Assembly (NCBI RefSeq): GCF_029278565.1
Contig: NZ_CP119559.1
Location: forward strand, 2,542,001-2,606,000
Source of the DNA: Haloarcula halophila
GTDB taxonomy: Archaea > Halobacteriota > Halobacteria > Halobacteriales > Haloarculaceae
Reading direction: 5' to 3'
DNA: 64,000 nt
Shown here: positions 1 through 64,000 of the stretch, piece after piece
How positions within the stretch are numbered: the first letter of the stretch is position 1
Layout of the letters: every line of letters begins with the position of its first letter
Translations under genes and position numbers: made by a program
Notes under the pieces: model-generated
The model's input: the letters and a program-made list of their open reading frames with translations, nothing else
The model's database searches: none
Told to the model about the DNA's origin: nothing

Positions 1-903
1 CGGTTCGCCCAGCGGGTCACCGAGCGGTACCGGCCCCGGTTCGACGACCGACCGCTCGTCCTGGTCCCCTGTTCGGCGCGCAAACCCTACAGCGACTCCC
101 AGAGCCACAAACAGTACCACGACGCGATCCAGTGGCGCGCCCACGTCGTCTCGATGACCTCGCCGATCGGGGTCGTTCCCCAGGAACTGGAACTGACCTA
201 CCCCGCCCAGCACTACGACTCGGTGGTGACGGGGCGCTGGAGCGCCAACGAGATCGAGTTCGTCAGCCGGGTCCTCCGGAACTACCTCGAAGACACCGAC
301 TACCCGGAGATCGTCGCACACGTCCCCGGTGAGGGATACCGGGAGATCTGTGAGCGCGTCGAGGACGCTCTGGACCTGGAGTTTTCCTACACCGTCACGG
401 ACCACCCGACGACCGCGGACTCGCTGGGCAACCTCGCGGCCGAGTTGGAGGGGTGGGGCAAGTACCCAAAACGCGAACGCGAGCACAACACGATCCGTGC
501 GGTCGCCGACTACCAGTTCGGGGCCGGTGCCGGCGACGAACTGTTCGAGGACCTCTCGACGCAGGGGCGGTATCCACAACTCCGGGCCGACGACGCCGAC
601 GGCGAGCAACTGGCGGCGCTGGCCCAGCAGTACGGCACGCTGTCGCTGACGACGGCCGGCGCGCGCCGCTGGGTCGACAGCGACGTGCCGACCAAGACCG
701 TCGAGATCGAACCGTTCGTCCCGCACGGCTCCGTGCTGGCCCCGGGGATCGTCGACGCCGGCGACGACATCCGCGTCGGCGACGACGTGGTCGTCCGGGG
801 CGAGGCAGCCTTCGGGGTCGGCCGCGCCGAGATGAGCGGCCCCGAGATGCGATCCTCGACGCGGGGTATCGCCGTCCAGATGCGCCACGTCGAGGAGCAG
901 TAG
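1..903 (+). CDS. arcS: Archaeosine synthase ArcS (TgtA2), 3' part only
   Basis: The reading frame is open from the first base, so the gene starts upstream of the window; about 300 C-terminal residues are visible. Close to the left edge (codons 23-30) lies the ArcS signature PC-x3-KPY followed by SDSQSH. A C-terminal part from about nt 670 (VPTKTVEIEPFVPHGSVLAPGIV and onward) has the character of a PUA RNA-binding domain. ArcS acts on preQ0 at position 15 of archaeal tRNAs, adding lysine; the radical SAM partner RaSEA then produces archaeosine. RaSEA is encoded about 4.7 kb downstream at 5588-6721, which supports the call. The catalytic TGT-like N-terminal part cannot be judged here. Confidence 0.88.
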   Translation, partial: RFAQRVTERYRPRFDDRPLVLVPCSARKPYSDSQSHKQYHDAIQWRAHVVSMTSPIGVVPQELELTYPAQHYDSVVTGRWSANEIEFVSRVLRNYLEDTDYPEIVAHVPGEGYREICERVEDALDLEFSYTVTDHPTTADSLGNLAAELEGWGKYPKREREHNTIRAVADYQFGAGAGDELFEDLSTQGRYPQLRADDADGEQLAALAQQYGTLSLTTAGARRWVDSDVPTKTVEIEPFVPHGSVLAPGIVDAGDDIRVGDDVVVRGEAAFGVGRAEMSGPEMRSSTRGIAVQMRHVEEQ

Positions 904-1160
904 CGGCCGACACACGGGAACGGACGCTTCGTCCGCCGCTGACGGTGGGTTCACCCGACACCGATACGCCGACCGGGCTGTCGACACCCTGGAATGAGCC
1001 CTATCGGCTAGCCTGAACTCTCCCGGTGGTGTGAGCGGAGGGTGGTTCGGAGAGGCGACGGCCTCGGCGCAAATCCGAAACGAACCGTCCGTTTACTCGG
1101 TTGTGAGTTACAATGGATTTATGCTCCCTACGCCCACCGGTTCTTGGCGTGGTATAACAT

Positions 1161-2342
1161 ATGTCAATGAGAGCAGTCGTATACAAAGGCGAGAAGGAGG
1201 TTGCCGTCGAGGAGGTCGACGAACCGGAGATAGAGCACCCCAACGACGTGGTAATTGATATCACGACAACATGCATCTGTGGGTCGGACCTGCACATGTA
1301 CGAGGGGCGGACAGCCGCCGAGCCGGGTATCGTGTTCGGCCACGAGAACATGGGGATCGTCTCGGCGGTCGGCGACGCCGTCAGCGACCTGGAGATCGGC
1401 GACCGGGTCGTTGCGCCGTTCAACGTCGCCTGCGGGTTCTGCGAGAACTGTGAGAACGGGTATACCGGGTTCTGTACCAACGTCAACCCCGGCTTCGCCG
1501 GCGGTGCCTACGGCTACGTCGCCATGGGGCCGTACACGGGTGGCCAAGCCGAGAAGCTCCGCATCCCCTACGCGGACTTCAACGCGCTGAAACTGCCGGA
1601 CGGTGACGAGCACGAGGAGTCGTTCTCGCTGCTCGCGGACATCTTCCCGACAGGGTGGCACGGCACAGAACTGGCGAACCTCAAAGCCGGCGACTCCGTC
1701 GCGGTCTTCGGGGCGGGTCCCGTCGGGCTGATGGCGGCCTACAGCGCGAAACTGAAAGGCGCAAGCGAGATCTACGTCGTAGACCGGGTTCCCTCCCGAC
1801 TGGAACTCGCGGAGGAGCACTGCGACGCCCACGCCATCAACTTCGACGAGGGCGATCCGGTCGACCAGATCATCGAGGAGCACGGCGGCGAGGTCGACAA
1901 GGGCGTCGACGCGGTCGGCTATCAGGCCCTGGACCCCGAGCAGACCAGCAAGGGCGACGACTACGCCTACGATCCTGCCAAGGAGAACCCGGCGGTCGTC
2001 ATCAACAGTCTCATCAGGGTGGTCCGGCCGACGGGCGAACTCGGCATCCCCGGGCTCTACGTCCCGGAGGACCCCAACGCACCGGACGAGATGGCCGCGC
2101 AGGGTCGCCTCGGCATCGACTTCGGACTGCTGTTCGAGAAGGGGCAGGCACTGGGGACCGGCCAGTGTAACGTCAAGTCCTACAACCGACAGCTCCGGGA
2201 CATGATCATCGAGGGGCGAGCCGACCCGAGTTGGGTCGTCTCCCACCGCGTCAACCTCGACCAGGCCCCGGAGATGTACGAGCGATTCGACGACCGCGAG
2301 GCCGAGGACGGCGCGTTCACGAAGGTGCTGCTGGAGCCGTAG
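1161..2342 (+). CDS. Zinc-dependent dehydrogenase, glutathione-independent formaldehyde dehydrogenase type
   Basis: A 393-residue medium-chain dehydrogenase. Catalytic zinc ligands are visible as C40 and H61-E62 (FGHEN); structural zinc ligands are C91, C94, C97 and C105. The Rossmann motif GAGPVG lies at residues 184-189. The segment FAGGAYGYVAMGPYTGG after the structural zinc loop is typical of the FdhA (PFDH-like) branch, which oxidises formaldehyde or other aldehydes/alcohols with NAD. Substrate is therefore inferred from subfamily only. The start ATG at 1161 is followed by a second ATG two codons on (1167). It appears monocistronic, with a 257-bp upstream gap holding an AT-rich stretch near 1110-1125 that could be its promoter. 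Confidence 0.85.
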   Translation: MSMRAVVYKGEKEVAVEEVDEPEIEHPNDVVIDITTTCICGSDLHMYEGRTAAEPGIVFGHENMGIVSAVGDAVSDLEIGDRVVAPFNVACGFCENCENGYTGFCTNVNPGFAGGAYGYVAMGPYTGGQAEKLRIPYADFNALKLPDGDEHEESFSLLADIFPTGWHGTELANLKAGDSVAVFGAGPVGLMAAYSAKLKGASEIYVVDRVPSRLELAEEHCDAHAINFDEGDPVDQIIEEHGGEVDKGVDAVGYQALDPEQTSKGDDYAYDPAKENPAVVINSLIRVVRPTGELGIPGLYVPEDPNAPDEMAAQGRLGIDFGLLFEKGQALGTGQCNVKSYNRQLRDMIIEGRADPSWVVSHRVNLDQAPEMYERFDDREAEDGAFTKVLLEP

Positions 2343-2401
2343 CGGACTCGAACCTCCGGTTTCCCGACAGCTCTTTATTTGTAACCCGCTAGCACACGCG
2401 T

Positions 2402-2560
2402 ATGTGCCAGTACTGTAGTTTCGCGGACCGCGAGGCCTGGTCGGCCCTGCTCCAGTACGACGAGGTCTACCAGGAAGCCGTCGTCGCGGAGTCGGCGTCG
2501 ACCTACGGGTTCCACGAGGAGTGGGACGAACTGCGCGAGGAAGTCGGGTACGGAGCGTAA
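2402..2560 (+). CDS. Small conserved-looking cysteine protein (52 aa)
   Basis: An ATG at 2402 opens a 52-residue acidic protein beginning MCQYCSFADREAW, with a Cys-x2-Cys pair at residues 2 and 5 and no other cysteines, ending TAA at 2558-2560. An AT-rich box (ctctttatttgtaac) lies about 25 nt upstream of the ATG, as expected for a leaderless haloarchaeal transcript. The gene ends 4 bp before the stop of the convergent CobW-family GTPase. The CxxC pair next to a metal-trafficking GTPase suggests a small metal-binding partner, but this is inference; I do not recognise a named family. Confidence 0.65.
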   Translation: MCQYCSFADREAWSALLQYDEVYQEAVVAESASTYGFHEEWDELREEVGYGA

Positions 2561-2564
2561 CCGT

Positions 2565-3665
2565 CTACTCCCGGGGAAACGGGTCGTCCTCGGCCGACGG
2601 CGGGGCACTCTCCCCGCCCAGACAGGCGTCTAAATCCGCTGTCACCGCGTCTTCGTCGAGGTCCCGGCCGATGACGACGAGCCGCGTCGCGGGGTCGTCC
2701 TCACCCCACTCCCCGATGGGGCCGGCCCTGACCGCGGGTCCGGCCTGGCTGACTCCCAGAACCGTCTCGGGCCGGCTCGTTACCCACACGAACCCCTTGA
2801 GGCGGACGATGTCGCCGTCCCAGGCGTCGAGCCACTCGTCGAACAGTTCGGGATCGAAGGGCCGCTCCCGCCGGTAGACGAACGACCCGACGCCGTGTGC
2901 GGCCGCGGCGGGTTGGTCGCCGTGGTCGTGGCCCGACTCGCTGCCGTCGTCGGTTCCGGCGAGCGCCCGCTTCCACCCCTGGCTCCGCCGGGCGGCGTCG
3001 AAGTCGAACAGTCCGGTCCCGAGCACCGCACCGGGGTCGACCTCGGAGTAGGTCGTCCGGTGGAGCCGTGCTCGCGGCTGGAGTTCGCGGACTGCCGCCT
3101 CGACGGCGTCGAGTTCCTCGTCCGGGACCATATCGCACTTGTTCAACAGGAGCACGTCACAGAACTCGATCTGGTCGACCATCACCTCTGTCAGCGGTCG
3201 CTGTGGGTCGGGTGCGGCCTCGGGCAGCGACTCGCCGGGGTCGAACGCCTTCCAGAAGCCGAACGCGTCGACCACCGAGACGGTCGTATCGAGCCGGAAC
3301 CGGTCGGGCAGGCTCCCCGCGTCGGTCCCGACGGTCAGTGTCCGTGCGATGGGGATCGGTTCGCTGATCCCGGACGCCTCGACGACCAGGTAGTCGAAGG
3401 TCCGCGACTCGGCGAGCCGCGTCACCTCCGTCACGAGGTCGTCCTGGAGCCGGCAGCAGATACACCCGTTCGAGAGGTCGACCACCCCCTCGTCGGTCTC
3501 CTCGGCCAGCAGTTCCGCGTCGACGTTTACCTCCCCCATGTCGTTGACGACGACGGCGACCTGCCGCTCGCCGGGGTCGTTCAGGAGGTTGTTGACCAGT
3601 GTCGTCTTGCCGGCACCGAGCGGACCGCTGATGACCGTCATTGGGATCTCGTGCGTGGAGCTCAC
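2565..3665 (-). CDS. CobW/COG0523-family metal-trafficking GTPase
   Basis: A 366-residue G3E GTPase. The Walker A motif GPLGAGKTT is at residues 14-22, the family metal-binding CxCC motif (C68, C70, C71) follows SNG, and the NKCD base-recognition motif is present. Central Glu/Asp/His-rich stretches (for example SGHDHGDQ) could bind metal. The C-terminal CobW_C domain is present. COG0523 proteins deliver Zn, Co or Fe to client enzymes; which metal is not decidable from sequence. There is no cobalamin gene nearby. It converges on the 52-aa Cys protein and is divergent from the VanZ-like gene at 3769. Confidence 0.85.
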   Translation of the reverse strand: MSSTHEIPMTVISGPLGAGKTTLVNNLLNDPGERQVAVVVNDMGEVNVDAELLAEETDEGVVDLSNGCICCRLQDDLVTEVTRLAESRTFDYLVVEASGISEPIPIARTLTVGTDAGSLPDRFRLDTTVSVVDAFGFWKAFDPGESLPEAAPDPQRPLTEVMVDQIEFCDVLLLNKCDMVPDEELDAVEAAVRELQPRARLHRTTYSEVDPGAVLGTGLFDFDAARRSQGWKRALAGTDDGSESGHDHGDQPAAAAHGVGSFVYRRERPFDPELFDEWLDAWDGDIVRLKGFVWVTSRPETVLGVSQAGPAVRAGPIGEWGEDDPATRLVVIGRDLDEDAVTADLDACLGGESAPPSAEDDPFPRE

Positions 3666-3768
3666 TCTGGTTGTCGACAGGCGTCACGCCGTCTTGAAGC
3701 TTTGTCGGTCCGTTCCCACTGGCTGCCCCGACCGCACGGTTTATGCTGGTGCCTGACGACGCCCACTC

Positions 3769-4131
3769 GTGAACCGACCCCGGCGACTCGTGCCCGTTAC
3801 GGTGGCGCTGCTCGTCCTCCTCGGCTCGCTCGTGCCACTTTCCGGTGGGGCCGGTACCACTGGGCTTCCGTTCGGCCTGGGACTGACCACGCTCGGCCAT
3901 CTCGCCGGCTACGGTGGCCTGACCGTCGCACTCGCGTGGGAACGGCGTGTCAGGGCTGTCGGCCCGCTCGTCGCCGTCGTCGGCGTCGCCGTGGCGTTCG
4001 GCGTGGGAGTCGAACTCCTCCAGTCGCTGGTTCCGACGCGACAACCGAGCGTCGCGGACGCACTCGTCAACGGTATCGGGGCGACGGCGGCGGCAGTCGT
4101 GTGGTCTCTCGGTCGCTCAAACGTCTCTTGA
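3769..4131 (+). CDS. VanZ-like family membrane protein
   Basis: A 120-residue protein with four hydrophobic segments (about residues 7-25, 33-55, 63-83, 95-117). The last part, VELLQSLVPTRQPSVADALVNGIG, matches the VanZ pattern (E...Q...R..S..D...N..G). The start is GTG at 3769, 103 bp from the divergent CobW GTPase. VanZ domains are found in small integral membrane proteins whose biochemical role is mostly unknown; no glycopeptide-resistance function should be read into an archaeal member. Confidence 0.75.
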   Translation: MNRPRRLVPVTVALLVLLGSLVPLSGGAGTTGLPFGLGLTTLGHLAGYGGLTVALAWERRVRAVGPLVAVVGVAVAFGVGVELLQSLVPTRQPSVADALVNGIGATAAAVVWSLGRSNVS

Positions 4132-4172
4132 GCCTCCGGAACGCCCTTTGTGTCGGCCTCTCGACTGCGTGT

Positions 4173-5549
4173 ATGCCGACGAGACGACAGTTCGTCACCG
4201 CAGCCGGATCGGCGCTGGTCGCGCTGGCCGGATGTCCCGAGGGCAACGATACAGACGGCAACCGGCAGACGACGGTCCCGTCGGCCACGGCGACACGCTC
4301 CCGGACCGAGCCAGGAACTGACACCGACAGGGAGACAGCGACGCCGGTGACCGACGAGAGTGATCGCGACTGGGAACCCGACTGGTCGATCGAGACCGGA
4401 GCTGATCACCTCGTCGCGCTGACCCGCGACGGCGAATCCCTCTACGCGACGCTGAGTCACGGGGACAGCTCCGCGATCGCGGCGGTCGATCCCGACGACG
4501 GAGGGTTCGAGTGGCGGACTCCCTTCGAAGGCGACGCGGTTACGAGTAGCCACCTCGACCAGTCCAACGCCCGGGACAAGTGGAGCGTCACCCCTGCCGA
4601 CGGGACGCTGTACGTCGTCACTGGCGCGGTCGACGACTACGAGTGGTCGGCACTGCACGCGGTGGACCCGACGACCGGCGAGGAACTGTGGTCGTTCCGC
4701 CGCGAGCGGGAACTGGCGGTCGCCGGCGTCCGGGACGGAACTGTCGTCGCCGGCGGACTGGAGTTTTTCGTCCCGGACAGCACGCACGACACCCCCGACG
4801 AACCGCTGACCACCGTCGTCTACGGTCTCGACGCCGCGACCGGACAGGTCCGCTGGGAGCGGTCCTACACTGCGGTCTCCGCGGCGACCACGTACGCCGG
4901 GGGCGTCGCGGTCGGGGAGCGCGACCGTATCGTCGGAACTTCCCTCGACGGAACAGAACAGTGGCGCGTCGGGACGGCCCAACCACGCGCGCTGCTCGCG
5001 CTCGACGGATCCGTCGTCGCGGCGGTCGCCGACGGCGACTGGTCGACGATGCGGGCGTTCGACCCCGACGGGACCGAGCGCTGGACGCGCTTTCGCACCG
5101 CCGACTCGTTTCTGGTCCACGACGGGGTGCTGTACGCCCTGGGCGAGTCGACGGGCGCGCTCGCCACCGACGGAACGGTCCGCTGGGAGGCGTCCGGCCA
5201 CGGTCAGTGGCCACTGGTGGCCCCCGACGGGGAGACGCTGTACGCCAGGGCCGGCATCGGGATGGACTCGGTCGACGCGTTCGACCTGACTCGCGGGACG
5301 CGCCGCTTTCGCTACGAGACGCCGTCGAACAACGGGTGGCCGGCCGGTGCGACCGACGGGCTGGTGGTCGCCGAGGCGATCACGCCCGAGGAAGCCGACT
5401 TCACGAGTCTGCTCGCCGTCGACGAGACGACAGGCGAACTGAGGGGCGTGTACCGACCCGCGGATACCGTCTTCGACGTCGCCGGCGTGGGCGAGACCGC
5501 CTACGCTGCCATCGGCGACGAACTGCTGGCCTTTGGCCCACCGGAGTAA
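4173..5549 (+). CDS. Tat-exported lipoprotein with PQQ-type beta-propeller repeats
   Basis: The 458-residue frame is taken from ATG 4173, because the N-terminus MPTRRQFVTAAGSALVALAGC is a twin-arginine signal with an archaeal lipobox (LAGC), giving Cys21 as lipidation site. A Thr/Asp-rich linker follows, then repeated strand patterns of the pyrrolo-quinoline-quinone type (for example AVDPTTGEELWSF, LDAATGQVRWE, DETTGELRGV). Upstream in-frame codons read through the CobW and VanZ region and are not plausible coding. It probably acts at the outer face of the membrane as a scaffold or binding propeller; no catalytic residues were identified. Two more members of this type are at 34382-36794. Confidence 0.8.
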   Translation: MPTRRQFVTAAGSALVALAGCPEGNDTDGNRQTTVPSATATRSRTEPGTDTDRETATPVTDESDRDWEPDWSIETGADHLVALTRDGESLYATLSHGDSSAIAAVDPDDGGFEWRTPFEGDAVTSSHLDQSNARDKWSVTPADGTLYVVTGAVDDYEWSALHAVDPTTGEELWSFRRERELAVAGVRDGTVVAGGLEFFVPDSTHDTPDEPLTTVVYGLDAATGQVRWERSYTAVSAATTYAGGVAVGERDRIVGTSLDGTEQWRVGTAQPRALLALDGSVVAAVADGDWSTMRAFDPDGTERWTRFRTADSFLVHDGVLYALGESTGALATDGTVRWEASGHGQWPLVAPDGETLYARAGIGMDSVDAFDLTRGTRRFRYETPSNNGWPAGATDGLVVAEAITPEEADFTSLLAVDETTGELRGVYRPADTVFDVAGVGETAYAAIGDELLAFGPPE

Positions 5550-5587
5550 CGAAGCCGATATACGCGCCCGTCGGCTATCCCGGTCCA

Positions 5588-6721
5588 ATGAGCAAGCCCA
5601 GTCCCGAAGTCTACGAGCAGGGCAAGGGCATGGACGCCCACAACGCCGTGATGCGGGAGGTTCGGTCGCGCAACGACTCCACCTACGACCCCCGCGAGCC
5701 GACCCGGGTGTGGATCGACGAGGACAACACGCCCGACGGCGTCTACCAGAGCCTGACGATCATCTTGAACACCGGCGGCTGCCGGTGGGCCCGCGCCGGC
5801 GGCTGTACGATGTGTGGCTACGTCGCCGAGAGCGTCGAGGGCGGGAGCGTCGCCCACGAGGACCTCATGGCACAGATCGACCACTGTCTCGACCACGAGG
5901 CCGAGGAGGCCGACGACGAGAGCGGCCTGATCAAGATCTACACGTCGGGGAGCTTCCTCGACGAGCGGGAGGTGCCCGCCGAGACCCGCCAGGCCATCGC
6001 CGAGACGTTCAGCGACCGCGAGCGGATCGTCGTCGAGTCGCTGCCGGACTTCGTCGAGGACGAGCGGGTGAGCGACTTCGTCGACGTGGGCCTAGAGACC
6101 GACGTGGCGGTCGGCCTGGAGACCGCGACCGACCGCGTACGCCACGACTGCGTGAACAAGTACTTCGACTTCGCGGACTTCGAGGAGGCCTGTCGGGCCG
6201 CACAGGAGGCCGGTGCCGGCGTCAAAGCCTACCTCCTCATGAAGCCGCCGTTCCTCTCCGAGCGGGAGGCACTCGACGACATGATCGCCTCGGTCCGCCG
6301 GTGTGCCGGTGTCGAGGGCTGTCACACCGTCTCGATGAACCCCTGTAACGTCCAGCGGTACACGATGGTCGAGGAGCTGTACCACGACGGCGGCTACCGC
6401 CCGCCGTGGCTCTGGTCGGTCGCCGAGGTGCTGAAAGAGACCGCAGACATCTCCGGGAGCGAAGCGACCGGAGGCTCGTCAGACGAGCAAAGCGAGTCTG
6501 ACGGTGAGGACGTCATCGTCGTCTCCGATCCCGTGGGCCACGGCAGCGACCGCGGCCCGCACAACTGCGGGGAGTGTGACGACCGGGTCCAGCGCGCGAT
6601 CAAGGACTTCGACCTGCGACAGGACCCCAGCGTCTTCGAGCAGGTCGAGTGTGAGTGCGAGGCGACCTGGGAGGCCGTCCTGGAACGGGAGCGCAGTTAC
6701 TCGCTGCCGTTGGCGCGGTAA
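5588..6721 (+). CDS. raSEA: Archaeosine biosynthesis radical SAM protein RaSEA
   Basis: A 377-residue radical SAM protein. The [4Fe-4S] cysteines are C65, C73 and C76, a C-x7-C-x2-C spacing rather than the classic C-x3-C-x2-C. The sequence around them (NTGGCRWARAGGCTMCGY) is that of the RaSEA family. Near the C-terminus are CGEC and CEC pairs that may bind a second metal or cluster. RaSEA converts the ArcS product (preQ0-lysine adduct on G15 of tRNA) to archaeosine. Its partner arcS ends at 903. The ATG at 5588 is 38 bp after the preceding propeller gene. Confidence 0.88.
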   Translation: MSKPSPEVYEQGKGMDAHNAVMREVRSRNDSTYDPREPTRVWIDEDNTPDGVYQSLTIILNTGGCRWARAGGCTMCGYVAESVEGGSVAHEDLMAQIDHCLDHEAEEADDESGLIKIYTSGSFLDEREVPAETRQAIAETFSDRERIVVESLPDFVEDERVSDFVDVGLETDVAVGLETATDRVRHDCVNKYFDFADFEEACRAAQEAGAGVKAYLLMKPPFLSEREALDDMIASVRRCAGVEGCHTVSMNPCNVQRYTMVEELYHDGGYRPPWLWSVAEVLKETADISGSEATGGSSDEQSESDGEDVIVVSDPVGHGSDRGPHNCGECDDRVQRAIKDFDLRQDPSVFEQVECECEATWEAVLERERSYSLPLAR

Positions 6722-6743
6722 CGGGCTTTTGCGGTCGCGGTGG

Positions 6744-7376
6744 CTACGTCCGTCCCGTCGTCGCTAGCCGGACGACCCGTCCGAGCGCCACCCAGGCGAC
6801 GCCGAACGGGAGAAACAGCGCGGACGTTCGAACGACGGCCATCCGTACAGGTAGCGGGAGTATCGCTCCGGCCAGAACGACCAGGACCGGCACGACCGGG
6901 GCCAGGAGACACACCGCTACCGTGACGGCCGGCGGGTCGGGACGCCGATGGAGGACGACACCGATCAGCCCGGTCCCACTCAGTGCCAGCGCGTAGCCGG
7001 TGATCGCCAGCCACGTACGGACGAGCCCGGCGGGGTCTTCGCCAGTGGCGGGGACCGGAGTGAACCCGGCAGCGACGTAGGCGGCTACCGACTCGGCCGC
7101 GAGCACTCCCAGACAGCACAGGCCCAGCCCCGTCGCGCCGAGCGCGACTCGACCTGTCCGCTCGGGGCGATCGAAGACCGTGGAGAGGCCCGCGACACCA
7201 CCCAGGAGGAGTCCGAGTCCCAGCAGGGACCCGATATCGTAGACGGTCCCCACGTACGGGCGTGTCCCGAACGCCGCGAACTGGAGCCAGGGCATCGCCG
7301 TCCAGCAGACGGCACCGACTGCGGCCCCGACCCCGCTCCAGGCGACCGCCCGCCTTCGCTTCGGTGAGGGTTCCAT
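6744..7376 (-). CDS. DUF998-like integral membrane protein
   Basis: About 210 residues with six predicted transmembrane segments, starting MEPSPKRRRAVAW (positive N-terminal patch) and containing the first-helix pattern WTAMPWLQFAAFGTRPY typical of haloarchaeal DUF998-type proteins. I chose the ATG at 7376; the frame continues upstream to another ATG at 7448, but the added 24 residues (HRERFAVGERRS and so on) are not membrane-like. Function is unknown. It is convergent with RaSEA, separated by 22 bp. Confidence 0.7.
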   Translation of the reverse strand: MEPSPKRRRAVAWSGVGAAVGAVCWTAMPWLQFAAFGTRPYVGTVYDIGSLLGLGLLLGGVAGLSTVFDRPERTGRVALGATGLGLCCLGVLAAESVAAYVAAGFTPVPATGEDPAGLVRTWLAITGYALALSGTGLIGVVLHRRPDPPAVTVAVCLLAPVVPVLVVLAGAILPLPVRMAVVRTSALFLPFGVAWVALGRVVRLATTGRT

Positions 7377-7794
7377 ACTGGACCGTCTCTCCCCCACCGC
7401 AAAACGCTCGCGGTGGCACCACTGGCCTCCGACAGCGAACCAGGACACTCCCCGCTGGCACTTTCACTTTCACTCCGGTAGGGTGGCTCTTATTATCGTG
7501 GCCTGCTTACTAGTCGATAGGGGCCGCCGGAACCTGTCACACGCTCCAGCGACCCCACCCTTTCCCTTTGGACACGTCCACTGGTAGTGATTGTTCGGTC
7601 TGTTTCGGATCGACTGCACGAGAGCGTGCGGTCGTCCCGGTACATCGCTACAATACTCCTGTGAGAGAAGCCACGTACCGACGGTTCTGGACCGACGACG
7701 GACTCGTCGGTCGAACCGGAACTTCGATCGCTACGAGACGCCGGCTGTCCGTGTCGTGGACGCCGATCGGTCCACTTCGGTAGACTGTCCGCCG
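7377..7794. other. Intergenic, 418 bp, no gene seen
   Basis: It lies between two minus-strand genes (purQ and the DUF998-like gene). Short frames present here have haloarchaeal shadow composition (Arg-rich) and no recognisable family. An AT-rich tract at about 7490-7515 (ttattatcg, tactagtcga) and a tandem actttcactttcact near 7465 are visible; the former could hold a promoter for the DUF998-like gene. Confidence 0.5.
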
Positions 7795-8469
7795 CTACTG
7801 AGCGAACCCTTCGAGGACGCCCTCGCCGTCGGTCCGACCCAGGTCTTCCAGCGAGGCCCGCTCGGGGTGGGGCATCATCACCGCGATGTGGTCGTCCTCG
7901 CCGACGATGCCGGCGACGTTGTGTTTCGAGCCGTTGGGGTTGGCTTCGGGCGTGACGGCACCGTCCTCGTCGCAGTATTTGAACAGGACGCGGTCCTCGG
8001 CCTCCAACTCGTCCAGGCGCTCGTCGTCGATCTCGTAGCGCCCCTCGCCGTGGGCGATGGGGAGTTCGACGACGTCGCCCGCCTCGTAGTGGCTCGTCCA
8101 GGGTGTCTCGGCGTTCTCGACCCGGAGGTAGACGTGTTCACACTGGAAGCGGGCGCTCTCGTTCGTCGTGAACGCACCGGGAGTGAGGGCGGACTCACAG
8201 CCGATCTGGGCACCGTTACAGACGCCGAGCACCGGCGTTCCGTCGGCGGCCGCCGCGCGGATGTCCGCCATGACCGGCGAGCGAGCGGCCATCGCGCCGG
8301 CCCGGAGGTAGTCGCCGTAGGAGAACCCGCCGGGCAGCATGATACCGTCGACGTCCGAAGGGAGGCCGTCCTCGTGCCAGACGAGTTCGGCGTCGAACCC
8401 CAGCGATTCCAGCGCCTGGACGGAGTCGCGGTCGCAGTTCGAACCGCCGAATTGGATGACTGCGATCAT
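7795..8469 (-). CDS. purQ: Phosphoribosylformylglycinamidine synthase, glutaminase subunit PurQ
   Basis: A 224-residue class I glutamine amidotransferase. The nucleophile is C84 in LGVCNGAQIG; the His-Glu pair is in MMPHPERA near the C-terminus. N-terminal IQFGGSNCDRD is typical of PurQ. It releases ammonia from glutamine for the PurL-catalysed conversion of FGAR to FGAM in purine synthesis. It overlaps the upstream purS by 4 nt (ATGA), implying translational coupling. PurL itself is not in the window. Confidence 0.93.
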   Translation of the reverse strand: MIAVIQFGGSNCDRDSVQALESLGFDAELVWHEDGLPSDVDGIMLPGGFSYGDYLRAGAMAARSPVMADIRAAAADGTPVLGVCNGAQIGCESALTPGAFTTNESARFQCEHVYLRVENAETPWTSHYEAGDVVELPIAHGEGRYEIDDERLDELEAEDRVLFKYCDEDGAVTPEANPNGSKHNVAGIVGEDDHIAVMMPHPERASLEDLGRTDGEGVLEGFAQ

Positions 8470-8720
8470 GCTGTCTCGGTCACGTCGACCTCGTAGTCGT
8501 GGATGGTCGGGTTCGCCAGGAGCCGTTCGGCCATCTCCTCGGCGCGGTCGCCGGCGTCCGCGGCGCTGTCGGCGTCGAGGTCGAGTTCGAAGACGTCGGC
8601 CGAACGCAGGTCCGACAGCTCGAACCCGAGCCGTTCGAGGGCCTGCTGTGTCGTTTCGGCTTCGGGATCGAGGACGCCCCGCTTGAGCCGGACCGTGACG
8701 GTGGCAGTGTAGGCGGTCAT
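8466..8720 (-). CDS. purS: Phosphoribosylformylglycinamidine synthase subunit PurS
   Basis: An 84-residue protein (ATG at 8720) with the PurS pattern: TATVTVRLKRGVLDPEAETT, then ALERLGFE, and LLANPTIHDYEVDV at the end. PurS bridges PurL and PurQ in the archaeal/Gram-positive type FGAM synthase complex. The stop codon overlaps the purQ start by 4 nt. The alternative upstream start at 8780 adds residues with no family similarity. Confidence 0.92.
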   Translation of the reverse strand: MTAYTATVTVRLKRGVLDPEAETTQQALERLGFELSDLRSADVFELDLDADSAADAGDRAEEMAERLLANPTIHDYEVDVTETA

Positions 8721-8761
8721 TAGTGGCAACGGTGCGGTCGGCGGAGAAAACGCTTGTGTTC

Positions 8762-9412
8762 TCAGTCTACGGCCGTCCATTCCGTCGGCTGGTCGGGGAG
8801 GCCGCTGACCCGGATCTCCTGGCCGGTCCCGGACTCCCGGAGGTCGATCCGGCCGTCGAACGCCTGTGCGATGCTACCCAGAACGCGGTCGTCGTGTGCT
8901 CTGGGGTCGATGACACAGACACCGAGCCCGTCGGCGGTCCGGATTCGACTCGTCACGGTGTTGATAAACCGGTAGACCGGCCGGACGTCGTCGCTGTAGA
9001 CCAGCAGCGGCGTTAGGGTGTAGATCCCCGTCCGGACGGCGTCGAACCCCCGGGCGTACACCTGCTCGTACTGTCCGGCGTACTCGATCCCGATCCCGGT
9101 GAGGTCGGCGGGCGTTCCGACGGAGGAGACGAACTCGCCGAGGTCGTCGCTGCTGTCCCCCGCACAGTCGACGACGCGGACCCGGCCGTTCGAGAGATCC
9201 TCACCCGTCCGGTCGATGCCGGCAAGCAGCTCCCGTGCACTCACGTCGGCGGCGATGAGCACGATCCCGTCGCCCCTGTCCGCGGTCAGCAGCTCCAGCG
9301 CGAACCGCCGTGTCCCGCCCAGTATCGGTCCGGCGACCAGGAGGCTCGTCCCGGGCTCCACCGGCGCTATCGGGAGGTCGCCGAAGCCGTACTGTCTGTC
9401 GAGTTGTTCCAT
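8762..9412 (-). CDS. RecA-fold (KaiC-like) protein with degenerate P-loop
   Basis: A 216-residue protein with a single RecA/KaiC-type core: a P-loop position AGPILGGTRRFAL at residues 32-44, strand VLIAADVSAREL, and later TLTPLLVYSDDVRPVYRFINTV and VIDPRAHDD, the pattern of haloarchaeal regulatory RecA-fold proteins (DUF7504-like, from memory). The P-loop lacks the GK[ST] lysine, so ATP hydrolysis is doubtful. Its ATG is one nucleotide after the stop of the pseudo-receiver/GAF gene, so the two are co-translated and probably work together in signalling. The role is inferred. Confidence 0.7.
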   Translation of the reverse strand: MEQLDRQYGFGDLPIAPVEPGTSLLVAGPILGGTRRFALELLTADRGDGIVLIAADVSARELLAGIDRTGEDLSNGRVRVVDCAGDSSDDLGEFVSSVGTPADLTGIGIEYAGQYEQVYARGFDAVRTGIYTLTPLLVYSDDVRPVYRFINTVTSRIRTADGLGVCVIDPRAHDDRVLGSIAQAFDGRIDLRESGTGQEIRVSGLPDQPTEWTAVD

Positions 9413-9413
9413 C

Positions 9414-10322
9414 TCATTCCACCCCGTCAGATAGTCGTTTCCGCAACCGCAGTTGCTCCTGCACTTCGTCGGCGAACCGACGGAGGTCCTCGCGCTCGGC
9501 ACGGCTGTACGAGCGTGGCTCGTCGTCGATACAACAGACCGCTCCCAACGCGTTCCCCGCCTCGTCGGTGATCCGTGCGCCGGCGTAGGACCTGATGTCC
9601 AGTTCGTCGAGTCGGTCGACGGCCGAGAACCGCGGGTCCTCGTGGACGTCCTCGACGACCAGCACCTCGTCTGTCAGGATCGTGTGGGTACAGATCGTGT
9701 CTTCGCGGGCCAGGGTCGGCCAGTTGGCGCCGACACAGGCGATGAACCGTTCCTCGTGGGCGTCGACCAGGCCGATGAAGGCGACGTTGATGTCGAAGTG
9801 GTTCGCGATCAGCGTCGTCAGCCGATGGAACGTCGCTTCCGCACCGAGTTCGTCGATGTCGTACTCGCCGACGGCGGCGAGCCGTTCGGTCTCGTCGGCC
9901 GGAATTGGATACGCCGCTTGGCTGGACGACCGAACGGCGTTTCCGACGACATCGACCAACCGCTCGCGGGCGTTCGGGACAGTCTGTGGGACGTACTCGA
10001 CGATCTGGTCCGGCCGCTCTCGCGGAAGGTCCGAGGGGGAGTCGGCGGTAAACAGCACACAGACGCAGTCGGGATTCGAGGTCCGCACCGCGTCGACGGC
10101 GTCGAACGCGTCGCCGTCCGGGAACGTCGTCGCAGTCACGACACAGTCCGTGTCGGCAGTGACGGTCGTCTCGATATCGGCTATCGAACCGACCGAACCG
10201 ACAGCCAGTCCGGCGGCTTCCAGTGCGTCGACTGTTGCCGACCGTTCGCTCGCGTCGGGGTCGGCAACGACGACAGCCGGCGAATCCACAGTCACACCGT
10301 CACACTCACTCTCTACCCTCAT
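9414..10322 (-). CDS. Pseudo-receiver plus GAF domain signalling protein
   Basis: A 302-residue protein from ATG 10322. Residues about 18-130 have the receiver fold pattern (AVVVADPDASERS acid pocket, EYVPQTVPNARERL end), but the strand that should carry the phospho-acceptor Asp reads CVVTATTFPDGD, with no Asp at the site. Residues about 160-295 are a GAF domain (ANHFDINVAFIGLVDAHEERF, CTHTILTDEVLVVEDV, YAGARITDEAGNALGAVCCID). This GAF type is common in haloarchaeal sensory regulators and may bind a small ligand. It is translationally linked to the RecA-fold gene downstream. The upstream extension to 10841 overlaps purU and is rejected. Confidence 0.75.
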   Translation of the reverse strand: MRVESECDGVTVDSPAVVVADPDASERSATVDALEAAGLAVGSVGSIADIETTVTADTDCVVTATTFPDGDAFDAVDAVRTSNPDCVCVLFTADSPSDLPRERPDQIVEYVPQTVPNARERLVDVVGNAVRSSSQAAYPIPADETERLAAVGEYDIDELGAEATFHRLTTLIANHFDINVAFIGLVDAHEERFIACVGANWPTLAREDTICTHTILTDEVLVVEDVHEDPRFSAVDRLDELDIRSYAGARITDEAGNALGAVCCIDDEPRSYSRAEREDLRRFADEVQEQLRLRKRLSDGVE

Positions 10323-10387
10323 AGATGTGACGCCCTGATCGACGGAAAACGAAGGCTTTTGCACTATCCCGGTCCAACGGCGGAGCA

Positions 10388-10420
10388 ATGAGCGTACGTA
10401 CCCGACGGTGGTGGCCGTGA
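10388..10420 (+). other. Possible 10-codon leader ORF overlapping the purU start
   Basis: ATG 10388 opens MSVRTRRWWP and stops at TGA 10418-10420, overlapping the purU GTG start at 10417 (GTGA). The ATG lies 25 nt after a TTTTGC box (10357-10362), the same spacing seen for cofH and cofG, so a transcript could begin here. It may be a leader peptide or simply chance. Confidence 0.3.
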
Positions 10421-11391
10421 CCCGCGGTCTCACCGAGATCACGGTCGTCGGCGACGACGATACCGGTCTCATCGCCGAGGTGACCAGCCTGCTGTTCGAA
10501 CGCAGCATCAACATCGAAGACCTCGACCAGGCCGTCCGGGACGGAGTCTTCCGGATGACGATGCACGTCGACACCAGTGGGATGGTGACGACCGAGGAGA
10601 CACTCCGCGAGGACCTGACGGAACTGGGCGAGAAACTCGGCGTCGACCTCCAGGTCCGGTTCCCCGCCGACCGCGAGACCCAGTCCATCGCCGTCCTCGT
10701 GACCAAGGAGTCACACTGTCTCGAAGCCCTCTTCGAGGCCTGGGCCAACGGGGACCTCGGTGCCGACATCGAGGTCGTCATCGGGAACCACAGCGACCTC
10801 CAACCCCTGGCCGAGAAGTACGACGTTCCCTTCCACGACATCGGCGACGAGAAGGGGACGCCCGACGAGGACCAGTTGCTGGACCTGCTTGCGAGCTACG
10901 ACGCCGACCTCATCGTGCTGGCCCGCTACATGCGCATCCTCTCGCCGGACGTCGTCTTCCGCTACGAGAGCCGGATCATCAACGTCCACCCGAGCCTGCT
11001 GCCCGCCTTCCCCGGCGGGTCGGCGTACATGCAGGCCATCGAGGAAGGCGTTCGCATCGCCGGGGTCACCGCACACTACGTGACGACGGACCTCGACCAG
11101 GGACCGATCATCACCCAGCGGGCGTTCAACGTGCCCGACGAGGCCACCGAGGAGGACCTCCAGCAGATGGGCCAGCCGCTCGAAGCCGACGCGTTGCTGG
11201 AGGCGATCCGGCTGCACCTCAACGACGAGGTCACCGTCCACCGCGGTCGGACGAAACTCCGCGACGACGAGGTCGATGCCCAACTGGGCGCTCCGACGGA
11301 CCTCAACGAACTCAATCCCGACCGTCCGATCGACGGATTGGGGGAGTTCGTCGCCGAGGAGGACGGACCCGAAACCGAGGCCGACGACTAG
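10417..11391 (+). CDS. purU: Formyltetrahydrofolate deformylase PurU
   Basis: About 324 residues. The N-terminal ACT domain (LTEITVVGDDDTGLIAEVT) is followed by a formyltransferase-fold domain with INVHPSLLPAFPGG (catalytic Asn/His region) and DLDQGPII (catalytic Asp region). It hydrolyses 10-formyl-THF to formate and THF; in archaea with formate-using PurT-type steps this can feed purine synthesis, which fits the neighbours purS/Q and purC. There is no ATG in frame; GTG codons at 10408, 10411 and 10417 are possible starts. I chose 10417 because homologues begin near TRGLTEIT and because of the GTGA overlap with the mini-ORF. The C-terminal 40 residues are acidic. Confidence 0.87.
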   Translation: MTRGLTEITVVGDDDTGLIAEVTSLLFERSINIEDLDQAVRDGVFRMTMHVDTSGMVTTEETLREDLTELGEKLGVDLQVRFPADRETQSIAVLVTKESHCLEALFEAWANGDLGADIEVVIGNHSDLQPLAEKYDVPFHDIGDEKGTPDEDQLLDLLASYDADLIVLARYMRILSPDVVFRYESRIINVHPSLLPAFPGGSAYMQAIEEGVRIAGVTAHYVTTDLDQGPIITQRAFNVPDEATEEDLQQMGQPLEADALLEAIRLHLNDEVTVHRGRTKLRDDEVDAQLGAPTDLNELNPDRPIDGLGEFVAEEDGPETEADD

Positions 11392-11505
11392 ACGTTCCGG
11401 GGTTTTCCGAGAACTACCGAAACCGATCGTCTCAGTCGCTCTGTCTTCACCTTCTCGTCGCGCCCCGGTCCGAAGACGACGGTGACGAGACGGGGGACTT
11501 CCGAC

Positions 11506-12540
11506 TCAGAGGTCCCGGACGGCGTCGATCGCGGCCTCCAGCGATGGCGCGTCGAAGACGTTCCCGTCCACGTAGGCGTTCGTCCCGGCACAGTAGAGGT
11601 CGCCCATCGCGTCGATCACCGACCGGTCGAGCGGTTCGGGCGACCGTTCACAGAGCGATTTCCAGTCGGCGACCCCTTCCTCGGTGGCTCGCTGTTTGGC
11701 CTCGCTCACCGCCTCGACCCACTCGGGCTGGGTCCGCTTGTGGTACTGGCGGATGACCTCCTTCGAGACCTGCTGGCCGTCGGCCGAAAAGCGGTTCTCG
11801 TCGAAGGTCCCCACCACGTCGGCGATGCGGATCTGGCCGCCGTGGTAGAGACACTCGATCTTGCCGTCCTCGTGGACCAGGCCGGCGTCATCGGCCTGTC
11901 CGGTGACGATGTGGTTGACCGCCCGAGCGAGTTCCTCCAGCCGGTCGACGTCGGCGACGCCGGCGATCCGGTCGGCCTCCTCGCGGTCGAGGTACCGGTC
12001 CTGTTCCTCGTATTTCGTCGAGAACTCGACGACCGGCGTCTCCAGGTCGACCGGTTCCGCTGGCCACTCCGCGGCGTCGAGGCCGTGGTCGGCTGGGTCG
12101 GTCCGGGACCGTAGCGAGGAGCCGACCGGCACGCGGTTCCGGAAGACGATCTCCAGGGGAATCAGGTAGTTCTCGCCGGCGTCGGCGTGGTAGGCGTCGT
12201 AGTCGTAGGCCCCGTCGACGAAGGGGAGCTCGGGCACCTGCGTCAACGAGATGACCATCTCCTCGGGTGCGGTGCCGGTCGAGAGCGCCTCGCCGAGGTC
12301 GACGGTCTCGTCGTGATCGGGAAGACGGACGCCCTCGTAGTGTGTCGGGATGTGGTTCTCCTCTAGCAGTTGGAAGTTGAACGCCCCCATCGTACACAGC
12401 GAGGCCCCTTTCTCCGGAATCCGGTCGGGCATCTTCCCCCAGTCGAACACCGAGTAGTCGTCGGTGAACACGAAGGCCCCGCGGCCCAGTTCCTCGGCCG
12501 TGGCAGGTTCGTCGATACGGAAATCCTTGACGCTCGTCAT
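11506..12540 (-). CDS. purC: Phosphoribosylaminoimidazole-succinocarboxamide synthase PurC
   Basis: A 344-residue SAICAR synthetase from ATG 12540 ([21 protein letters not shown]). Family features seen are [26 protein letters not shown], the [16 protein letters not shown] region, and the catalytic/ATP region [15 protein letters not shown]. It is longer than bacterial PurC (about 240 aa), as is usual in haloarchaea. It joins aspartate to CAIR in an ATP-dependent step of purine synthesis. It is convergent with purU, 114 bp apart, and 36 bp downstream of nadE on the same strand. Confidence 0.9.
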
Positions 12541-12576
12541 TAGCGGGGGGTTTCGGGGCCGACACAAAGACGTTTC

Positions 12577-13461
12577 TCACTCGCCGCTGTCCGGGACTGT
12601 CGGCCGCCGGACCCGCCCCTCGACGCCCGGAACCGGTGGTCTGGCCCGTTTGTGAGCCGTTTGCGAACACATCTCGACGAACTGGCGCGCGGTCGAACTG
12701 TCCACGCCGACCGCGTCGGCGGCCGCCTCGACAGACACGCCCTGTTCGATGATCCGGTACAGCAGTGAGTCGATCACGTCGTAGCTCGCGCCGAGATCGT
12801 CGGCGTCCGTCTGTCCCGGACGGAAACCGGCGGTGGGTTCTTTTCCGACGATGTGGTCCGGCACCCCGAGGTGCTCCGCCAGCGCACGGACCTCGGTCTT
12901 GTAGAGGTCGCCAAGCGGGAACAGGTCGGCGGCACCGTCGCCGTGTTTGGTGACGTAGCCGAGCAACAGTTCCGAGCGGTTGACCGTCCCGAGGACGAGG
13001 CGGTTCGTCCGGGTCGCGGCGTAATACGCACACAGCATCCGCAGTCGTGCGATCGCGTTCTCGCGGGCACGGCCGGCCGTCGGCGTCGATCGCTTGGAGT
13101 CGGCAGGGTCGAGGGCGGGTGCGACCGTCTGGTCGAACTGGAGGAGCAAGGGTCGAAGCTGGACGCGCTCGAACGGCATTCCGAGCGCGTCGGCGACGGT
13201 ACTGGCTTCCAGTGCCGCGGTGGCGTCGGTTTTGTGACACGGGAGTCCGAGGCCGAGGACTCGTTCGGGACCGAGTGCTTCGACGGCAAGCGTCGCCGCT
13301 ACCGTCGAGTCGAGACCCCCGCTCATCGCGACGACGACGCCGTCGGCCCCCGCCGACTGAACGCGGTCCTGAATGAACGAGACGAGTGCCGATTCGGTTG
13401 CCGAGATGTCGTCGATGGCGTCCGATAGCAGATCAGAGGGATGATCGGTGCGTTCGTGCAT
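12577..13461 (-). CDS. nadE: NAD+ synthase NadE
   Basis: A 294-residue N-type ATP pyrophosphatase. The PP-loop SGGLDSTVAA is at about residues 46-55; LVLGTVNRSELLLGYVTKHGDGAADLFPLGDLYKTEV is the characteristic NadE block, and KEPTAGFRPGQTDADDLG follows. It amidates deamido-NAD to NAD+. There is no glutaminase domain, so it is the ammonia-dependent form or needs a partner. It diverges from the cation exchanger gene at 13611. Confidence 0.9.
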   Translation of the reverse strand: MHERTDHPSDLLSDAIDDISATESALVSFIQDRVQSAGADGVVVAMSGGLDSTVAATLAVEALGPERVLGLGLPCHKTDATAALEASTVADALGMPFERVQLRPLLLQFDQTVAPALDPADSKRSTPTAGRARENAIARLRMLCAYYAATRTNRLVLGTVNRSELLLGYVTKHGDGAADLFPLGDLYKTEVRALAEHLGVPDHIVGKEPTAGFRPGQTDADDLGASYDVIDSLLYRIIEQGVSVEAAADAVGVDSSTARQFVEMCSQTAHKRARPPVPGVEGRVRRPTVPDSGE

Positions 13462-13610
13462 TGGATATCTCTTACAGATGCAACTCCAGCCGCTACCGAC
13501 CTTTACGCCTGATCCTTAAACACCTGAGAGAGTACGGATGGCTGCTAGCACGTTTGGAGCCGACCGCCCGAGGGGAACCACTTTGGTCACGGCGCGGGAT
13601 ACCGCAGGTG

Positions 13611-14624
13611 ATGGCCGCGAACCTGCTCGTCGAGGGTGGTATCATCGTCGCTGCCACGATCGCGATCTGGAAAGGCAGCGACTGGCTGGAGTCGTCGAGC
13701 GAACAACTTTCGACGTACTACGGGCTCCCACAGGTCGTCCAGGGGGCGATCGTCGTCGCCGTCGGCTCCAGTTTCCCGGAACTGGCGACCGTCGTCGTCG
13801 CGGCCCTGGGGGGGTCGATGCCCCTCGGCGTCGGTGCGATCGTCGGCTCGGCGATCTTCAACATCCTGGTGATCCCAGCCGTCGCCGGGATCGCTACCGA
13901 GGACGACATCGAGTCCAACCGGACGCTCGTCTACAAGGAGGCACAGTTCTACATGCTCGCGGTGTCGGTGTTGCTCATCACCTTCGCCATGGCGGTGATC
14001 TACTACCCCGGTGAGGCGACCTTGATGGGTGACGTGACCCGACCGCTGGCACTGATGCCGCTCGGACTGTACGGACTCTACATCTTCATCCAGTACCAAG
14101 ACACCGCGGACCACCAGGCCGACGACGACGGCGGCGACATCGCCGTCGGCAGACAGTGGCTCTTCCTGCTCGCGGGGCTGGGCGTCATCCTCGTCGCCGT
14201 CGAGAGCCTGGTCCACTCGGTCGGCGTCATCGGCCGAGCCGCCGGGGTCCAGGAGTTCCTGCTGGGTGTGACGATCCTGGCTGGGGCCACCTCGCTGCCG
14301 GATACCCTGGTCAGTGTCCGGGCGGCAAAGGACGACCGCGGAGTCGCGTCGCTGGCGAACGTGCTGGGATCGAACACGTTCGACCTGCTCGTGGCGATCC
14401 CGCTCGGCGTGCTCATCGCCGGCACCTGGACGGTCGATTTCGCCATGGCCGTCCCGATGTTCGGCGCCCTGACCGGAGCGACGATACTGCTCTTTACCGC
14501 GTTGCGGACCGATCTCGCCTTGAGCGACCTGGAGTCGTACGCGCTGCTGGGTGCCTATCTCGTCTTCGTCGGCTGGGTCGTCTCCGAGTCCCTGGGGATC
14601 GTCACGGGTATGCTGCCGGCGTAG
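13611..14624 (+). CDS. Sodium/calcium exchanger (CaCA) family membrane protein
   Basis: A 337-residue membrane protein with about ten hydrophobic segments and the two inverted alpha-repeats of the CaCA family: GSSFPELATVVVAAL with GSAIFNILVIP, then GATSLPDTLVSVRAA with NVLGSNTFDLLVAIP. These carry the acidic residues that bind cation. An acidic cytosolic loop (HQADDDGGD) separates the halves. It is probably a Na+(H+)/Ca2+ antiporter; ion specificity is inferred. ATG 13611 is chosen since upstream in-frame residues are not membrane-like. Confidence 0.85.
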   Translation: MAANLLVEGGIIVAATIAIWKGSDWLESSSEQLSTYYGLPQVVQGAIVVAVGSSFPELATVVVAALGGSMPLGVGAIVGSAIFNILVIPAVAGIATEDDIESNRTLVYKEAQFYMLAVSVLLITFAMAVIYYPGEATLMGDVTRPLALMPLGLYGLYIFIQYQDTADHQADDDGGDIAVGRQWLFLLAGLGVILVAVESLVHSVGVIGRAAGVQEFLLGVTILAGATSLPDTLVSVRAAKDDRGVASLANVLGSNTFDLLVAIPLGVLIAGTWTVDFAMAVPMFGALTGATILLFTALRTDLALSDLESYALLGAYLVFVGWVVSESLGIVTGMLPA

Positions 14625-14656
14625 GGTACTGGCCAGAACACCCGGTCCCGCCATGC

Positions 14657-14662
14657 TTTTGC
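14657..14662 (+). promoter_or_regulatory. TTTTGC promoter-like box of cofH
   Basis: TTTTGC at 14657-14662 ends 24 nt before the cofH ATG. The same hexamer occurs 23 nt before the preferred cofG start and 25 nt before the purU mini-ORF, consistent with a TATA-like element of leaderless transcripts. Confidence 0.45.
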
Positions 14663-14686
14663 CTGCCCCCACCTAGTCCGAGACAG

Positions 14687-16024
14687 ATGTCTGACGCCGT
14701 CCCGACGGGTGACCTGGAGTTCACCCACCAGCCGACAACCGACCAGTCCTTCGAGAACGCACTGGCGAAGGCGCGGGACGGCGAGCGCTTGACCGTCGCC
14801 GACGGCGTCGAACTCATCACGACCGGGACCGATCGGGACGGCATCGACCGCCGTCGCAAGGAGCAGGTACTGGAGGCCGCCGACCGCCGGCGGGCCGAGG
14901 TCGTCGGCGACGAGGTGACCTTCGTCGCCAACCTCAACAACAACGTCACGACCGCCTGCAACACCGGCTGTCTGTTCTGTAACTTCAAAGACCGCTCCGA
15001 GCAGTTCCGGAGCAGCTACCAGGAGGATCACGGCGGGTTCACGAAGACACCGGCCGAATCCCGCGAGATCGTCGCGGATGCCGTCGAGCGCGGGATCTAC
15101 GAGGTCTGTTCGGTCTCTGGCCTTCACCCGGCGCTGGCACTGGACGAGGAGCACCGCGAACTGCTGGAAGCGAGCGACCGCGAGGAGCTGAACTACCGCC
15201 CGCCGGCCGACTACGACGTCGATCCGGGGACCTACTGCGAGCAGATCCGGGCGATGGACGTCGGCGGCGTCCACGTCCACTCGATGACCCCGGAGGAGGC
15301 CTACCACGCCCGCCGGGGGACCGACTGGGCCTACGAGGAGGTGTTCCGCCGCCTCTCGCGTGCCGGGCTGGACAGCGTCCCCGGGACCGCCGCAGAGATC
15401 CTCGTCGACGAAGTCCGGGAGGTCATCTGTCCGGCCAAGATCGACTCCGCCGAGTGGCTGGAAGCGATGGAGGCGGCCGCGGCCGTCGGCCTGGACACGA
15501 CGGCGACGATCATGTACGGTCACGTCGAGAACGCGAAACACCGGGTACTCCACCTCCAGCGGGTCCGCGAGTTACAGGATCGCACCGGCGCGATCACGGA
15601 GTTCGTCCCGCTCTCGTTTGTCCACGAGGAGACGCCCCTCTACGAGCGGGGGCTGGTCGACGGCGGTGCCAGCCGCGACGAGGACGAACTGATGATCGCC
15701 GTCTCGCGGCTGTTTCTGGACAACGTCGACCACATCCAATCGTCGTGGGTCAAGTACGGCGACAGCCAGGGGCTGAAGATGCTGACCTGCGGGGCCGACG
15801 ACTTCATGGGGACGATCCTCTCGGAAGAGATCACGAAACGCGCCGGCGGGGACTACGGGGAGTTCCGCTCGATCAGGGAGTACGCCGACATGATCTCGGC
15901 GATCGGTCGCACGCCGGTCGAACGCTCGACGGACTACGAACACCGCCGGGTCGTCGACCCCGACGCCGACGCCGTCGGCCCGGAACTCGGGCCGAAGGCC
16001 GACGGGACGCCGCTGTTGGAGTGA
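14687..16024 (+). CDS. cofH: F420 biosynthesis FO synthase subunit CofH
   Basis: A 445-residue radical SAM enzyme. The cluster cysteines C91, C95 and C98 form the classic C-x3-C-x2-C (CNTGCLFC). Blocks VPGTAAEILVDEVR and TIMYGHVE are typical of CofH/MqnC-type enzymes. It joins the 4-hydroxybenzyl group of tyrosine to 5-amino-6-ribitylaminouracil; CofG then closes the deazaflavin ring to give FO, the chromophore of F420. It is convergent with cofG-cofC, 28 bp apart. Confidence 0.93.
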   Translation: MSDAVPTGDLEFTHQPTTDQSFENALAKARDGERLTVADGVELITTGTDRDGIDRRRKEQVLEAADRRRAEVVGDEVTFVANLNNNVTTACNTGCLFCNFKDRSEQFRSSYQEDHGGFTKTPAESREIVADAVERGIYEVCSVSGLHPALALDEEHRELLEASDREELNYRPPADYDVDPGTYCEQIRAMDVGGVHVHSMTPEEAYHARRGTDWAYEEVFRRLSRAGLDSVPGTAAEILVDEVREVICPAKIDSAEWLEAMEAAAAVGLDTTATIMYGHVENAKHRVLHLQRVRELQDRTGAITEFVPLSFVHEETPLYERGLVDGGASRDEDELMIAVSRLFLDNVDHIQSSWVKYGDSQGLKMLTCGADDFMGTILSEEITKRAGGDYGEFRSIREYADMISAIGRTPVERSTDYEHRRVVDPDADAVGPELGPKADGTPLLE

Positions 16025-16052
16025 GCGAGTCGGGACGAACCTTGAGGCCCGC

Positions 16053-17162
16053 TCACACCCGGCCGGCCGGGTTCTCGCCCCGGTGTAACACCGAGCGGAA
16101 CCGCCGGCCGTGGGCGTCGTCGCGGTCCAGTGCTGCCCGGATTCGTTCCGAGAGCCACTCGTCGGTCGCGTACCGGTCGTACACCGGCAGCCGCTCGACC
16201 AGCGGGACGCCGGCGTGGTCGGCGACGGCGTCGAGTTCAGTCAGAGCCGGCCACTCGTAGCCGGGGTTGATGTGGTCGACCGTCACCGGTGACACCCCGC
16301 CCAGGTCGTCGATCCCGCAGTCGACCAGTTCCCGCGCCGGTGCGAGGTTCGGGGGCACCTGCACCGAGACCGACTCGGGCAGCGCCGCCCGGGCCATCGC
16401 GGTCACGCGGCGCATCGTCGACAGATCGGGGGAGCCGTCCTGCCAGCGCTCGTTCTCGGCGACCGGCTGGACGATCACTTCCTGGACGTGGCCGTACCGC
16501 CGGTCCAGTTCACGGATAGCCAGCAGGCTCTCGGCCCGGTCGCGCCACTCCTCGCCGATGCCGACGAGGATACCGGTCGTGAAGGGCACGCCCAGTTCCC
16601 CGGCGGTCCGGATCGTCGCCAGGCGCTGGCCGGGGCTCTTCGCTCGCGGCCCGCCGTGGGCCTGGACGTCGGCGGTGGTCTCCAGCATCACGCCCATCGA
16701 GGCGTTCAAGTCCGCGACGGTGGCCATCTGCTCGCGGGTCTGATCTCCCGGGTTGGCGTGCGGGAGCAGCCCCGCCTCCAGGGCGATCTCGCAGGCCTCC
16801 CGGAGGTAGTCGTGGATCGTCTCGTGGCCCCACTCGGCGAGTTGCTCGTGAACAGCCGTATACCGGTCGTCGGGGTCGTCGCCGAACGTAAACAGCGCCT
16901 CCGTACAGCCGGCGTCGGCGCCCCGCCGGCAGGTCTCGCGGATCTCCTCGGGACTCATCAGTTCGGCCTGCCCCGGCGGGTCGTAGTAGGTACAGTACGT
17001 ACAGGTGTACCGGCAGGCCGTCGTCAGCGGCACGAAGACGTTCCGGCAGTAGGAGAACTCCGCGGCGGCGTCGACGTCGTCGGGGGTTACCGACAGCAGG
17101 CGCTCGACCTCGGCGGGATCGAACGCGATGTCGACGTCGTAGGCGTCGGCGCCGGGAATCAC
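16053..17162 (-). CDS. cofG: 7,8-didemethyl-8-hydroxy-5-deazariboflavin synthase CofG
   Basis: A radical SAM enzyme of 369 residues if translated from GTG 17162 (MIPGADAYDVD). The cluster cysteines are C50, C54, C57 (CRYTCTYC). PGYEWPALTELDAV near the C-terminus is typical of CofG. The frame can extend to a TTG at 17189, but a TTTTGC box at 17186-17191 lies 23 nt before the GTG, matching the cofH promoter spacing, so I prefer the shorter form. It follows cofC on the same strand and completes FO synthesis with CofH. Confidence 0.9.
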   Translation of the reverse strand: MIPGADAYDVDIAFDPAEVERLLSVTPDDVDAAAEFSYCRNVFVPLTTACRYTCTYCTYYDPPGQAELMSPEEIRETCRRGADAGCTEALFTFGDDPDDRYTAVHEQLAEWGHETIHDYLREACEIALEAGLLPHANPGDQTREQMATVADLNASMGVMLETTADVQAHGGPRAKSPGQRLATIRTAGELGVPFTTGILVGIGEEWRDRAESLLAIRELDRRYGHVQEVIVQPVAENERWQDGSPDLSTMRRVTAMARAALPESVSVQVPPNLAPARELVDCGIDDLGGVSPVTVDHINPGYEWPALTELDAVADHAGVPLVERLPVYDRYATDEWLSERIRAALDRDDAHGRRFRSVLHRGENPAGRV

Positions 17163-17185
17163 GTCCGGGGCTGGGCGCTGCGGGG

Positions 17186-17191
17186 GCAAAA
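17186..17191 (-). promoter_or_regulatory. TTTTGC promoter-like box of cofG
   Basis: On the minus strand TTTTGC ends 23 nt before the GTG at 17162. It overlaps the alternative TTG start at 17189, which argues against that start and suggests cofG can be transcribed separately from cofC. Confidence 0.4.
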
Positions 17192-17195
17192 GGGT

Positions 17196-17807
17196 TCAGT
17201 TCCGGGTGACGCCGACGCGACCGTCCTCGGCAACGACCTCGAAGCCCGCGTCGGCGAGCCAGTCGGCCGCCCGTCCGTCGCCGTGGAGCAGGACCTCCGC
17301 GAGGTCGCCGGGTTCGTCGATGTCGGTCGCCAGCCGTCGGGAGTCTATCTCGGCCAGGTCGGCGCCGATCTCGCGGGCGATCCGGCGGTGGTCGCGGATC
17401 GAGGCGCCGTGGTAGTCGACTCGGAACTCGGGGTGGCGGACGACGACGGCGTTGGTCCCGCCACCGCGTCCCGGCGCCAGCACCACGTCGGTGTCGGGCG
17501 CGAACAGTCGCTGGACGGCCTCGGTGGTGAGCAACGGGAGGTCCGCCATCACGACGGCCAGATCGCCGCCAGTGTCGTCGAGCAGACCGTTGACGAGCGG
17601 ATCGAGCCCGCGGTCGTCGACGGTCACCGGGACCGGACAGTCGATCGGTCCCGTCGCGACCACGTCGGGTGTGTAGCCGGCCGCAGCGAGCGTCTCGACC
17701 ACGTCACCGAGCATCGCTTCGGCGAACAACAGTCGCTCGTCGGTGTCGAGAACAGCCGCGAGACGCGTCTTCGGGTCCGACCCCGAGACGGGGACGACGA
17801 CGCGCAT
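17196..17807 (-). CDS. cofC: 2-phospho-L-lactate guanylyltransferase CofC
   Basis: A 203-residue nucleotidyltransferase beginning [21 protein letters not shown], the CofC N-terminus, with [18 protein letters not shown] and [16 protein letters not shown] as core substrate-binding blocks. It activates phospholactate (or phosphoenolpyruvate) with GTP for F420 side-chain assembly. Its ATG directly abuts the stop of the upstream signal-anchored protein gene (TAG then ATG), so cetZ, that gene and cofC look like one transcription unit. Confidence 0.9.
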
Positions 17808-18593
17808 CTACAGTTTGCTGTAGTCGTCGCCCTGTTGGGTCCACCAGTAGAGGCCGCCCCCGAGCAGGAGGAGGACGACGATCGCACCGCCGGCCAGCAG
17901 GAGCATCTGGGTCGTCTGTTGGCTCTGCTGGGCCTGTTCGGCTTGGGACTGTGCCTCCTCGGCCAGCGAGATCGCGTTCTCGAAGTTCTCGCCCTCGTAG
18001 GCCGAGATCGCGCGGTCGATGTCGTCCCGGGCGTCGCTGTTGTCGCCCGGCGCGCTCTCGACGGCCCCCTGGGCGCTGGCGATGGCCTCACGGGCCGCCC
18101 TGCTGTCCTCGGTGTAGTGGTGGGCCGTGTCGTTCTGGAACTCCTGGGTGTTGTCGCCGGTCGTCTGGCTGAGCGACGCGACCAGGTACTGCTCTTCGGG
18201 TTGGTAGGTGTACTCCTCGATCTCCGGGACCGTCCCGACCAGTTCGACGCGGACCTGATCGCCGTTGTTGTCGATGGCGAGGTCCCGCGTGAATTTCTGC
18301 CCGCCGGCGGTCGTCTCGCCGTCCTCGACGGGGTTACCGGCACGCAGGACCGTCACCGTCCAACTGACGTTCCGGAGTCCGGTCTCACCCGCGAGCGTCC
18401 ACTCGTCGGGCGCGTCGGTGAACGGATCGTCGATCGTGTACGTGACCGAGATCTCCTGGCCGACTGCGGTCTCGTCGGGGACGCCCTCCGCCGAGACGGT
18501 GAAGGCACTCACCGGCCCCGCGATGGCGAGCAGACAGACGATTCCAAGCACCGCGGCGATACCCCTAGAACAACGGGTCGAGTTCATCCTCAT
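17808..18593 (-). CDS. Exported, C-terminally anchored protein of unknown function
   Basis: 261 residues. The N-terminus (GIAAVLGIVCLLAIAGPVSAF) is a Sec-type signal; residues about 30-150 form a beta-rich extracellular region (ISVTYTIDDPFTDAPDEW); residues about 160-225 are a Gln/Glu/Ala-rich coiled-coil segment with SLAEEAQSQAEQAQQSQQ; a single transmembrane helix (MLLLAGGAIVVLLLLGGGLYWW) precedes a short tail. The gene lies between cetZ and cofC and its start overlaps the cetZ 3' end by 29 nt. Co-transcription with a cell-shape tubulin suggests an envelope role, but this is inference and no family was recognised. Confidence 0.75.
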   Translation of the reverse strand: MRMNSTRCSRGIAAVLGIVCLLAIAGPVSAFTVSAEGVPDETAVGQEISVTYTIDDPFTDAPDEWTLAGETGLRNVSWTVTVLRAGNPVEDGETTAGGQKFTRDLAIDNNGDQVRVELVGTVPEIEEYTYQPEEQYLVASLSQTTGDNTQEFQNDTAHHYTEDSRAAREAIASAQGAVESAPGDNSDARDDIDRAISAYEGENFENAISLAEEAQSQAEQAQQSQQTTQMLLLAGGAIVVLLLLGGGLYWWTQQGDDYSKL

Positions 18594-19746
18594 CGTCTTC
18601 CACCAAGTCAGTCAAGTTGTCTTCGCTTTGCTGCCGAATCTCGTCGATATTGTCCTGTGCCTCGATCGCGACCTGCTGGAGTTCCTTGATCCGGGGGACG
18701 TTGTGGACGCCCGACAGCAGGATCGACGCCGCGACTTTGGGCGTCTCGGTCGGGTAGTCACCGCCCCGGACCTCCATGGAGCCGGTCTGCTCCTCGAGCC
18801 ACTTGCGCCCGCGCTCGATCCCCTTCCGGTTGAGATGTTCGGGCGGGCCGGCGATCACCAACAGCGCCCGCTCGGCCCCGTCGATCTCACAGGGAAGCGT
18901 CAGCCGGCCCAAGGCGGCCTTCCGGACCAGCGAGGTGATGCGGTTCGTCGTGTTGGCCGTATCCAGTCCGTCGTCCATCCCGTCGTCGTCGCCTTTGAAT
19001 CGCGAGAGGAGACCACCACCGCCGGAAAGGTCGACGTCCTCGGCGGCGTAGCCGACCGTCGAGACGCCCCCGCCGTCGAGTGTGTTGATGATCTCCGATG
19101 AGTCGACGACGCTCTCGGCGACGTTGTCGCCCGCTTCGACCTCGCCGGCACCGAAGAGGACGCCGAACCGTCGGACGATCTCGTCGTTGATGTGGTCGTA
19201 CCCGCCCTCGACGGACTCGCCCGTCTGGCGCCAGGCGTCGTTGTCGAACACCAGCAGGTTGTCGACCTCACGGACGAACGTCTGGAACGAGCGGGCCGCG
19301 TTGAGGGTGTAGATCCCGCCCTCGTCACTGCCCGGCAGGACACCGAGTCCGTACACCGGTTCGGTGTAGATCCGCTTGAGGTGTTTCGCCAGGACCGGCG
19401 AGCCGCCCGAGCCGGTCCCGCCGCCCAGCCCGGCGACGATGAGGAAGGCGTCGACCTCGTGGACCGGGATGTTGTCGATCGCGCCCTGAATCTCGTCGAT
19501 GTCCTCCTCGGCGATCTCCGCGCCGAGTTCGTTGTCGGCCCCGACTCCGTGGCCCTTGACGCGTGCCTGGCCGATGAGGACCCTGTTGTCTTGGGGAATG
19601 CGCTCGAGTCCGAGCAGGTCGGCTTTCGCCGTGTTGACCGCGACCGCCGACCGGACGATGTTCGACCCCGTCTTGTGGTCGTACTCGAGGAATTTGTCGA
19701 CGATCTTGCCGCCGGCCTGCCCGAAGCCGATCATGGCGAGTTTCAT
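18565..19746 (-). CDS. cetZ1: Tubulin-like cytoskeletal protein CetZ
   Basis: A 393-residue tubulin-superfamily GTPase. N-terminal MKLAMIGFGQAGGKIVDKF is the T1 loop region; the GTP signature GGGTGSG is at residues 108-114; YTLNAARSFQTFVREVDN follows. It lacks the FtsZ C-terminal peptide and ends in an acidic tail (DDEDELDPLF). CetZ proteins control cell shape and motility in haloarchaea; near-identity in layout suggests the CetZ1 group, although other paralogues cannot be excluded. On the minus strand a TTTTTAAG-type box lies about 18 nt upstream of the ATG and another, CTTATACC, about 40 nt upstream. It heads the unit with the anchored protein and cofC. Confidence 0.88.
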   Translation of the reverse strand: MKLAMIGFGQAGGKIVDKFLEYDHKTGSNIVRSAVAVNTAKADLLGLERIPQDNRVLIGQARVKGHGVGADNELGAEIAEEDIDEIQGAIDNIPVHEVDAFLIVAGLGGGTGSGGSPVLAKHLKRIYTEPVYGLGVLPGSDEGGIYTLNAARSFQTFVREVDNLLVFDNDAWRQTGESVEGGYDHINDEIVRRFGVLFGAGEVEAGDNVAESVVDSSEIINTLDGGGVSTVGYAAEDVDLSGGGGLLSRFKGDDDGMDDGLDTANTTNRITSLVRKAALGRLTLPCEIDGAERALLVIAGPPEHLNRKGIERGRKWLEEQTGSMEVRGGDYPTETPKVAASILLSGVHNVPRIKELQQVAIEAQDNIDEIRQQSEDNLTDLVEDDEDELDPLF

Positions 19747-20063
19747 TATCTGGTACTCCGCTTAAAAATGGTATGCGGTATCGCGGGTATAAGCTTTTTC
19801 CCCAAACCTCAATTCCGAAACCCTTGCCGAAAGACACGATCCGGGTGGAAATGGGTATATGGACAGTCTACGGGGTTCTCTGGCGGCTGTGTGTGATTCC
19901 CTCTCGAATCTTCGGACCCCGTCTCGTGACCGACACACGTTACTATCGTAACCAATTGAACCGATTTGCATACCGATCGCACGACTGCAGTGCGATCGGG
20001 TGTGCCGTGGTTTTCAATGGCTGCAATCCCTCTCTCGGAGCGTGAGCGGTCGGGACGTGGATC
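19747..20063. other. Intergenic, 317 bp, cetZ promoter region
   Basis: The stretch lies between the cetZ start and the stop of the epimerase-like gene, both on the minus strand. AT-rich boxes close to cetZ (ttaaaaatgg at 19762-19771, ggtataagc near 19786) are promoter candidates. I see no coding frame or RNA in the rest. Confidence 0.5.
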
Positions 20064-20966
20064 TTATGCGCCCCGGAGATACTCACCGAGCGTCGTCAGG
20101 TCACTCGGGTCACGACCCAACGCTTCGAGATCGTTCTCCGCGGGGACGTTGTCGAAATCCAGCGACTCGTACTGATCCTGTCCCATCTTGAAACCAAGGT
20201 TCCCCAGGACGGTGAGCCCGATCTTGGCCATCGGCATCGGGAGCGGGACGATCGTGATCGACTTGCCTTCGGCGTCGTAGACCGTGTTCGTCACCTCCCG
20301 GAGCGTGAGCGTCTCGGGGCCACCGACCTCGTAGGTCTGGCCGGCGTGGCCCTCTTCTTCCAGAATGTCGGCGAGAACCGGGACGAACTCGTCGACCAGG
20401 ATCGGCTGGAACCGCATGGTGTCGCCGCCGCCGGGAAGCGGATACAGCGGAACGCCGGGGGCGAACATCCCCTTGAGTTGCTTGGTGAAACTGACGAACT
20501 CGCCGCCGTCGCCGAAGACGATCGAGGGCCGAACGATCGTCCACTCCAGGTCGGAGTCCTCGACGGCACCCTCCGCTTTCCCCTTCGCACGGATGTAGTG
20601 GGTGTCACCGTTCGGGTCCGCGCCGAGCGCACTCATCTGGAGGAACCGATCGACGCCGTGTTCCTCGGCCGCCCGGAGACAGTTCTCCGTGCCGCCCAGG
20701 TGAACTCGCTCGTGCATCTCGTCGCCGCCGTTGGGCTTGAACAGCGGCGACAGCGCGACGAGGAAGACGACGGCGTCCTGTCCTTCGAAGGCGCCTTCGA
20801 TGCTATCGTAGTCTGTCACGTCGCCTTCCTTGCGGGTCACACCGTCGGGCAGCGACCCCCCGTGTGGGTTCCGCGCCAGTGCGGTGACGTCGTGCCCTCG
20901 ACTGTCGAGTTCCCGACACAGGTACTGCCCGATAAATCCGGTCCCGCCGGCTACGAGTACGTCCAT
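20064..20966 (-). CDS. NAD(P)-binding NDUFA9-like / atypical SDR protein
   Basis: A 300-residue Rossmann protein beginning [20 protein letters not shown] with the GGTGFIG dinucleotide motif at residues 7-13. [12 protein letters not shown] and the QPILVDEFV block are typical of complex I NDUFA9-like/NmrA-type atypical short-chain dehydrogenases; a classical catalytic YxxxK is not evident (the position reads [10 protein letters not shown]). It may serve in quinone or respiratory-chain context as its relatives do, but the substrate is unknown. The ATG at 20966 is preferred over 21008, which would cross the divergent tmk promoter. Confidence 0.8.
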
Positions 20967-21066
20967 GCACATGACAACCCTCGGATACCGTATAAGTGTG
21001 GCGCGCAACTGGTTTGGATCGGTCCCGGTCGGCGTGCTTACATACCCCCGACTGTACCATCACGGT

Positions 21067-21660
21067 ATGCTCGTCACGTTGGAGGGACTGGACGGGAGCG
21101 GCAAGACGACCGTCTGGGAACGGCTCCGGGCCGACGACGGCGTCCCCGACGACGCCGTCTTCACCCGGGAACCGACCGAGAGTTGGTACGGTGACGCCGT
21201 CCAGCGTTCGATCGACGACCCCGACGCCGACTCACTGGCGGAACTGTTCCTCTATACCGCCGACCACGCTGCCCACTTGGCTGACACTGTCCGGCCGGCA
21301 CTGCAGGACGACCGGCTCGTCGTCTCCGACCGGTACAGTGACTCCCGCTACGCCTACCAGGGTGCGACACTCGCAGACTCTCCTCATCTCACGGACCCGC
21401 TGGAGTACGTCCGGGAGGTCCACGAACCGTGGACCCGTCCACCCGATCTGACGGTGTATCTCGATCTCGACCCGGAGACTGCGGCCCGGCGCAGCGGCGC
21501 GACGAACAAGTTCGAGACAGCAGACTATCTCGCGACTGTCCGTGCCAACTACGAACGCCTCGTCGAGGACGACCCCGGCCGGTTCGTCCGTGTCGACGCG
21601 ACACAGTCGCCCGAGGCTGTCTATACCGCCGTTCGTGACGCGCTACCGGAACGGCTCTAA
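21067..21660 (+). CDS. tmk: Thymidylate kinase
   Basis: A 197-residue P-loop kinase: GLDGSGKTT at residues 7-15, the DR-Y/S motif [13 protein letters not shown], and the LID region [20 protein letters not shown]. It phosphorylates dTMP to dTDP. It is slightly shorter than the bacterial enzyme (about 205-215 aa). The stop overlaps the stop of the convergent membrane protein gene by 4 nt. Confidence 0.93.
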
Positions 21661-21977
21661 CCCATCGACTGTGGGAGTTCGACCTCGTCGGGTGCGGGCA
21701 TCCAGACGTAGTCGAAGGTCATCCCGATCGCTAACGGGATCGCGATCGTCACCAACAGTGCCAGTGACCGACTCCCGAGGTTTCCGCCGAGACTGAAGAT
21801 ACCGCTCAGAACGAGCACGATCACGAACATGACGACAGGGCAGAGCAACACCGCGTAGACGAGCCCTCCCCACTTGGTGTTTAGCCGAACCCGGAAAAAG
21901 CGAGTCATCAGTGCGGTCACCACGCTGTTTGCCAGGACGATGACGAGCAGCCCGATGACGTCGACCACGGCGACCAT
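21657..21977 (-). CDS. Small integral membrane protein (106 aa)
   Basis: From ATG 21977 the protein has three hydrophobic segments ([57 protein letters not shown]) and a short charged end ([13 protein letters not shown]). The frame reads open upstream to 22277 but that part is Arg-rich shadow of the AsnC-type gene. It is convergent with and overlaps tmk by 4 nt. No family recognised; function unknown. Confidence 0.65.
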
Positions 21978-22027
21978 ACCGTCCGTAGGTGACCGACACT
22001 CTTTGTCGTATCGGAACACCGCCGGCG

Positions 22028-22255
22028 CTACTCCAGACAGACGTAGGTCCGCGTGTCCAGTACGCCCTCGATGTCCCGGACTCGCGTCGCGACCGATTGC
22101 ATCACGTCGTACACCTCGCCGCTGGCTTCCGCGACGATATCGTACTGGCCCGCGACGATGTGGGCCTCGGAGATGCCTGCCAACGACTGTACCTCCGCGA
22201 GGAGGTCGCTGGACTTTCCGGTGTCTGTCTTGAGCATGATGAACGCGTCGACCAT
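22028..22255 (-). CDS. Lrp/AsnC effector-binding (RAM) domain protein, stand-alone
   Basis: A 75-residue protein (MVDAFIMLKTDTGKSSDLL) consisting only of the RAM/ACT-like ligand and oligomerisation domain of Lrp/AsnC regulators; no helix-turn-helix precedes it. Key features are IVAGQYDIVAEASG and TRTYVCLE. It is divergent from trkA, 156 bp apart, and a second protein of the same kind follows trkA. It probably binds an amino acid or similar small ligand and may modulate potassium uptake or a partner regulator. Confidence 0.8.
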   Translation of the reverse strand: MVDAFIMLKTDTGKSSDLLAEVQSLAGISEAHIVAGQYDIVAEASGEVYDVMQSVATRVRDIEGVLDTRTYVCLE

Positions 22256-22411
22256 ATCGTTTGCTAACGATACACATGATAAAAACGTTTGCCGTGACGC
22301 CGGTTTCCCGGGACCGACTGAACGGGTGCGGCTCGGGCCGCCGTCGTCATCCAGTCTCGAAGCCCACCGCGACGGGCTAGCTTTATCCACCCCCGTGCCA
22401 TACGACACCAT

Positions 22412-23098
22412 ATGCGATTCGTTATCGTGGGTGCAGGTCGCGTCGGACTGCGCACCGCACGCGTCTTGCGTGAGAGCGACCACGCGGTCGTCCTCATCGA
22501 GCACGACGAGAGTGCGGTCGAGCGGGCCCGCAACGCCGGGTTCGAGGTGATCGCTGGCGACGGCGCGCTCGAGGACACACTCGAAGAAGCCGACCTCGAT
22601 GCGGCGGACGCGCTGGCGGCGCTGACCGGTGACCTCAACGACAACTTCGTCGCTTGCATGGTGGCAAAGGAACACGGCTGTCGGACCGTCATGCGGATCG
22701 ACGAGGACTACCGCGAGGAGATCTACCAGCGCTACGCCCAGGACGTCGACGAAGTGATCTACCCCGAACGGCTGGGCGCAATCGCCGCCAAGAACGCCCT
22801 CTTGGGCGGGAACATCCGGGCCGTCGCCGACATCGCTCACAACCTCCAGTTGGTGGAACTGTCGATCACCGACTCCTCCCCCATGCGGGGGTACTCCCTC
22901 TCGGAACTGGAGTTGCCTGCCAACTCACGGCTGCTCGCGCATGCGAAAGGCGACGGTCCGCTGACCGTCCCGGACCCGGACCAGACGCTCGACCTCGACG
23001 ACAGCCTGGTCGTCCTGGCCGACTTCGACGTCCTCGGTGACGTCCGGAGCCTCGTCGTCGGGGAGGCCGACCGCGCGACCGCGCTTGGAGGTGCCTGA
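22412..23098 (+). CDS. trkA: TrkA-type potassium uptake regulator
   Basis: 228 residues with an N-terminal RCK_N Rossmann domain (IVGAGRVGLRTARVL, GxGxxG at residues 7-12; acidic strand end VVLIEHDE) and a C-terminal RCK_C domain (about residues 150-220, ending DSLVVLADFDVLGDV). Such cytosolic proteins gate TrkH/KtrB channels in response to NAD(H)/ATP. No TrkH gene lies in the window. The preceding region has CTTTATCC about 30 nt upstream of the ATG, a plausible TATA element. It is followed after 3 nt by a RAM-domain gene. Confidence 0.88.
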   Translation: MRFVIVGAGRVGLRTARVLRESDHAVVLIEHDESAVERARNAGFEVIAGDGALEDTLEEADLDAADALAALTGDLNDNFVACMVAKEHGCRTVMRIDEDYREEIYQRYAQDVDEVIYPERLGAIAAKNALLGGNIRAVADIAHNLQLVELSITDSSPMRGYSLSELELPANSRLLAHAKGDGPLTVPDPDQTLDLDDSLVVLADFDVLGDVRSLVVGEADRATALGGA

Positions 23099-23101
23099 CA
23101 G

Positions 23102-23332
23102 ATGGTTACTGCCTACGTCATGATCAAAGCGAACACGGGAGACGCCGACCGACTCCGAGACGAGATCGAGGCCGTCGAGGGGGTGTTGGAGGCCCACATC
23201 GTCGCTGGAGACGTCGACCTCATCGCGAAAGTCGAGGTCGACAGCCCCGCGGCCGTCAAGGACGTTGCGGCGACCCACATCCAGGGCATCGACGGCGTCG
23301 CGAGTACGCAAACGTATATCGCGATGGACTAG
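23102..23332 (+). CDS. Lrp/AsnC RAM domain protein, second stand-alone copy
   Basis: A 76-residue RAM domain (MVTAYVMIKANTGDADRL, IVAGDVDLIAKVEV, STQTYIAMD), clearly paralogous to the 75-aa protein on the other side of trkA. It starts 3 nt after the trkA stop, so the two are co-transcribed. It has no DNA-binding domain. With TrkA it may form a ligand-responsive module for K+ transport; this is inferred from operon position. The triple-hairpin repeat element follows within 5 nt of its stop. Confidence 0.83.
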   Translation: MVTAYVMIKANTGDADRLRDEIEAVEGVLEAHIVAGDVDLIAKVEVDSPAAVKDVAATHIQGIDGVASTQTYIAMD

Positions 23333-23336
23333 TAAC

Positions 23337-23456
23337 CCACTTTTTTACTAAGGGGGTCGCCGAGGCGACCCCCCTTGCAAAAACGTGGGGAAAAACTGCC
23401 GGACGCTCACTGCGTTCGCGTCCGGGGGAAACCGCTCGCTTCGCTCGCGGTATGCT
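23337..23456 (+). repeat. Modular triple-hairpin intergenic element, copy 1
   Basis: Directly after the RAM gene stop: CCAC, then a stem-loop at 23350-23376 (gggggtcgcc against ggcgaccccc), a 23-nt A-rich core 23377-23399 starting GCAAAAAC and ending AAAAACTGC, a second stem-loop 23400-23424 (CGGACGC against GCGTCCG) and a third at 23432-23450, ending TATGCT. Copy 2 at 50035-50173 has the same order of modules with a core identical at 20 of 23 positions. The first hairpin followed by A/T-rich sequence may act as a terminator. Confidence 0.7.
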
Positions 23457-23519
23457 CTGCCCACAGCCCTGCCCGTCCCCGACTTCGCGGCACGGAGGCC
23501 GTGAACGGCCACCGCTCCG

Positions 23520-24032
23520 CTACAGCGGCGTCCCGCCGCGGGTCCCCTCGCTCCCGCCGGTACTCGCCGAATCCATCAGATCGGCGACGACGCCGACGTA
23601 GTCGTAGCCGGGGACGATCCCCTCGACGTAGGTCCCCTCGACGTACTCGACGAAGGTCTTGGCCACGTCGGCCGCCTGGGACTCGCTGCCCAGACTGAAC
23701 CGGAAGGTGACGACGACCTCCTCGCCGTCGCGTTCGACGGTGTACTCGTCCAGTTCTACCGAGACACGCGTTGCCTTGGGCGCGTCTTCGAGCCGGCGCT
23801 GCAGGGTCTCGAACCAGCCGTCGGCGACGGCCTCGCCCACCTCGTCGGCGGTCGCGGCCTGGAGCGTCGGCGCTCGGACGGTCACCTCGTACTCCGTCTC
23901 CCATCTCTCTCCCTCGCTGGCGGTCACGTACCCGTCGAACCGCGTCGAGTCGACGGCGTACCCCTCTTGGCCGGCGACGAACGCGTCCCGGCGGTCGAAG
24001 GTATCAGCTACGTCGCTGGGTACATCGGTCAT
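23520..24032 (-). CDS. Haloarchaeal protein of unknown function (DUF5813-like)
   Basis: A 170-residue acidic soluble protein (MTDVPSDVADTFDRRDAF). The middle YEVTVRAPTLQAATADEVG and ELDEYTVERDGEEVVVTFRF alternate in beta-strand fashion. I recall haloarchaeal proteins of this kind as DUF5813, but the assignment is from memory. No signal peptide, membrane helix or catalytic motif. It is convergent with the RAM/hairpin element. Confidence 0.65.
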   Translation of the reverse strand: MTDVPSDVADTFDRRDAFVAGQEGYAVDSTRFDGYVTASEGERWETEYEVTVRAPTLQAATADEVGEAVADGWFETLQRRLEDAPKATRVSVELDEYTVERDGEEVVVTFRFSLGSESQAADVAKTFVEYVEGTYVEGIVPGYDYVGVVADLMDSASTGGSEGTRGGTPL

Positions 24033-24466
24033 TGGCCATCTCTAGGCCGTTACGCCGGAAAAACGCGTCGTATCTCGGAGTGGATGGAATTCTCACTCGA
24101 TGCCGGACGCTCGCTCACTCCGTTCGCGCTGCGTCTGCCGTGATTCGAACCGCCATCGATTCGATTTTCACGCCTCTCACGTCCGTTCGAGTCGGAAAAT
24201 GGAAGTGATCGGCCTGTTGGAACCCTCAACACCTGCTGAAACCGGCGTGCGAGATACAGAGCGTCTAGGCATCACAACGGCTCAATTCTGCCAGCTGTTT
24301 TCGCGCTCAGATGCCCCACCGTTTTGGGATCTCATTCCGAGTTCTCGGTAGTACCCTGCGTGTAGGGCAATCATCCCCGGTAGACGGGGAACAGGACAGT
24401 GCTAACAGTTTCACTTCCGGTCCGGTCAGCGTAGATATTTTTCTCCGACGGAACGAGTTACCGCTC
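24033..24466. other. Intergenic, 434 bp, carrying the left repeat of a possible relic
   Basis: It contains the left 53-bp direct repeat (24089-24141) and, near 24374-24390, a perfect small hairpin TCCCCG-GTAGA-CGGGGA. AT-rich gtagatatttttc at 24431-24443 precedes the HD gene and could be its promoter. No coding frame of recognisable family is present; short Arg-rich frames are shadows. Confidence 0.5.
24089..24141 (+). repeat. 53-bp direct repeat, left copy
   Basis: It starts ATTCTCACTCGATGCC and runs through gctcgctcactccgttcgcg to CTGCCGT. The right copy is at 25324-25376, differing at one position (G at 24105, A at 25340). The pair brackets the HD-domain gene. Both copies are preceded by a GGATGG[AG]-type sequence resembling the T-arm end of the neighbouring tRNA-Leu. 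Confidence 0.8.
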
Positions 24467-25081
24467 ATGCCGACCGACGATCTCATCAAAGAGTTGCGAG
24501 CGCGTGTGAAGACTGCCGCACATAGTGAGACAAACGTATTCGGGCCTGGGATCTGGAAACACCACATTCTACGGGTAGTGGATAACGCACAGCAACTCGC
24601 CGCCGAGCTTGACGCCGACCACAAGACGGTTACTATCGCTGCTCTTTTGCACGATTATGCCTCGCTGATCGATCCGGAATATATCGACGAACACCACGAA
24701 CACGGTGCCCGGATTGCAGAGGAGACACTCGAAAACCGAATCACGGAGCCACGACTCGCGACAGTGAAACGGTGTATCAGAGCGCATCGTGCCAGTAGTG
24801 GCCCGTCCCCGGAGTCACCAGCGGCACACTGCGTCGCAAGTGGGGATGGGATGGCACACATTCAGGCGGTCCCCTCGTTGCTACGAGCGGCCTACGTCAA
24901 CCGGGAAATGTCCGTGGAAGACGGGGCTGGGTGGGTCAACACCAAGATAGAACGTAGCTGGGAGAAACTTCATCCCGTTGCGGCTGAGGCCGTTCGTGAG
25001 GAGTATCACGCCGCGAGGACGGTTTTAGACGGTGATTGGTCGTTTGACGGCAGCAGCGCAGTCGCGTTTCGTGATCACTGA
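24467..25081 (+). CDS. HD-domain phosphohydrolase-like protein
   Basis: 204 residues from ATG 24467. Metal ligands of the HD superfamily are visible: H32/H33 (WKHHILRVVDNA), H62-D63 (ALLHDYASL), a further His cluster DEHHEHGARIA, and a later RCIRAHR helix. HD proteins hydrolyse phosphate esters or nucleotides; the substrate here is unknown. Base composition appears less GC-rich than the neighbours and the gene is bracketed by 53-bp direct repeats beside a tRNA gene, which suggests acquisition by transfer. An in-frame extension to 24311 lacks HD-family character. Confidence 0.75.
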   Translation: MPTDDLIKELRARVKTAAHSETNVFGPGIWKHHILRVVDNAQQLAAELDADHKTVTIAALLHDYASLIDPEYIDEHHEHGARIAEETLENRITEPRLATVKRCIRAHRASSGPSPESPAAHCVASGDGMAHIQAVPSLLRAAYVNREMSVEDGAGWVNTKIERSWEKLHPVAAEAVREEYHAARTVLDGDWSFDGSSAVAFRDH

Positions 25082-25312
25082 TTCGACTCCCCGACCTGGG
25101 TACGCTGTCGTCGTCGATAGAGAGGGTTCGCTGAGTAGCGGACGGATGGGCCGACTGACTGGTATCGACTCGCAATCCGGGTAGCGGGTTCGCCTCTTTC
25201 GTTTGAATACGTCTACCGGGGTGCCGGTCAACTCGGCCAACGCTGCTGTATACGCGCCCTCTGTTCAGCACGACCGCTGAAAACTGTCACTTACCGAAGG
25301 TCTCAACGAGAC

Positions 25313-25327
25313 CGAGGGATGGGATTC
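25313..25327 (-). other. 15-nt duplicate of the tRNA-Leu 3' end
   Basis: CGAGGGATGGGATTC here is identical to 25431-25445 in the 3' acceptor/T-arm of tRNA-Leu, in the same orientation and 118 bp downstream of it. Such duplications mark integrase attachment sites, but the short spacing and absence of an integrase make this only a candidate remnant. Confidence 0.45.
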
Positions 25328-25376
25328 TCACTCGATGCCAGACGCTCGCTCACTCCGTTCGCGCTGCGTCTGCCGT
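25324..25376 (+). repeat. 53-bp direct repeat, right copy
   Basis: 52 of 53 positions are identical to 24089-24141, 1,235 bp away. It is followed by GTTCGAATCCC-like sequence (25378-25388), again resembling tRNA T-arm sequence. Confidence 0.8.
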
Positions 25377-25428
25377 AGTTCGAATCCCAACAGTCGAATT
25401 TACGGCTCACGACATGTTCGCCGCAAAA

Positions 25429-25513
25429 TGCGAGGGATGGGATTCGAACCCATGGACCCCTACGGGAGCGGGTCTTAAGCCCACCGCCTTTGGCCAAGCT
25501 CGGCTACCCTCGC
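25429..25513 (-). tRNA. tRNA-Leu (anticodon UAA)
   Basis: On the minus strand the gene begins GCGAGGGTAGCCGAGC and ends CCCATCCCTCGC plus discriminator A; acceptor arms pair fully (GCGAGGG/CCCTCGC). The anticodon loop CTTAAGA gives anticodon TAA. A long variable arm (gctcccgtaggggtcc region) is as expected for class II leucine tRNA, and the T-loop is GGTTCGAATCC. CCA is not encoded and there is no intron. Confidence 0.95.
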
Positions 25514-25553
25514 GCACTCACCTCTCTACGTCCCTCGGGAAAACGGGTTTCGA

Positions 25554-25895
25554 TTACCAGTCGACGGAGAGCGTCCCGTCTCCGTTGGGGTCGGGGGCGA
25601 TCTCCTCGTTCGTGCGGCGGTCGACGACGTGGATGACCCCGCGGTCTTTCTTGGCGGGACAGGCTTCCGCGGCGGCGACGTTGTGATCGAGGTCTGCCTC
25701 GTCGATGTAGTACGTCTCGGGTTTGGCGATGCCGGTGTCGAGGTCCAGCGACCACGTCCCGGAGACCTCGGCGCACTTGCCCGCGCCGAAGCACTTGTTG
25801 GCCTCGAAGATGATCTTGTAGGGCTTGTCTTCGATCGACGGGGCGTCGCTCGTTCCGATATCGCTCGGATCGACCGGTTCGTCCGGGTCAGTCAT
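25554..25895 (-). CDS. Ferredoxin with three-cysteine cluster motif
   Basis: 113 residues from ATG 25895. Cluster ligands C35, C41 (CFGAGKC) and C79 (EACPAKK) are the only cysteines, a pattern of single-cluster [3Fe-4S] or Fer4_15-type ferredoxins that serve as small electron carriers, for instance to P450s. A cytochrome P450 is encoded at 39425 but no functional link is shown. The acidic N-terminus (DPDEPVDPSDIG) and C-terminal extension are halophilic features. It is 40 bp from the tRNA-Leu 5' end. Confidence 0.8.
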   Translation of the reverse strand: MTDPDEPVDPSDIGTSDAPSIEDKPYKIIFEANKCFGAGKCAEVSGTWSLDLDTGIAKPETYYIDEADLDHNVAAAEACPAKKDRGVIHVVDRRTNEEIAPDPNGDGTLSVDW

Positions 25896-26065
25896 TGCCT
25901 TCCTTTCGTGATGGACGGACTTTCGACTATCGGTTGCGGGCAGCCAGTGCCCCGACCGTCCGCCGACTCGGACATCAATGTGTTGACAACCCCGTATCGG
26001 CGGGGAGAGTTCGCTTCGACGGCGTCGTGACAACATCTATTACCGTCCGGGAAGAGAGGGGGACA

Positions 26066-27376
26066 ATGCCAGACGCCGCCGACGATGCAGTCTACTACGT
26101 CATCAGTGACCTCCACATCGGCGGTGACGAGCAGCTGGAACACGTCGAGTTCCTCGACGAACTCCTGGCGTTTCTCGAGCGCCTGGAGACGACCGACGAG
26201 GACGCGGAACTGCTCATCAACGGCGACGCCTTCGGCCTCTGGGAGTTCACCGGGATCGACGGCCCCCAGAAGTTCGATATCCTCGTCGAGAAGTATCCAG
26301 AACTGTTCGAACAGTTCCGGGCGACCGGCGAGACGATCCCGATCACGTTGCTTCCCGGGAACCACGACCACGAACTGGCGGCCTACGACGAGTACGTCGA
26401 GTGGTTCGCCGAGTACAACGTCGATCTGGTCCAGGCCGAGTCGATCACCCGCCCGGTCGGCGACCGAACGATCTGGTTCGAGCACGGCCACCAACAGGAC
26501 CCGAACAACCGGATCGAGGACTTCGGCAACCCCAACGCGTCGCCGCTTGGCTACTACTACAACACGCTCGTGACCAGTCGAGCCGGCCAGCTCTCCGACC
26601 GGGGCCGGTTCAACTGGCTGAAAGATGTCCAGGCGGTGACGCCGACCGAGCGGATGCCGAACTGGCTCGTCTCGAAGTACTTCTACCGGGAGATGAACCC
26701 GCTGATACGGTACGCCATCATCCCGTTCCTGTTCCTGTTCAACGTCAGCGCGGTGCTGGCGATCCTCGCCGGGCTGGATCTCGCGGGTATCTGGTCGCTC
26801 CCGGTCACTCAGACGGAGGCGTTCCTCGGGCAGTTCGGCCAGGCCGGTGCGACGGTGTACCTGATCCTGTCGGTCAACGTCGCCGTCGCCGGCCTGCTGT
26901 TGATCGTCGGCATCCCGGTGTCGTTCCTGATACGGGACGTCAGGAAGACGATCGACCGCTTCGGGATCTTCGAAACCGAACTGACCGTCGATCCCGACGA
27001 GCCGTACACGGACGCCGCCAGGGCAGTGTTCGACGAACACCCCGAGACGGCGATCTACTGCTACGGCCACACGCACCGACCGCGGACGACCGAACTCGAC
27101 GGTCGGCTGCTCGTCAACACCGGAACGTGGCTGAAGCGACTCCACCGGCGGGACGTCATCGCCGGCCGGCTCCCGCCGGTGTTCTATCCCTCCTACCAGC
27201 TCTGTGCCGTCCGTATCGCGGCCGAAGACGAGGGAATCGTCGTCGACTACCAGGGGATCGACAAACCCAATCCCAGCGTGGAGGAACTCACCCGGACCGA
27301 GCGGTTGCTCACCCTGGGTCGAGAGCCGGACCCGTCGCTCCCGGATCGGCAGATCGTCACCCCCGAGGACGACTGA
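26066..27376 (+). CDS. Membrane-embedded metallophosphoesterase
   Basis: 436 residues. Calcineurin-like motifs in order: DLHIGGD (about 15-21), GDAFGLWE, GNHDHE, EHGHQQD (about 140-146) and GHTHRP (about 334-339), giving the metal-binding Asp/His/Asn set. Two hydrophobic segments, about residues 215-243 and 263-293, are inserted between the last two motifs, so the catalytic domain is split by a membrane hairpin. Related LpxH-like and UDP-type pyrophosphatases act on membrane-associated substrates; the substrate here is unknown. ATG 26066 follows an upstream gap of 170 bp. Confidence 0.82.
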   Translation: MPDAADDAVYYVISDLHIGGDEQLEHVEFLDELLAFLERLETTDEDAELLINGDAFGLWEFTGIDGPQKFDILVEKYPELFEQFRATGETIPITLLPGNHDHELAAYDEYVEWFAEYNVDLVQAESITRPVGDRTIWFEHGHQQDPNNRIEDFGNPNASPLGYYYNTLVTSRAGQLSDRGRFNWLKDVQAVTPTERMPNWLVSKYFYREMNPLIRYAIIPFLFLFNVSAVLAILAGLDLAGIWSLPVTQTEAFLGQFGQAGATVYLILSVNVAVAGLLLIVGIPVSFLIRDVRKTIDRFGIFETELTVDPDEPYTDAARAVFDEHPETAIYCYGHTHRPRTTELDGRLLVNTGTWLKRLHRRDVIAGRLPPVFYPSYQLCAVRIAAEDEGIVVDYQGIDKPNPSVEELTRTERLLTLGREPDPSLPDRQIVTPEDD

Positions 27377-27392
27377 CTGCTGCGGACAACAG

Positions 27393-28169
27393 CTACCCGT
27401 CGACGACCTCGACCGCGTCGCCGACCGCGATGGTCTTCCCGCGGTCGGCCTCGGGGACCCGAGCGATGAGCATCAGCGTGTAGAAGTGGTCGAACGCGTC
27501 CGGGTCGGCCCAGTCGGGGAACGTCGCTTGGCGGCGCTCGACGAACCGCTCGCGGAACTCCGGCGTCGGCTCGCCAGTGTCGGGGTCCCGTTCCGGGACG
27601 ACACAGCGGCCACAGGGGGTCACGCCTTCGATACGGACGCCGCCGGCCTCGAACGCCGGCGCGTCGGTCCCGACGAAGCGGTCCTCCCAGAAGGCCGGAA
27701 CCCCGCCGACCTCGACGTTGGCGCGGAGCCGTCGGCGCGCCCCGTCGACGGTCACGTCGTCGAACCACGAGGCGACGGTCTCCAGCGTGGCCGTGCTGAT
27801 CACCGACGGCCCCATCTCCCGCCGGTCGACGTAGCCCCGATCGGTATCGCGAACCAGTTCGAGGTCGACACCGAAGAAGTCGCTGAACCACTCGGCTGCC
27901 CGCGCTCGGCCGTCCTCGCTCCCGAGCGCGAACTCACAGCGGTCGTCCGGAGAGTCGACCGTCAGCGTTCGTGTCGACGGTACGAACGTCGTCGTCAGGT
28001 CGTGGACCTCGACGGCTTGCTTCCCGTTGTACGCGTCCCCGTCGGCGTCGTGGAGCGCGAACTCGCGGTCGAGCGCGAGCGTCCCACCGGGGCGGATCTC
28101 GCTCGTCTCGCGGTCCATGCCGTCCAGTGCCTTGACCGGATAGACGGTGAGTCGCTCGATGTGTGCCAC
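27393..28169 (-). CDS. MOSC domain protein (mARC/YcbX-like)
   Basis: 258 residues from GTG 28169 (AHIERLTVYPVKALDGM), an N-terminal MOSC_N beta-barrel with the family phrase YPVKALDG, followed by a C-terminal MOSC domain containing VTPCGRCVVPERDPDTGE, whose Cys is the usual molybdenum ligand. Such enzymes reduce N-hydroxylated substrates or transfer sulfur using Moco. The start is taken as GTG since the upstream extension (KYSAGCHRGPRSRQ) is unlike the family. It is convergent with the metallophosphoesterase. Confidence 0.82.
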   Translation of the reverse strand: MAHIERLTVYPVKALDGMDRETSEIRPGGTLALDREFALHDADGDAYNGKQAVEVHDLTTTFVPSTRTLTVDSPDDRCEFALGSEDGRARAAEWFSDFFGVDLELVRDTDRGYVDRREMGPSVISTATLETVASWFDDVTVDGARRRLRANVEVGGVPAFWEDRFVGTDAPAFEAGGVRIEGVTPCGRCVVPERDPDTGEPTPEFRERFVERRQATFPDWADPDAFDHFYTLMLIARVPEADRGKTIAVGDAVEVVDG

Positions 28170-28281
28170 TACCGGGTGGGTGGCAGCGGACGGATAAATC
28201 AGTTGTCTCGAACGGGGACCGCGATGGCACCCGGCGGAGTACTTCGCCGGCACACAGGAACCGCGACGAACCGGTCGTCGC

Positions 28282-28830
28282 TCAGTCGTGGATCTCGACG
28301 GATTCGAGCAGCAGTTCTGATTTGGGAGCGTCGTTGCGGTCGGTCTCGACGTTGCCGATCGCCTCGACGACGTCCATCCCGTCGATGACGCGGCCGAAGA
28401 CGGCGTGTTTCCCGTCGAGGTGGGGCTGGGCGTCCAGCGTGATGAAGAACTGCGAGCCGTTGGTGTCGGGACCGGCGTTTGCCATGCTGACGACGCCGGC
28501 GTCGTCGTGGGTCAACTCGTCGTGGAACTCGTCGTCGAACTGGTAGCCCGGGCCGCCCCGGCCGGTGCCGGTCGGGTCGCCCATCTGGATCATGAAGTCC
28601 TCGATGATCCGGTGGATCTCGATGTCGGTATAGAGCGGGTCGATACGCTTCTCGCCGCTCTCGGGGTCCTCCCAGGCGCCCTCGCCGGGACCGACCGAAG
28701 CGGCGTCGTAGTCGTCCGCCTCGGTCGCGTGGTCGACGAACGCCTCGACCGTTCGGGGAACTCTCTCGTCGTACAGTTCGATCTCGATGTCGCCCTCTGT
28801 CGTGTGCAGGGTCGCTGTCAGATCGCTCAT
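28282..28830 (-). CDS. Cyclophilin-type peptidyl-prolyl isomerase
   Basis: 182 residues (ATG 28830), with [20 protein letters not shown] at the N-terminus, [20 protein letters not shown], and [18 protein letters not shown], which carry the catalytic and cyclosporin-site residues (the canonical Arg appears replaced, since [10 protein letters not shown] precedes). An acidic insert between residues about 45-65 ([16 protein letters not shown]) is a haloarchaeal feature. Cytosolic protein-folding helper. Confidence 0.9.
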
Positions 28831-28960
28831 GCCCGGCAAGAGGCGTCCCCGGCGGAAAAGCCTGCCCACTGGACGTGTACTGTGGTACCACGTCGCTGTG
28901 CAGCGACCACGAGGCTGGGGTTCTCCAAAACGACGGCGGCCCGCTCGTGGAGCGGGGATC

Positions 28961-29902
28961 TCACTGCGTACGCTCCCCGCCGGCGAGGTGGGCAAGCAGT
29001 GAGTCGGTCACGCGCTCGGGCGCGTCGAACTGTACCCAGTGGCTCGCGTCGGGGAACCGCTCGATCCGGAGGTCCGACACCCAGCGGTCGAGACCCTCCG
29101 TCAGCGAGACGTCGAGCGCCCGGTCCTGTTCTCCCCAGAGGAGCAGCGTCGGTCGCTCGACCGGGAGTTCGGGTGCGCCGGCGCGGGTCAGCAGCCGTCT
29201 CGCGCTCCGGCGGGCCATCGCCCGGTAGTAGTTCACGGCCGCAGTCAGTGCGCCCGGCCGCCCGAGTGCGGTCTTGTAGTACCGGATATCCGTCTCGCTG
29301 AACGCGTCCGCACGGACCGCTGTGTCGGTCAGCATCTCCTCTATTACCCGGAAGTCCCGAGCGCGGAAGGCGGCTTCCGGGAGTATCGGGAGTTGGAAGA
29401 AGAAGACGTACCACGACTTGGCCACCTGTGTCGGCGACGAGCGCAGCGCCCGCTCGTACGCTGACGGGTGGGGAGCGTTCAATATTGCCAGTCGGTCCAC
29501 CACGTCCCCCCGGGCAGCGACGTACCAGGCCAGGAGTCCGCCCCAGTCGTGGCCGACGACGTGGGCCGTATCGCGGCTGATTCCGTCGATCAGGCCGACC
29601 ACGTCCGCGACGAGTTCGTCGATGTCGTAGGCACGCACACCCTCGGGTTTCTCCGAACAGTTGTATCCGCGGAGATCCGGTGCGACGACCCGATAGCCGG
29701 CTTCCGCCAGCGGTTCGATCTGGTGGTGCCAGGCGTACCAGAACTCCGGGAAGCCGTGCAACAGGACGACCAGGTCGCCGTCCTCGGGGCCGGCCGTGAC
29801 AGTGTGGAGCGTGACCCCGTTCGTCTCGGCGGTCGCGTGGTCCCACGCCCGGCCGTCGTCGGGAACCGTCCAGTGATCGCCGTCGGGAGGCGTCGGTGCC
29901 AT
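28961..29902 (-). CDS. Epoxide hydrolase-like alpha/beta hydrolase
   Basis: 313 residues. [14 protein letters not shown] provides the oxyanion HGxP motif; the nucleophile elbow GHDWGG (residues 117-122) has Asp119 rather than Ser, the hallmark of soluble epoxide hydrolases and haloalkane dehalogenases. [11 protein letters not shown] and [12 protein letters not shown] give the acid and the catalytic His. A helical cap lies between. The substrate is unknown. It is divergent from the 102-aa zinc-finger-like gene. Confidence 0.85.
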
Positions 29903-29996
29903 CGACCGAACGTTTGCCTGCGGGACAATGTCGGTGTCGGTCGGATCGGGCGCGGTGATACCGGTACTTTTCACGCTCCGGAGCCAGCGACCCGAC

Positions 29997-30305
29997 ATGA
30001 CCGACGACAGGGACCCCGAAGCCAGCCTCCAGGAGTGGAAAGAGACCATGCAGGCGGAACACGACGACGCCATCGCCAACCCGGACCCGGACGAGGACCA
30101 CCGGATCGAGGGGGTCACGCAGGTCAACTACCGGGTGTACTTCGCGTACGACGCCGATAGCGACGAACTGGAACGGACCGAGCGCGAACAGGTCGACGAA
30201 GTACGGGACCCGGAACTGCTCGCCTGTGCCTGTGGCGTCCGTGGGATGACGCCAGAAGAAGCGCGCCAGCACGTCGCTGCTGCCCACGAGGGAAACGACG
30301 GATAA
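29997..30305 (+). CDS. Conserved acidic protein with Cys2His2-like motif (102 aa)
   Basis: 102 residues from ATG 29997 (MTDDRDPEASLQEWKETM). The C-terminal third has CACGVRGMTPEEARQHVAAAH, a C-x-C-x12-H-x4-H arrangement that could bind zinc. The N-terminal half is acidic and helical. No named family recognised. It ends 4 bp from the stop of the convergent TrpD-like gene. The in-frame extension to 29928 overlaps the hydrolase promoter region and is unlikely. Confidence 0.65.
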   Translation: MTDDRDPEASLQEWKETMQAEHDDAIANPDPDEDHRIEGVTQVNYRVYFAYDADSDELERTEREQVDEVRDPELLACACGVRGMTPEEARQHVAAAHEGNDG

Positions 30306-30309
30306 AGCG

Positions 30310-31395
30310 TCAGAACGCCCGGAGCGCGTCGAGCGCGTCGGCGGCGCTGCCGTCCTCGATCGCCGCCCGGGCCTGTTCGAGACCTTCTTCGATGCTGTCG
30401 GCGTCCTCGCGGGCGTAGATGCGCAACGCGGCGTTGAGCGCGACGGCGTCGGCGAAGCCGTCCTCGCGCTCGCCGGTCAGGACCGCCTCGGTGATCGCCG
30501 CTGACTCCTCGGCCACGTCCTCGACCTGGAGGTCCTCGCTGACCACATCCATGCCGTAGTCGGCGGTGCGGATCTCGAAGTCCGCGATGTCCTCCTCGTC
30601 GGACTTGGCGCCCTCGACGGGCCACTCGGCGACGATGGTCTCGCCGGGGCGGACGTCGTCGTACCCCTCCATCCCCTGGAAGAACAGGGCCCGCGAGACG
30701 GTGCTCTGTTCGGAGTTGGTGAGGGTGCGGACCATCTTCTTCGCGAACGCGAGGTGATAGAAGCTCCCCAGGTGGACGTCGGCGCCGGCGGGGTTGGCCA
30801 GCGTCTCGACGGTGTTGACAAAGGAGCGCACGCCCATGTTGTCACGCCGGTCGAACAACGCGTCGATCCCGGGGTTGAACGCCGGTTGGTAGTAGAAGCC
30901 AAAGCCCACGTCGTCGACCATGTCGGCGCTCTCCTGGGGGTCGATCTCCGTTCGGACGCCGAGTTCGTCCAGCACGTGCTTGTAGGCGTCCTGTTTCTGT
31001 GTCGGTACCCGATCGCCCGAGTGGACGACGACGGGCGTGCCGGCGGCGGCCGCGACGAGACCTGCGGCGACACCGAAAATGGCGGACCGACCCTTGCCGT
31101 CGTAGTTCGCGCCACAGTCGACGGGGTCGGCCTCGGGTTCGGCGGTGACGGCCGACTCCTCGTGCATCACGTCGACGTAGGCGCCCAGTTCCTCGGGCGT
31201 ATTGCGCTTCCAGCGATTGGCGAGCCAGAACGCGCCGAGCGTCGTGTGATCGGGTTCGCCGCCGAGGATGCGCTGGAACGCCTCCCGGGCTTGATCGCGT
31301 GTCATGTCGTCGGCGGACTTGTGACCGGAGCCGACGACCTCGGTCATCAGTCGTTTGAGCGGCCATTCGCCGTACTCCCGGGTCGCTTGAGCCAT
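30310..31395 (-). CDS. TrpD-like (anthranilate phosphoribosyltransferase family) protein
   Basis: 361 residues with the class III transferase layout: helical N-domain (EYGEWPLKRLMTEVVGSGHKSADDMT), then GANYDGKGRSAIFGVAAGLVAAAAGTPVVVHSGDRVPTQK, and FFQGMEGYDDVRPGE. The PRPP glycine loop (normally GTGGDG) reads CGANYDGKG, and the trp operon in this genome lies elsewhere (59720-62642). It is therefore more likely a TrpD2/YbiB-type paralogue, some of which bind nucleic acid, than the tryptophan enzyme. Confidence 0.75.
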   Translation of the reverse strand: MAQATREYGEWPLKRLMTEVVGSGHKSADDMTRDQAREAFQRILGGEPDHTTLGAFWLANRWKRNTPEELGAYVDVMHEESAVTAEPEADPVDCGANYDGKGRSAIFGVAAGLVAAAAGTPVVVHSGDRVPTQKQDAYKHVLDELGVRTEIDPQESADMVDDVGFGFYYQPAFNPGIDALFDRRDNMGVRSFVNTVETLANPAGADVHLGSFYHLAFAKKMVRTLTNSEQSTVSRALFFQGMEGYDDVRPGETIVAEWPVEGAKSDEEDIADFEIRTADYGMDVVSEDLQVEDVAEESAAITEAVLTGEREDGFADAVALNAALRIYAREDADSIEEGLEQARAAIEDGSAADALDALRAF

Positions 31396-31498
31396 GGGAA
31401 CCCGTTCGGGCGCGAGTTCAAAAGCCCCTGCGTTTCGTTCCCACTCCGTGGGAACGGCCCGGGAGGACGAAAGGGATACACCCCTCGACTCCTAACGA

Positions 31499-32596
31499 AT
31501 GCCAATGAGCCTCCAGTCGGGTGACTGGCGCGAGCGTATCGACGACGTGGACGCTGCTCTCATCGACGGGTTCCAGAGCGACTTTCCGATCGAGGAACGG
31601 CCCTTCGAGGCGGTGGGTCGGGAACTGGGCGTCGACCCCGCGGAGGCACTCGACCGCGTCCGCCGGCTCCGGGACGACGGCGTCTTCCGGCGGTTCGGCC
31701 CCGTCCTCAACCCGCCGGTGATCGGCTCCTCGACGCTCGCCGCGGTCAGCGCCCCCGAGGACCGGTTCGACGAGGTAGCCGAGGTGATCAACGGCTATCG
31801 TCAGGTCAACCACAACTACGCACGCGACCACGAGTGGAACATGTGGTTCGTCGTCACCGCCGGCTCGCGGGCCACACGCGACGAGATCATCGCCGACATC
31901 GAGGCCCGGACCGGCTGTGACGTGCTCGTGCTCCCGATGCTGACCGACTACTACATCGACCTGGAGTTCCCGGTCGTCAACGGGGACCGGTTCGCCCGGG
32001 AGGCACGCTCGGACAGCGGGGCTCCGGACGAGCGAGCGGACCCGCGAGCCGGAGAGCGTCTCGATCAGACCGACGCCAGCGCCACCCGAATCAGCGAGGA
32101 CGCCGCCGCGGACCTCTCGGAGCTGGACCGCCGGCTCCTCCTGGAGATCCAGGAGGGGTTCCCGCTGACGGCGACCCCGTATCGGGACGTCGCGGACGCG
32201 GTCGGCGCCGAGGTTCAGGACGTCCTCGCCGCAGTCGAGAAACTGCTCGCGGACAACTGCATCAAACGGATCGGCTGCGTGGTCAACCACATCGTCACCG
32301 GCTTCGACAGCAACTGCATGGTCGTCTGGGACGTACCCGACGACGCGCTGGACGAGCGCGGGCAAGCCGTCGGCGAACTGCCGTACGTGACGCTGTGTTA
32401 CCACCGGCCGCGTCGGCCGGACCAGGCGTGGTCGTACAACCTCTTTACGATGATCCACGGCCGGGAGAGCGAGGCCGTCGACGCGAAGATCGACGACCTG
32501 GCGACGGCCCACCTCCCCTACGATCACGACCGGCTCTACTCGACCGCGACGCTGAAACAGACCGGGGCACGGTACGACGACATCGTCGGCGAGTGA
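31499..32596 (+). CDS. Fused siroheme decarboxylase (AhbA-AhbB like)
   Basis: 365 residues containing two Lrp/AsnC-like units in tandem: residues about 15-165 (DFPIEERPFEAVGRELG, RRFGPVLNPPVIG, NHNYARDHEWNMWFVV) and about 200-360 (GFPLTATPYRDVADAVG, IKRIGCVVNHIVTG, CYHRPRRPDQAWSYNLF). This pairing matches AhbA and AhbB/NirDL-type subunits, which decarboxylate siroheme to didecarboxysiroheme in the alternative archaeal heme pathway. An acidic linker (DSGAPDERADPRAG) joins them. ATG at 31499 or 31505. Confidence 0.85.
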   Translation: MPMSLQSGDWRERIDDVDAALIDGFQSDFPIEERPFEAVGRELGVDPAEALDRVRRLRDDGVFRRFGPVLNPPVIGSSTLAAVSAPEDRFDEVAEVINGYRQVNHNYARDHEWNMWFVVTAGSRATRDEIIADIEARTGCDVLVLPMLTDYYIDLEFPVVNGDRFAREARSDSGAPDERADPRAGERLDQTDASATRISEDAAADLSELDRRLLLEIQEGFPLTATPYRDVADAVGAEVQDVLAAVEKLLADNCIKRIGCVVNHIVTGFDSNCMVVWDVPDDALDERGQAVGELPYVTLCYHRPRRPDQAWSYNLFTMIHGRESEAVDAKIDDLATAHLPYDHDRLYSTATLKQTGARYDDIVGE

Positions 32597-32659
32597 CCGC
32601 CGGCACGCGGTGTCGGGCCAGCGTCCCGGTCGGGCTCCGCCGGAACGTTTTTGTCCGTC

Positions 32660-32673
32660 GTAAGGATACTTAC
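32660..32673. promoter_or_regulatory. Inverted repeat GTAAG-N4-CTTAC before the HalX regulator
   Basis: A perfect 5-bp inverted repeat with GATA loop ends 11 nt before the ATG of the response regulator, at the place where an operator could block transcription. It is short and may be chance. Confidence 0.3.
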
Positions 32674-32684
32674 AGTGGTACCAA

Positions 32685-33278
32685 ATGACACACCAGGGGA
32701 GCCTGACGGTGTTGGTCGTCGACGACGAGTCGCCTGTCGCTGACGCGTACGCCGAGACCGTCGGCCAGCGGTACGAGGTCGAAGTCGCCTACAGTGGCCA
32801 AGAGGCACTGGAGCAACTGTCGGCGGAGATCGACGTCGTCCTGCTCGACCGCCGGATGCCGGATATCTCCGGTGACGAGGTACTCGAAGAGATCCGCGAG
32901 CGGGGAATCGATGCACGGGTCGCGATGGTTACAGCGGTCGATCCGGATCTGGAAATCATCGAGATGCCCTTCGACGACTACATCGTCAAGCCGGTCTCCC
33001 CGGACGAGCTGTTCGAGACGATCGAACGCCTGTATCGGTGTGTCGACTACGAGAACCAGCTCCGGGAGTACTACTCGCTGACAGCCAAGTACGCCGCGCT
33101 CCGGTCGAGCAAGCCGCTCGACGAACTCGAAGCCAGCGCGGAGTTCGGCTCGCTGGAGTCGACCATGACGGAGAAACGTGCCGAACTCGACGAGTTGACC
33201 GCGTCGCTCGACGACCAGGACTTCCAGAAGATGTTCGCCGACATCGGATCGGAACACGAGTGGCCCGACGTCGAGTGA
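32685..33278 (+). CDS. HalX-type response regulator
   Basis: 197 residues. A complete receiver domain: acid pocket D13/D14, phospho-acceptor D55 ([10 protein letters not shown]), T83, and K102 (YIVKPVSP). The C-terminal helical domain ([30 protein letters not shown]) is HalX, a haloarchaea-specific output domain. No histidine kinase gene is adjacent. AT-rich aacgtttttgtcc about 35 nt upstream may be the promoter. Confidence 0.88.
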
Positions 33279-33354
33279 GGACCGCCGCTCTAGCGCTGTC
33301 GCCCCGAGCTACCCTTCCGAAAGCACTAACGGTGTCTCTTCCTTAGGGTGGTCA

Positions 33355-34302
33355 ATGAGTCAGCAACTCCCGGACGTACAGGCGTCGAGTCCGGATGTCA
33401 CCGTCGGCCTCAACCGCGTCGGTGTGACAGGTGTCGAGAAGCTCGTCAAGCTGGGGCGACGCGACCGTGATCCGATCGTCCTGATGGCGGAGTTCGAGGT
33501 GTTCGTCGACCTGCCGTCCTGGCGGAAAGGGGCAGACATGTCTCGCAACATGGAAGTCATCGACGAGACCCTAGAAACCGCGGTCTCCGAGGAGGCGTAC
33601 CGGGTCGAGGACGTCTGTGGCGACGCCGCGGAACTGCTCCTGCAGAAACACGACTATACGACCAAAGCCGAGGTTCGCATGGAAGCGGAGTACGTCACCC
33701 ACGAGCGGACGCCACAGTCCGACGTGGCGACCCAGTCGACGGCCGACATCATCGCCTCGGCGACGGCTACCGAGGACGGGACGAGCGAGGAGATCGGTGC
33801 CCGCGTCACCGGTATGACCGTCTGCCCCTGTTCCCAGGGGATGTCGGCGGCCCGTGCCCGCCAGACCCTGCGGGGGATGGGCGTCGAGGACGAGGTCATC
33901 GACGAGTTCCTCGAAGAGATGCCCCAGGCGGGCCACTCACAGCGGGGTCACGCCACGCTGACCGTCGAGAGCGACGGCGCACCCGAGGTCGACCTCAACG
34001 AACTCATCGAGGTCGCCCGTGATTCGATGAGCGCCCGGATCTACAACCTCGCCAAGCGTCCCGACGAGGACCACATGACCTACGAGGCACACAAGGACGC
34101 CAAGTTCGTCGAGGACTGTGTCCGCGCGCTCGCGGATGGCGTCGTCGATCGGTTCCCCGATCTGGCCGACGATGCCATCGTCACGATGAAACAGTCAAAC
34201 GACGAGTCGATCCACCAACACAACGCCCACGCCGAACGCGTGGCGAAACTCGGTGACCTGCGTGCGGAGGTCACCGCCGACGAAGCCACCGCCGACGACT
34301 GA
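33355..34302 (+). CDS. mptA: GTP cyclohydrolase MptA (FolE2/GCYH-IB family)
   Basis: 315 residues with the COG1469 signature: [14 protein letters not shown] at the start, [31 protein letters not shown] (catalytic Cys region) and [16 protein letters not shown]. It uses GTP to give a dihydroneopterin product for pterin cofactors; in haloarchaea the same enzyme feeds preQ0 and so archaeosine, which links it to arcS and RaSEA in this window. A single gene between a regulator and a lipoprotein gene. Confidence 0.9.
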
Positions 34303-34381
34303 CACCAGTCGGCCCGTCGGCCCGTGACTCCAGTTGTGGGGTACTGTTATCCCGTCCCGTCCGCAAACAGCGAACCGACGA

Positions 34382-35587
34382 ATGGTCGTGTCCAGGCCGA
34401 CCCGACGCCGCGTACTGGCGACGCTCGGAACCGCTCTGACTGGTGGGTGTCTTCGGAGTTCGAGGGCCGCCGACTCGACGCCGGCACCCGGAACGGACGA
34501 GCCCCGGACACGATCGACAGACGGGACGACGACTGCGACCGCAGCACCGTCGGACTCGGGATCGGCTCTCACCCCCGCCTCGCTCTCGACCGAGTGGAGC
34601 CACGAGGCGGACTTGGCGTTCTCACACGCCGGCGTGGCGGCGGAGGGAACCGTCCTCACACAGCGCTCCGACGGGCGGATCTGTGTCGCACGGGCGCTCC
34701 GGGACGGGAGCCAGCGGTGGCGAGCGACGTTCGACACTGCGGTCAGCCTTCGGCCACGGATCGTCGGCTCGACGGTCCTGATGGGAACGGTCGGGGGAAC
34801 GATCCACGCGCTCGCACGTTCGGACGGGAGCGAGCGGTGGCGCTACGATACCCCGGGAGCACTGCGGGTCCAACCCGTCGTCATCCCGGAGGAAGCGACG
34901 GTCCTGGTCCCCGTCCGGTTCGACGACGAGCGGGCCGGGCTGGTCGATGCGGTGTCACTGGAGAGCGGCCAGCGGCGGTGGCGGATCGACGGGATCGACC
35001 GGCCGAACTCCATCTCGCCGGCCGTCGACGGGCGGTTCTACCTCGGGTTCAGCGACAGTTTCCGGGGGTACGCGGCGGGCGACGGGACGCGACTCCCCAC
35101 CGAACAACAACCGTCCGGCATCCCGGGAGTCAACGCGGGGCGGTTCCCACACCCACGCATCCTGTTCGCACACGAGGGGACGGTGTACCTGCCGGAACCA
35201 CGGGCGAACGATCCGGTCGTCGCGTACGACCCGACGGCAAACGAGGTCGTCTGGCGGTACGAACCCTTCGGCGCCCCCGTTTCGTTCGACGCGTGGGGCG
35301 AGACACTGGCCTTCTCCGCGGGCGACAACGCTGTCTACGGGCTCGACCGTACCACCGGGGACCGCCGCTGGCGCGTCCAGCGGGACGAGCGGTTCTCCCC
35401 CGTGGCGGCCGCCCGGGGCGTGGTCTGGACAGCGCGTGGCCGGACGCTGCTCGGGATCGACGCCGAGACCGGGACGGTTCACGTCGAACGGGAGCTCCCC
35501 CTCTCCGCCGATCTGGTCTTCGCCGTGGGTCGGCGAGTTATCGTACTGGGGTCCGGGAAGATCGGTGTCTACCGGATCGAGAGCTGA
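34382..35587 (+). CDS. Tat-exported PQQ-propeller lipoprotein, second member
   Basis: 401 residues from ATG 34382. N-terminus RPTRRRVLATLGTALTGGC is a twin-arginine signal with lipobox. After a Ser/Thr/Ala-rich linker come about six PQQ-like blade repeats (for example ALRDGSQRWRATFD, SDGSERWRYDT, LDRTTGDRRWRV). Probably an extracellular membrane-anchored propeller for binding or protein contacts. It is tail-to-tail with a paralogous gene, stops 4 bp apart. Confidence 0.8.
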   Translation: MVVSRPTRRRVLATLGTALTGGCLRSSRAADSTPAPGTDEPRTRSTDGTTTATAAPSDSGSALTPASLSTEWSHEADLAFSHAGVAAEGTVLTQRSDGRICVARALRDGSQRWRATFDTAVSLRPRIVGSTVLMGTVGGTIHALARSDGSERWRYDTPGALRVQPVVIPEEATVLVPVRFDDERAGLVDAVSLESGQRRWRIDGIDRPNSISPAVDGRFYLGFSDSFRGYAAGDGTRLPTEQQPSGIPGVNAGRFPHPRILFAHEGTVYLPEPRANDPVVAYDPTANEVVWRYEPFGAPVSFDAWGETLAFSAGDNAVYGLDRTTGDRRWRVQRDERFSPVAAARGVVWTARGRTLLGIDAETGTVHVERELPLSADLVFAVGRRVIVLGSGKIGVYRIES

Positions 35588-35591
35588 CCGT

Positions 35592-36794
35592 TCACGGGCC
35601 GGAGCCGGGATGTGGATACGCGTAGACGTTCGCGTCGTCAGCGGCGACGTAGACCCCGTTCCCGTCGGCAGCGGCCCCAGTCGGCAACGCATCGAACAGT
35701 TCGACAGTTCCCCGGGGCTGTCCGTCGCTACTCAGCTCGTGGAGCGGCCCGGTCGACGGGGCAAAGAGCGTATCGCCGCGGACGGCGGGTGGGGAGAACA
35801 GCTCCGCGTCACGACCCTCGAACGCCCACGCTGTGCGTCCGGTCGAGGGGTCCAGCGCGAGGAGTCGCTCGTAACCCACGACGATACGTTCACCGACCGA
35901 CCCGACGAAATCCACGTCGAGGTCGCTGCGCTGCCACGCCCGTTCGCCGGTAGTCACGTCGAACGCGCGGATGGACCCCTCGTCCCCGCCGCTGACCGCG
36001 TAGCCGCCCGCAGAGGCGACGTTCGTCTCACCGAAGTTCGCGTCGATAGCGGTCTCCCACTGTTTCTCGCCGGAGTCGGCGTCGATCCCGTAGGCCGCGC
36101 TGTGTGTGCTGGGCCGCCGGTTGCCTTTCCCCGCCGCGACACAGACGACCCCGTCTTCGTACGCTGGCTGTTTGACGACGATCGTCCGCTCGTCGGCGTC
36201 CCGTTCGGTGAATATCCACGATACGTCACCCGAGGAGAGCGAACGGGCGACGACGCGCGCTCCCTCTCTGGCACGAGCGGCCAGGAAGACGGTGCCGTCG
36301 ACGACGAGCGGGCGATGATCGCTGGCCTCCGACGGCTTCTCCCATCGGGTCTCGCCCGTCGCCACGTCGAGTGTGTGGACGCGGTAGTCGCTCAACACGA
36401 CAGCGGTCCCGTCAGCGACGGAGACGTGCGGTTCGGTCTCGAACTCCCTGACCCACGCCCGGGTGCCGTCAGCGGCGTCGAAGGCGTACAGACGCCGGTC
36501 GCTACTCCCGACGAGGACCACTCCGTTCGCCGTCACTGGGGGCTGATAGACGGGTGCTCGCGTCCGCTGTGCCCACCGTGCCGACTCCGGAACCTCCGGG
36601 GTCGACACGGCCGAGGCCGTCGGTGAGGACCGATCGGTAGAGCGCCGTGTCGCCGTCGCCGACCGGACCGGCGACTCGGTTACCGTCCGTTCGGTCGGCT
36701 CCTGGAGGTTCAGACAGCCGCCGGTGGAGACGAGACCGGCAAGCCCTGCCATGGTCCGGAGGAACCCCCGGCGGTTCGTCGGCGTGTCGTCCAT
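35592..36794 (-). CDS. Tat-exported PQQ-propeller lipoprotein, third member
   Basis: 400 residues. NRRGFLRTMAGLAGLVSTGGC gives a Tat motif and lipobox Cys27. A Thr/Ser-rich linker precedes PQQ-type blades (FDAADGTRAWVREF, LDVATGETRWEK, IDADSGEKQWETA, LDPSTGRTAWAFE). It is paralogous to the convergent gene at 34382 and to 4173-5549. The TrmB-type regulator gene lies upstream (start at 37653) in the same orientation and may control it. Confidence 0.8.
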   Translation of the reverse strand: MDDTPTNRRGFLRTMAGLAGLVSTGGCLNLQEPTERTVTESPVRSATATRRSTDRSSPTASAVSTPEVPESARWAQRTRAPVYQPPVTANGVVLVGSSDRRLYAFDAADGTRAWVREFETEPHVSVADGTAVVLSDYRVHTLDVATGETRWEKPSEASDHRPLVVDGTVFLAARAREGARVVARSLSSGDVSWIFTERDADERTIVVKQPAYEDGVVCVAAGKGNRRPSTHSAAYGIDADSGEKQWETAIDANFGETNVASAGGYAVSGGDEGSIRAFDVTTGERAWQRSDLDVDFVGSVGERIVVGYERLLALDPSTGRTAWAFEGRDAELFSPPAVRGDTLFAPSTGPLHELSSDGQPRGTVELFDALPTGAAADGNGVYVAADDANVYAYPHPGSGP

Positions 36795-36846
36795 ACTCTC
36801 CTGTCACTCACTGGCGAACCATTACAGGTGGGTCCGACTGCTCGGC

Positions 36847-37653
36847 TCAGGGCGGCCGGATCGGCGTCGCGTTCTCCCAGTGGTCGACGAAGGCCTCGCT
36901 GATGTCCTCGGTGAAGTCGGGGTCCTTGAGGTCGATGACGCCGAAGGTCTCTTCGAGCCCCAGCGGGTGGGGCACCTCGATACACACTTCGATGTCGTCG
37001 ATGAGTTCGAAGGTGGTCGTGATGTCCGAACTGGCCCGCGCGGTGTAGTTGTCGTAGGGTGCCAGTCGGTCGTAGTACTCCTGGTTGGCCGACGCCGGCA
37101 GGTTCTCGAAGAGGTCGGGGCGGACCAACAGGGAGACGTCGACGCCCCGCTCCAGTGCGGTCTCCAGTTCGTCGACGATCCGCTCGGTCCCGGCGCGGAT
37201 GTCGACCTGCCGTGCCGGCGAGGACCCGACCATGACGATCCGCCGGTCGGCGGCGGCCAGGCGCTCCAACAGGAGATCGAGCGAGTCCTCGGGGCCGACC
37301 GCGGCGGTCCAGAACGGTTCCTCGACCGGTTCGGCGCTCTCTAACTGCTCTGCGAGGTCGTCGACGATGCTCTCGTACTGCTGGGACTGCTCTTCGAGTT
37401 CCCGCTTCTTGTCCTCGAGCAGGCGATCGAGCGCGGTCTCCGGTTCGACGGCGACGTACTTCTTCGGTCGACTCGCCGTCTGGCTCCGGACCAGATTGTA
37501 GGTCACGAGGCTGTTGAGAACGTCGTAGATCCGGCCCATCGGAACGTCACTGGCCCGTGACAGCTCTTTCGCCGTCGTCGGACCCGTCTCCAGTAGCGAT
37601 CGATAGGCCCGTGCCTCGTATTCGGAGAGACCGAGGTCGCGTAAACTCGCCAT
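36847..37653 (-). CDS. TrmB-family transcriptional regulator
   Basis: 268 residues: N-terminal winged helix (LGLSEYEARAYRSLLETGPTTAKELS, VPMGRIYDVLNSLVTYNLV), a coiled-coil linker (LLEDKKRELEEQSQQYESI), and a C-terminal ligand domain (VDVSLLVRPDLFENLPAS, PHPLGLEETFGVIDLKD). TrmB regulators respond to sugars and control sugar transport or central metabolism; the ligand here is unknown. It diverges from no gene; the YyaL-like gene is upstream in the same orientation. Confidence 0.87.
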   Translation of the reverse strand: MASLRDLGLSEYEARAYRSLLETGPTTAKELSRASDVPMGRIYDVLNSLVTYNLVRSQTASRPKKYVAVEPETALDRLLEDKKRELEEQSQQYESIVDDLAEQLESAEPVEEPFWTAAVGPEDSLDLLLERLAAADRRIVMVGSSPARQVDIRAGTERIVDELETALERGVDVSLLVRPDLFENLPASANQEYYDRLAPYDNYTARASSDITTTFELIDDIEVCIEVPHPLGLEETFGVIDLKDPDFTEDISEAFVDHWENATPIRPP

Positions 37654-37715
37654 ATCTGGACATGCACTGGGCCTACCTAAAAACTAGCCCCGTGTTTACC
37701 GTTTTCCCCGGTGGG

Positions 37716-39332
37716 CTACTCACCGGTCAGCGCCGCTTCGAGCGTGGCCGGCGTCTCGGCCTCGGCCGTGACGGTCCCGTCTTCCCGGAGCCGCGCGACG
37801 CCGTCTCCGTCCGGGTCGGGGACGACCGTCGTCTCGTGGTCGGCCAGTCGTAGCGCCGCCCGATGGAGGTCGGTCCCCGCCTCGGTGCCGACGACCACCG
37901 CCTGCGGATCTCGGAGCCGTGCAGCCACGGCGGCGTAGCCGGCCACCTCGACACCCATCCGCTCGGCGGCCCCGGCGAAGGCCTCGACCGCCTCGGTCGC
38001 GACCCGGCGGTATCGGTCTTCGCCGGTCAGCGCGGCGAGGTCGACCAGGGCGTCCGCGAGTTCGACAGTCGTATCCAGGGGATGTAGCGACCGGCTACAG
38101 AGGCCGGCACCGCTCTCGGGACCGTCCCGGAACGCGCCGCTTTGCTCCTGGCGGTGTTCGATCGTCCAGTCGGCGACCCCACGAGCGGGGCCGGACTCGC
38201 CGGTCACCTGCCAACTCGTCGTCAGTCCCTGGAGGAGGCCGGCCTGGTCGCCCAGGAGGCCGCGATCGCTCCCCTCGCCGTCGTAGTGGGCGACCGCGCC
38301 GTCCTCGACGAGGCGGTCACAGACGCTATCCCTGGCTCGCTGGGCGTACCGACGGGCGCGTTCGTCGTCGGTGTAGGCCGCCAGCCACAGCAGACCGTCG
38401 ACCGCCAGGCCGTTCCGGTCGGCGAAGACCGTCTCGTCGACGTGAGGCGGATCCGCCTCCTCGCGTTCGCTGGGTTCGAGTCGGTAGTAGTCGTCGACGC
38501 CGGCCTGGCTCCCGGCGAAGGCGTCCGCGTCGTCGGCCCACAGCGTCGTCGTGAGGTACTCGGCGGTCCGCTGGGCGGCGTCGCGGTAGGTCTCGGTCCC
38601 GGTGTACCGGTAGCCGTGTGCGAACGCACGGACCAGGGCGGCGTTCTCGTCGAGCAGTTTCTCCCGGCGCGGGTTCGACCAGTTCCGGTCGGTCGCGTAC
38701 CGGAAGAAGCCGCCGTCGTACGTATCGAACAGGTGTGTGTGGATCGCTTCGAGGCTCCGGGTCGCCTGGTCACGGGCCCGGACCAGCGCGAACTCGACGG
38801 TCCGGGCCAGCGGGAACTTCACGTCCGTCCCCCAGCCGCCGAACTCCTCGTCGTAGGCGCCCAGCAACTGCTCGATCATGTGTTCCTCGATGCGTGGGCG
38901 TAACTCGCCGGCCGGCGGCGCCTCGTCCTGGAGCTGTCTCGGGATCGAGCCCGCCTCCGCCCCCCGGGAGTCCCAGGCCTCGCGGACGCTATCGAGAATG
39001 CCGCGGAAGCCGTCCGGGCCGAGGAACGTCGCGCCGGTGATGACCTCACCGGCGGGGGTGAGAAACACCGTCGAGGGGAACCCGCCCATCGTGTACCGTT
39101 CCCTGACACGGGGGTCGCGGTCGGCGTCGACCCTGACCGGAACGAACCCGTCGTTGATGTTGGCCGCGATGCGTGGCTCGCCGTAGGTCCCCCGGTCCAT
39201 GGCCCGACACTCCCCGCTCCAGGGCACGGTCAGGGAGAGCAGGACCGGCCGGCCGCTGTCGGCGGCTGCCTCGAAGGCCGCTGGCCCCCACTCGCGCCAC
39301 TCGACTTTCGTCTCCGCCGCGAACTCGTCCAT
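37716..39332 (-). CDS. YyaL-like thioredoxin-fold/alpha-barrel protein (DUF255 family)
   Basis: 538 residues, shorter than the usual 650-700. Residues 1-120 form a thioredoxin-like domain (PVLLSLTVPWSGECRAMDRG, YTMGGFPSTVFLTPAGEVI); the rest is an (alpha/alpha) barrel (DEEFGGWGTDVKFP, FDTYDGGFFRYATD, RNGLAVDGLLWLA). The usual Cys-x-x-Cys of the family is reduced to the single C42 in WSGEC, so disulphide redox activity is doubtful. Function remains unknown in the whole family. Confidence 0.8.
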   Translation of the reverse strand: MDEFAAETKVEWREWGPAAFEAAADSGRPVLLSLTVPWSGECRAMDRGTYGEPRIAANINDGFVPVRVDADRDPRVRERYTMGGFPSTVFLTPAGEVITGATFLGPDGFRGILDSVREAWDSRGAEAGSIPRQLQDEAPPAGELRPRIEEHMIEQLLGAYDEEFGGWGTDVKFPLARTVEFALVRARDQATRSLEAIHTHLFDTYDGGFFRYATDRNWSNPRREKLLDENAALVRAFAHGYRYTGTETYRDAAQRTAEYLTTTLWADDADAFAGSQAGVDDYYRLEPSEREEADPPHVDETVFADRNGLAVDGLLWLAAYTDDERARRYAQRARDSVCDRLVEDGAVAHYDGEGSDRGLLGDQAGLLQGLTTSWQVTGESGPARGVADWTIEHRQEQSGAFRDGPESGAGLCSRSLHPLDTTVELADALVDLAALTGEDRYRRVATEAVEAFAGAAERMGVEVAGYAAVAARLRDPQAVVVGTEAGTDLHRAALRLADHETTVVPDPDGDGVARLREDGTVTAEAETPATLEAALTGE

Positions 39333-39424
39333 ACCGGCCGTCGGCCCTGCGCGTACATAGGCCCTTCACTCCCCGGTCGTCACTCGACGAAAGACCGATT
39401 GGTCGGCCGGCCCAACTGCTGGCT

Positions 39425-40801
39425 ATGTGTGCCCACCAGACCGGTCGGTCGGTCGACACGCCGGTCACGCCGGGCGACCGACCGCCGCGTCTCGGTCGCC
39501 TGCCGGTCGTCGACAACACCGTCGCGATGCTGCGGGACCCACTGGCGTTCTACGACCGCGTCGGCGACCACGAGGCCGACGTCGTCGGCTACAACGTCGC
39601 GGGGACGACCGGCTACTTCCTCACGCACCCGGACCTGATCGAACAGGTGCTCGTCACCGACGCCAGCGACTACGAGAAGGGCGCACTGCTTCAGCGCACG
39701 CTCGGGGAGTTCGTCGGTGAGGGCCTCTTTCTCCTGGAGGGCGAGGAGTGGCAACGCCAGCGGACGGCCCTCCAGCCGGCCTTCTACCGGGACCGCATCG
39801 AGACCTACGGCGAGACGATGACCGACTTCGCAGCGGCGACCGCCGACGAGTGGGACGACGGCGAGGTCGTCGACGCCCGGCCGTCGATGCAGGCGCTCAC
39901 ACTGCGGATTCTCGGGAAGACGCTGCTGGACGTGGAGATCGAGACGACCGCCGACGCGCTCGAACCGCTGCTCTCGGCGCTCCGGCACCGCCTCGACCCG
40001 CGGACGCTGTCGGCGTATCTCCCACTGTGGGTCCCGACGCCGATCAACCGCCGCGTGAACCGGTCGCTCTCGGCCTTCGAGGCGACGCTCGACGACATCG
40101 TCGCCGCCCGCCGGCGAGAGGACGAGACGACTCGCGAGGCCCGTGACGACGTCCTCTCGCTGTTGCTCTCGATGGACGAGGAGACGATGGACCGCGAGCG
40201 GCTGGGCGACCAGTTGCTGACCTTTCTCGTGGCCGGCCACGACACCACGTCGCTGACCCTGTCGTACGCCTGGTTCCTGCTGGCGACCCACCCACAGATC
40301 CAGCGCCGACTCCACGAGGAACTCGACGAGACGCTCGACGGGGCGACCCCGACGGTGGCGGACCTATTCGAACTCCCCTACCTGGATCGGGTCCTCTCGG
40401 AGGTACTGCGGCTCTACCCGCCGGCGTTTACCGTCTTCCGCCAGCCGGCCCGACCGGTCTCGCTGGGCGGCTACGAGATCGGCCCCGACGCGCAACTGAC
40501 CCTCCCACAGTGGCTCGTCCACCGGGACGAGCGGTGGTACGACGATCCCGACGCCTTCCGTCCGGACCGCTGGACCGACGACTTCGAGTCGACACTGCCC
40601 GACTACGCCTACTACCCCTTCGGCGGCGGTCCCCGACACTGCATCGGGATGCGCTTCGCCCGGATGGAGGCGAAACTCGCGCTGGCGACGATCGCCCAAC
40701 GGTTCGCCGTCGAGCCGGTCACCGAACCACCGCTGGAGTTGGCCATGCAGATCACTCTCTCGCCGGCCGAACCGATCCAGATTCGGGTTCGCGACCGGTA
40801 G
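39425..40801 (+). CDS. Cytochrome P450
   Basis: 458 residues. I-helix A270-G-H-D-T-T, ExxR at E326/R329 (SEVLRLYPPAF), and the heme loop FGGGPRHCIG with C406 as axial ligand. Overall layout resembles bacterial class I long-chain or carotenoid/terpene hydroxylating P450s; substrate unknown. There is no signal or membrane anchor. Redox partners could be the ferredoxin at 25554 or others; no partner is adjacent. ATG 39425 is preferred to the longer in-frame extension at 39173, which overlaps the YyaL-like gene. Confidence 0.9.
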   Translation: MCAHQTGRSVDTPVTPGDRPPRLGRLPVVDNTVAMLRDPLAFYDRVGDHEADVVGYNVAGTTGYFLTHPDLIEQVLVTDASDYEKGALLQRTLGEFVGEGLFLLEGEEWQRQRTALQPAFYRDRIETYGETMTDFAAATADEWDDGEVVDARPSMQALTLRILGKTLLDVEIETTADALEPLLSALRHRLDPRTLSAYLPLWVPTPINRRVNRSLSAFEATLDDIVAARRREDETTREARDDVLSLLLSMDEETMDRERLGDQLLTFLVAGHDTTSLTLSYAWFLLATHPQIQRRLHEELDETLDGATPTVADLFELPYLDRVLSEVLRLYPPAFTVFRQPARPVSLGGYEIGPDAQLTLPQWLVHRDERWYDDPDAFRPDRWTDDFESTLPDYAYYPFGGGPRHCIGMRFARMEAKLALATIAQRFAVEPVTEPPLELAMQITLSPAEPIQIRVRDR

Positions 40802-40858
40802 CCGGCCCCAACCTCCCGCTCTCGAAAGGGGTTTGGGGCCGGCCCTGCAAGGGCGGGT

Positions 40859-41404
40859 ATGCTCCGGGTCATCGGGCTGTTGTTGCTCATCCCGCTGTTC
40901 GACATCGTGTTACTCGTGGCTGTCGCGATCCCCTTCTTTGGCCCCCTCGTGACGGTCGCACTGGTCGTCCTGACCGCCCTCGTCGGCATGCTCCTGGTCC
41001 GCGCCGAAGGTCGGGCGACGCTCAGGAAGATCCAGCAGAAACTCGCTCAGGGCGAAGTCCCCACGGACGAACTCGTCGACGGCGGCCTGCTCATCGCCGC
41101 CGGCGCGTTCTTCCTCACCCCGGGCCTGGTGACCGACGCCGTCGGTCTTCTGCTGGCGATCCCGTTCACCCGCTACCCGATCCGCGCCGCCACCAACCGC
41201 TGGGTCGTCAGACCCTACATCGACGCCAAGACGGGCGGCTTCGCCAGCGGACAGGTGTACATCGGCGGCTTCCCCGACGAGGGACAGGGCGGGATGGGAG
41301 CGGGGCAGGGACCGGACGGCGGTTCCCAGCCCAGCGGGGGCTCCGGGTCGGGTTTCGACCCCGACGACGCCACTGACGTGGACTTCGAGGATTCGGACCG
41401 GTAG
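40859..41404 (+). CDS. FxsA family membrane protein
   Basis: 181 residues with N-terminal membrane segments (VIGLLLLIPLFDIVLLVAVAIPFF, VTVALVVLTALVGMLLV), the FxsA block RKIQQKLAQGEVPTDELVDGGLLIAAGAFFLTPG split over helix 2-3, and a long Gly/Asp-rich cytosolic tail. In bacteria FxsA influences phage exclusion, but the archaeal function is unknown. It lies 57 bp after the P450 gene and upstream of tRNA-Ile. Confidence 0.85.
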   Translation: MLRVIGLLLLIPLFDIVLLVAVAIPFFGPLVTVALVVLTALVGMLLVRAEGRATLRKIQQKLAQGEVPTDELVDGGLLIAAGAFFLTPGLVTDAVGLLLAIPFTRYPIRAATNRWVVRPYIDAKTGGFASGQVYIGGFPDEGQGGMGAGQGPDGGSQPSGGSGSGFDPDDATDVDFEDSDR

Positions 41405-41491
41405 TGGCTGCCCTGGTGTGGTTTCACACCCGAACGCCGGTGAAACGTTACCCTTTTCACTACCCCTCGGGTACAGTCTGATGCGTTCAGC

Positions 41492-41565
41492 GGGCCAATA
41501 GCTCAATCAGGTTGAGCGCTCGGCTGATAACCGGGAGGTTCGCGGTTCAAATCCGCGTTGGCCCA
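41492..41565 (+). tRNA. tRNA-Ile (anticodon GAU)
   Basis: 74 nt from GGGCCAATAGC to TTGGCCC plus discriminator A. Acceptor stem GGGCCAA/TTGGCCC pairs fully; anticodon loop CTGATAA gives GAT; T-arm is GCGGTTCAAATCCGC. CCA is not encoded, and there is no intron. Confidence 0.96.
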
Positions 41566-41626
41566 CTCGTTTTCCTTCCGTTCCCTAGCCGAGAGCGGAG
41601 CCGTCCGTAGTGGTTCCGCACCGCTG

Positions 41627-42865
41627 TCAGTGTCCGGACACTGGTTCCCGGAGTGCCCACGTGTCCGTCTCCGGATCGAGCTTCGAGGGTTCCGAACCCC
41701 GTTCGGTCAGAACGCCCGCGTGGTACAGCATCGCTTTGAGTTGGAACACTGTCGGCGAATGATAGACGCCGCCGTCGGTCAGCGCAGGCCGGCGGAGCCC
41801 ACCGTCGTCGGTCAGTACGCGGCTCCGAACGTCGCCGTCGCCACGCAGGAACAACTCGACAGTGAACGTGGGGTGGGTCGCGTGGAGATACTCGACGAAC
41901 TCGACGAGCGACGGCGAGGGAAAGCCGTCGTCGTGGAGACATTGGAGTTCCTCGACGAGTAACTGTGTCGCCGGATACGCGTAGACGACACGGCGGGTGA
42001 GTTGGCCCCACCGCGGGGCGATGTCGACGAACCGTTTCCGGGAGCGCTTCCACGCTCCGAAGGCAGCCAGGGCGTCGTCGACTGACCCGTACTCCCGGAG
42101 GCCGAACCGAACGACCTCGCGGCCGAGGGGCGTCAGCCCGTTTTCGGGGCCGCGATCGAGCAGTCCCAAAAAGACAGCCCCTCGGCGGGCGTCGGCAACG
42201 GCACCGACGACGCGCTCGGCGACGAGGTCGTCGGTTGCTCCATCGTGGACGACCGCCAGCGGGACAGCGAGGTAGTTCTTCGGGTGGTTCAGTCCGAAAC
42301 TCCGGTCGGTGACCCCCTGTGCGCTGGCCTGGAAGCGGATCGCGGTCGCCTCGTCGGGCGAGCGGGTGCCGACGACACGGGGCCGTTCGAGGACTGTCAC
42401 GGTCTCACTATCGACGCCGAGGACGCCGACGTTGACCTGGCGAGCCAGCGTCCGGGTCGACTGGGTGATCGCTCCGGTCGGCGCGGCGAGGAAGGCGACG
42501 TTCGCTTCGCCGAGACGGTCGTGTGCCTGGACGACGCCACGTTCGACGTCGGTGGTCCCGTGGCTGGTCGCACCTTTGGCCTCGACGGCGATCAGCGGCG
42601 GCTGGTCGCCCAGCCGGTCGATCGCGAGGACCTCGTCGTTGATCCGGCCGACGCCGACCAGATCGGGGTAGCCCGAGCCGACACGAACGTGGTTGAACGG
42701 GGCCAGGCTCGCCCGTGTCCGTTCGGGGATCGGCGTCTCCGCGAGCCACTGTTCCTGTGCGAACTGCGTGTCGGCGACGACGTACTGGTCCGGGGCGTCC
42801 TCGGGGAAGAGTCGCTGTTTTGCCCGGGCGAGGACCTGGGGCTCGGTCTGGACGGTGGCGGCCAT
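41627..42865 (-). CDS. PD-(D/E)XK-like nuclease-domain protein of unknown role
   Basis: 412 residues. The N-terminal part has a nuclease-type constellation: SGYPDLVGVG (P67-D68) on one strand and LIAVEAKGAT (E95-x-K97) on the next, as in PD-(D/E)XK endonucleases and Holliday junction-type folds. Residues about 130-250 continue with a beta-rich region (VAFLAAPTG, GVLGVDSETV). The C-terminal half is helical with winged-helix character (LTPLGREVVRFGLREYGSVDDALAAF, TVFQLKAMLYHAGVL). No partner methyltransferase or ATPase is adjacent. It lies 61 bp downstream of tRNA-Ile on the opposite strand. It could be a defence or repair nuclease; inference only. Confidence 0.65.
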   Translation of the reverse strand: MAATVQTEPQVLARAKQRLFPEDAPDQYVVADTQFAQEQWLAETPIPERTRASLAPFNHVRVGSGYPDLVGVGRINDEVLAIDRLGDQPPLIAVEAKGATSHGTTDVERGVVQAHDRLGEANVAFLAAPTGAITQSTRTLARQVNVGVLGVDSETVTVLERPRVVGTRSPDEATAIRFQASAQGVTDRSFGLNHPKNYLAVPLAVVHDGATDDLVAERVVGAVADARRGAVFLGLLDRGPENGLTPLGREVVRFGLREYGSVDDALAAFGAWKRSRKRFVDIAPRWGQLTRRVVYAYPATQLLVEELQCLHDDGFPSPSLVEFVEYLHATHPTFTVELFLRGDGDVRSRVLTDDGGLRRPALTDGGVYHSPTVFQLKAMLYHAGVLTERGSEPSKLDPETDTWALREPVSGH

Positions 42866-43311
42866 GGCCGTGCTTCAGTCAGCGGGACAAAGAGCGTTCG
42901 GGGCCACCGCGGTCTGTCGTTCGGTTCCGGTGAGTGCGTGTCGGCCGGGAGCACTGATCGCCCGGTAGCTCTCGGTAGTCCTACAGTCCGCTCATAGCAG
43001 CGGTCATGACACAGGCACTAGACACGCCGCTGTGGGCGCCGGATGCCATCGGTACCGGGTCCCAGCAGCCATCGTCCCGGCGCCCACGTGGTCGACACTC
43101 GTCCGGCCGGTCTACGTCCCTAGGGGCTCGACTCACCGGCGGAATCGTCCCAGCGACACAGTCGGAGTCGACGGTACCGAGAGGACGACAGACAACGACT
43201 CATAGGCTCGTTTTTCGCTCCCCCGATCTGATCAGTCCAGGACGTGTGTCGTTCAGAGACTGACCGATAGAGGCCCTACATTCAGGACACGGTGGTTCGA
43301 AATCGATTTGA
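42866..43311. other. Intergenic, 446 bp, no supported gene
   Basis: A frame 43006-43263 (+, 85 codons) starts with ATG but has no family similarity, a low-complexity Ser/Arg-rich product and no promoter-like box at a good distance, so I do not call it. The region may be degenerate. Some A/T tracts occur near 43200-43215 and 43295-43315. Confidence 0.5.
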
Positions 43312-43491
43312 TTAGCCGGATGAGAGGACGTACATCCCAAGAAGTGTAGCGACGATTCCGACCAGTACGGCAGGAATCTGGAATCCGCTCATCCAGAGCA
43401 TCGCACCGACGAAATACCCGAACATCACGGCGAACGTCGCCGTCCACTTCCACGACCACCATCCGGAGGTCGACGGTGGACCTGGACTCAT
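43312..43491 (-). CDS. Small two-helix membrane protein (59 aa)
   Basis: From ATG 43491: MSPGPPSTSGWWSWKW then two hydrophobic helices (ATFAVMFGYFVGAMLWMSGF and IPAVLVGIVATLLGMYVL). An AT-rich promoter is visible on the minus strand, with TACTATATGG about 20 nt before the start and tttttta adjacent. No family recognised. Its small size and clean promoter suggest a real gene. Confidence 0.6.
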   Translation of the reverse strand: MSPGPPSTSGWWSWKWTATFAVMFGYFVGAMLWMSGFQIPAVLVGIVATLLGMYVLSSG

Positions 43492-43710
43492 GCTAAAAAA
43501 TTTCCATATAGTAACACAAAGAGTTGTTGTTGCCCGCGAACAGGAGCGCGTTAGACTCGCACACCTACCGAGCAGGGAATCCGTCTTCGACGGTCCTGAA
43601 ACCACTCTTTCTGTCCGCTGTTCGCTGACACCCGCATCCTGTGACCGGAGACAGCGGTGCAACTAGAACCATCGGGTTATTTGTCGATCGCCTTTCGATT
43701 TCCGAGTGAC

Positions 43711-43956
43711 ATGACAGTCCTGTCGACGAACGACGAAGGGAAGTTCCTGATGGACAACGAGGGCGAGCAGATCGGGATCGTCACCGAGGTCGATCCGGAC
43801 GAACAGATCGCCTACGTCGAGCCCGAACCCGACGTCACCGAGGCCATCGTCCAGGGACTCGGGTTCGGTGACGCCGACGCCGACGATATCGAGGTTCCCG
43901 CCGAGAGCGTCGCGACGGTCACCGACAGCGAGATTCGCGTCGCCCGCGACCTGTAG
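43711..43956 (+). CDS. Small PRC-barrel-like protein (DUF5749-like)
   Basis: 81 residues (MTVLSTNDEGKFLMDNEGEQIGIV), a beta-rich acidic domain with the G-x-x-I-G-I-V pattern of PRC-barrel folds, then VTEAIVQGLGFGDADADDIEVP. Widespread in haloarchaea as a hypothetical protein; function unknown. It lies 89 bp before the CoA-synthesis genes, possibly in the same unit. Confidence 0.65.
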   Translation: MTVLSTNDEGKFLMDNEGEQIGIVTEVDPDEQIAYVEPEPDVTEAIVQGLGFGDADADDIEVPAESVATVTDSEIRVARDL

Positions 43957-44045
43957 GAGCGCGCTCGATCAGGGGACCTGCGGCTGACCTCGTCTTCTCG
44001 GTCGACCGCGAACCGTTAAACCGTCCCCGGCCCGAGTGGTGGGGT

Positions 44046-44882
44046 ATGAGCGAGGAGGCACACGCGTTCGTTCCGGGACACGTGACGGGGTTTTTCACCG
44101 TCGACTGGGACGACGATCCGACGAAAGCGGGCTCTCGCGGGGGCGGGCTGGCGCTCTCCGACGGGGTTCGCGTGACCGTCGAGCGAGCCGAGGAGACGAC
44201 GATCGCACTCGACGGCACCGACATCGAGATGGATGCGGTCGATCGGGTTCTGGATGCATTGCGGGCGAAGGCACGGGTCAGTGCCGAGACGGACCTTCCG
44301 CTGGGTGCGGGCTTTGGCGTCTCCGGTGGGATGGCACTGGGGACGGCACTGGCGGCCAACGCAGCCTTCGACCGGGGGTTGTCGTACAACGAACTGGTCA
44401 CGATCGCACACGGGGCAGAGGTCCAGGCGGGAACTGGGCTCGGTGACGTCGTCGCGCAGGCCCGCGGCGGCATCCCGTTACGGCTCGAACCCGGCGGGCC
44501 GCAGTACAACTACGTCGACGCGGTCCCGGCGCGGACCCGCGTCGAGTACCACTCCCTGGGTGAACTCTCGACCGCCGAGGTCATCGACGGCGAGACGGAG
44601 GCGTTGACCGCCGCCGGCGAACGGGCGATCTCGCAAGTGGTCCGCGAGCCCACGCTGTCGACGTTCATGCGAGCCTCGCGACAGTTCGCACGGGAAGCCG
44701 ATCTCCTGACGCCCGAGCTCACACAGGTCATCGGCGAGGTGGCCGACGCCGGCGGCGACCCCTCGATGGCGATGCTCGGCGAGACGGTGTTCACGCTGGG
44801 AACCGGACTGACAGACGCCGGCTACGACGCTGCGGTCTGTGAGGTGTATCCGCCGGGTGGGACAGTCGAGGACGGCGGCTGA
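44046..44882 (+). CDS. Pantoate kinase (archaeal GHMP type)
   Basis: 278 residues of the GHMP kinase fold: FVPGHVTGFF near the N-terminus and the ATP loop GAGFGVSGGMALGTALA. Archaeal CoA synthesis phosphorylates pantoate first, in contrast to bacteria, and the next gene encodes the partner enzyme 4-phosphopantoate-beta-alanine ligase; this context makes the kinase assignment firm. It ends 38 bp before that gene. Confidence 0.88.
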   Translation: MSEEAHAFVPGHVTGFFTVDWDDDPTKAGSRGGGLALSDGVRVTVERAEETTIALDGTDIEMDAVDRVLDALRAKARVSAETDLPLGAGFGVSGGMALGTALAANAAFDRGLSYNELVTIAHGAEVQAGTGLGDVVAQARGGIPLRLEPGGPQYNYVDAVPARTRVEYHSLGELSTAEVIDGETEALTAAGERAISQVVREPTLSTFMRASRQFAREADLLTPELTQVIGEVADAGGDPSMAMLGETVFTLGTGLTDAGYDAAVCEVYPPGGTVEDGG

Positions 44883-44920
44883 CCGACGGATTTTCTACCC
44901 TCGGGGAGCCAACGGAAGGT

Positions 44921-45667
44921 ATGACTGAAGAGGTCTCCGTACCGGAGAGTCACCCGCGATACGAGTCGCTGCTGACGCGCCACCGCATCGAGGCGGGCGT
45001 CGAGCGCGGTATCACCTCCAAGCAGGGACTCATCGCGGAGGGACGGGGGGAAGCGTTCGACTATCTGCTCGGTGAGGAAACCACCGACAGTGCCGACCGT
45101 GCGGCGCGTGCGGCCGCGGCCTACCTCCTGTCCGCCGAGCACGCGGTCGTCTCCGTCAACGGGAACGCCGCTGCCCTGGTCCCCGAGGAACTGGTCGAGT
45201 TGGCCGACGTGACCGGCGCCGAACTGGAAGTGAACCTGTTCAATCGGACCCGGGAGCGGATCGAAGCGATCGCCGACTACCTCCGCGAACACGGCGCCGA
45301 GGGCGTCAAGGGGCTCGACGCGGACGCCCGTATCCCCGGACTCGATCACGAGCGCGCGAAGGTCGATTCCGACGGGATCTACGACGCCGACGTGGTGCTC
45401 GTCCCGCTGGAGGACGGCGACCGCGCCGAGGCGCTGGGCGAGATGGGGAAGACGGAACTCGTCGTCGATCTGAACCCGCTGAGCCGCTCGCCACAAGTCG
45501 CGACGGTCCCGATCGTCGACAACATCATCCGGGCGATCCCCACTATCACCGAACACGCCCGCGAGTTGGCGGGCGATCCCGCCGCTCAGCAAGCGGCCAT
45601 CGAGACGTTCGACGCCGACGCGGCGCTTGCCGACGCGAAGCGGCGCATCCGGGAGGTGGAGGCATGA
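44921..45667 (+). CDS. 4-phosphopantoate--beta-alanine ligase (phosphopantothenate synthetase)
   Basis: 248 residues: SHPRYESLLTRHRIEAGVERGITSKQGLIAEGRGEAFDYLLGE is the archaeal PPS N-terminus, VSVNGNAAALVPEELVEL follows, and VVDLNPLSRSPQVATVPIVDNI is the nucleotide-binding block. It joins phosphopantoate and beta-alanine to phosphopantothenate for coenzyme A. Its stop overlaps the AAA ATPase start by 4 nt (ATGA). Confidence 0.9.
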   Translation: MTEEVSVPESHPRYESLLTRHRIEAGVERGITSKQGLIAEGRGEAFDYLLGEETTDSADRAARAAAAYLLSAEHAVVSVNGNAAALVPEELVELADVTGAELEVNLFNRTRERIEAIADYLREHGAEGVKGLDADARIPGLDHERAKVDSDGIYDADVVLVPLEDGDRAEALGEMGKTELVVDLNPLSRSPQVATVPIVDNIIRAIPTITEHARELAGDPAAQQAAIETFDADAALADAKRRIREVEA

Positions 45668-48192
45668 GCCTCCCGCCCTCGATCGACATCGACCGAGGTC
45701 TCCCCGACGAGGCGTCGGTCCGGGAGACGCTGGCCGACCGGACGCTGACGAAACTGGGCGACGACGAACGACTCGAACGCCTCCACCGGGTGTTCTACCC
45801 GGCGTTCCGAGTCGAGTACACCTACGAGACCGGCGAGGGGAAACTGTTCGGGACAGAGCGCCGGCACGCGAGCGCGCTGCTGGACGGGCTCTGGGCCGAC
45901 AACGACCGTGCGCTCTCACAGTACGCCGACAGCGCGGAGCACGTGAGCGGACTGTCGACCGACGGCTTCGACTTCGGCACCGATACGCCGTCGCTGGGTC
46001 GATCGGTCCTGTTGCAGTTCCAGGGGACCACCGACGACGCGGCGTCGATCCTCCCCAGTCGGCTCACCGAGTACCGGGAACAGAACGCCGGGACGGCCAA
46101 CGTCTTCCTGCGGAAGCTCCGGGAGGCCTACGGGCTCCCCGGGGATTTCGACCCCGACGGGTTCGAGGGCGTCCAGTCGGTCAAACGGGTCTATCTCCCC
46201 TTCTGGCTGGCGGAGTTTCACGCTCCCCATACCGAGGACGTCGTGATGGTCTCGTTCCGCGATCCCGGTGTCGATACAGACGAACTTCGCCGGCACGCCT
46301 GGCTGGCCGAGTACGTCAGCGCGGACCCGCGTCGGCTGGCGACCTACGGCTACGAGGTCGACCCCGACCGGCTCGAACGTGACATCCGCGAGCGCGTCGA
46401 GGAGGCCGAGGAGGAGCGGCGACCGGACGGGCGAGACCGTCCCGAGAACGAGCCAGACGGCGCTCCGACGATCAACCGCGAGCGCCCGTCCGACGACGAT
46501 ACCGTGGTCCAGCCCGACGGCGTCGAGATGGACGCCGACTCGCTGGTCGATCCCGATCCGGAACGGAGCTTCGCCGACGTCGGCGGGATGAGCGAACTCC
46601 TGGAGACGCTGAACCACAAGGTCACCCGCCCGCTCCAGAACCCCGAGGCGTTCGAGGAATACGGCATCGGCGTCGTCAACGGCGTCCTGTTACACGGGCC
46701 GCCGGGCTGTGGGAAGACCCACGTCGCAGGTGCGCTCGCCGGCGAGATCGACCACAGCTTCGTCGAGGTCACGCCGGCGGACGTGACCAGCAAGTACATG
46801 GGCGAACCCGCGAAGAAGATCGAGGAACTGTTCGAGATCGCGCGGGCCAACGCGCCGTGTGTCCTCTTTATCGACGAGATCGACGGTATCGCCAGTTCCC
46901 GGAGCGGCGAGGGCAACATGAACGCCAGCGAGCAACAGCTCGTCAACCAGCTGCTGACCGAACTGGAGGAGATCGCCGAGGAGGACGTGGTCGTGGTGGC
47001 CGCGACGAACCTCGTCGAGGACGTCGACGACGCGATCCGCCGGTCGGGTCGGTTCGACGAGCGGGTCGAGGTGCCGCCGCCGGACGCCGACGCACGGCGG
47101 CAGATCCTGTCGATCCACCTGGCCGGCCGGCCCACCGCCGACGATCTCTCGCTGGACACTGTCGTCGAGGAGACGGCCGGGTTCGCGGCCAGCGACCTCG
47201 AACTCATCGCCGAGAACGCGGCCCGCGAGGCGTTACGCGAGGACGCCCCGATCCGTACTGACCACCTCATGACCGTCGTCGAGGAGTCCGAGACGAGTAT
47301 CGAAGACTGGGTCGATCCCGAAGACGTCGCCGTCGACGGTGTCGTCCAGCCCGACGGCGTCGACCTGCAGGCCTCCACGCTGGTCGAGACTGATCCCGGC
47401 CGGGACTTCGCCGATGTCGGTGGGATGGACGACCTGAAACAGCGACTGGACGATACCGTCATCGACCCGCTCCAGAACGCCGAGGCCTACGCCGAGTACG
47501 GCATCGACGTGCTCTCCGGGTTGCTCCTCTACGGGCCACCGGGCTGTGGGAAGACTCACCTGGCGGGGGCGCTCGCGGGAGAACTCGATCACAGTTTCGT
47601 CGAGATCACGCCCGCGGACATCGCCAGCAAGTGGATGGGAGAACCGGCACAGAACGTCGCCGAGGTGTTCGAGATCGCGCGGGCTAACGCGCCGTGTGTC
47701 CTCTTCATCGACGAGATCGACGGCATCGCCGGCTCGCGACACGGCTCGATGAACACCAGCGAGCAACAGCTTGTCAACCAACTGCTGACCGAACTGGAGG
47801 GCGCTTCCGAGGACGACGTCGTCGTGGTGGCCGCGACGAACTTCGTCGAGGACATCGACGGTGCGCTTCGTCGGTCGGGCCGGTTCGACGAGCGGGTCGA
47901 AGTGCCCCCGCCCGACGCCGAGGCCCGCCGACAGATCCTGGAGATCCACCTGGAAGACCGGCCGATCACCGAGGGGATCGACTGGGCGCCGATCGTCGAG
48001 CACACCGAGGGGTACGCCGCCAGTGACCTCGAACTTCTCGCGGAGGACGCGGCACGCGAGGCGCTCCGTGACGGTTCGGACCTCGCACAGGAACACTTAG
48101 AGACCGCGGTCTGGGAGACACACTCCAGTATCGAGAACTGGGAGGGCCGGGACCGGTACGCTCAGGCCGACGGGACGACGGCGCTGGACTGA
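45664..48192 (+). CDS. Double AAA ATPase (CDC48-like) with unusual N-terminal domain
   Basis: 842 residues. Residues 1-230 form a domain not resembling the CDC48 N-domain, with aromatic-rich motifs (RVEYTYETGEGKLFGTERRH, VYLPFWLAEFHAPH). Two tandem AAA modules follow: Walker A GPPGCGKTH at about 345 and 624 (Cys instead of the common Thr), Walker B LFIDEIDG, sensor AATN, and Arg-finger RRSGRFDERVEVPPPDA in both. Both pore loops have K-[YW]-MGEPA. It is probably an unfoldase or remodelling ATPase whose N-domain chooses the client. It overlaps the CoA-synthesis gene by 4 nt, implying co-translation. Confidence 0.85.
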   Translation: MSLPPSIDIDRGLPDEASVRETLADRTLTKLGDDERLERLHRVFYPAFRVEYTYETGEGKLFGTERRHASALLDGLWADNDRALSQYADSAEHVSGLSTDGFDFGTDTPSLGRSVLLQFQGTTDDAASILPSRLTEYREQNAGTANVFLRKLREAYGLPGDFDPDGFEGVQSVKRVYLPFWLAEFHAPHTEDVVMVSFRDPGVDTDELRRHAWLAEYVSADPRRLATYGYEVDPDRLERDIRERVEEAEEERRPDGRDRPENEPDGAPTINRERPSDDDTVVQPDGVEMDADSLVDPDPERSFADVGGMSELLETLNHKVTRPLQNPEAFEEYGIGVVNGVLLHGPPGCGKTHVAGALAGEIDHSFVEVTPADVTSKYMGEPAKKIEELFEIARANAPCVLFIDEIDGIASSRSGEGNMNASEQQLVNQLLTELEEIAEEDVVVVAATNLVEDVDDAIRRSGRFDERVEVPPPDADARRQILSIHLAGRPTADDLSLDTVVEETAGFAASDLELIAENAAREALREDAPIRTDHLMTVVEESETSIEDWVDPEDVAVDGVVQPDGVDLQASTLVETDPGRDFADVGGMDDLKQRLDDTVIDPLQNAEAYAEYGIDVLSGLLLYGPPGCGKTHLAGALAGELDHSFVEITPADIASKWMGEPAQNVAEVFEIARANAPCVLFIDEIDGIAGSRHGSMNTSEQQLVNQLLTELEGASEDDVVVVAATNFVEDIDGALRRSGRFDERVEVPPPDAEARRQILEIHLEDRPITEGIDWAPIVEHTEGYAASDLELLAEDAAREALRDGSDLAQEHLETAVWETHSSIENWEGRDRYAQADGTTALD

Positions 48193-48234
48193 CCGGCGGG
48201 ACCTTCTTGCGACTCGGGCACCTACGACCGGCGA

Positions 48235-49023
48235 ATGCCCGTCTATCCTTCGGTCCGCGATCACGGTGTCGAGCTGTGCGAGCGGGCCGGCTACGAGATC
48301 GAGCCGACCGACGACCGACGGCGGCCGCCCGTGGTCGCGGCACCCACGCGGGACGCCGTCGGGCTCGTCGACCCCGAGGACCCGCGGCCGGTCGCCGTCG
48401 AACCGCTTACAGAGGCCGATGTCGGTCCGGCCGGACTGGTCCCGCGCTTTGCCGACGCAGTCCGGGAGGGCCGTGACTGTCTGTTCGTGGTTCCCTCGAC
48501 GGAATCGACCGGGACGACGCTCACACAGGTCGTCGCGACGGTGCTCGGCGAACCGGCCTGTGTCGCCGACGACGGGCCGGACGGCCGGCACTTCTACAAG
48601 GGGCCGGATAGAGTCCCGCTCTCGGACGGGAGCTACGCCTGTGCCCGAGCGGCGACGGCCGACCTCCAGTGGCGGGAGGTGCCGGTCGGCGAGGAGCGGC
48701 CGCGACTGGAACTGGGCGTCGGTACCGAAGTCGTCGCCGTCTTCGAGAGTATCGACGACCTGGCGGCCCCGCCGCGTCACGCCTTTCAACATGCCTACCG
48801 GCGGGCCGACGACGGCCGCTTCGAGGTCACTGCACAGGGTGAGGTGGTCGAGCGGTTTTCCGGCCCGACCGCGATGCGACACGAGGGGTACGCACCGGTC
48901 CCGATGCCGCTCGTCCCGGAACACCTGTTCCCCGAGGCGGCCGACCTGGGACGGTGGGCGGTCTGTCAGCCCGACGGCGGACAGCAGGTCTTGACCGCTG
49001 CCGGACTGCACGCCTGGTCGTAA
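48235..49023 (+). CDS. Uncharacterised protein after the AAA ATPase (262 aa)
   Basis: 262 residues (MPVYPSVRDHGVELCERAGYEIEP). No domain recognised. Visible features are a VVPSTESTGTTLTQVVATVLGEPACV strand-helix unit, a Tyr/Lys-containing loop GRHFYKGPDRVPLSDGSYACAR, and a beta-rich C-terminal half (RFEVTAQGEVVERFSGP). It starts 42 bp after the ATPase stop and may belong to the same unit. Confidence 0.6.
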   Translation: MPVYPSVRDHGVELCERAGYEIEPTDDRRRPPVVAAPTRDAVGLVDPEDPRPVAVEPLTEADVGPAGLVPRFADAVREGRDCLFVVPSTESTGTTLTQVVATVLGEPACVADDGPDGRHFYKGPDRVPLSDGSYACARAATADLQWREVPVGEERPRLELGVGTEVVAVFESIDDLAAPPRHAFQHAYRRADDGRFEVTAQGEVVERFSGPTAMRHEGYAPVPMPLVPEHLFPEAADLGRWAVCQPDGGQQVLTAAGLHAWS

Positions 49024-50034
<1,011 letters not shown>

Positions 50035-50173
50035 CCACTTTCTACAGACGGGGGTTCCTCGGGCCTGCGGCCCTGCGGGAACCCCCGTCTGCAAAAACTC
50101 GGGTAAAAACTGCTTGATCTCACGCCTTCGGCGTTCGGTCGAGTGAAACGCGGCGCGAAGCGCCGCGTATGCT
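50035..50173 (+). repeat. Modular triple-hairpin intergenic element, copy 2
   Basis: Directly after the thi4 stop: CCAC, a stem-loop with 13-bp perfect arms (CAGACGGGGGTTC at 50045-50057, complement 50079-50091), an A-rich 23-nt core (50091-50113) beginning GCAAAAAC and ending AAAAACTGC, a stem-loop ACGCC-TTC-GGCGT (50122-50134), and CGCGGCGC-GAA-GCGCCGCG (50149-50167), ending TATGCT. Module order and core match copy 1 at 23337-23456; the stems differ in sequence but keep pairing. Confidence 0.72.
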
Positions 50174-50525
50174 GACGGTGACCGCGGCCGCCCTGCTCCA
50201 CACCGTAGCCGCCCCACCCAGTACCGCACCGCCCACACCCTTCCCAGGAGGGTCGCTCGCTCGTCGCTCACCGTATCAACTATCTGCCTGGGGGAGGCAC
50301 AGTTTCCGCTCGGGAGTTAGCGGAACAACCGTAGAGAAGTTGTCTAAATACGTATTTCAATGGGTGTGCGTGGGAGACACAGAGCCGGTGTTCGCGGCGT
50401 GAACTGCCACTCCTCGAAGCGATACCACAGGAGTTAAATGACTTTCGACCGAAGCCAGGCTTACCGATTGCCTCCGGGTTTCTTTAGGCCTGTCCCTGCC
50501 CGGTGAGCACCCGCCTTCGCATCCA
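50174..50525. other. Intergenic, 352 bp, upstream of tfb
   Basis: No supported gene; a 77-codon frame starting inside the repeat element has no family character. A palindrome AAATACGTATTT (50346-50357) and an AT-rich ggagttaaatgac near 50430-50442 are visible and could belong to control of tfb. Confidence 0.5.
50346..50357. promoter_or_regulatory. 12-bp palindrome AAATACGTATTT upstream of tfb
   Basis: A perfect palindrome in a GC-rich genome, about 170 bp before the tfb ATG. It may be an operator or a distant promoter element; no supporting second copy was found. Confidence 0.25.
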
Positions 50526-51488
50526 ATGAGCGAACACACACGTACGCGACGACAGACGGACGAACAGACCGAGGAGTCTGCCTCGACAGAGACGGCCTGC
50601 CCGGAGTGTAGCGGCACGCTCGTCATGGACGACGAACACGGCGAGACAGTCTGCCAGGACTGTGGCCTGGTCGTCGAGACCGACGAGATCGACCGTGGCC
50701 CGGAGTGGCGTGCCTTCGACGCCAGCGAGAAAGACGAGAAGTCCCGCGTCGGTGCGCCGACGACGAACATGATGCACGACAAGGGGCTCTCGACGAACAT
50801 CGACTGGCGCGACAAGGACGCCTACGGCAACTCCCTGTCGGGCAAACAGCGCCAGAAGATGCAGCGGCTCCGCAAGTGGAACGAGCGGTTCCGGACACGG
50901 GACTCCAAGGAACGCAACCTCAAGCAGGCGCTGGGCGAGATCGATCGGATGGCCTCCGCACTTGGCCTGCCCGAGAACGTCCGCGAGACCGCCAGTGTGA
51001 TCTACCGGCGTGCGCTGGACGAGAACCTCCTGCCCGGTCGTTCCATCGAGGGCGTCTCGACGTCTTCGGTGTACGCCGCGGCCCGCCAGGCAGGCGTCCC
51101 GCGGTCGCTGGACGAGATCACGGAGGTCTCCCGCGTCGAGAAAAGCGAGATCGCCCGCACCTATCGCTACGTCGTCCGGGAACTCGGGCTCGAAGTCGCG
51201 CCGGCCGACCCCGAGAGCTACGTTCCCCGGTTCGCTTCCTCGCTGGAACTCTCCGACGAGGCCGAACACCGCGCCCGTCAGTTGCTCCAGAACGCCAAAG
51301 AACAGGGCGTCCACTCCGGGAAATCGCCCGTCGGTCTCGCGGCGGCGGCTGTCTACGCCGCTGCCCTGCTGACCAACGAGAAGACTACCCAGGCGGCCGT
51401 CAGCGAAGTCGCGGACATCTCCGAGGTCACGATCCGCAACCGGTACCACGAACTGCTCGAAGCCGAGCAGGACCTTCCGGTCGCGTAA
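50526..51488 (+). CDS. tfb: Transcription initiation factor IIB (TFB)
   Basis: 320 residues: zinc ribbon C25-x2-C28 ... C43-x2-C46, B-finger/linker (RGPEWRAFDASEKDEKSRVG), and two cyclin repeats (RNLKQALGEIDRMASALGLPEN..., EHRARQLLQNAKEQGVHSGKSPVGLAAAAVYAA). It recruits RNA polymerase to TBP-bound promoters. Haloarchaea have several TFBs; this cannot be ranked within them. N-terminal tail rich in Thr/Glu is variable in the family. Confidence 0.95.
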   Translation: MSEHTRTRRQTDEQTEESASTETACPECSGTLVMDDEHGETVCQDCGLVVETDEIDRGPEWRAFDASEKDEKSRVGAPTTNMMHDKGLSTNIDWRDKDAYGNSLSGKQRQKMQRLRKWNERFRTRDSKERNLKQALGEIDRMASALGLPENVRETASVIYRRALDENLLPGRSIEGVSTSSVYAAARQAGVPRSLDEITEVSRVEKSEIARTYRYVVRELGLEVAPADPESYVPRFASSLELSDEAEHRARQLLQNAKEQGVHSGKSPVGLAAAAVYAAALLTNEKTTQAAVSEVADISEVTIRNRYHELLEAEQDLPVA

Positions 51489-51565
51489 CCGGACCGCTGT
51501 GGCGGAAAATCACCGCTGATAACTGCGGAGGTACGTTTAATCCGCTGGCTCTCGGCCGATGAGCT

Positions 51566-52450
51566 ATGGCCTCTGATATCGGCAGCACCGGTACGGACAG
51601 TGTCGGTGATATCACCGGCGAGAACATCGGGACCGCGATCGACGAACTGCTTCGCGTCTCCGAGAACGTCTCGTCCAGTTCCCAGGAGATCAGCGATCTC
51701 GCCGACCAGCAATCCGAGAACATGCGTGAAGTCGCTGGCGAGGTATCGAACCTGTCGGCGACCGTCGAGGAAGTCGCTTCCAGTGCGAGCCAGGTCCGGC
51801 AAGTCAGCGACGACGCCCGCGAACTCGCTGCGGAGGGACGTGAAGTCGCCGACGACGCTATCGGCGCGATGGAAGCCGTCGACGAGGCCAACACCGACGT
51901 CTCAAAGGACGTCGAACAGCTCCAGGAGCGCATCGACGAGATCGACGAGATCGTCGAGGTGATCAACGACATCGCCGACCAGACGAACATGCTGGCGCTG
52001 AACGCTTCGATCGAGGCCGCCCGGGCCGGGGAGGCCGGCGAGGGCTTCGCCGTCGTCGCCGACGAGGTCAAATCGCTGGCCGAGGAGTCCCAGCAGAACG
52101 CGACCGAGATCGAACAGCTCGTCGCCAACATCAAATCGGACACGGAGGAGACCGTCGACAGCATCGAACACGCCAACGAACAGGTCGAGTCCGGCATCGA
52201 GCAGGTCAGTCGGACCGTCGAGATCCTCCGGGAGATCGACGAGTCCGTCGAGGAGGCTGCCCGCGGTGCCGAGGAGGTCGCCTCCGCGACGGACGAACAG
52301 GCCGCCTCGACCGAGGAGGTCGCCAGCATGGTCGACATGACCGCCGACAACGCCGAGGAAGTCGCCGAGCAGATCGAACAGATCGCCGCGGCCAACGAGC
52401 AACAGACCGCCAAGATCACCGAACTCAAGAACGCCGTCGGCGACCGCTAA
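51566..52450 (+). CDS. Soluble methyl-accepting chemotaxis signalling-domain protein
   Basis: 294 residues of almost entirely coiled coil, with the conserved hairpin tip [45 protein letters not shown] at about residues 130-175 that contacts CheA/CheW. There are Glu/Gln pairs typical of methylation helices on both sides. No transmembrane helix, HAMP or sensor domain is visible, so it is a cytosolic transducer that must sense through a partner or act as a scaffold. No che genes are nearby. ATG 51566 lies 77 bp after tfb. Confidence 0.85.
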
Positions 52451-52487
52451 CCACAAGACACGAGTCACCCCACCTTCTCGGGCCGGT

Positions 52488-53534
52488 ATGGAGACGACAC
52501 ACCGGGTCGTCACCGGTGACGCACGCGAGATCCCGCTGCCCGACGACAGCGTCGAACTCGTCGTCACGTCCCCGCCGTACCCGATGATCGAGATGTGGGA
52601 CGACATCTTCGGGGAGCTGGACCCGGCTATCGCCGACGCGCTGTCGGCCGGGGACGGCGACCGAGCCTTCGAGTTGATGCACGATGTCCTCGAGGAGGTC
52701 TGGGCGGAAGTCGCCCGCGTCCTCGCTCCCGGGGGGATCGCCTGTCTCAACGTCGGCGACGCGACCCGCTCGCTGGACGACGGCTTTCGATCGTATCCCA
52801 ACGGTGCCGAGGTGACCGCCCGCGTCACCGATCACGGGCTGCGGGCGCTGCCGGATATCCTCTGGCGGAAACCGACGAACAGCGGCGCGAAGTTCATGGG
52901 ATCGGGGATGGTCCCACCGAACGCCTATCCGACGCTCGAACACGAGCAGATCCTCGTGTTCCGCAACGGCGAGCGCCGCCGCCTCGAACCGGGGTCGACC
53001 CGTCGCTACGAGAGCGCGTACTTCTGGGAGGAGCGCAACGAGTGGTTCTCGGACCTCTGGGAGCTTCGCGGTGAGCCACAGGACCTCCAGGAGGGGCTGC
53101 GGGATCGATCCGGCGCGTTCCCGTTAGTCGTCCCGTACCGACTGATCTCGATGTTTTCCGTCTACGGCGACACCGTGCTCGACCCGTTCGTGGGGACCGG
53201 CACGACGACGCTGGCGGCGATGGTTACTGCCCGTGACTCGGTCGGGATCGACCGCGACCCGGAGTTGCTTTCGGCGCTCGACGGTCGGGTCGGGACAGCG
53301 CCGGCCCGCTCCCGTGAGATCGGCCGCGAGCGGCTGGACGACCACCGCGAGTGGGTCCACCGACGGCGGGACGACGGTAACGAGCCCGGTTACACCGCCG
53401 AGTTCTACGACTTCCCGGTCAACACGAAACAGGAGCGTCAGATACGGTTCTACGCCGCCGATACCGTCGAGGGAACCGACGACGGATACCGTGTTACACA
53501 CGCCCCGATCGAGTGGGAGTCCGACGCTTTTTGA
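52488..53534 (+). CDS. zim: Class-beta N4-cytosine/N6-adenine DNA methyltransferase, probable CTAG methylase Zim
   Basis: 348 residues. Catalytic motif IV TSPPYP at residues 27-32 precedes the SAM-binding motif DPFVGTGTT at about 232-240, the permuted class-beta order; SPPY (rather than DPPY) favours m4C. There is no neighbouring endonuclease, so it is an orphan. The order of this gene followed within a few kb by aroB', aroA' and trpABC resembles, from memory, the Haloferax volcanii HVO_0794-HVO_0787 region where Zim methylates CTAG. Specificity is inferred from that synteny. Confidence 0.75.
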   Translation: METTHRVVTGDAREIPLPDDSVELVVTSPPYPMIEMWDDIFGELDPAIADALSAGDGDRAFELMHDVLEEVWAEVARVLAPGGIACLNVGDATRSLDDGFRSYPNGAEVTARVTDHGLRALPDILWRKPTNSGAKFMGSGMVPPNAYPTLEHEQILVFRNGERRRLEPGSTRRYESAYFWEERNEWFSDLWELRGEPQDLQEGLRDRSGAFPLVVPYRLISMFSVYGDTVLDPFVGTGTTTLAAMVTARDSVGIDRDPELLSALDGRVGTAPARSREIGRERLDDHREWVHRRRDDGNEPGYTAEFYDFPVNTKQERQIRFYAADTVEGTDDGYRVTHAPIEWESDAF

Positions 53535-53556
53535 CAGACTCGGCCGAACCACGGGT

Positions 53557-54246
53557 ATGAACTTCGAGTCGTTCACGTTGCTCGCTGCGACCGACGACCT
53601 GACTGTCGAGCCCGACGCCCGCGAACACGCCGACGGCGTCGAACTCCGGATGGACTTCGCGGACGAGCCACTCGCACAGCTCGATGCCTACGAAGGGAGT
53701 CTCCCGGTTCTCGTGACGAACCGTGTCGAGTGGGAAGGCGGTGAGGCAGCCGACACGGCCGGCAGGCTCGACACGCTCGAAGCGGCGCTCGAACACGAGG
53801 CTGTCTCGGCTGTCGATCTCGAACTGGCAGCGCTCGCCGGGGCGGGGGAGTACGACGCGGGACGGGTCGCGGACGCCGCCCGTGATCGCGGTGCGTCGGT
53901 CGTCGTTTCCACCCACGACTTCGAGTCGACGCCGGCACGGAAAGAGATCGCCGACCGGCTCCGACGGGCCTGTGAGTACGGCGACGTGGGGAAGCTGGCA
54001 TCGACTGCCCACTCGCCCGACGACGTGCTGGCGATACTGGGTGCGACCAGAGAACTCACGGTCGCCGGCGAGTCGGTGGCGACGATGTGTATGGGCGCGG
54101 CCGGCCGTCATTCCCGAGCCGTCGCGCCGCTGTATGGTTCACGGATCGGGTACGCACCGGTCGACCCCGCGGACGCGACCGCGCCCGGGCAGTACGACCT
54201 GGCGACGCTACGCTCACTGATCGCCCAACTCCGGAACGATCAGTGA
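53557..54246 (+). CDS. aroD: 3-dehydroquinate dehydratase, type I
   Basis: 229 residues of TIM-barrel type I dehydroquinase (MNFESFTLLAATDDL). SVVVSTHDFESTPA carries the catalytic His and GDVGKLAST the Schiff-base Lys. It removes water from dehydroquinate in the shikimate pathway, next to aroB' (3-dehydroquinate synthase II) at 56405. The ATG is 22 bp after the methyltransferase stop, so the two are probably co-transcribed. Confidence 0.88.
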   Translation: MNFESFTLLAATDDLTVEPDAREHADGVELRMDFADEPLAQLDAYEGSLPVLVTNRVEWEGGEAADTAGRLDTLEAALEHEAVSAVDLELAALAGAGEYDAGRVADAARDRGASVVVSTHDFESTPARKEIADRLRRACEYGDVGKLASTAHSPDDVLAILGATRELTVAGESVATMCMGAAGRHSRAVAPLYGSRIGYAPVDPADATAPGQYDLATLRSLIAQLRNDQ

Positions 54247-54261
54247 CCCCTCGACCGATTC

Positions 54262-54597
54262 TCAGGCGTTGTACGCCGCTATGACGGCCATCACGTCATC
54301 GGCAGTCACGGTTTGCCCGCCGATTCGCTCCTGGTTGTCGTAGGCCGTGATGGCCGCAAGAACTTCCGACCGCTGGATGCCGGGCGTCCCGTTCGTATCG
54401 AACCGACCGACCTGGGACTGTGTCGTGCCGCCGTACCGACCCGCACCGTACCCACCGGTCCCGAACCCGGTGGGGGTGGACTCGGTCGTAGCTGCCGCGG
54501 TCGGTTTCACACCTGCGGCCACCAGCCCCCCGAGTACGCTCGCTCCCTGTAATACGCGTCGGCGTGCGTAGGTCCGTGGTGTGTCGGCGTCGGTCAT
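54262..54597 (-). CDS. Tat-exported small protein with dockerin-like repeat
   Basis: 111 residues. TYARRRVLQGASVLGGLVAAGV is a twin-arginine signal. After a Gly/Thr/Tyr linker (TGGYGAGRYGG), the C-terminal 45 residues (FDTNGTPGIQRSEVLAAITAYD...TVTADDVMAVIAAYNA) resemble paired EF-hand/dockerin-type calcium loops, a common C-terminal module in haloarchaeal exported proteins. No catalytic part is present, so it may be a small docking or binding protein. Confidence 0.65.
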   Translation of the reverse strand: MTDADTPRTYARRRVLQGASVLGGLVAAGVKPTAAATTESTPTGFGTGGYGAGRYGGTTQSQVGRFDTNGTPGIQRSEVLAAITAYDNQERIGGQTVTADDVMAVIAAYNA

Positions 54598-54702
54598 AGC
54601 AACTGGTAGCGTATGGGATGTCTATAAGCTGTCGCCGACCGCAGGACCAGCCGGTTCTTGCCTTCGGAAGATATAGGGGCGTGGCTGTCGGACATCGGAG
54701 AT

Positions 54703-55125
54703 ATGACCGATACGGGACGCAAGCGGCCCTGGCTGGCGGTCCTCCTGGCGCTCGTCTACCCGGGGCTGGGTCACATCTACCTTCGGGAGTGGGTGCGTGC
54801 CGTTCTGTGGTTCGGACTCGTGTTCAGCACCACGACGCTGCTGTTGGGTGAGAGCGACCTTCCGACGGAGCTGTCCGTCGATGCCCTCCTCGCTGCCTCC
54901 CGTGGGCTCCCGCTGGAGGCGTCGCTCGCACTGCTGGCGATTACCGTTCTCAGCATGGCCGACGCCTACTGGATGGCGACACAGAGCCAACACGAAGGGG
55001 CTGTCGCCGACGGGTTGACCTGTCCAAACTGCGGGAAGGAACTCGACGAGGATATCGACTTCTGCCACTGGTGTACGACCGAGCTGTCGGCCGCCGAGGA
55101 CGCCGGCGCGGACTCGACCCAGTGA
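54703..55125 (+). CDS. Zinc-ribbon membrane protein (DUF7575-like)
   Basis: 140 residues: basic N-terminus (TGRKRPWLAVLLALVYPGLGHIYL, the TM2-like motif YPGLGHIYL), two further hydrophobic segments, and a C-terminal zinc ribbon CPNC ... CHWC. Such TM2-type plus ribbon proteins are common in haloarchaea and of unknown function. The MFS gene begins 1 nt after its stop. Confidence 0.75.
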   Translation: MTDTGRKRPWLAVLLALVYPGLGHIYLREWVRAVLWFGLVFSTTTLLLGESDLPTELSVDALLAASRGLPLEASLALLAITVLSMADAYWMATQSQHEGAVADGLTCPNCGKELDEDIDFCHWCTTELSAAEDAGADSTQ

Positions 55126-55126
55126 C

Positions 55127-56368
55127 GTGACCGACGATCTATCGAGACCCGGGACCCGCTGGGTGCTGGTCGTCGTCGCCGCGGGGGTGATGGGTGCTGC
55201 CGGAACGTACCAGTTCGCCTGGAGCTCCCTCAGCGGTCCGGTCGGGAGCCGTGTCGGCGCGTCTCCCACCGGACTCGGTAACGTGTTCACCGCTTATATC
55301 GTCGCCCAGACGCTCGTCCAGTTCCCGGCCGGCAGCATCAGGGACCGCTACGGGCCGCGGGCGATTCTAGTGGTGAGCGCGCTGTTCCTGGCAAGCGGGT
55401 ACGCTGGACTGGCAGTAGTTCGATCGTATCCGTTGGTCCTCGCCGCCTACACGCTCGGTGGTGTCGGCTGCGGGATCGCGTACACGGTCGCGGTCAACAC
55501 GCCGGTCAAGTGGTTCACCGACCGGCGGGGCCTGGCGACGGGGGCGGTCACGATGGCCTACGGCGCGGTCAGCGTCGCCGCGATCCCGCTGTTGCAGTCT
55601 CGACTGGACGCTTCCTACCGGGCGACGCTGCTGACACTGGCTGTCGTGGTCGGCGGTGCGGGGCTGCTGGCGGCGCTCGTGCTCCGCGATCCGCCGACGG
55701 GTACCGACGCCACGGACGACGGGGATGCGGTCAGCGTCGACGAGACGGCGGCGATCGGCTGGCGGTCGGTGCTCCGGTCCTGGCAGTTCTGGGTGTTGTT
55801 CGGCGTCATGGCCGTCGTCAACGGCGTGGGGCTGATGCTGATCGGGCAGTCCGTCGGGTTTACCAGAGGTTTGGGGATGGGTTCCGGGACGGCGACGACG
55901 GTCGCGTCGGTGATCGCGCTGGCCGACGCGGGCGGTATCGTCGTCGTCAGCGCGCTCTCCGATCGGCTCGGCGGCGAACGGACCGTCGGGGCCTCCCTGC
56001 TGTTGTGTGGCTGTTCGCTCGCGGGTGCGGTCGTCGTCGGCGTCCGTGGACTCGCACCGCTGTTCGTCCTTCTGGTCGGGGCGACCGCGTTCTTCCGCAG
56101 CCCGGTGTTCGCGGTCTTTCCCTCCCTCGTGGGACGCTACTACGGGCGCGCTCGCTCGTCGGAGAACTACGCGCTCGTCTACTCGGCGAAAGTCCCCGGC
56201 GGTATCCTGGGTGGGACCGTCGCCGGCTTCCTGATCGCCCGGACCGGCTGGACCCCGTCGTTTCTGGCCGGGGCCGCGCTGCTCGCGCTCGCCGGCCTCG
56301 CGACGCTGACGCTCCGCTCGGGGGATCTCGTGGACAAAGACGGACACGTCGGACAGCAAACCGGGTAG
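55127..56368 (+). CDS. Major facilitator superfamily (OFA/MctA-like) transporter
   Basis: 413 residues, about 12 transmembrane helices. GTG start at 55127. The MFS signature is visible as AGSIRDRYGPRAILVVSA between helices 2 and 3; a second copy is SDRLGGERTVGA. N-terminal TYQFAWSSLSGPVG recalls the oxalate/formate antiporter branch that transports monocarboxylates. Substrate is unknown. It is coupled to the upstream zinc-ribbon gene. Confidence 0.82.
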   Translation: MTDDLSRPGTRWVLVVVAAGVMGAAGTYQFAWSSLSGPVGSRVGASPTGLGNVFTAYIVAQTLVQFPAGSIRDRYGPRAILVVSALFLASGYAGLAVVRSYPLVLAAYTLGGVGCGIAYTVAVNTPVKWFTDRRGLATGAVTMAYGAVSVAAIPLLQSRLDASYRATLLTLAVVVGGAGLLAALVLRDPPTGTDATDDGDAVSVDETAAIGWRSVLRSWQFWVLFGVMAVVNGVGLMLIGQSVGFTRGLGMGSGTATTVASVIALADAGGIVVVSALSDRLGGERTVGASLLLCGCSLAGAVVVGVRGLAPLFVLLVGATAFFRSPVFAVFPSLVGRYYGRARSSENYALVYSAKVPGGILGGTVAGFLIARTGWTPSFLAGAALLALAGLATLTLRSGDLVDKDGHVGQQTG

Positions 56369-56404
56369 TGTGAACGACGAGAGAACGAGCCGCCCGCGTC
56401 GCCG

Positions 56405-57571
56405 TTATTTCTCGATGATGCTCTCTTCGATCTTCTCGCCGAAGTGTGTCGCCGTGTCCTCGTAGTAGACCAGCAACTCGTCGCCCGGCTCCAGGTCCGT
56501 GACAGCGGTCCGGCCCTCGCGGGTGTGGACCTTGATCGTCTCGGCGTTCTGCAGGAGCGTCTCGATCCGGTCCCCGTCTTCGGTCTCGGCCTGGACCCGG
56601 AACATCGGGCGTTTCTCGATCTTCGCACGGCCGACGATCGCCTCGCGAGTGTGTCCCTCGCTGTCGACGACCTGTACTTCGTCGCCCGACTGGAGTTCCG
56701 AGAGGTACTTCGTCCCGCCGTCGGGGGTTCGGACGTACGCGTGGACGGCACCGGCGTTGACCCGGAACGGCCGGGAGGCGACGTAGGGGGATTCGGCGGT
56801 CTCCGCGTGGACGAAAAAGAGCCCGCGGGCCATCGAACCGACGAGCATCCCCTCGTCGTGTTCCATCAGGTTGCCCGTGTCGATACAGACCCGGTCGGCC
56901 GACCCGGTCTGTTCGACGGCAGTCACTTCGGCGTACTGCAAGTCGAGTTGCTCGCGGCCGACGGCGTCGCGCACCTCGCAGGTCTTGCGGATCTCGTCGA
57001 CGTCGTCGGTGTCGAGTAGGACGCCGTCGGCGCCGTGTTCCAGCGTCTCGTAGGCGGTGCGGGCGTCTTCTGCGGTCTGGACGCCGGTGATGAGCTGTGT
57101 CTCGTCGCCGACCCGGGCGATGAGGTTCTCGAGGGGGATGATCTGCCAGTCCTCGCCGATGACGATCGTGAAGTCGGCCTCGGCCGCGACCGCCTCGGCG
57201 AAGGCCTCGTAGTCTTCGTCGAAGATCCGGACGTAGCCGCCGTCGGTCGTCGTCCCGTTGCGCCGCAGCGTCGAGAGGTCCGCAGAGCCGGAGAAATCAG
57301 CGGGGAGATCGACCGTCCCGTCACCCTCGCCGTCTTTTCCGACGATGGTCGCGTCGCTCGTGATCGCTTCCTCCTCGGCCTCCATGACGTGAACGTCACC
57401 GTTCGAGAAGGCGGCGATGTTGACGGCACCCAGTTCCTCTACCCGGTCGACATCGCTCTCGTCGACCAGGACCCAGTCGACGCCGGCTTCGAGGCCGGCG
57501 GTGATACGGCGCTTCCGTGTCTCCCAGTCGCCGACCTCATCGTCGGCTTTGAGCCACACGCTTCGTGTCAT
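56405..57571 (-). CDS. aroB': 3-dehydroquinate synthase II (AroB')
   Basis: 388 residues of the archaeal/DHQ synthase type II family (MTRSVWLKADDEVGDW; DYEAFAEAVAAEADFTIVIGEDWQIIPLENLIAR; DTGNLMEHDEGMLVGSMARGLFFVHAET). It converts the amino-deoxy-hexulosonate product of AroA' to dehydroquinate. It and aroA' (58710) flank the MinD-like gene; together they replace bacterial AroG/AroB, and aroD completes the next step. Start ATG 57571. Confidence 0.9.
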   Translation of the reverse strand: MTRSVWLKADDEVGDWETRKRRITAGLEAGVDWVLVDESDVDRVEELGAVNIAAFSNGDVHVMEAEEEAITSDATIVGKDGEGDGTVDLPADFSGSADLSTLRRNGTTTDGGYVRIFDEDYEAFAEAVAAEADFTIVIGEDWQIIPLENLIARVGDETQLITGVQTAEDARTAYETLEHGADGVLLDTDDVDEIRKTCEVRDAVGREQLDLQYAEVTAVEQTGSADRVCIDTGNLMEHDEGMLVGSMARGLFFVHAETAESPYVASRPFRVNAGAVHAYVRTPDGGTKYLSELQSGDEVQVVDSEGHTREAIVGRAKIEKRPMFRVQAETEDGDRIETLLQNAETIKVHTREGRTAVTDLEPGDELLVYYEDTATHFGEKIEESIIEK

Positions 57572-57789
57572 ACGCCCACGTGCGCGACGCCGGGGCTTGA
57601 ACGTGGCGGATTGGGCAACGGCGCCTCGTCGGAGGATGTAGGGTTGGCAGCCGACCGTCCAGATATGACCCGATTGCCCTCTCTGCGACTGCCGGCTAAG
57701 AGTGTTTACTGTGGTCTGCCCGACGGTAATCGACATAATACAATGTGGATGTGGCGTGCTAGCGGATCACAGCAGGAGATCACTATCAG

Positions 57790-58713
57790 ATGTCAACCGA
57801 TGGATGCACTGTCTACACGGTCGCGGGTGCGAAGGGTGGGGTCGGTCGAACGACGACGAGCATCAACCTGGGGGTGGCCCTGGCGAACGCCGGCCACGAC
57901 GCCGCCGTCCTCGAACTCGACTTGGCGATGGCGAACCTCACCGAGTTCCTCGATGTCGAGGCGACGACGACGCTCCACGGGGTCCTCGCGGGGGAGGCGA
58001 ACGTCGCGGACGCGACGTATCCCGCCGCTGGCGGACTGTCGCTCGTCCCCAGCGGAACGTCACTGGAGGGGTACGCTCGGACCGACCTCTCTACGCTCCC
58101 AGGCGTCGTCGACACGCTCCGTGAGCGCCACGACGCTATCATGGTCGACACGCCGGCGGGACTGAGCGAGGAGACGGTACAGGCGATGGAACTCGCCGAC
58201 GAAGCCGTCTTGGTCTCGACGCCGCGTGTCTCGTCGGTCCGGAACGCCAACGAGACACTGCCACTCGCGGACCACGTCGAGACGGCTGTCAGCGGACTCG
58301 TTCTCACGAAGTCGGGGGCGGGTACCCCGGCGGTCGCGGACCACGTCGCGTCCTGTCTCGACGTTTCCGTACTCGGCCGTGTCCCTGAGGACGATGCGGT
58401 TCCGTACGCACAGGAGCACGGGGAGCCAGTCGTCGAGCATGCCCCACACAGCGGCGCGGCCGTCGCGTACCGGAAGATCGCTCGTCGTCTGGCGGAGCCG
58501 ACCACAGCGAATTCCTCGGCGATGGGACGGACCGACAGCACTGCGTGTGACGGGTCGGCGACTGGAGACCGGAGCAACGGTAGCCGGACACCTCAGGACT
58601 CGGAGAGTGGGGGATCGGATACTAGTACCGACGATATCGAACAGGCGGTCGGGAACGTGGGTACGTCGCCCCACTCGTTCGGCCGACAACTCCAGGACGT
58701 GTTCGATCGTTAA
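57790..58713 (+). CDS. MinD/ParA-type P-loop ATPase
   Basis: 307 residues. Deviant Walker A KGGVGRTTT at residues 15-23 keeps the signature Lys15, but the second Lys is Arg20. TLHGVLAGE, VDTPAGLSEET (Walker B-like DTPA) and LVLTKSGAG are typical of archaeal MinD. The last residues (SFGRQLQDVFDR) form a possible amphipathic membrane-targeting helix after an unstructured Ser/Asp/Gly tail. Cellular role is probably positioning of membrane-associated structures. It is convergent with aroA', overlapping it by 4 nt. Confidence 0.83.
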   Translation: MSTDGCTVYTVAGAKGGVGRTTTSINLGVALANAGHDAAVLELDLAMANLTEFLDVEATTTLHGVLAGEANVADATYPAAGGLSLVPSGTSLEGYARTDLSTLPGVVDTLRERHDAIMVDTPAGLSEETVQAMELADEAVLVSTPRVSSVRNANETLPLADHVETAVSGLVLTKSGAGTPAVADHVASCLDVSVLGRVPEDDAVPYAQEHGEPVVEHAPHSGAAVAYRKIARRLAEPTTANSSAMGRTDSTACDGSATGDRSNGSRTPQDSESGGSDTSTDDIEQAVGNVGTSPHSFGRQLQDVFDR

Positions 58714-59513
58714 GCTTCGACTGCCAGCCCCGCCTCGCGGAGCGCGTCGACGGCGTCGGCGTCGTCGTGGACGACCGCCGAGACCGCACGGGCGATCTTC
58801 TCCGGTTCGTCGTGCTGGAAGATCGACCGACCCATCGAGATACCGGCGGCGCCCGCGTCCATCGCGCCCCGGACCATGTCCAGCGTCTCCTCGTCGGTCC
58901 CTTTCGACCCGCCGGCGATGACGACCGGCAGCGAGGTGGATTCGACGACGTGCTGGAAGCTCTCGGCGTCGCCGGTGTAGCCCGTCTTGACCACGTCCGA
59001 CCCCAGTTCCTCGGCCAGTCGGACCGCGTGCCCGACCGCCTGGTTGTAGCCGTCCGCTTCGGGATCGATCTCGGGGCCGCGGGCGTAGGCCATCGCCAGG
59101 ACAGGCAAGCCGTAGCGGTCGGCCTCGCTGGTCAGCGTCGACAGTTCCTCGATCTGTTCGCGCTCGTAGGTGCTGCCGACGTTGATGTGGAAAGAGACCG
59201 CGTCGGCACCGACCCGGATAGCGTCTTCGACGGTCCCGGTCGTCCGTTTGTCGTTTTCGTCCGGACCGATCGTCGTCGAGCCGTTGAGATGTGCGATGTA
59301 GCCCGCGTCGTTCTTGTTCGGGTGGACGCGGTCGGCGATGCCCCGTTGGGTGAGGACGGCGTCGGCACCGCCGCGTGTGACCGCGTCGATCGTCGATTCG
59401 ATGTCTTTCAGCCCTTTGACTGCTCCCATCGTGATCCCGTGGTCCATCGGGACGATGACGTACTGCCCATCTGTCCCGATGCGTGTGAGCCGTGCGCGTT
59501 TCCCTGCGTTCAT
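58710..59513 (-). CDS. aroA': 2-amino-3,7-dideoxy-D-threo-hept-6-ulosonate synthase (AroA'), class I aldolase family
   Basis: 267 residues, DeoC/FbaB-type TIM barrel (GTDGQYVIVPMDHGITMG; DVVKTGYTGDAESFQHVV with the Schiff-base Lys; GGSKGTDEETLDMVRGAMDAGA). This family makes the aromatic precursor from aspartate semialdehyde and DKFP. Neighbours trpABC and aroB' support this rather than glycolytic aldolase. A TATA box TTTATAAG lies about 27 nt upstream on the minus strand, and a 10-mer shared with the trpC promoter lies just beyond it. Confidence 0.88.
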   Translation of the reverse strand: MNAGKRARLTRIGTDGQYVIVPMDHGITMGAVKGLKDIESTIDAVTRGGADAVLTQRGIADRVHPNKNDAGYIAHLNGSTTIGPDENDKRTTGTVEDAIRVGADAVSFHINVGSTYEREQIEELSTLTSEADRYGLPVLAMAYARGPEIDPEADGYNQAVGHAVRLAEELGSDVVKTGYTGDAESFQHVVESTSLPVVIAGGSKGTDEETLDMVRGAMDAGAAGISMGRSIFQHDEPEKIARAVSAVVHDDADAVDALREAGLAVEA

Positions 59514-59539
59514 GTTATGGGACAGTGTGGCAAGTACGC

Positions 59540-59547
59540 TTATAAAG
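59540..59547 (-). promoter_or_regulatory. TATA box of aroA'
   Basis: On the minus strand CTTTATAAG ends about 26 nt before the ATG at 59513, the usual spacing for a haloarchaeal promoter with a short or absent leader. The AGAAGTGTAC 10-mer (59552-59561, plus-strand reading) lies immediately upstream. Confidence 0.6.
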
Positions 59548-59551
59548 ATTG

Positions 59552-59722
59552 AGAAGTGTACCCGCGCCTTCAGGCGCGGAACGAATCCGACAACCCATTC
59601 CACAGTCCACTGTCGATAGCAGAGTCTACTCGGACAGAGGTGGTAGACTGCAAACCTTAATATCCCAATCCAGCGGTGTGGAACCGTGGGATTCCCCTGT
59701 CTTCAGGTACGGAAGGATGTCA
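59552..59722. mobile_element. IS200/IS605-type end relic (palindrome-associated element)
   Basis: The left end has CCGCGCC-TTCA-GGCGCGG (59562-59579) followed by acgaatcc; the right end has CCTG-TCTT-CAGG within gattcccctgtcttcagg (59690-59707) followed by ggaaggatgtcaag. These are end structures I associate with haloarchaeal IS200/IS605 (TnpB-type) elements, where both ends carry subterminal hairpins. No tnpA/tnpB is present in the roughly 170 bp, so it is a deletion derivative or MITE. Exact boundaries are uncertain. It lies between trpA and aroA'. Confidence 0.55.
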
Positions 59723-60556
59723 AGTGCGTTCCGGTTGCGGCCGGTTCTGTGCTCCCCGACGGGCACCCTCCTTCAGTTCGCGTGCCTTCGCTTCGAGGCG
59801 GTCGGCGACAGTCTCGGTATCGTCGCCGTTCTCGTGGCCCTCGGCGACGATGTCGATCAGCGCGGAGCCGACGATGATCCCGTCGGCGCCCGCCGAGACG
59901 ATACGCTCGGCGTGATCGCCGGTCTTGATACCGAAACCGACGGCCTTTGGCACGTCCCAGTCGCTCAGCCGGGCCAACGACTCCTCGGTAGCGTCGTCGA
60001 CGTCGTCGCGCGCGCCGGTGACGCCCAGGCGGGCCTGGACGTAGACGTACCCCGAGACCTGTGTCTTCATGCTGTCCAACCGGTCGCCGGTCGTCGTCGG
60101 CGCGACGATGAACACCAGATCGAGGCCGAACTCGTCACAGGCCGCCCGCAGCGGGCCGGCCTCCTCGGCGGGGAGATCGACGACGACAAGCCCCTCGATG
60201 CCGACTTCGGCGGCTTTCTCGACGAAGGGCCGTGGACCCTCCTCGCTGTCCCCGTACTGGAACACGAGGTTGTAGTAGGTCATACAGACCACCGGTACGT
60301 CCACGTCCAACTCTTCGACGAACTCGAAGTACCGACCGACGGTCATCCCCGCCTCCAGCGAGCGGACGATTGCGTCCTGGATGGTCTTCCCCTCGGCGAT
60401 CGGTTCCGAGAAGGGCAAGCCGAGTTCGATCAGGTCGGCTCCGCCCCGCTCTAACGCCTCGATGTAGGTCTGTGAGGCCTCGTAGTCGGGATCTCCCGCG
60501 GTGAGATAGGGGATAAAGGCCGGATCGTCGCGCTCGAAGACTCGCTCCAGTCCCAT
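59720..60556 (-). CDS. trpA: Tryptophan synthase alpha subunit
   Basis: 278 residues ([28 protein letters not shown]). Catalytic Glu in [15 protein letters not shown], phosphate loop [29 protein letters not shown]. It releases indole from indole-3-glycerol phosphate for TrpB. Its start overlaps the trpB stop by one base (TGATG). The last residues ([15 protein letters not shown]) run into the IS relic, whose TTGACATCC end appears to supply the stop codon. Confidence 0.93.
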
Positions 60557-61845
60557 CAGTGGTCACCGTCCGTGTGGCCGCTGTCGGGGTTCATCATCCC
60601 GCCGGTGTCGAAGACGGACATGTCGGGAGCGATGTCGAGGTCCCGTTTGCTCGTCTCCTCGATGACCGTCTCCAGGTCCTTGTCGCCGCGACCGGAGACG
60701 TTGACGACCACGCTCTCCCCCAGGTCGTCGTGGTGTTCTTCGAGATATCCGAAGGCGTGGGCCGTCTCCAGCGCCGGGATGATCCCCTCGTCCTGGGAGA
60801 GGCGGTGGAACGCCTCCAGGGCGTGGTCGTCGTCGACGTTGACCGGCGTCACGCGACCCTCGTCGACGAGGTGGGCCAGCTCCGGGCCGACACCGGCGTA
60901 GTCCAGGCCGGCCGAGACCGAATGTGACTCCATGATCTGGCCGTCCGAGTCCTGCAGGAGCTTCGTCCGGGCACCGTGGAGGACCCCCTCCTCGCCGGTC
61001 GAGAGGGTCGCGGAGTTGGGTGCGACGCCGCGCTCTTCGTCGACCGACAGCGAGGAGCCGCCGGCCTCGACGGCGTATAGCGCCACGTCGGGGTCGTCGA
61101 CGAACTCCGCGAACGTGCCCATCGTGTTCGAGCCACCGCCGGCACAGGCCAGGACGGCGTCCGGGAGCCCACCGGTCTTCTCGATGGTCTGCTCGCGGGC
61201 CTCTTCGGAGATGACCGCCTGGAAGTCCCGGACCATCTTCGGGAACGGGTGCGGGCCGACGATGCTCCCGATGACGTAGTGGGTGTTCTCGACGGTGGTC
61301 GCCCAGTCGCGCATCGTCTCGGAGATGGCCTCCTTGAGCGTTCCCCGGCCGACCGTGACCGGGTTGACGTCGGCACCGTTGATCCGCATGCGGAAGACGT
61401 TGGGTCGCTGGCGGGCGATGTCGGTCTCGCCCATGTAGATCTCACAGGGCATATCCAGATGCGCCGCCGCCATCGCCGTCGCGGTGCCGTGTTGGCCCGC
61501 GCCGGTCTCGGCGATGATGCGCTCTTTGCCCATGTACTTCGCCAACAGGACCTGGCCCAGCGCGTTGTTGAGCTTGTGTGCGCCGCCGTGCAGCAGGTCC
61601 TCACGTTTCAGGTAGACGTCGGTGTCGTACCGGGCCGAGAGCTGCTCGGCGTACTGTAACGGGGTCGGGCGGCCGCCGAAGTCGGCCAGGCGCTCCCGGA
61701 ACTCGTCCATGAAGCCGTCCTCGTTTTCCAGGACGTACCGCTCGTAGGCGTCGGCCAGCTCCTCGATGGCCGGCATCAGCGCCTCGGGTACGTACTGTCC
61801 GCCGTACTCGCCGAACTTGGGGTCGTGTGCGTCGTCCGTGCTCAT
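60556..61845 (-). CDS. trpB: Tryptophan synthase beta subunit
   Basis: 429 residues ([19 protein letters not shown]). PLP lysine in [23 protein letters not shown] phosphate loop, [12 protein letters not shown]. It condenses indole and serine to tryptophan. The ATG overlaps the trpC stop by 4 nt and trpA by one, so trpCBA is a translationally coupled operon. TrpB1-type by its context beside trpA. Confidence 0.95.
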
Positions 61846-62642
61846 GTCTGTGTCTCCGTCTCCGCATCGGTCAGTCGCCGCGTGTTCGCTGTCACGTCGG
61901 TGTCCGCGCCGTGATCCATGATGGCCGAGCCGACCAGCAGTGCGTCGGCACCGGCCCCGCGCATCCGCCGAACGTCCTCCGGCGTGTGTATGCCGCTTTC
62001 GGCAATGAGGGTGACGCTCCCGGGGACCGATTCACTGACTCGCTCGAAGGTCTCCAGATCGACTTCGAGCTTCGCCAGATCGCGGTTGTTGACGCCGACG
62101 ATGTCCGCACCGGCTTCGAGAGCGGTCTCGACCTCGGCCTCTGTGTGGGTCTCGACGAGGACCTGGAACCCCCGGTCACGGGCCGCAGCAACCAGGTCGG
62201 ACAGGTCGTCGGTCCCGTCTTCCTGTAGGAACCGGACGATCAGCAGGACCACGTCGGCCTCGACGACGTCTAACTGCGCCTCGTGGAGGATGAAATCCTT
62301 CCGCAGGACCGGGACGTCGACGGCCTCGCGAACCCGTTCCAGCGTCTCCGCTGAACCGCCGAAGTGGTCCGGTTCGGTCAGGACCGACAGCGCCGCCGCG
62401 CCGCCCGCGACCATCCGCTCGGCCAGCTCTACCGGGTCGTCGGTCCGTTCGCCGTCGGTCGTTGGACTGGTCGGCTTGATCTCGGCGACCAGCGGCACGC
62501 GTCCGCCGGCCTCGGCCTGTTCGAACGCCGCCGGCAGCGAGCGCGCGTCGACGGTGACCCGGTCGCTCCCCCCGACGCGCTCGCGTGCCGCCGCGAGTAT
62601 CGACTCCACTTCCGGTGCGATCGCACCTACACTATCGTCCAT
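61842..62642 (-). CDS. trpC: Indole-3-glycerol phosphate synthase
   Basis: 266 residues of TIM-barrel [16 protein letters not shown] near the N-terminus, [13 protein letters not shown] with the catalytic Lys, [17 protein letters not shown] and [16 protein letters not shown] at 62642 chosen; the preceding GTG at 62645 is also possible. First gene of trpCBA, with the palindromic candidate operator 15-28 nt upstream. The other trp genes (trpD, E, F, G) are not in the window. Confidence 0.93.
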
Positions 62643-62656
62643 CACTGAACACTAAC

Positions 62657-62670
62657 GTACAGAAGTGTAC
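62657..62670. promoter_or_regulatory. Palindrome GTACA-N4-TGTAC, candidate trp operator
   Basis: A perfect 5-bp inverted repeat with GAAG spacer, 15-28 nt before the trpC ATG, in the promoter (overlapping cttatgtacact on the minus strand). It resembles the TGTACA-type TRP boxes bound by TrpY in methanogens. The 10-mer AGAAGTGTAC (62661-62670) recurs upstream of aroA' at 59552-59561. Confidence 0.5.
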
Positions 62671-62731
62671 ATAAGGGTTACCCTCGGGAACGGGCCGCAG
62701 GTTGAAGACACGCCGGGTCGTCACTCCGGTT

Positions 62732-63202
62732 ATGGAGACATCGAGCGACGATGCGGGCATCTACGCGCGGGAGTCGGACTACCTCGACCGGTACGTCCAG
62801 TTCGGGGCGGCCGGTGACCGGGTCATCTCGCTGTCGTTCCCGACACACCCCGAGGACGTCACCAGCGACGACCACGCACTGCTGGATCGTATCGACGACT
62901 ATCTCTCCGGAACCGAAGACGGCTTCGAGGACGTGACCGTCGGGCTGACTGTGCCCACAGAGCAGCGTCGTGTGTTGGAGGCGGTCCGTGAGGTCCCCTA
63001 CGGCGAGAACGCCACCGTCGAGCAGGTCGCACGGATGACGCCGGACCTGGACGCGACCGAACAGGACGACCTCGCCGCGGTCCGCGAGGCGCTGGCTGGC
63101 AATCCGGTCCCGCTTCTCATCCCCGATCACCGGGTTCGTGACGGACCTAGTAGCGCCCCACCGGCGGTCGAACAGAAGCTTCGGTCGGTCGAGGGGTTAT
63201 AG
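62732..63202 (+). CDS. MGMT-like protein lacking the active-site cysteine
   Basis: 156 residues. The C-terminal half has the O6-alkylguanine-DNA alkyltransferase pattern (EVPYGENATVEQVARM, VREALAGNPVPLLIPDHRVRDG), but the PCHRV active-site Cys is replaced by Asp132 (PDHRV). No other cysteine is suitable. Such alkyltransferase-like (ATL) proteins bind alkylated bases and pass them to repair instead of transferring the alkyl group. It diverges from trpC and ends overlapping the CPBP gene by 6 nt. ATG 62732 preferred. Confidence 0.72.
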   Translation: METSSDDAGIYARESDYLDRYVQFGAAGDRVISLSFPTHPEDVTSDDHALLDRIDDYLSGTEDGFEDVTVGLTVPTEQRRVLEAVREVPYGENATVEQVARMTPDLDATEQDDLAAVREALAGNPVPLLIPDHRVRDGPSSAPPAVEQKLRSVEGL

Positions 63203-64000
63203 CGATAGCCGTTCGATCCCCAGCCCTTCGTGGACGCCCAGTTCCAGGGCGTTGACGAGGTAGTGGGCGACGACGACGGCGAGCAGACTGTCGGTGACGA
63301 CGAACAGGCCGGCGAGTCCCAGCCCGAGCGCCCCGGTGACGAGGATACCGACACGTCCCTGGGCACCGTGGCCCAGCGCGAACGCGACCGAGGAGACGAT
63401 GGCCATCGCCCACGCCGGCGCGCCCAGTCCGGCGACGGGGACGCCGATCGCCGCCCCACGAAAGAGCAGTTCTTCGACGACCGCGATGATCGGCAGGATG
63501 ACGCCGAGCAGGACCACCCAGCCACCGGCCGAATCCGGTGCCAACAGCCCACGGACGGACTCGTCGAAGGCCATGTCGAACCCCGCGGCCAGTGACGCGG
63601 CGGCCTCGTTGCCCAGCCAGAAACCGACGCCGGCCGCGACGCCGACAGCGAGTGCTGGCCAGCCCGTCGAGAGCGGGGCCGCGCTGACACCGAACGCACT
63701 GACCGGGATCCGGTAGTAGAACGCTGCCGCCACCAAGAGCGCGCCGAACAGCCCCTGGGTGAGCGCGACGTTCGCCAGCAACGCCCCGGTCGAGATGCTC
63801 TCGGGTCGGTTCGAGCGTCGCGATTCGACCCAACGGCGTCGCCGGGCGCTCTCCGGGGTCTCGAACCGTGGGATGACGGGATCAGGCGTCGGCGTGTCGG
63901 CGTGCTCCTCCAGTGACGGGACGCCCTCCGCGGTTGCCGAGAGACCGCTCTCGTCGGTGAGTCCCTGCGAAAGGCGCGCGAGCGCGAGTAACGCGGTCAG
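63197..64000 (-). CDS. CPBP-family intramembrane metalloprotease, 5' end outside the window
   Basis: The reading frame is open through the right edge, so the start codon lies beyond 64000; 268 codons are visible. Rev-strand part includes an acidic, Pro/Thr-containing N-terminal segment (SLEEHADTPTPDP) then six or so hydrophobic helices. CPBP (ABI/Rce1) motifs are present: VVEELLFRGAAIGVP (EExxxR) and FALGHGAQG (His), with a final VAHYLVNALELGVHE. It may process a CAAX-like or bacteriocin-type substrate, or serve in maturation; substrate unknown. Confidence 0.8.
   Translation of the reverse strand: MTALLALARLSQGLTDESGLSATAEGVPSLEEHADTPTPDPVIPRFETPESARRRRWVESRRSNRPESISTGALLANVALTQGLFGALLVAAAFYYRIPVSAFGVSAAPLSTGWPALAVGVAAGVGFWLGNEAAASLAAGFDMAFDESVRGLLAPDSAGGWVVLLGVILPIIAVVEELLFRGAAIGVPVAGLGAPAWAMAIVSSVAFALGHGAQGRVGILVTGALGLGLAGLFVVTDSLLAVVVAHYLVNALELGVHEGLGIERLSL

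Follow-up and report, generated by a model that had tools for sequence, protein, structure and literature searches.

The locus lies in a window of 64,000 nt from Haloarcula halophila (the whole stretch of DNA analysed), where a tRNA-Leu(TAA) gene is followed by two related hairpin units and by an inserted segment that carries a gene for an HD-domain protein. The features, in window coordinates and in the order in which they follow the tRNA gene, are listed below; R1 is a covariance model of hairpin 2 built from 17 sequences.

25429-25513, minus strand: tRNA-Leu(TAA), source of the downstream 3'-end copy (ARAGORN; Rfam RF00005, 53.3 bits)
25313-25428, minus strand: unit 1, 116 nt, hairpin 1 followed by hairpin 2, with the tRNA-end copy last (fold; R1 67.5 bits, unit 1 being part of the R1 training set)
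25399-25428, minus strand: hairpin 1 of unit 1, with stem, GA/GA tandem, 2 bp and loop
25313-25390, minus strand: hairpin 2 of unit 1, with inverted T-arm, variable stem, GA-AC-GGA-GT-GA apex and tRNA-end copy
25313-25327, minus strand: 15-nt copy of the tRNA-Leu end in unit 1, whose last two bases (CA) now lie at 24200-24201, beyond the insertion
24202-25312, no strand assigned: inserted segment, 1,111 bp, 57.2% GC, with the HD gene; the junction is restored on its removal
25250-25305, plus strand: stretch near one end of the HD segment, common to contig C4 (77%, 56 nt)
24467-25081, plus strand: HD-domain protein, 204 aa from the ATG at 24467; an in-frame upstream ATG at 24311 is possible
24246-24281, plus strand: stretch close to the opposite end of the HD segment, common to contig C4 (86%, 36 nt)
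24077-24199, minus strand: unit 2, hairpins 1 and 2 with a decayed tRNA-end copy (R1 48.2 bits at 24075-24160)

Repeats and inserted segment at the tRNA-Leu(TAA) gene

A preliminary description of this DNA had reported two 53-bp direct repeats (24089-24141 and 25324-25376) around the HD gene, next to the tRNA gene. Their location and their identity of 52/53 hold, the single-base difference falling in the core, and the pair stretches to 68 nt at 94% identity (24082-24149 and 25317-25384, repeat family D10 of the window). The left 53-mer is the hairpin-2 part of unit 2 and the right one lies inside hairpin 2 of unit 1. It was likewise correct that the 15-nt tRNA-Leu end CGAGGGATGGGATTC at 25313-25327 exactly equals 25431-25445. 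What the description missed is that the repeat extends into a structured unit, that units of this type recur after many other tRNAs, and that the copies are older than the HD segment.

The inverted T-arm of unit 1 reads TTGGGATTCGAA on the tRNA strand. Unit 1 folds with a z-score of -3.87 (0/200 shuffles equally stable); taken alone, unit 2 folds more weakly (z -1.57, 15/200). The usual kink-turn motif has a 3-nt bulge, which the GA/GA tandem of hairpin 1 does not have; this hairpin may still be a kink-turn.

The segment between the repeats had been described as lower in GC, and it is (57.2% against 66.6% for the window). Excision of 24202-25312 joins CCCTCG of unit 1 to CATTTTCCGACTCG of unit 2, and the rejoined 43-nt junction is found in three relatives (43/43 in G020, 42/43 in G013 and G001). 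Because this junction exists intact in a relative, the tandem units came first and the 1,111-bp HD segment later. The segment entered within the tRNA-end copy of unit 1. A direct repeat of the tRNA end is present at both borders of the units and is absent from the left edge of the HD segment, where no core duplication is visible. Integration of the HD segment as the source of the repeats is excluded, since excising it restores a natural junction. The earlier proposal of integration at a tRNA 3' end thus stands in one part, as the HD segment did come in by insertion. It finds no support in the other, that the borders of this insertion are the two 53-bp copies and the duplicated tRNA end.

The main ORF of the segment encodes the HD protein (Pfam E 3.5e-9; PF01966, TIGR00277). 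HD is a general hydrolase domain; we treat the protein as putative cargo. Its best listed relative among 146 genomes of the family, in G065, shares 46% identity and the remaining listed matches at most 42%. The protein is absent from 20/20 orthologous tRNA-Leu loci searched, so that the HD gene is not common to the relatives compared. Apart from the two short stretches common to contig C4, which flank other ORFs there and whose start points are separated by about 580 bp, the HD segment has no similarity outside the units elsewhere in its own genome. Contig C4 also contains a 12-kb stretch repeated at 99.9% (1-12000 and ~92556-104563; L203, L204), probably a circular overlap from assembly.

A unit family at haloarchaeal tRNA genes

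The units form a widespread haloarchaeal family of about 110 bp, located directly after tRNA genes. A genome-wide search with the 53-mer returned two strong copies and one 34-bp partial copy (88%) beside tRNA-Leu(GAG). The repeat had alternatively been viewed as a dispersed haloarchaeal sequence: the family is indeed dispersed, but its places are tRNA 3' ends and it does not occupy hundreds of unlinked places. A random dispersed repeat is excluded, as the copies sit at tRNA ends.

Model R1 has 13 matches in the genome at E<1e-3, and 11 of them are on the same strand as a tRNA gene and no more than about 300 nt downstream of it. The tRNAs concerned are Leu (TAG twice, TAA, GAG), Arg(CCG), Thr(GGT), Met(CAT), Gly(GCC) twice, Val(CAC) and Lys(CTT); the remaining two are unit 2, which the insert has displaced, and a match inside the tRNA cluster of contig C3. 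Independently of the model, a copy of the tRNA's own 24-nt end (score of at least 28) occurs within 250 nt downstream of 15/41 chromosomal tRNAs (65 rows minus 24 from the C3 cluster) and upstream of 0/41. When tRNA ends were compared with the flanks of other tRNAs (C3 included), the 99th percentile of the score was 34; 13 of the 15 copies score at least 34.

Across the class Halobacteria R1 matches are present in 192/194 genomes (E<=0.01). In a draw of 196 genomes from the phylum (E<=1e-4) they occur in 35 of the 40 that belong to the order of the window, and the 156 others have no match, 15 of these being listed individually and 141 presumed to lie outside the order from the list sequence; this draw thus yielded no conservation of the units in other archaea of the phylum. 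One exact core pattern was found at nine places in named records (Halorhabdus, Halosimplex, Natronomonas and uncultured Halobacteriales), eight of them directly beside Glu, Gly or Leu tRNAs. Among 60 fetched match regions, two (L224, L227) lack a tRNA inside a radius of about 1 kb. Searches of plasmid and phage records yielded no units, and neither did those of IMG/VR viral contigs by two exact core patterns.

Rfam 15 returned for window positions 23900-25700 (E<=10) only the tRNA and one sub-threshold match over it, and at the gathering score nine loci gave tRNA only. The literature searched, which leaves out most subscription journals, contains no description of such units, and the family is apparently undescribed.

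Two other tRNA arrangements were seen in this genome. On the secondary contig C3 (237543-242356; L201) about 20 tRNA genes lie clustered in what looks like a tRNA array of virus or plasmid type. Around C1:508169 (L028), body pieces and the end of tRNA-Leu(CAA) recur downstream with a spacing of 229 bp, unlike the hairpin units.

Architecture of the units and fit to the local tRNA

The units follow one plan: hairpin 1 comes first, then the T-arm in inverted form, then an inner stem that varies, and last a copy of the neighbouring tRNA from position ~52 to ~73. We delimited 155 units from 188 tRNA contexts; 149 of them measure 90-175 nt, mostly 100-125 (three were dropped by length, and 28 of the remaining 152 have no readable arm pair). 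An enlarged set holds 169 units of 60-200 nt (three of 172 dropped by length) at 116/181 contexts, with one, two and three units at 75, 29 and 12 tRNAs respectively. In both sets the contexts come largely from model matches and are a biased sample. For the 151/169 units that could be anchored (18 could not), identity between copy and tRNA is at least 90% from about position 53 to position 73, then drops to 58% and to 47%; the 5' edge of the copy is partly set by detection with the last 22 nt, and the 3' edge is independent of the method.

The left arm fits the T-loop and T-stem of the local tRNA. Among 124 readable units, T-loop base 57 and the opposed arm base form A-T in 58, G-C in 56, A-C in 5 and G-T in 2, and the copy differs from the tRNA in 3. 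Ranked by the whole left arm, the own tRNA type comes first of 22 in 20/152 units, and the acceptor-side half of the arm matches other tRNAs as well as it matches the local one. Such arm fitting could arise without selection, through templated correction of imperfect palindromes.

The apex pairs covary (G..C 59, A..T 42, A..C 5, G..T 2, counted over 453,092 bases of partly overlapping fetched loci), and the loops are mainly GNA, a loop type that is very stable in DNA. Within 163 distinct units the apex GA-RC-GNA-GY-GA occurs 98 times in sense and 0 times in antisense, and the sense strand (the tRNA strand) is the more stable one in 125 of the 163. RNAalifold retains only six pairs in the full unit alignment, with no covariation term; a separate set of pair counts is based on our own structure and alignment A2, for which a +1 slide had more both-side cells (20 vs 14). 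The strand specificity of the hairpins and the fit of their arms suggest that the folded single strand, DNA or RNA, matters.

A functional RNA is one candidate for that strand. The units would then be produced together with the tRNA, as 3' trailers or as small RNAs. Hairpin 1 would be a GA tandem of kink-loop-like form that binds a protein, and hairpin 2 a mimic of the tRNA end processed at the same 3' end. The constant placement of the units on the tRNA strand, the sense-only apex with its strong covariation and the greater stability of the sense strand are all in its favour. RNA helices tolerate G-U, yet G-T does not clearly exceed A-C: where a helix was required the counts are 5 to 13 in inner stems and 16 to 7 in hairpin 1, against 8 to 0 in the tRNA acceptor-stem control. 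A looser count gives 19 to 23 for inner stems (first five pairs) and 32 to 14 for hairpin 1 (six pairs). For the inner stem this comparison tends to disfavour RNA, which it does not do for hairpin 1. As the number of units at one tRNA varies from 0 to 3 within a genus and no Rfam family is matched, we consider the RNA reading possible, though rather unlikely.

Some tRNA ends carry variants of this plan. Small palindromes are nested in the tRNA-end copies of L286 (G055) and L290 (G032), which suggests that still smaller hairpin elements insert there, and three identical tandem 72-bp units without hairpin 1 follow tRNA-Leu(TAG) at L283 (G173).

Turnover, integrative elements and a proposed origin

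Orthologous tRNA-Leu(TAA) loci hold 0-3 units, with at least one in 17/31. G031 and G003, sisters in the DUF5813 tree, are distinguished at this locus by one exact unit of 107 bp, their flanks being identical at 243/260 bases. Five congeners that form one clade of that tree (L103, L108, L109, L112, L280) have an altered T-arm, CGTTCRAATCGCG, in tRNA-Leu(TAA), and all are without units. The array of G145 has near-identical units at places 1 and 3 with a different unit between them. Deletion from older arrays accounts for much of the variation inside the genus; recent gain is a candidate.

Similar cores also recur at different tRNAs, with 62 cross-tRNA core pairs scoring at least 80. The unit of L251, at Val(TAC), and that of L137, at Leu(TAA), for example, have the core CCTATCAGTCGCGCGCAGCGAAGCGAGCACGTCTGATTTCGG in common, and the arm base changes with the tRNA. 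Gene conversion could be an alternative source of this similarity.

A link to an integrative element was seen once. L207, in G157, is a 4.9-kb element at tRNA-Glu whose 197-bp ends, 97.5% identical, consist of the 3' part of the tRNA and one unit. In this single element a 294-aa ORF has the integrase domains PF00589/PF13495, with scores below the Pfam cut-offs; other ORFs carry DUF302, SHOCT and DUF5615. In G020 a different cargo lies beyond unit 2, within the third unit of the Leu array. The integrase neighbourhoods of the window's own genome showed no far border with a tRNA end and a unit.

The ends of L207 would also suit units that are ordinary scars, each left by a different conventional island at the tRNA, of which tRNA-end duplicates are the classic signature. 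Unrelated islands would not be expected to leave a uniform length and a two-hairpin plan at many tRNA types and families, and this origin appears decidedly unlikely. A host could otherwise keep the units as decoys, spare tRNA ends that divert integrating elements from the tRNA itself: at tRNA-Leu(TAA) both cargoes inspected (the HD segment of the window and that of G020) sit within the array rather than at the tRNA. The cases number two, a tRNA is normally restored when an element integrates there and has little need of protection, the L207 element sits with its unit at the tRNA itself, and 26/41 chromosomal tRNAs have no copy of their own end. We regard decoys as very unlikely.

The best explanation, to which we give an even chance, is that the units are recombining, integrase-linked attachment modules at tRNA ends, moved by a putative recombinase, and that they would act as DNA or as RNA. 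Small attachment-site modules of integrative elements would be inserted by a tyrosine recombinase acting at the T-arm. The inserted module would supply a working tRNA 3' end and the old end, displaced, would become the right arm of the unit; under this proposal the copies stop at the last tRNA base because entry of the module displaces the old tRNA end. Repeated insertion, together with recombination between the 17-22-bp copies, would make arrays grow and shrink between 0 and 3 units, and loss by recombination between direct repeats has been described in Haloquadratum (PMC3119063). The substrate may be a folded single strand, and the direction, gain or loss, is likewise presumed. At a later time the separate 1,111-bp HD insertion in unit 1 split the array of the window (tRNA, unit 1, unit 2).

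Several known systems resemble the units in part. SMR-A of Haloquadratum walsbyi is about 110 bp long, with prominent inverted repeats, no transposase, unexplained mobility and a preference for palindromic targets (PMC3119063). These targets are the terminal palindromes of IS605/PATE elements, and the passages on SMR-A make no mention of tRNA targeting (PMC3119063). Length and inverted arms are alike, but the arms of the units fit the local tRNA and a 17-22-nt target copy is present, whereas SMR-A is defined by having no target duplication; the units are set apart from SMR-A by that description. In SNJ2-type archaeal elements with tyrosine recombinases, which target tRNAs, the tRNA 3' end recurs as a short direct repeat (PMC8371274). 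The tRNA-end repeat is similar, but what is repeated here is a two-hairpin module of about 110 bp, mostly without cargo or integrase. Casposons at tRNA-Leu combine insertion at the tRNA 3' end, target duplication and tandem forms, and in Methanosarcina mazei the duplication comprises the last 4 bp of the tRNA and 10 bp beyond (PMC6977970, PMC10359463). That of the units covers the final ~17-22 bp of the tRNA and goes no further, unlike the casposon span.

Integron attC sites are imperfect palindromes with conserved ends and a variable middle, which occur in tandem arrays and in gene-carrying and empty forms. The units too are imperfect palindromes with conserved ends and a variable middle, but they target the tRNA T-arm, and the HD gene is not a cassette with its own site. 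That Halobacteria carry an integron-like system at tRNAs, with the T-arm as primary site, units as attC-like sites recombined through the folded tRNA-sense strand, occasional gene cargo and the match between arm and T-arm picking the tRNA, seems to us unlikely.

The unit is nearly universal in the haloarchaeal genomes examined; it adjoins tRNA genes, and its shape suits each of them. Should it be a recombination module, as we favour, it would represent a class-wide route of DNA capture in archaea and help to account for the role of tRNA ends as integration hot spots; should it be an RNA, it would found a new family of RNAs linked to tRNAs. Either reading is open to test, since genetic work is feasible in some haloarchaea. 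Meanwhile, not every tRNA-end copy should be taken for the border of an island.

Two further observations concern the surroundings of the locus. In four congeners (L104-L107) about 8 kb separate the 5' side of tRNA-Leu(TAA) from a ferredoxin-like gene that is adjacent to it in the window. At window positions 46491-47972 two long direct-repeat pairs (300 nt at 74% and 224 nt at 85%) with a spacing of about 830 bp resemble a tandem gene duplication.

Follow-up and report, generated by a model that had tools for sequence, protein, structure and literature searches.

A 10-bp-phased array of TGTACA-type boxes at haloarchaeal trp promoters, a candidate operator for the TrpY-family regulator

The question raised by this locus is whether a short palindrome ahead of trpC in Haloarcula halophila, part of which recurs upstream of aroA', marks an operator, and whether one repressor could act at both genes. 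The window, by which we mean the whole stretch of 64,000 nucleotides analysed here, carries trpC (61842..62642, - strand), the first gene of trpCBA, which encodes indole-3-glycerol phosphate synthase (421.8 bits to the haloarchaeal TrpC model NF041303, with the Pfam IGPS domain). The other ORFs are trpB (60556..61845, - strand), which also served as a tblastn query for the methanogen comparison, and trpA (59720..60556, - strand), followed by aroA' (58710..59513, - strand), which encodes 2-amino-3,7-dideoxy-D-threo-hept-6-ulosonate synthase (TIGR01949, 364.1 bits). The palindrome GTACAGAAGTGTAC occupies 62657-62670, 15-28 nt 5' of the trpC ATG (at 62642, - strand), exactly as a sequence-only reading of this DNA had reported. 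The 10-mer AGAAGTGTAC has only two sites, 62661-62670 and 59552-59561, and the second has the TATA-like CTTTATAAG immediately downstream, in agreement with the recurrence that had been noted ahead of the aroA' TATA box.

By itself, the palindrome occurs in the genome at about the frequency expected by chance. That reading had proposed a genome-wide scan and a comparison with relatives as checks. The scan of the 4.04-Mb genome gives a single exact palindrome; when one mismatch is tolerated there are 33 places, versus 20 for a reversed-pattern control, which is close to chance (0.44 copies of the one-mismatch form are expected per window). A looser pattern, GTNC-N6-GTNC-N6-GTNCA, was discarded as too unspecific, with 137 forward matches genome-wide. 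What goes beyond chance is a longer element, in which a third box continues a 10-bp register and which is kept, at a fixed distance from the trpC ATG, in 62 other haloarchaea.

Within the trpC promoter (CCCTTATGTACACTTCTGTACGTTAGTGTTCAGTGATGG, - strand), three boxes, TGTACA, TGTACG and TGTTCA, follow one another at start-to-start distances of exactly 10 bp, and the palindrome is formed by the first two; the consensus of the TRP box in the original Methanothermobacter TrpY work is reportedly TGTACA. Box 1 (TGTACA, 62666..62671, - strand) overlaps the downstream edge of the TATA-like CCTTATG (62670..62676, - strand), which runs into it, so the palindrome does lie over the likely promoter, as had been supposed. 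Box 2 (TGTACG, 62656..62661, - strand) stands 10 bp 3' of box 1, and box 3 (TGTTCA, 62646..62651, - strand), absent from the earlier reading, stands 10 bp 3' of box 2 and ends 3 nt ahead of the trpC ATG. The boxes overlap the core promoter through box 1 on the TATA-like element, the start site being a presumed one. The BRE-like position (62679..62684, - strand) reads GGTAAC here and CGCAAG in most relatives. An Rfam search of 59400-62800 gave no match to any known RNA leader element. Divergent from trpC, an ORF at 62732-63202 (+ strand) that resembles a short DNA-alkyltransferase-type domain (EVPYGENATVEQVA) starts about 60 bp from the array.

To describe the conservation of this block, we aligned 62 haloarchaeal trpC promoters with that of the window (63 sequences), from a trpC search of the genome contigs that gave 69 loci. 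The alignment was anchored on the boxes and the TATA element without use of the ATG, and it is free of gaps from the BRE-like CGCAAG (CGCAA at -12..-8 in most sequences) through the TATA-like CTTAT (-5..-1) and the three boxes (+0, +10 and +20) as far as the ATG (+28), which falls in the identical column in 63/63 sequences. Mean pairwise identity is 0.995 at the box G and C positions, 0.87 in the TATA element, 0.63 in the spacers and 0.38 in the DNA upstream of the BRE, so that even the TATA element varies more than these positions. In box 1, the G, the C and the A after them are invariant or nearly so; G and C are invariant in box 2 (63/63) and in box 3 (63/63), where the next A is found in 58/63. 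A weak possible fourth box (TGGACG, 62636..62641, - strand) overlaps the trpC start codon and keeps to the 10-bp spacing, with A at +32 in 56/63 and C at +33 in 50/63; the ATGnAC at +28 keeps the register, but the second codon and coding may explain it. Pairs of boxes number 88 at a lag of 10 and 61 at a lag of 20, versus about 3 expected, with none at 9 or 11, and the z-scores for these lags overstate the evidence because the sequences are related. In this genome, a sequence profile built from the trpC arrays (R1) matches trpC with E 7e-4 and one further position, C1:2364293, which sits inside an ORF and was dismissed as chance. Across the family, 54/57 genomes were matched by R1, mostly once; the strong matches that were inspected are trpC, and a weaker, recurrent one lies upstream of trpD. 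In a literature search that covered few subscription journals, we found no prior description of the haloarchaeal array.

The same kind of array is present at the second, unlinked trp operon, that of trpD. Its site in this genome is GTACAAATCCGTAC at C1:61578-61591, and in the trpD promoters of 30 haloarchaea the boxes occupy the in-register positions 0, 10, 20, 30 and 40, so that TGTACA-type boxes number three at trpC and take up to five positions at trpD. The trpD box pairs pile up at lags of 10, 20 and 30, lags 9 and 11 are empty, and the spacing to the ATG differs from that at trpC. A profile built from the trpD promoters (R2) finds trpD only in this genome (E 5e-14).

No TrpY homologue had been seen in the earlier reading, and one is in fact encoded outside the window, directly after hisB and about 0.8 Mb away (G000:C1:1760181-1760681). 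The protein (P0001) scores 225.8 bits against NF053754 (TrpY_fam; cut-off 180) over profile positions 1-163 of 163, a full-length match above the curated cut-off that makes it a member of the family, and it has a weak match to the ACT domain; no convincing relative of P0001 was found among solved structures. TrpY_fam is present in 105/110 genomes of the phylum, in one copy each, and in every haloarchaeon tested; haloarchaeal TrpY homologues have been noted but were unexamined (PMC6737238). The position of trpY after hisB in this genome is not that of a gene divergent from an adjoining trp operon. The haloarchaeal trpY promoters that we inspected have no array, those elsewhere have scattered single boxes only, and single methanogen cases suggestive of trpY autoregulation by an array dissolved on inspection. 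At L085:913-2001, trpY begins 3 nt past hisB, and in three further genomes (G057, G062 and G065) it is seemingly also close behind hisB, a placement that links a histidine gene with a regulator of the tryptophan type.

The array extends to other lineages, since in most methanogen families of the phylum that were tested a 10-bp array stands ahead of the leading trp gene, which is trpD, trpC, trpE or trpB2 by lineage. Because a first methanogen set had been selected for period 10, the leader promoters were defined by tblastn alone and scored against dinucleotide shuffles, with a lowest possible p of 0.0025. In genomes with a TrpY of the DRRV-D type, the array is found in 22/28 leader promoters (p <= 0.033); in those with a DRKVV-type TrpY or no TrpY, it is found in 0/9 (p >= 0.25). 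The six failures among the 28 comprise four lone trpD genes (family f14), one borderline case (f22, p 0.07) and L254, in which the leader was apparently mis-placed by the tblastn start and an array is present upstream, and which was still counted as a failure. The recognition helix reads ...IEIPxTxIAxxxGVDRRVVDxT in the array-bearing families and IELVPTKIAxALxVDRKVVVxAI in the array-less families f13 and f16, and the two genomes of f18 lack both TrpY and array. This match between helix and array may rest on few evolutionary events, because f13 and f16 may be related, and the four lone f14 trpD genes, which have a DRRV-D TrpY yet no array, count against a role of TrpY at the array. The loci in which the DRKVV helix accompanies trp promoters without a TGTACA array are L238-L241 (f16) and L293-L302 (f13), and the f16 trpY gene lies close to trpC/trpD; together these features suggest a changed operator.

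From these comparisons, the array is very probably a tryptophan or aromatic operator of some kind. The most probable regulator is the one TrpY-family protein encoded in this genome, which combines a helix-turn-helix with an ACT-like domain, and we think it likely that TrpY acts at the array as a repressor. The three TGTACA-type boxes share one helical face and extend from the TATA element to about the point at which a nearly leaderless trpC transcript would begin, and tryptophan-bound TrpY dimers would fill neighbouring boxes cooperatively and keep out TBP, TFB and RNA polymerase. This exclusion would shut trpCBA, and the trpD operon would be shut likewise through its own similar array, which has up to five positions. 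When tryptophan is scarce, TrpY would leave and both operons would be transcribed. Binding by TrpY, tryptophan as its ligand, repression and the start site are the parts of this scheme that we infer, and the position of the boxes on one face between TATA and start fits a repressor that blocks assembly of the pre-initiation complex. In Halobacterium, a lack of aromatic amino acids induces both the trpCBA-aroA' and the trpD operon (PMC4162585), which is consistent with the putative tryptophan-dependent repression. The TrpY homologue of Thermococcus does not bind the trp promoter and does not regulate trp (PMC6737238), so homology alone gives no function, and this counts against our assignment. 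More tentatively, and with rather more doubt than confidence, the pair of operator and regulator could be phylum-wide and predate the split between haloarchaea and the methanogens related to them, with a row of TrpY dimers on phased boxes over the whole core promoter, the trpC start codon as a fourth box, and loss of the array alongside a change in the recognition helix.

The array could be a true operator for tryptophan or aromatic control and yet be bound by another protein, such as the Lrp/AsnC-type LrpA2 (Trh1) or the TrmB paralogue HAH_0923, with TrpY in some other role. We regard this as unlikely, given that the tie of TrpY to its boxes and to tryptophan is experimental in Methanothermobacter, where TrpY is a repressor with Trp and the TRP boxes that it binds lie between trpY and trpE (PMC6737238), and that within our sample the array occurs only where TrpY has the DRRV-D helix; on its side are the 14.9-fold induction of lrpA2 without aromatic amino acids in Halobacterium (PMC4162585), the co-expression of HAH_0923 with the trp operons in Haloarcula hispanica, in a study that puts it forward as a candidate (PMC10817205), and the location of trpY behind hisB with a promoter of its own that lacks the array. 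The block could also be an unusually strong core promoter with no dedicated regulator, its boxes being spacing or initiator sequence, as the presence of BRE and TATA and the end of the block near the expected start site would allow. The exact 10-bp repeat with its empty lags at 9 and 11, the extension to up to five positions at trpD at another distance from the ATG, and the failure of R1 and R2 to match any further promoter in this genome render this very improbable.

The proposal that one repressor has separate operators at trpC and aroA' drew on the exact 10-mer, with one box, that the two promoters share, and as a whole it is almost certainly wrong. Its trpC half stands, in that a conserved TRP-box-type site and a TrpY homologue are both present, but the aroA' copy (59552..59561, + strand) is a single box in the end of an IS200/IS605-type insertion at the trpA/aroA' junction (59539..59723), of about 185 bp and without an ORF, and we do not consider it an operator. 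Alignment of the junction places these ~185 bp where ATAAT would stand between the end of trpA and the conserved CGTACTTGCCACA ahead of aroA'; the insertion is absent there in four other Haloarcula, and the stop codon of trpA comes from it, as do the TATA-like box and the 10-mer. Parts of it have dispersed copies in other Haloarcula genomes, several of them beside ORFs, of which the one tested is OrfB_IS605, and a hairpin (GCGCCTGAAGGCGC) lies near its end. The 10-mer was not found in the aroA' leaders of the four other Haloarcula or of the other haloarchaea inspected, and the most plausible reading of the sharing is a coincidence within the end of a transposon. The 10-mer might have been co-opted at aroA', yet there is one box and no conservation. 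In most haloarchaea, aroA' lies close behind trpA, and in Halobacterium it is part of the trpCBA operon (PMC4162585), so that control through the trpC array and not through a site of its own is expected in relatives. With its stop codon and TATA-like box, the insertion may, in this strain, have broken up the trpCBA-aroA' operon. A separate motif, TTGYYASA, is found in 48/62 haloarchaea (L016-L077), mostly 16-23 nt 5' of the aroA' ATG, and lies at 59527-59534 (- strand) in the window.

The array thus provides a precise candidate operator, a named candidate regulator and a putative regulon of two operons, testable in genetically tractable species, and it would offer haloarchaeal genetics a candidate tryptophan-repressible promoter. 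Among regulators of trp genes in Archaea, Tar (TK0271) of Thermococcus kodakarensis, compared here by description only, similarly controls trp and aro operons, but it is an activator whose gene lies in the aro operon. TrmB acts in the genus of the window itself: in Haloarcula hispanica, trmB deletion alters both trp operons, but neither has a TrmB binding site or motif, and the authors call for an additional factor behind this common control (PMC10817205). Because the effect is indirect, the array is a natural candidate for the missing link.

The closest likeness is to TrpY and the TRP boxes of Methanothermobacter thermautotrophicus (trpY-trpEGCFBAD), with which the haloarchaeal system shares TGTACA-type boxes over a trp core promoter and an encoded TrpY-family protein with HTH and ACT domains. 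In contrast to Methanothermobacter, haloarchaeal trpY is unlinked, standing after hisB, and has no boxes of its own; it thus shows neither the linkage nor the autoregulation described in that organism, which counts against TrpY as the regulator, and the putative binding would be at two separate target operons. The 10-bp register (three boxes for trpC, up to five positions for trpD) is a feature of the arrays described here, and Methanothermobacter may share such strict phasing. We accordingly file the array under the known TRP-box regulation, set apart from the Methanothermobacter case by the unlinked regulator gene, the lack of autoregulatory boxes and the two targets.
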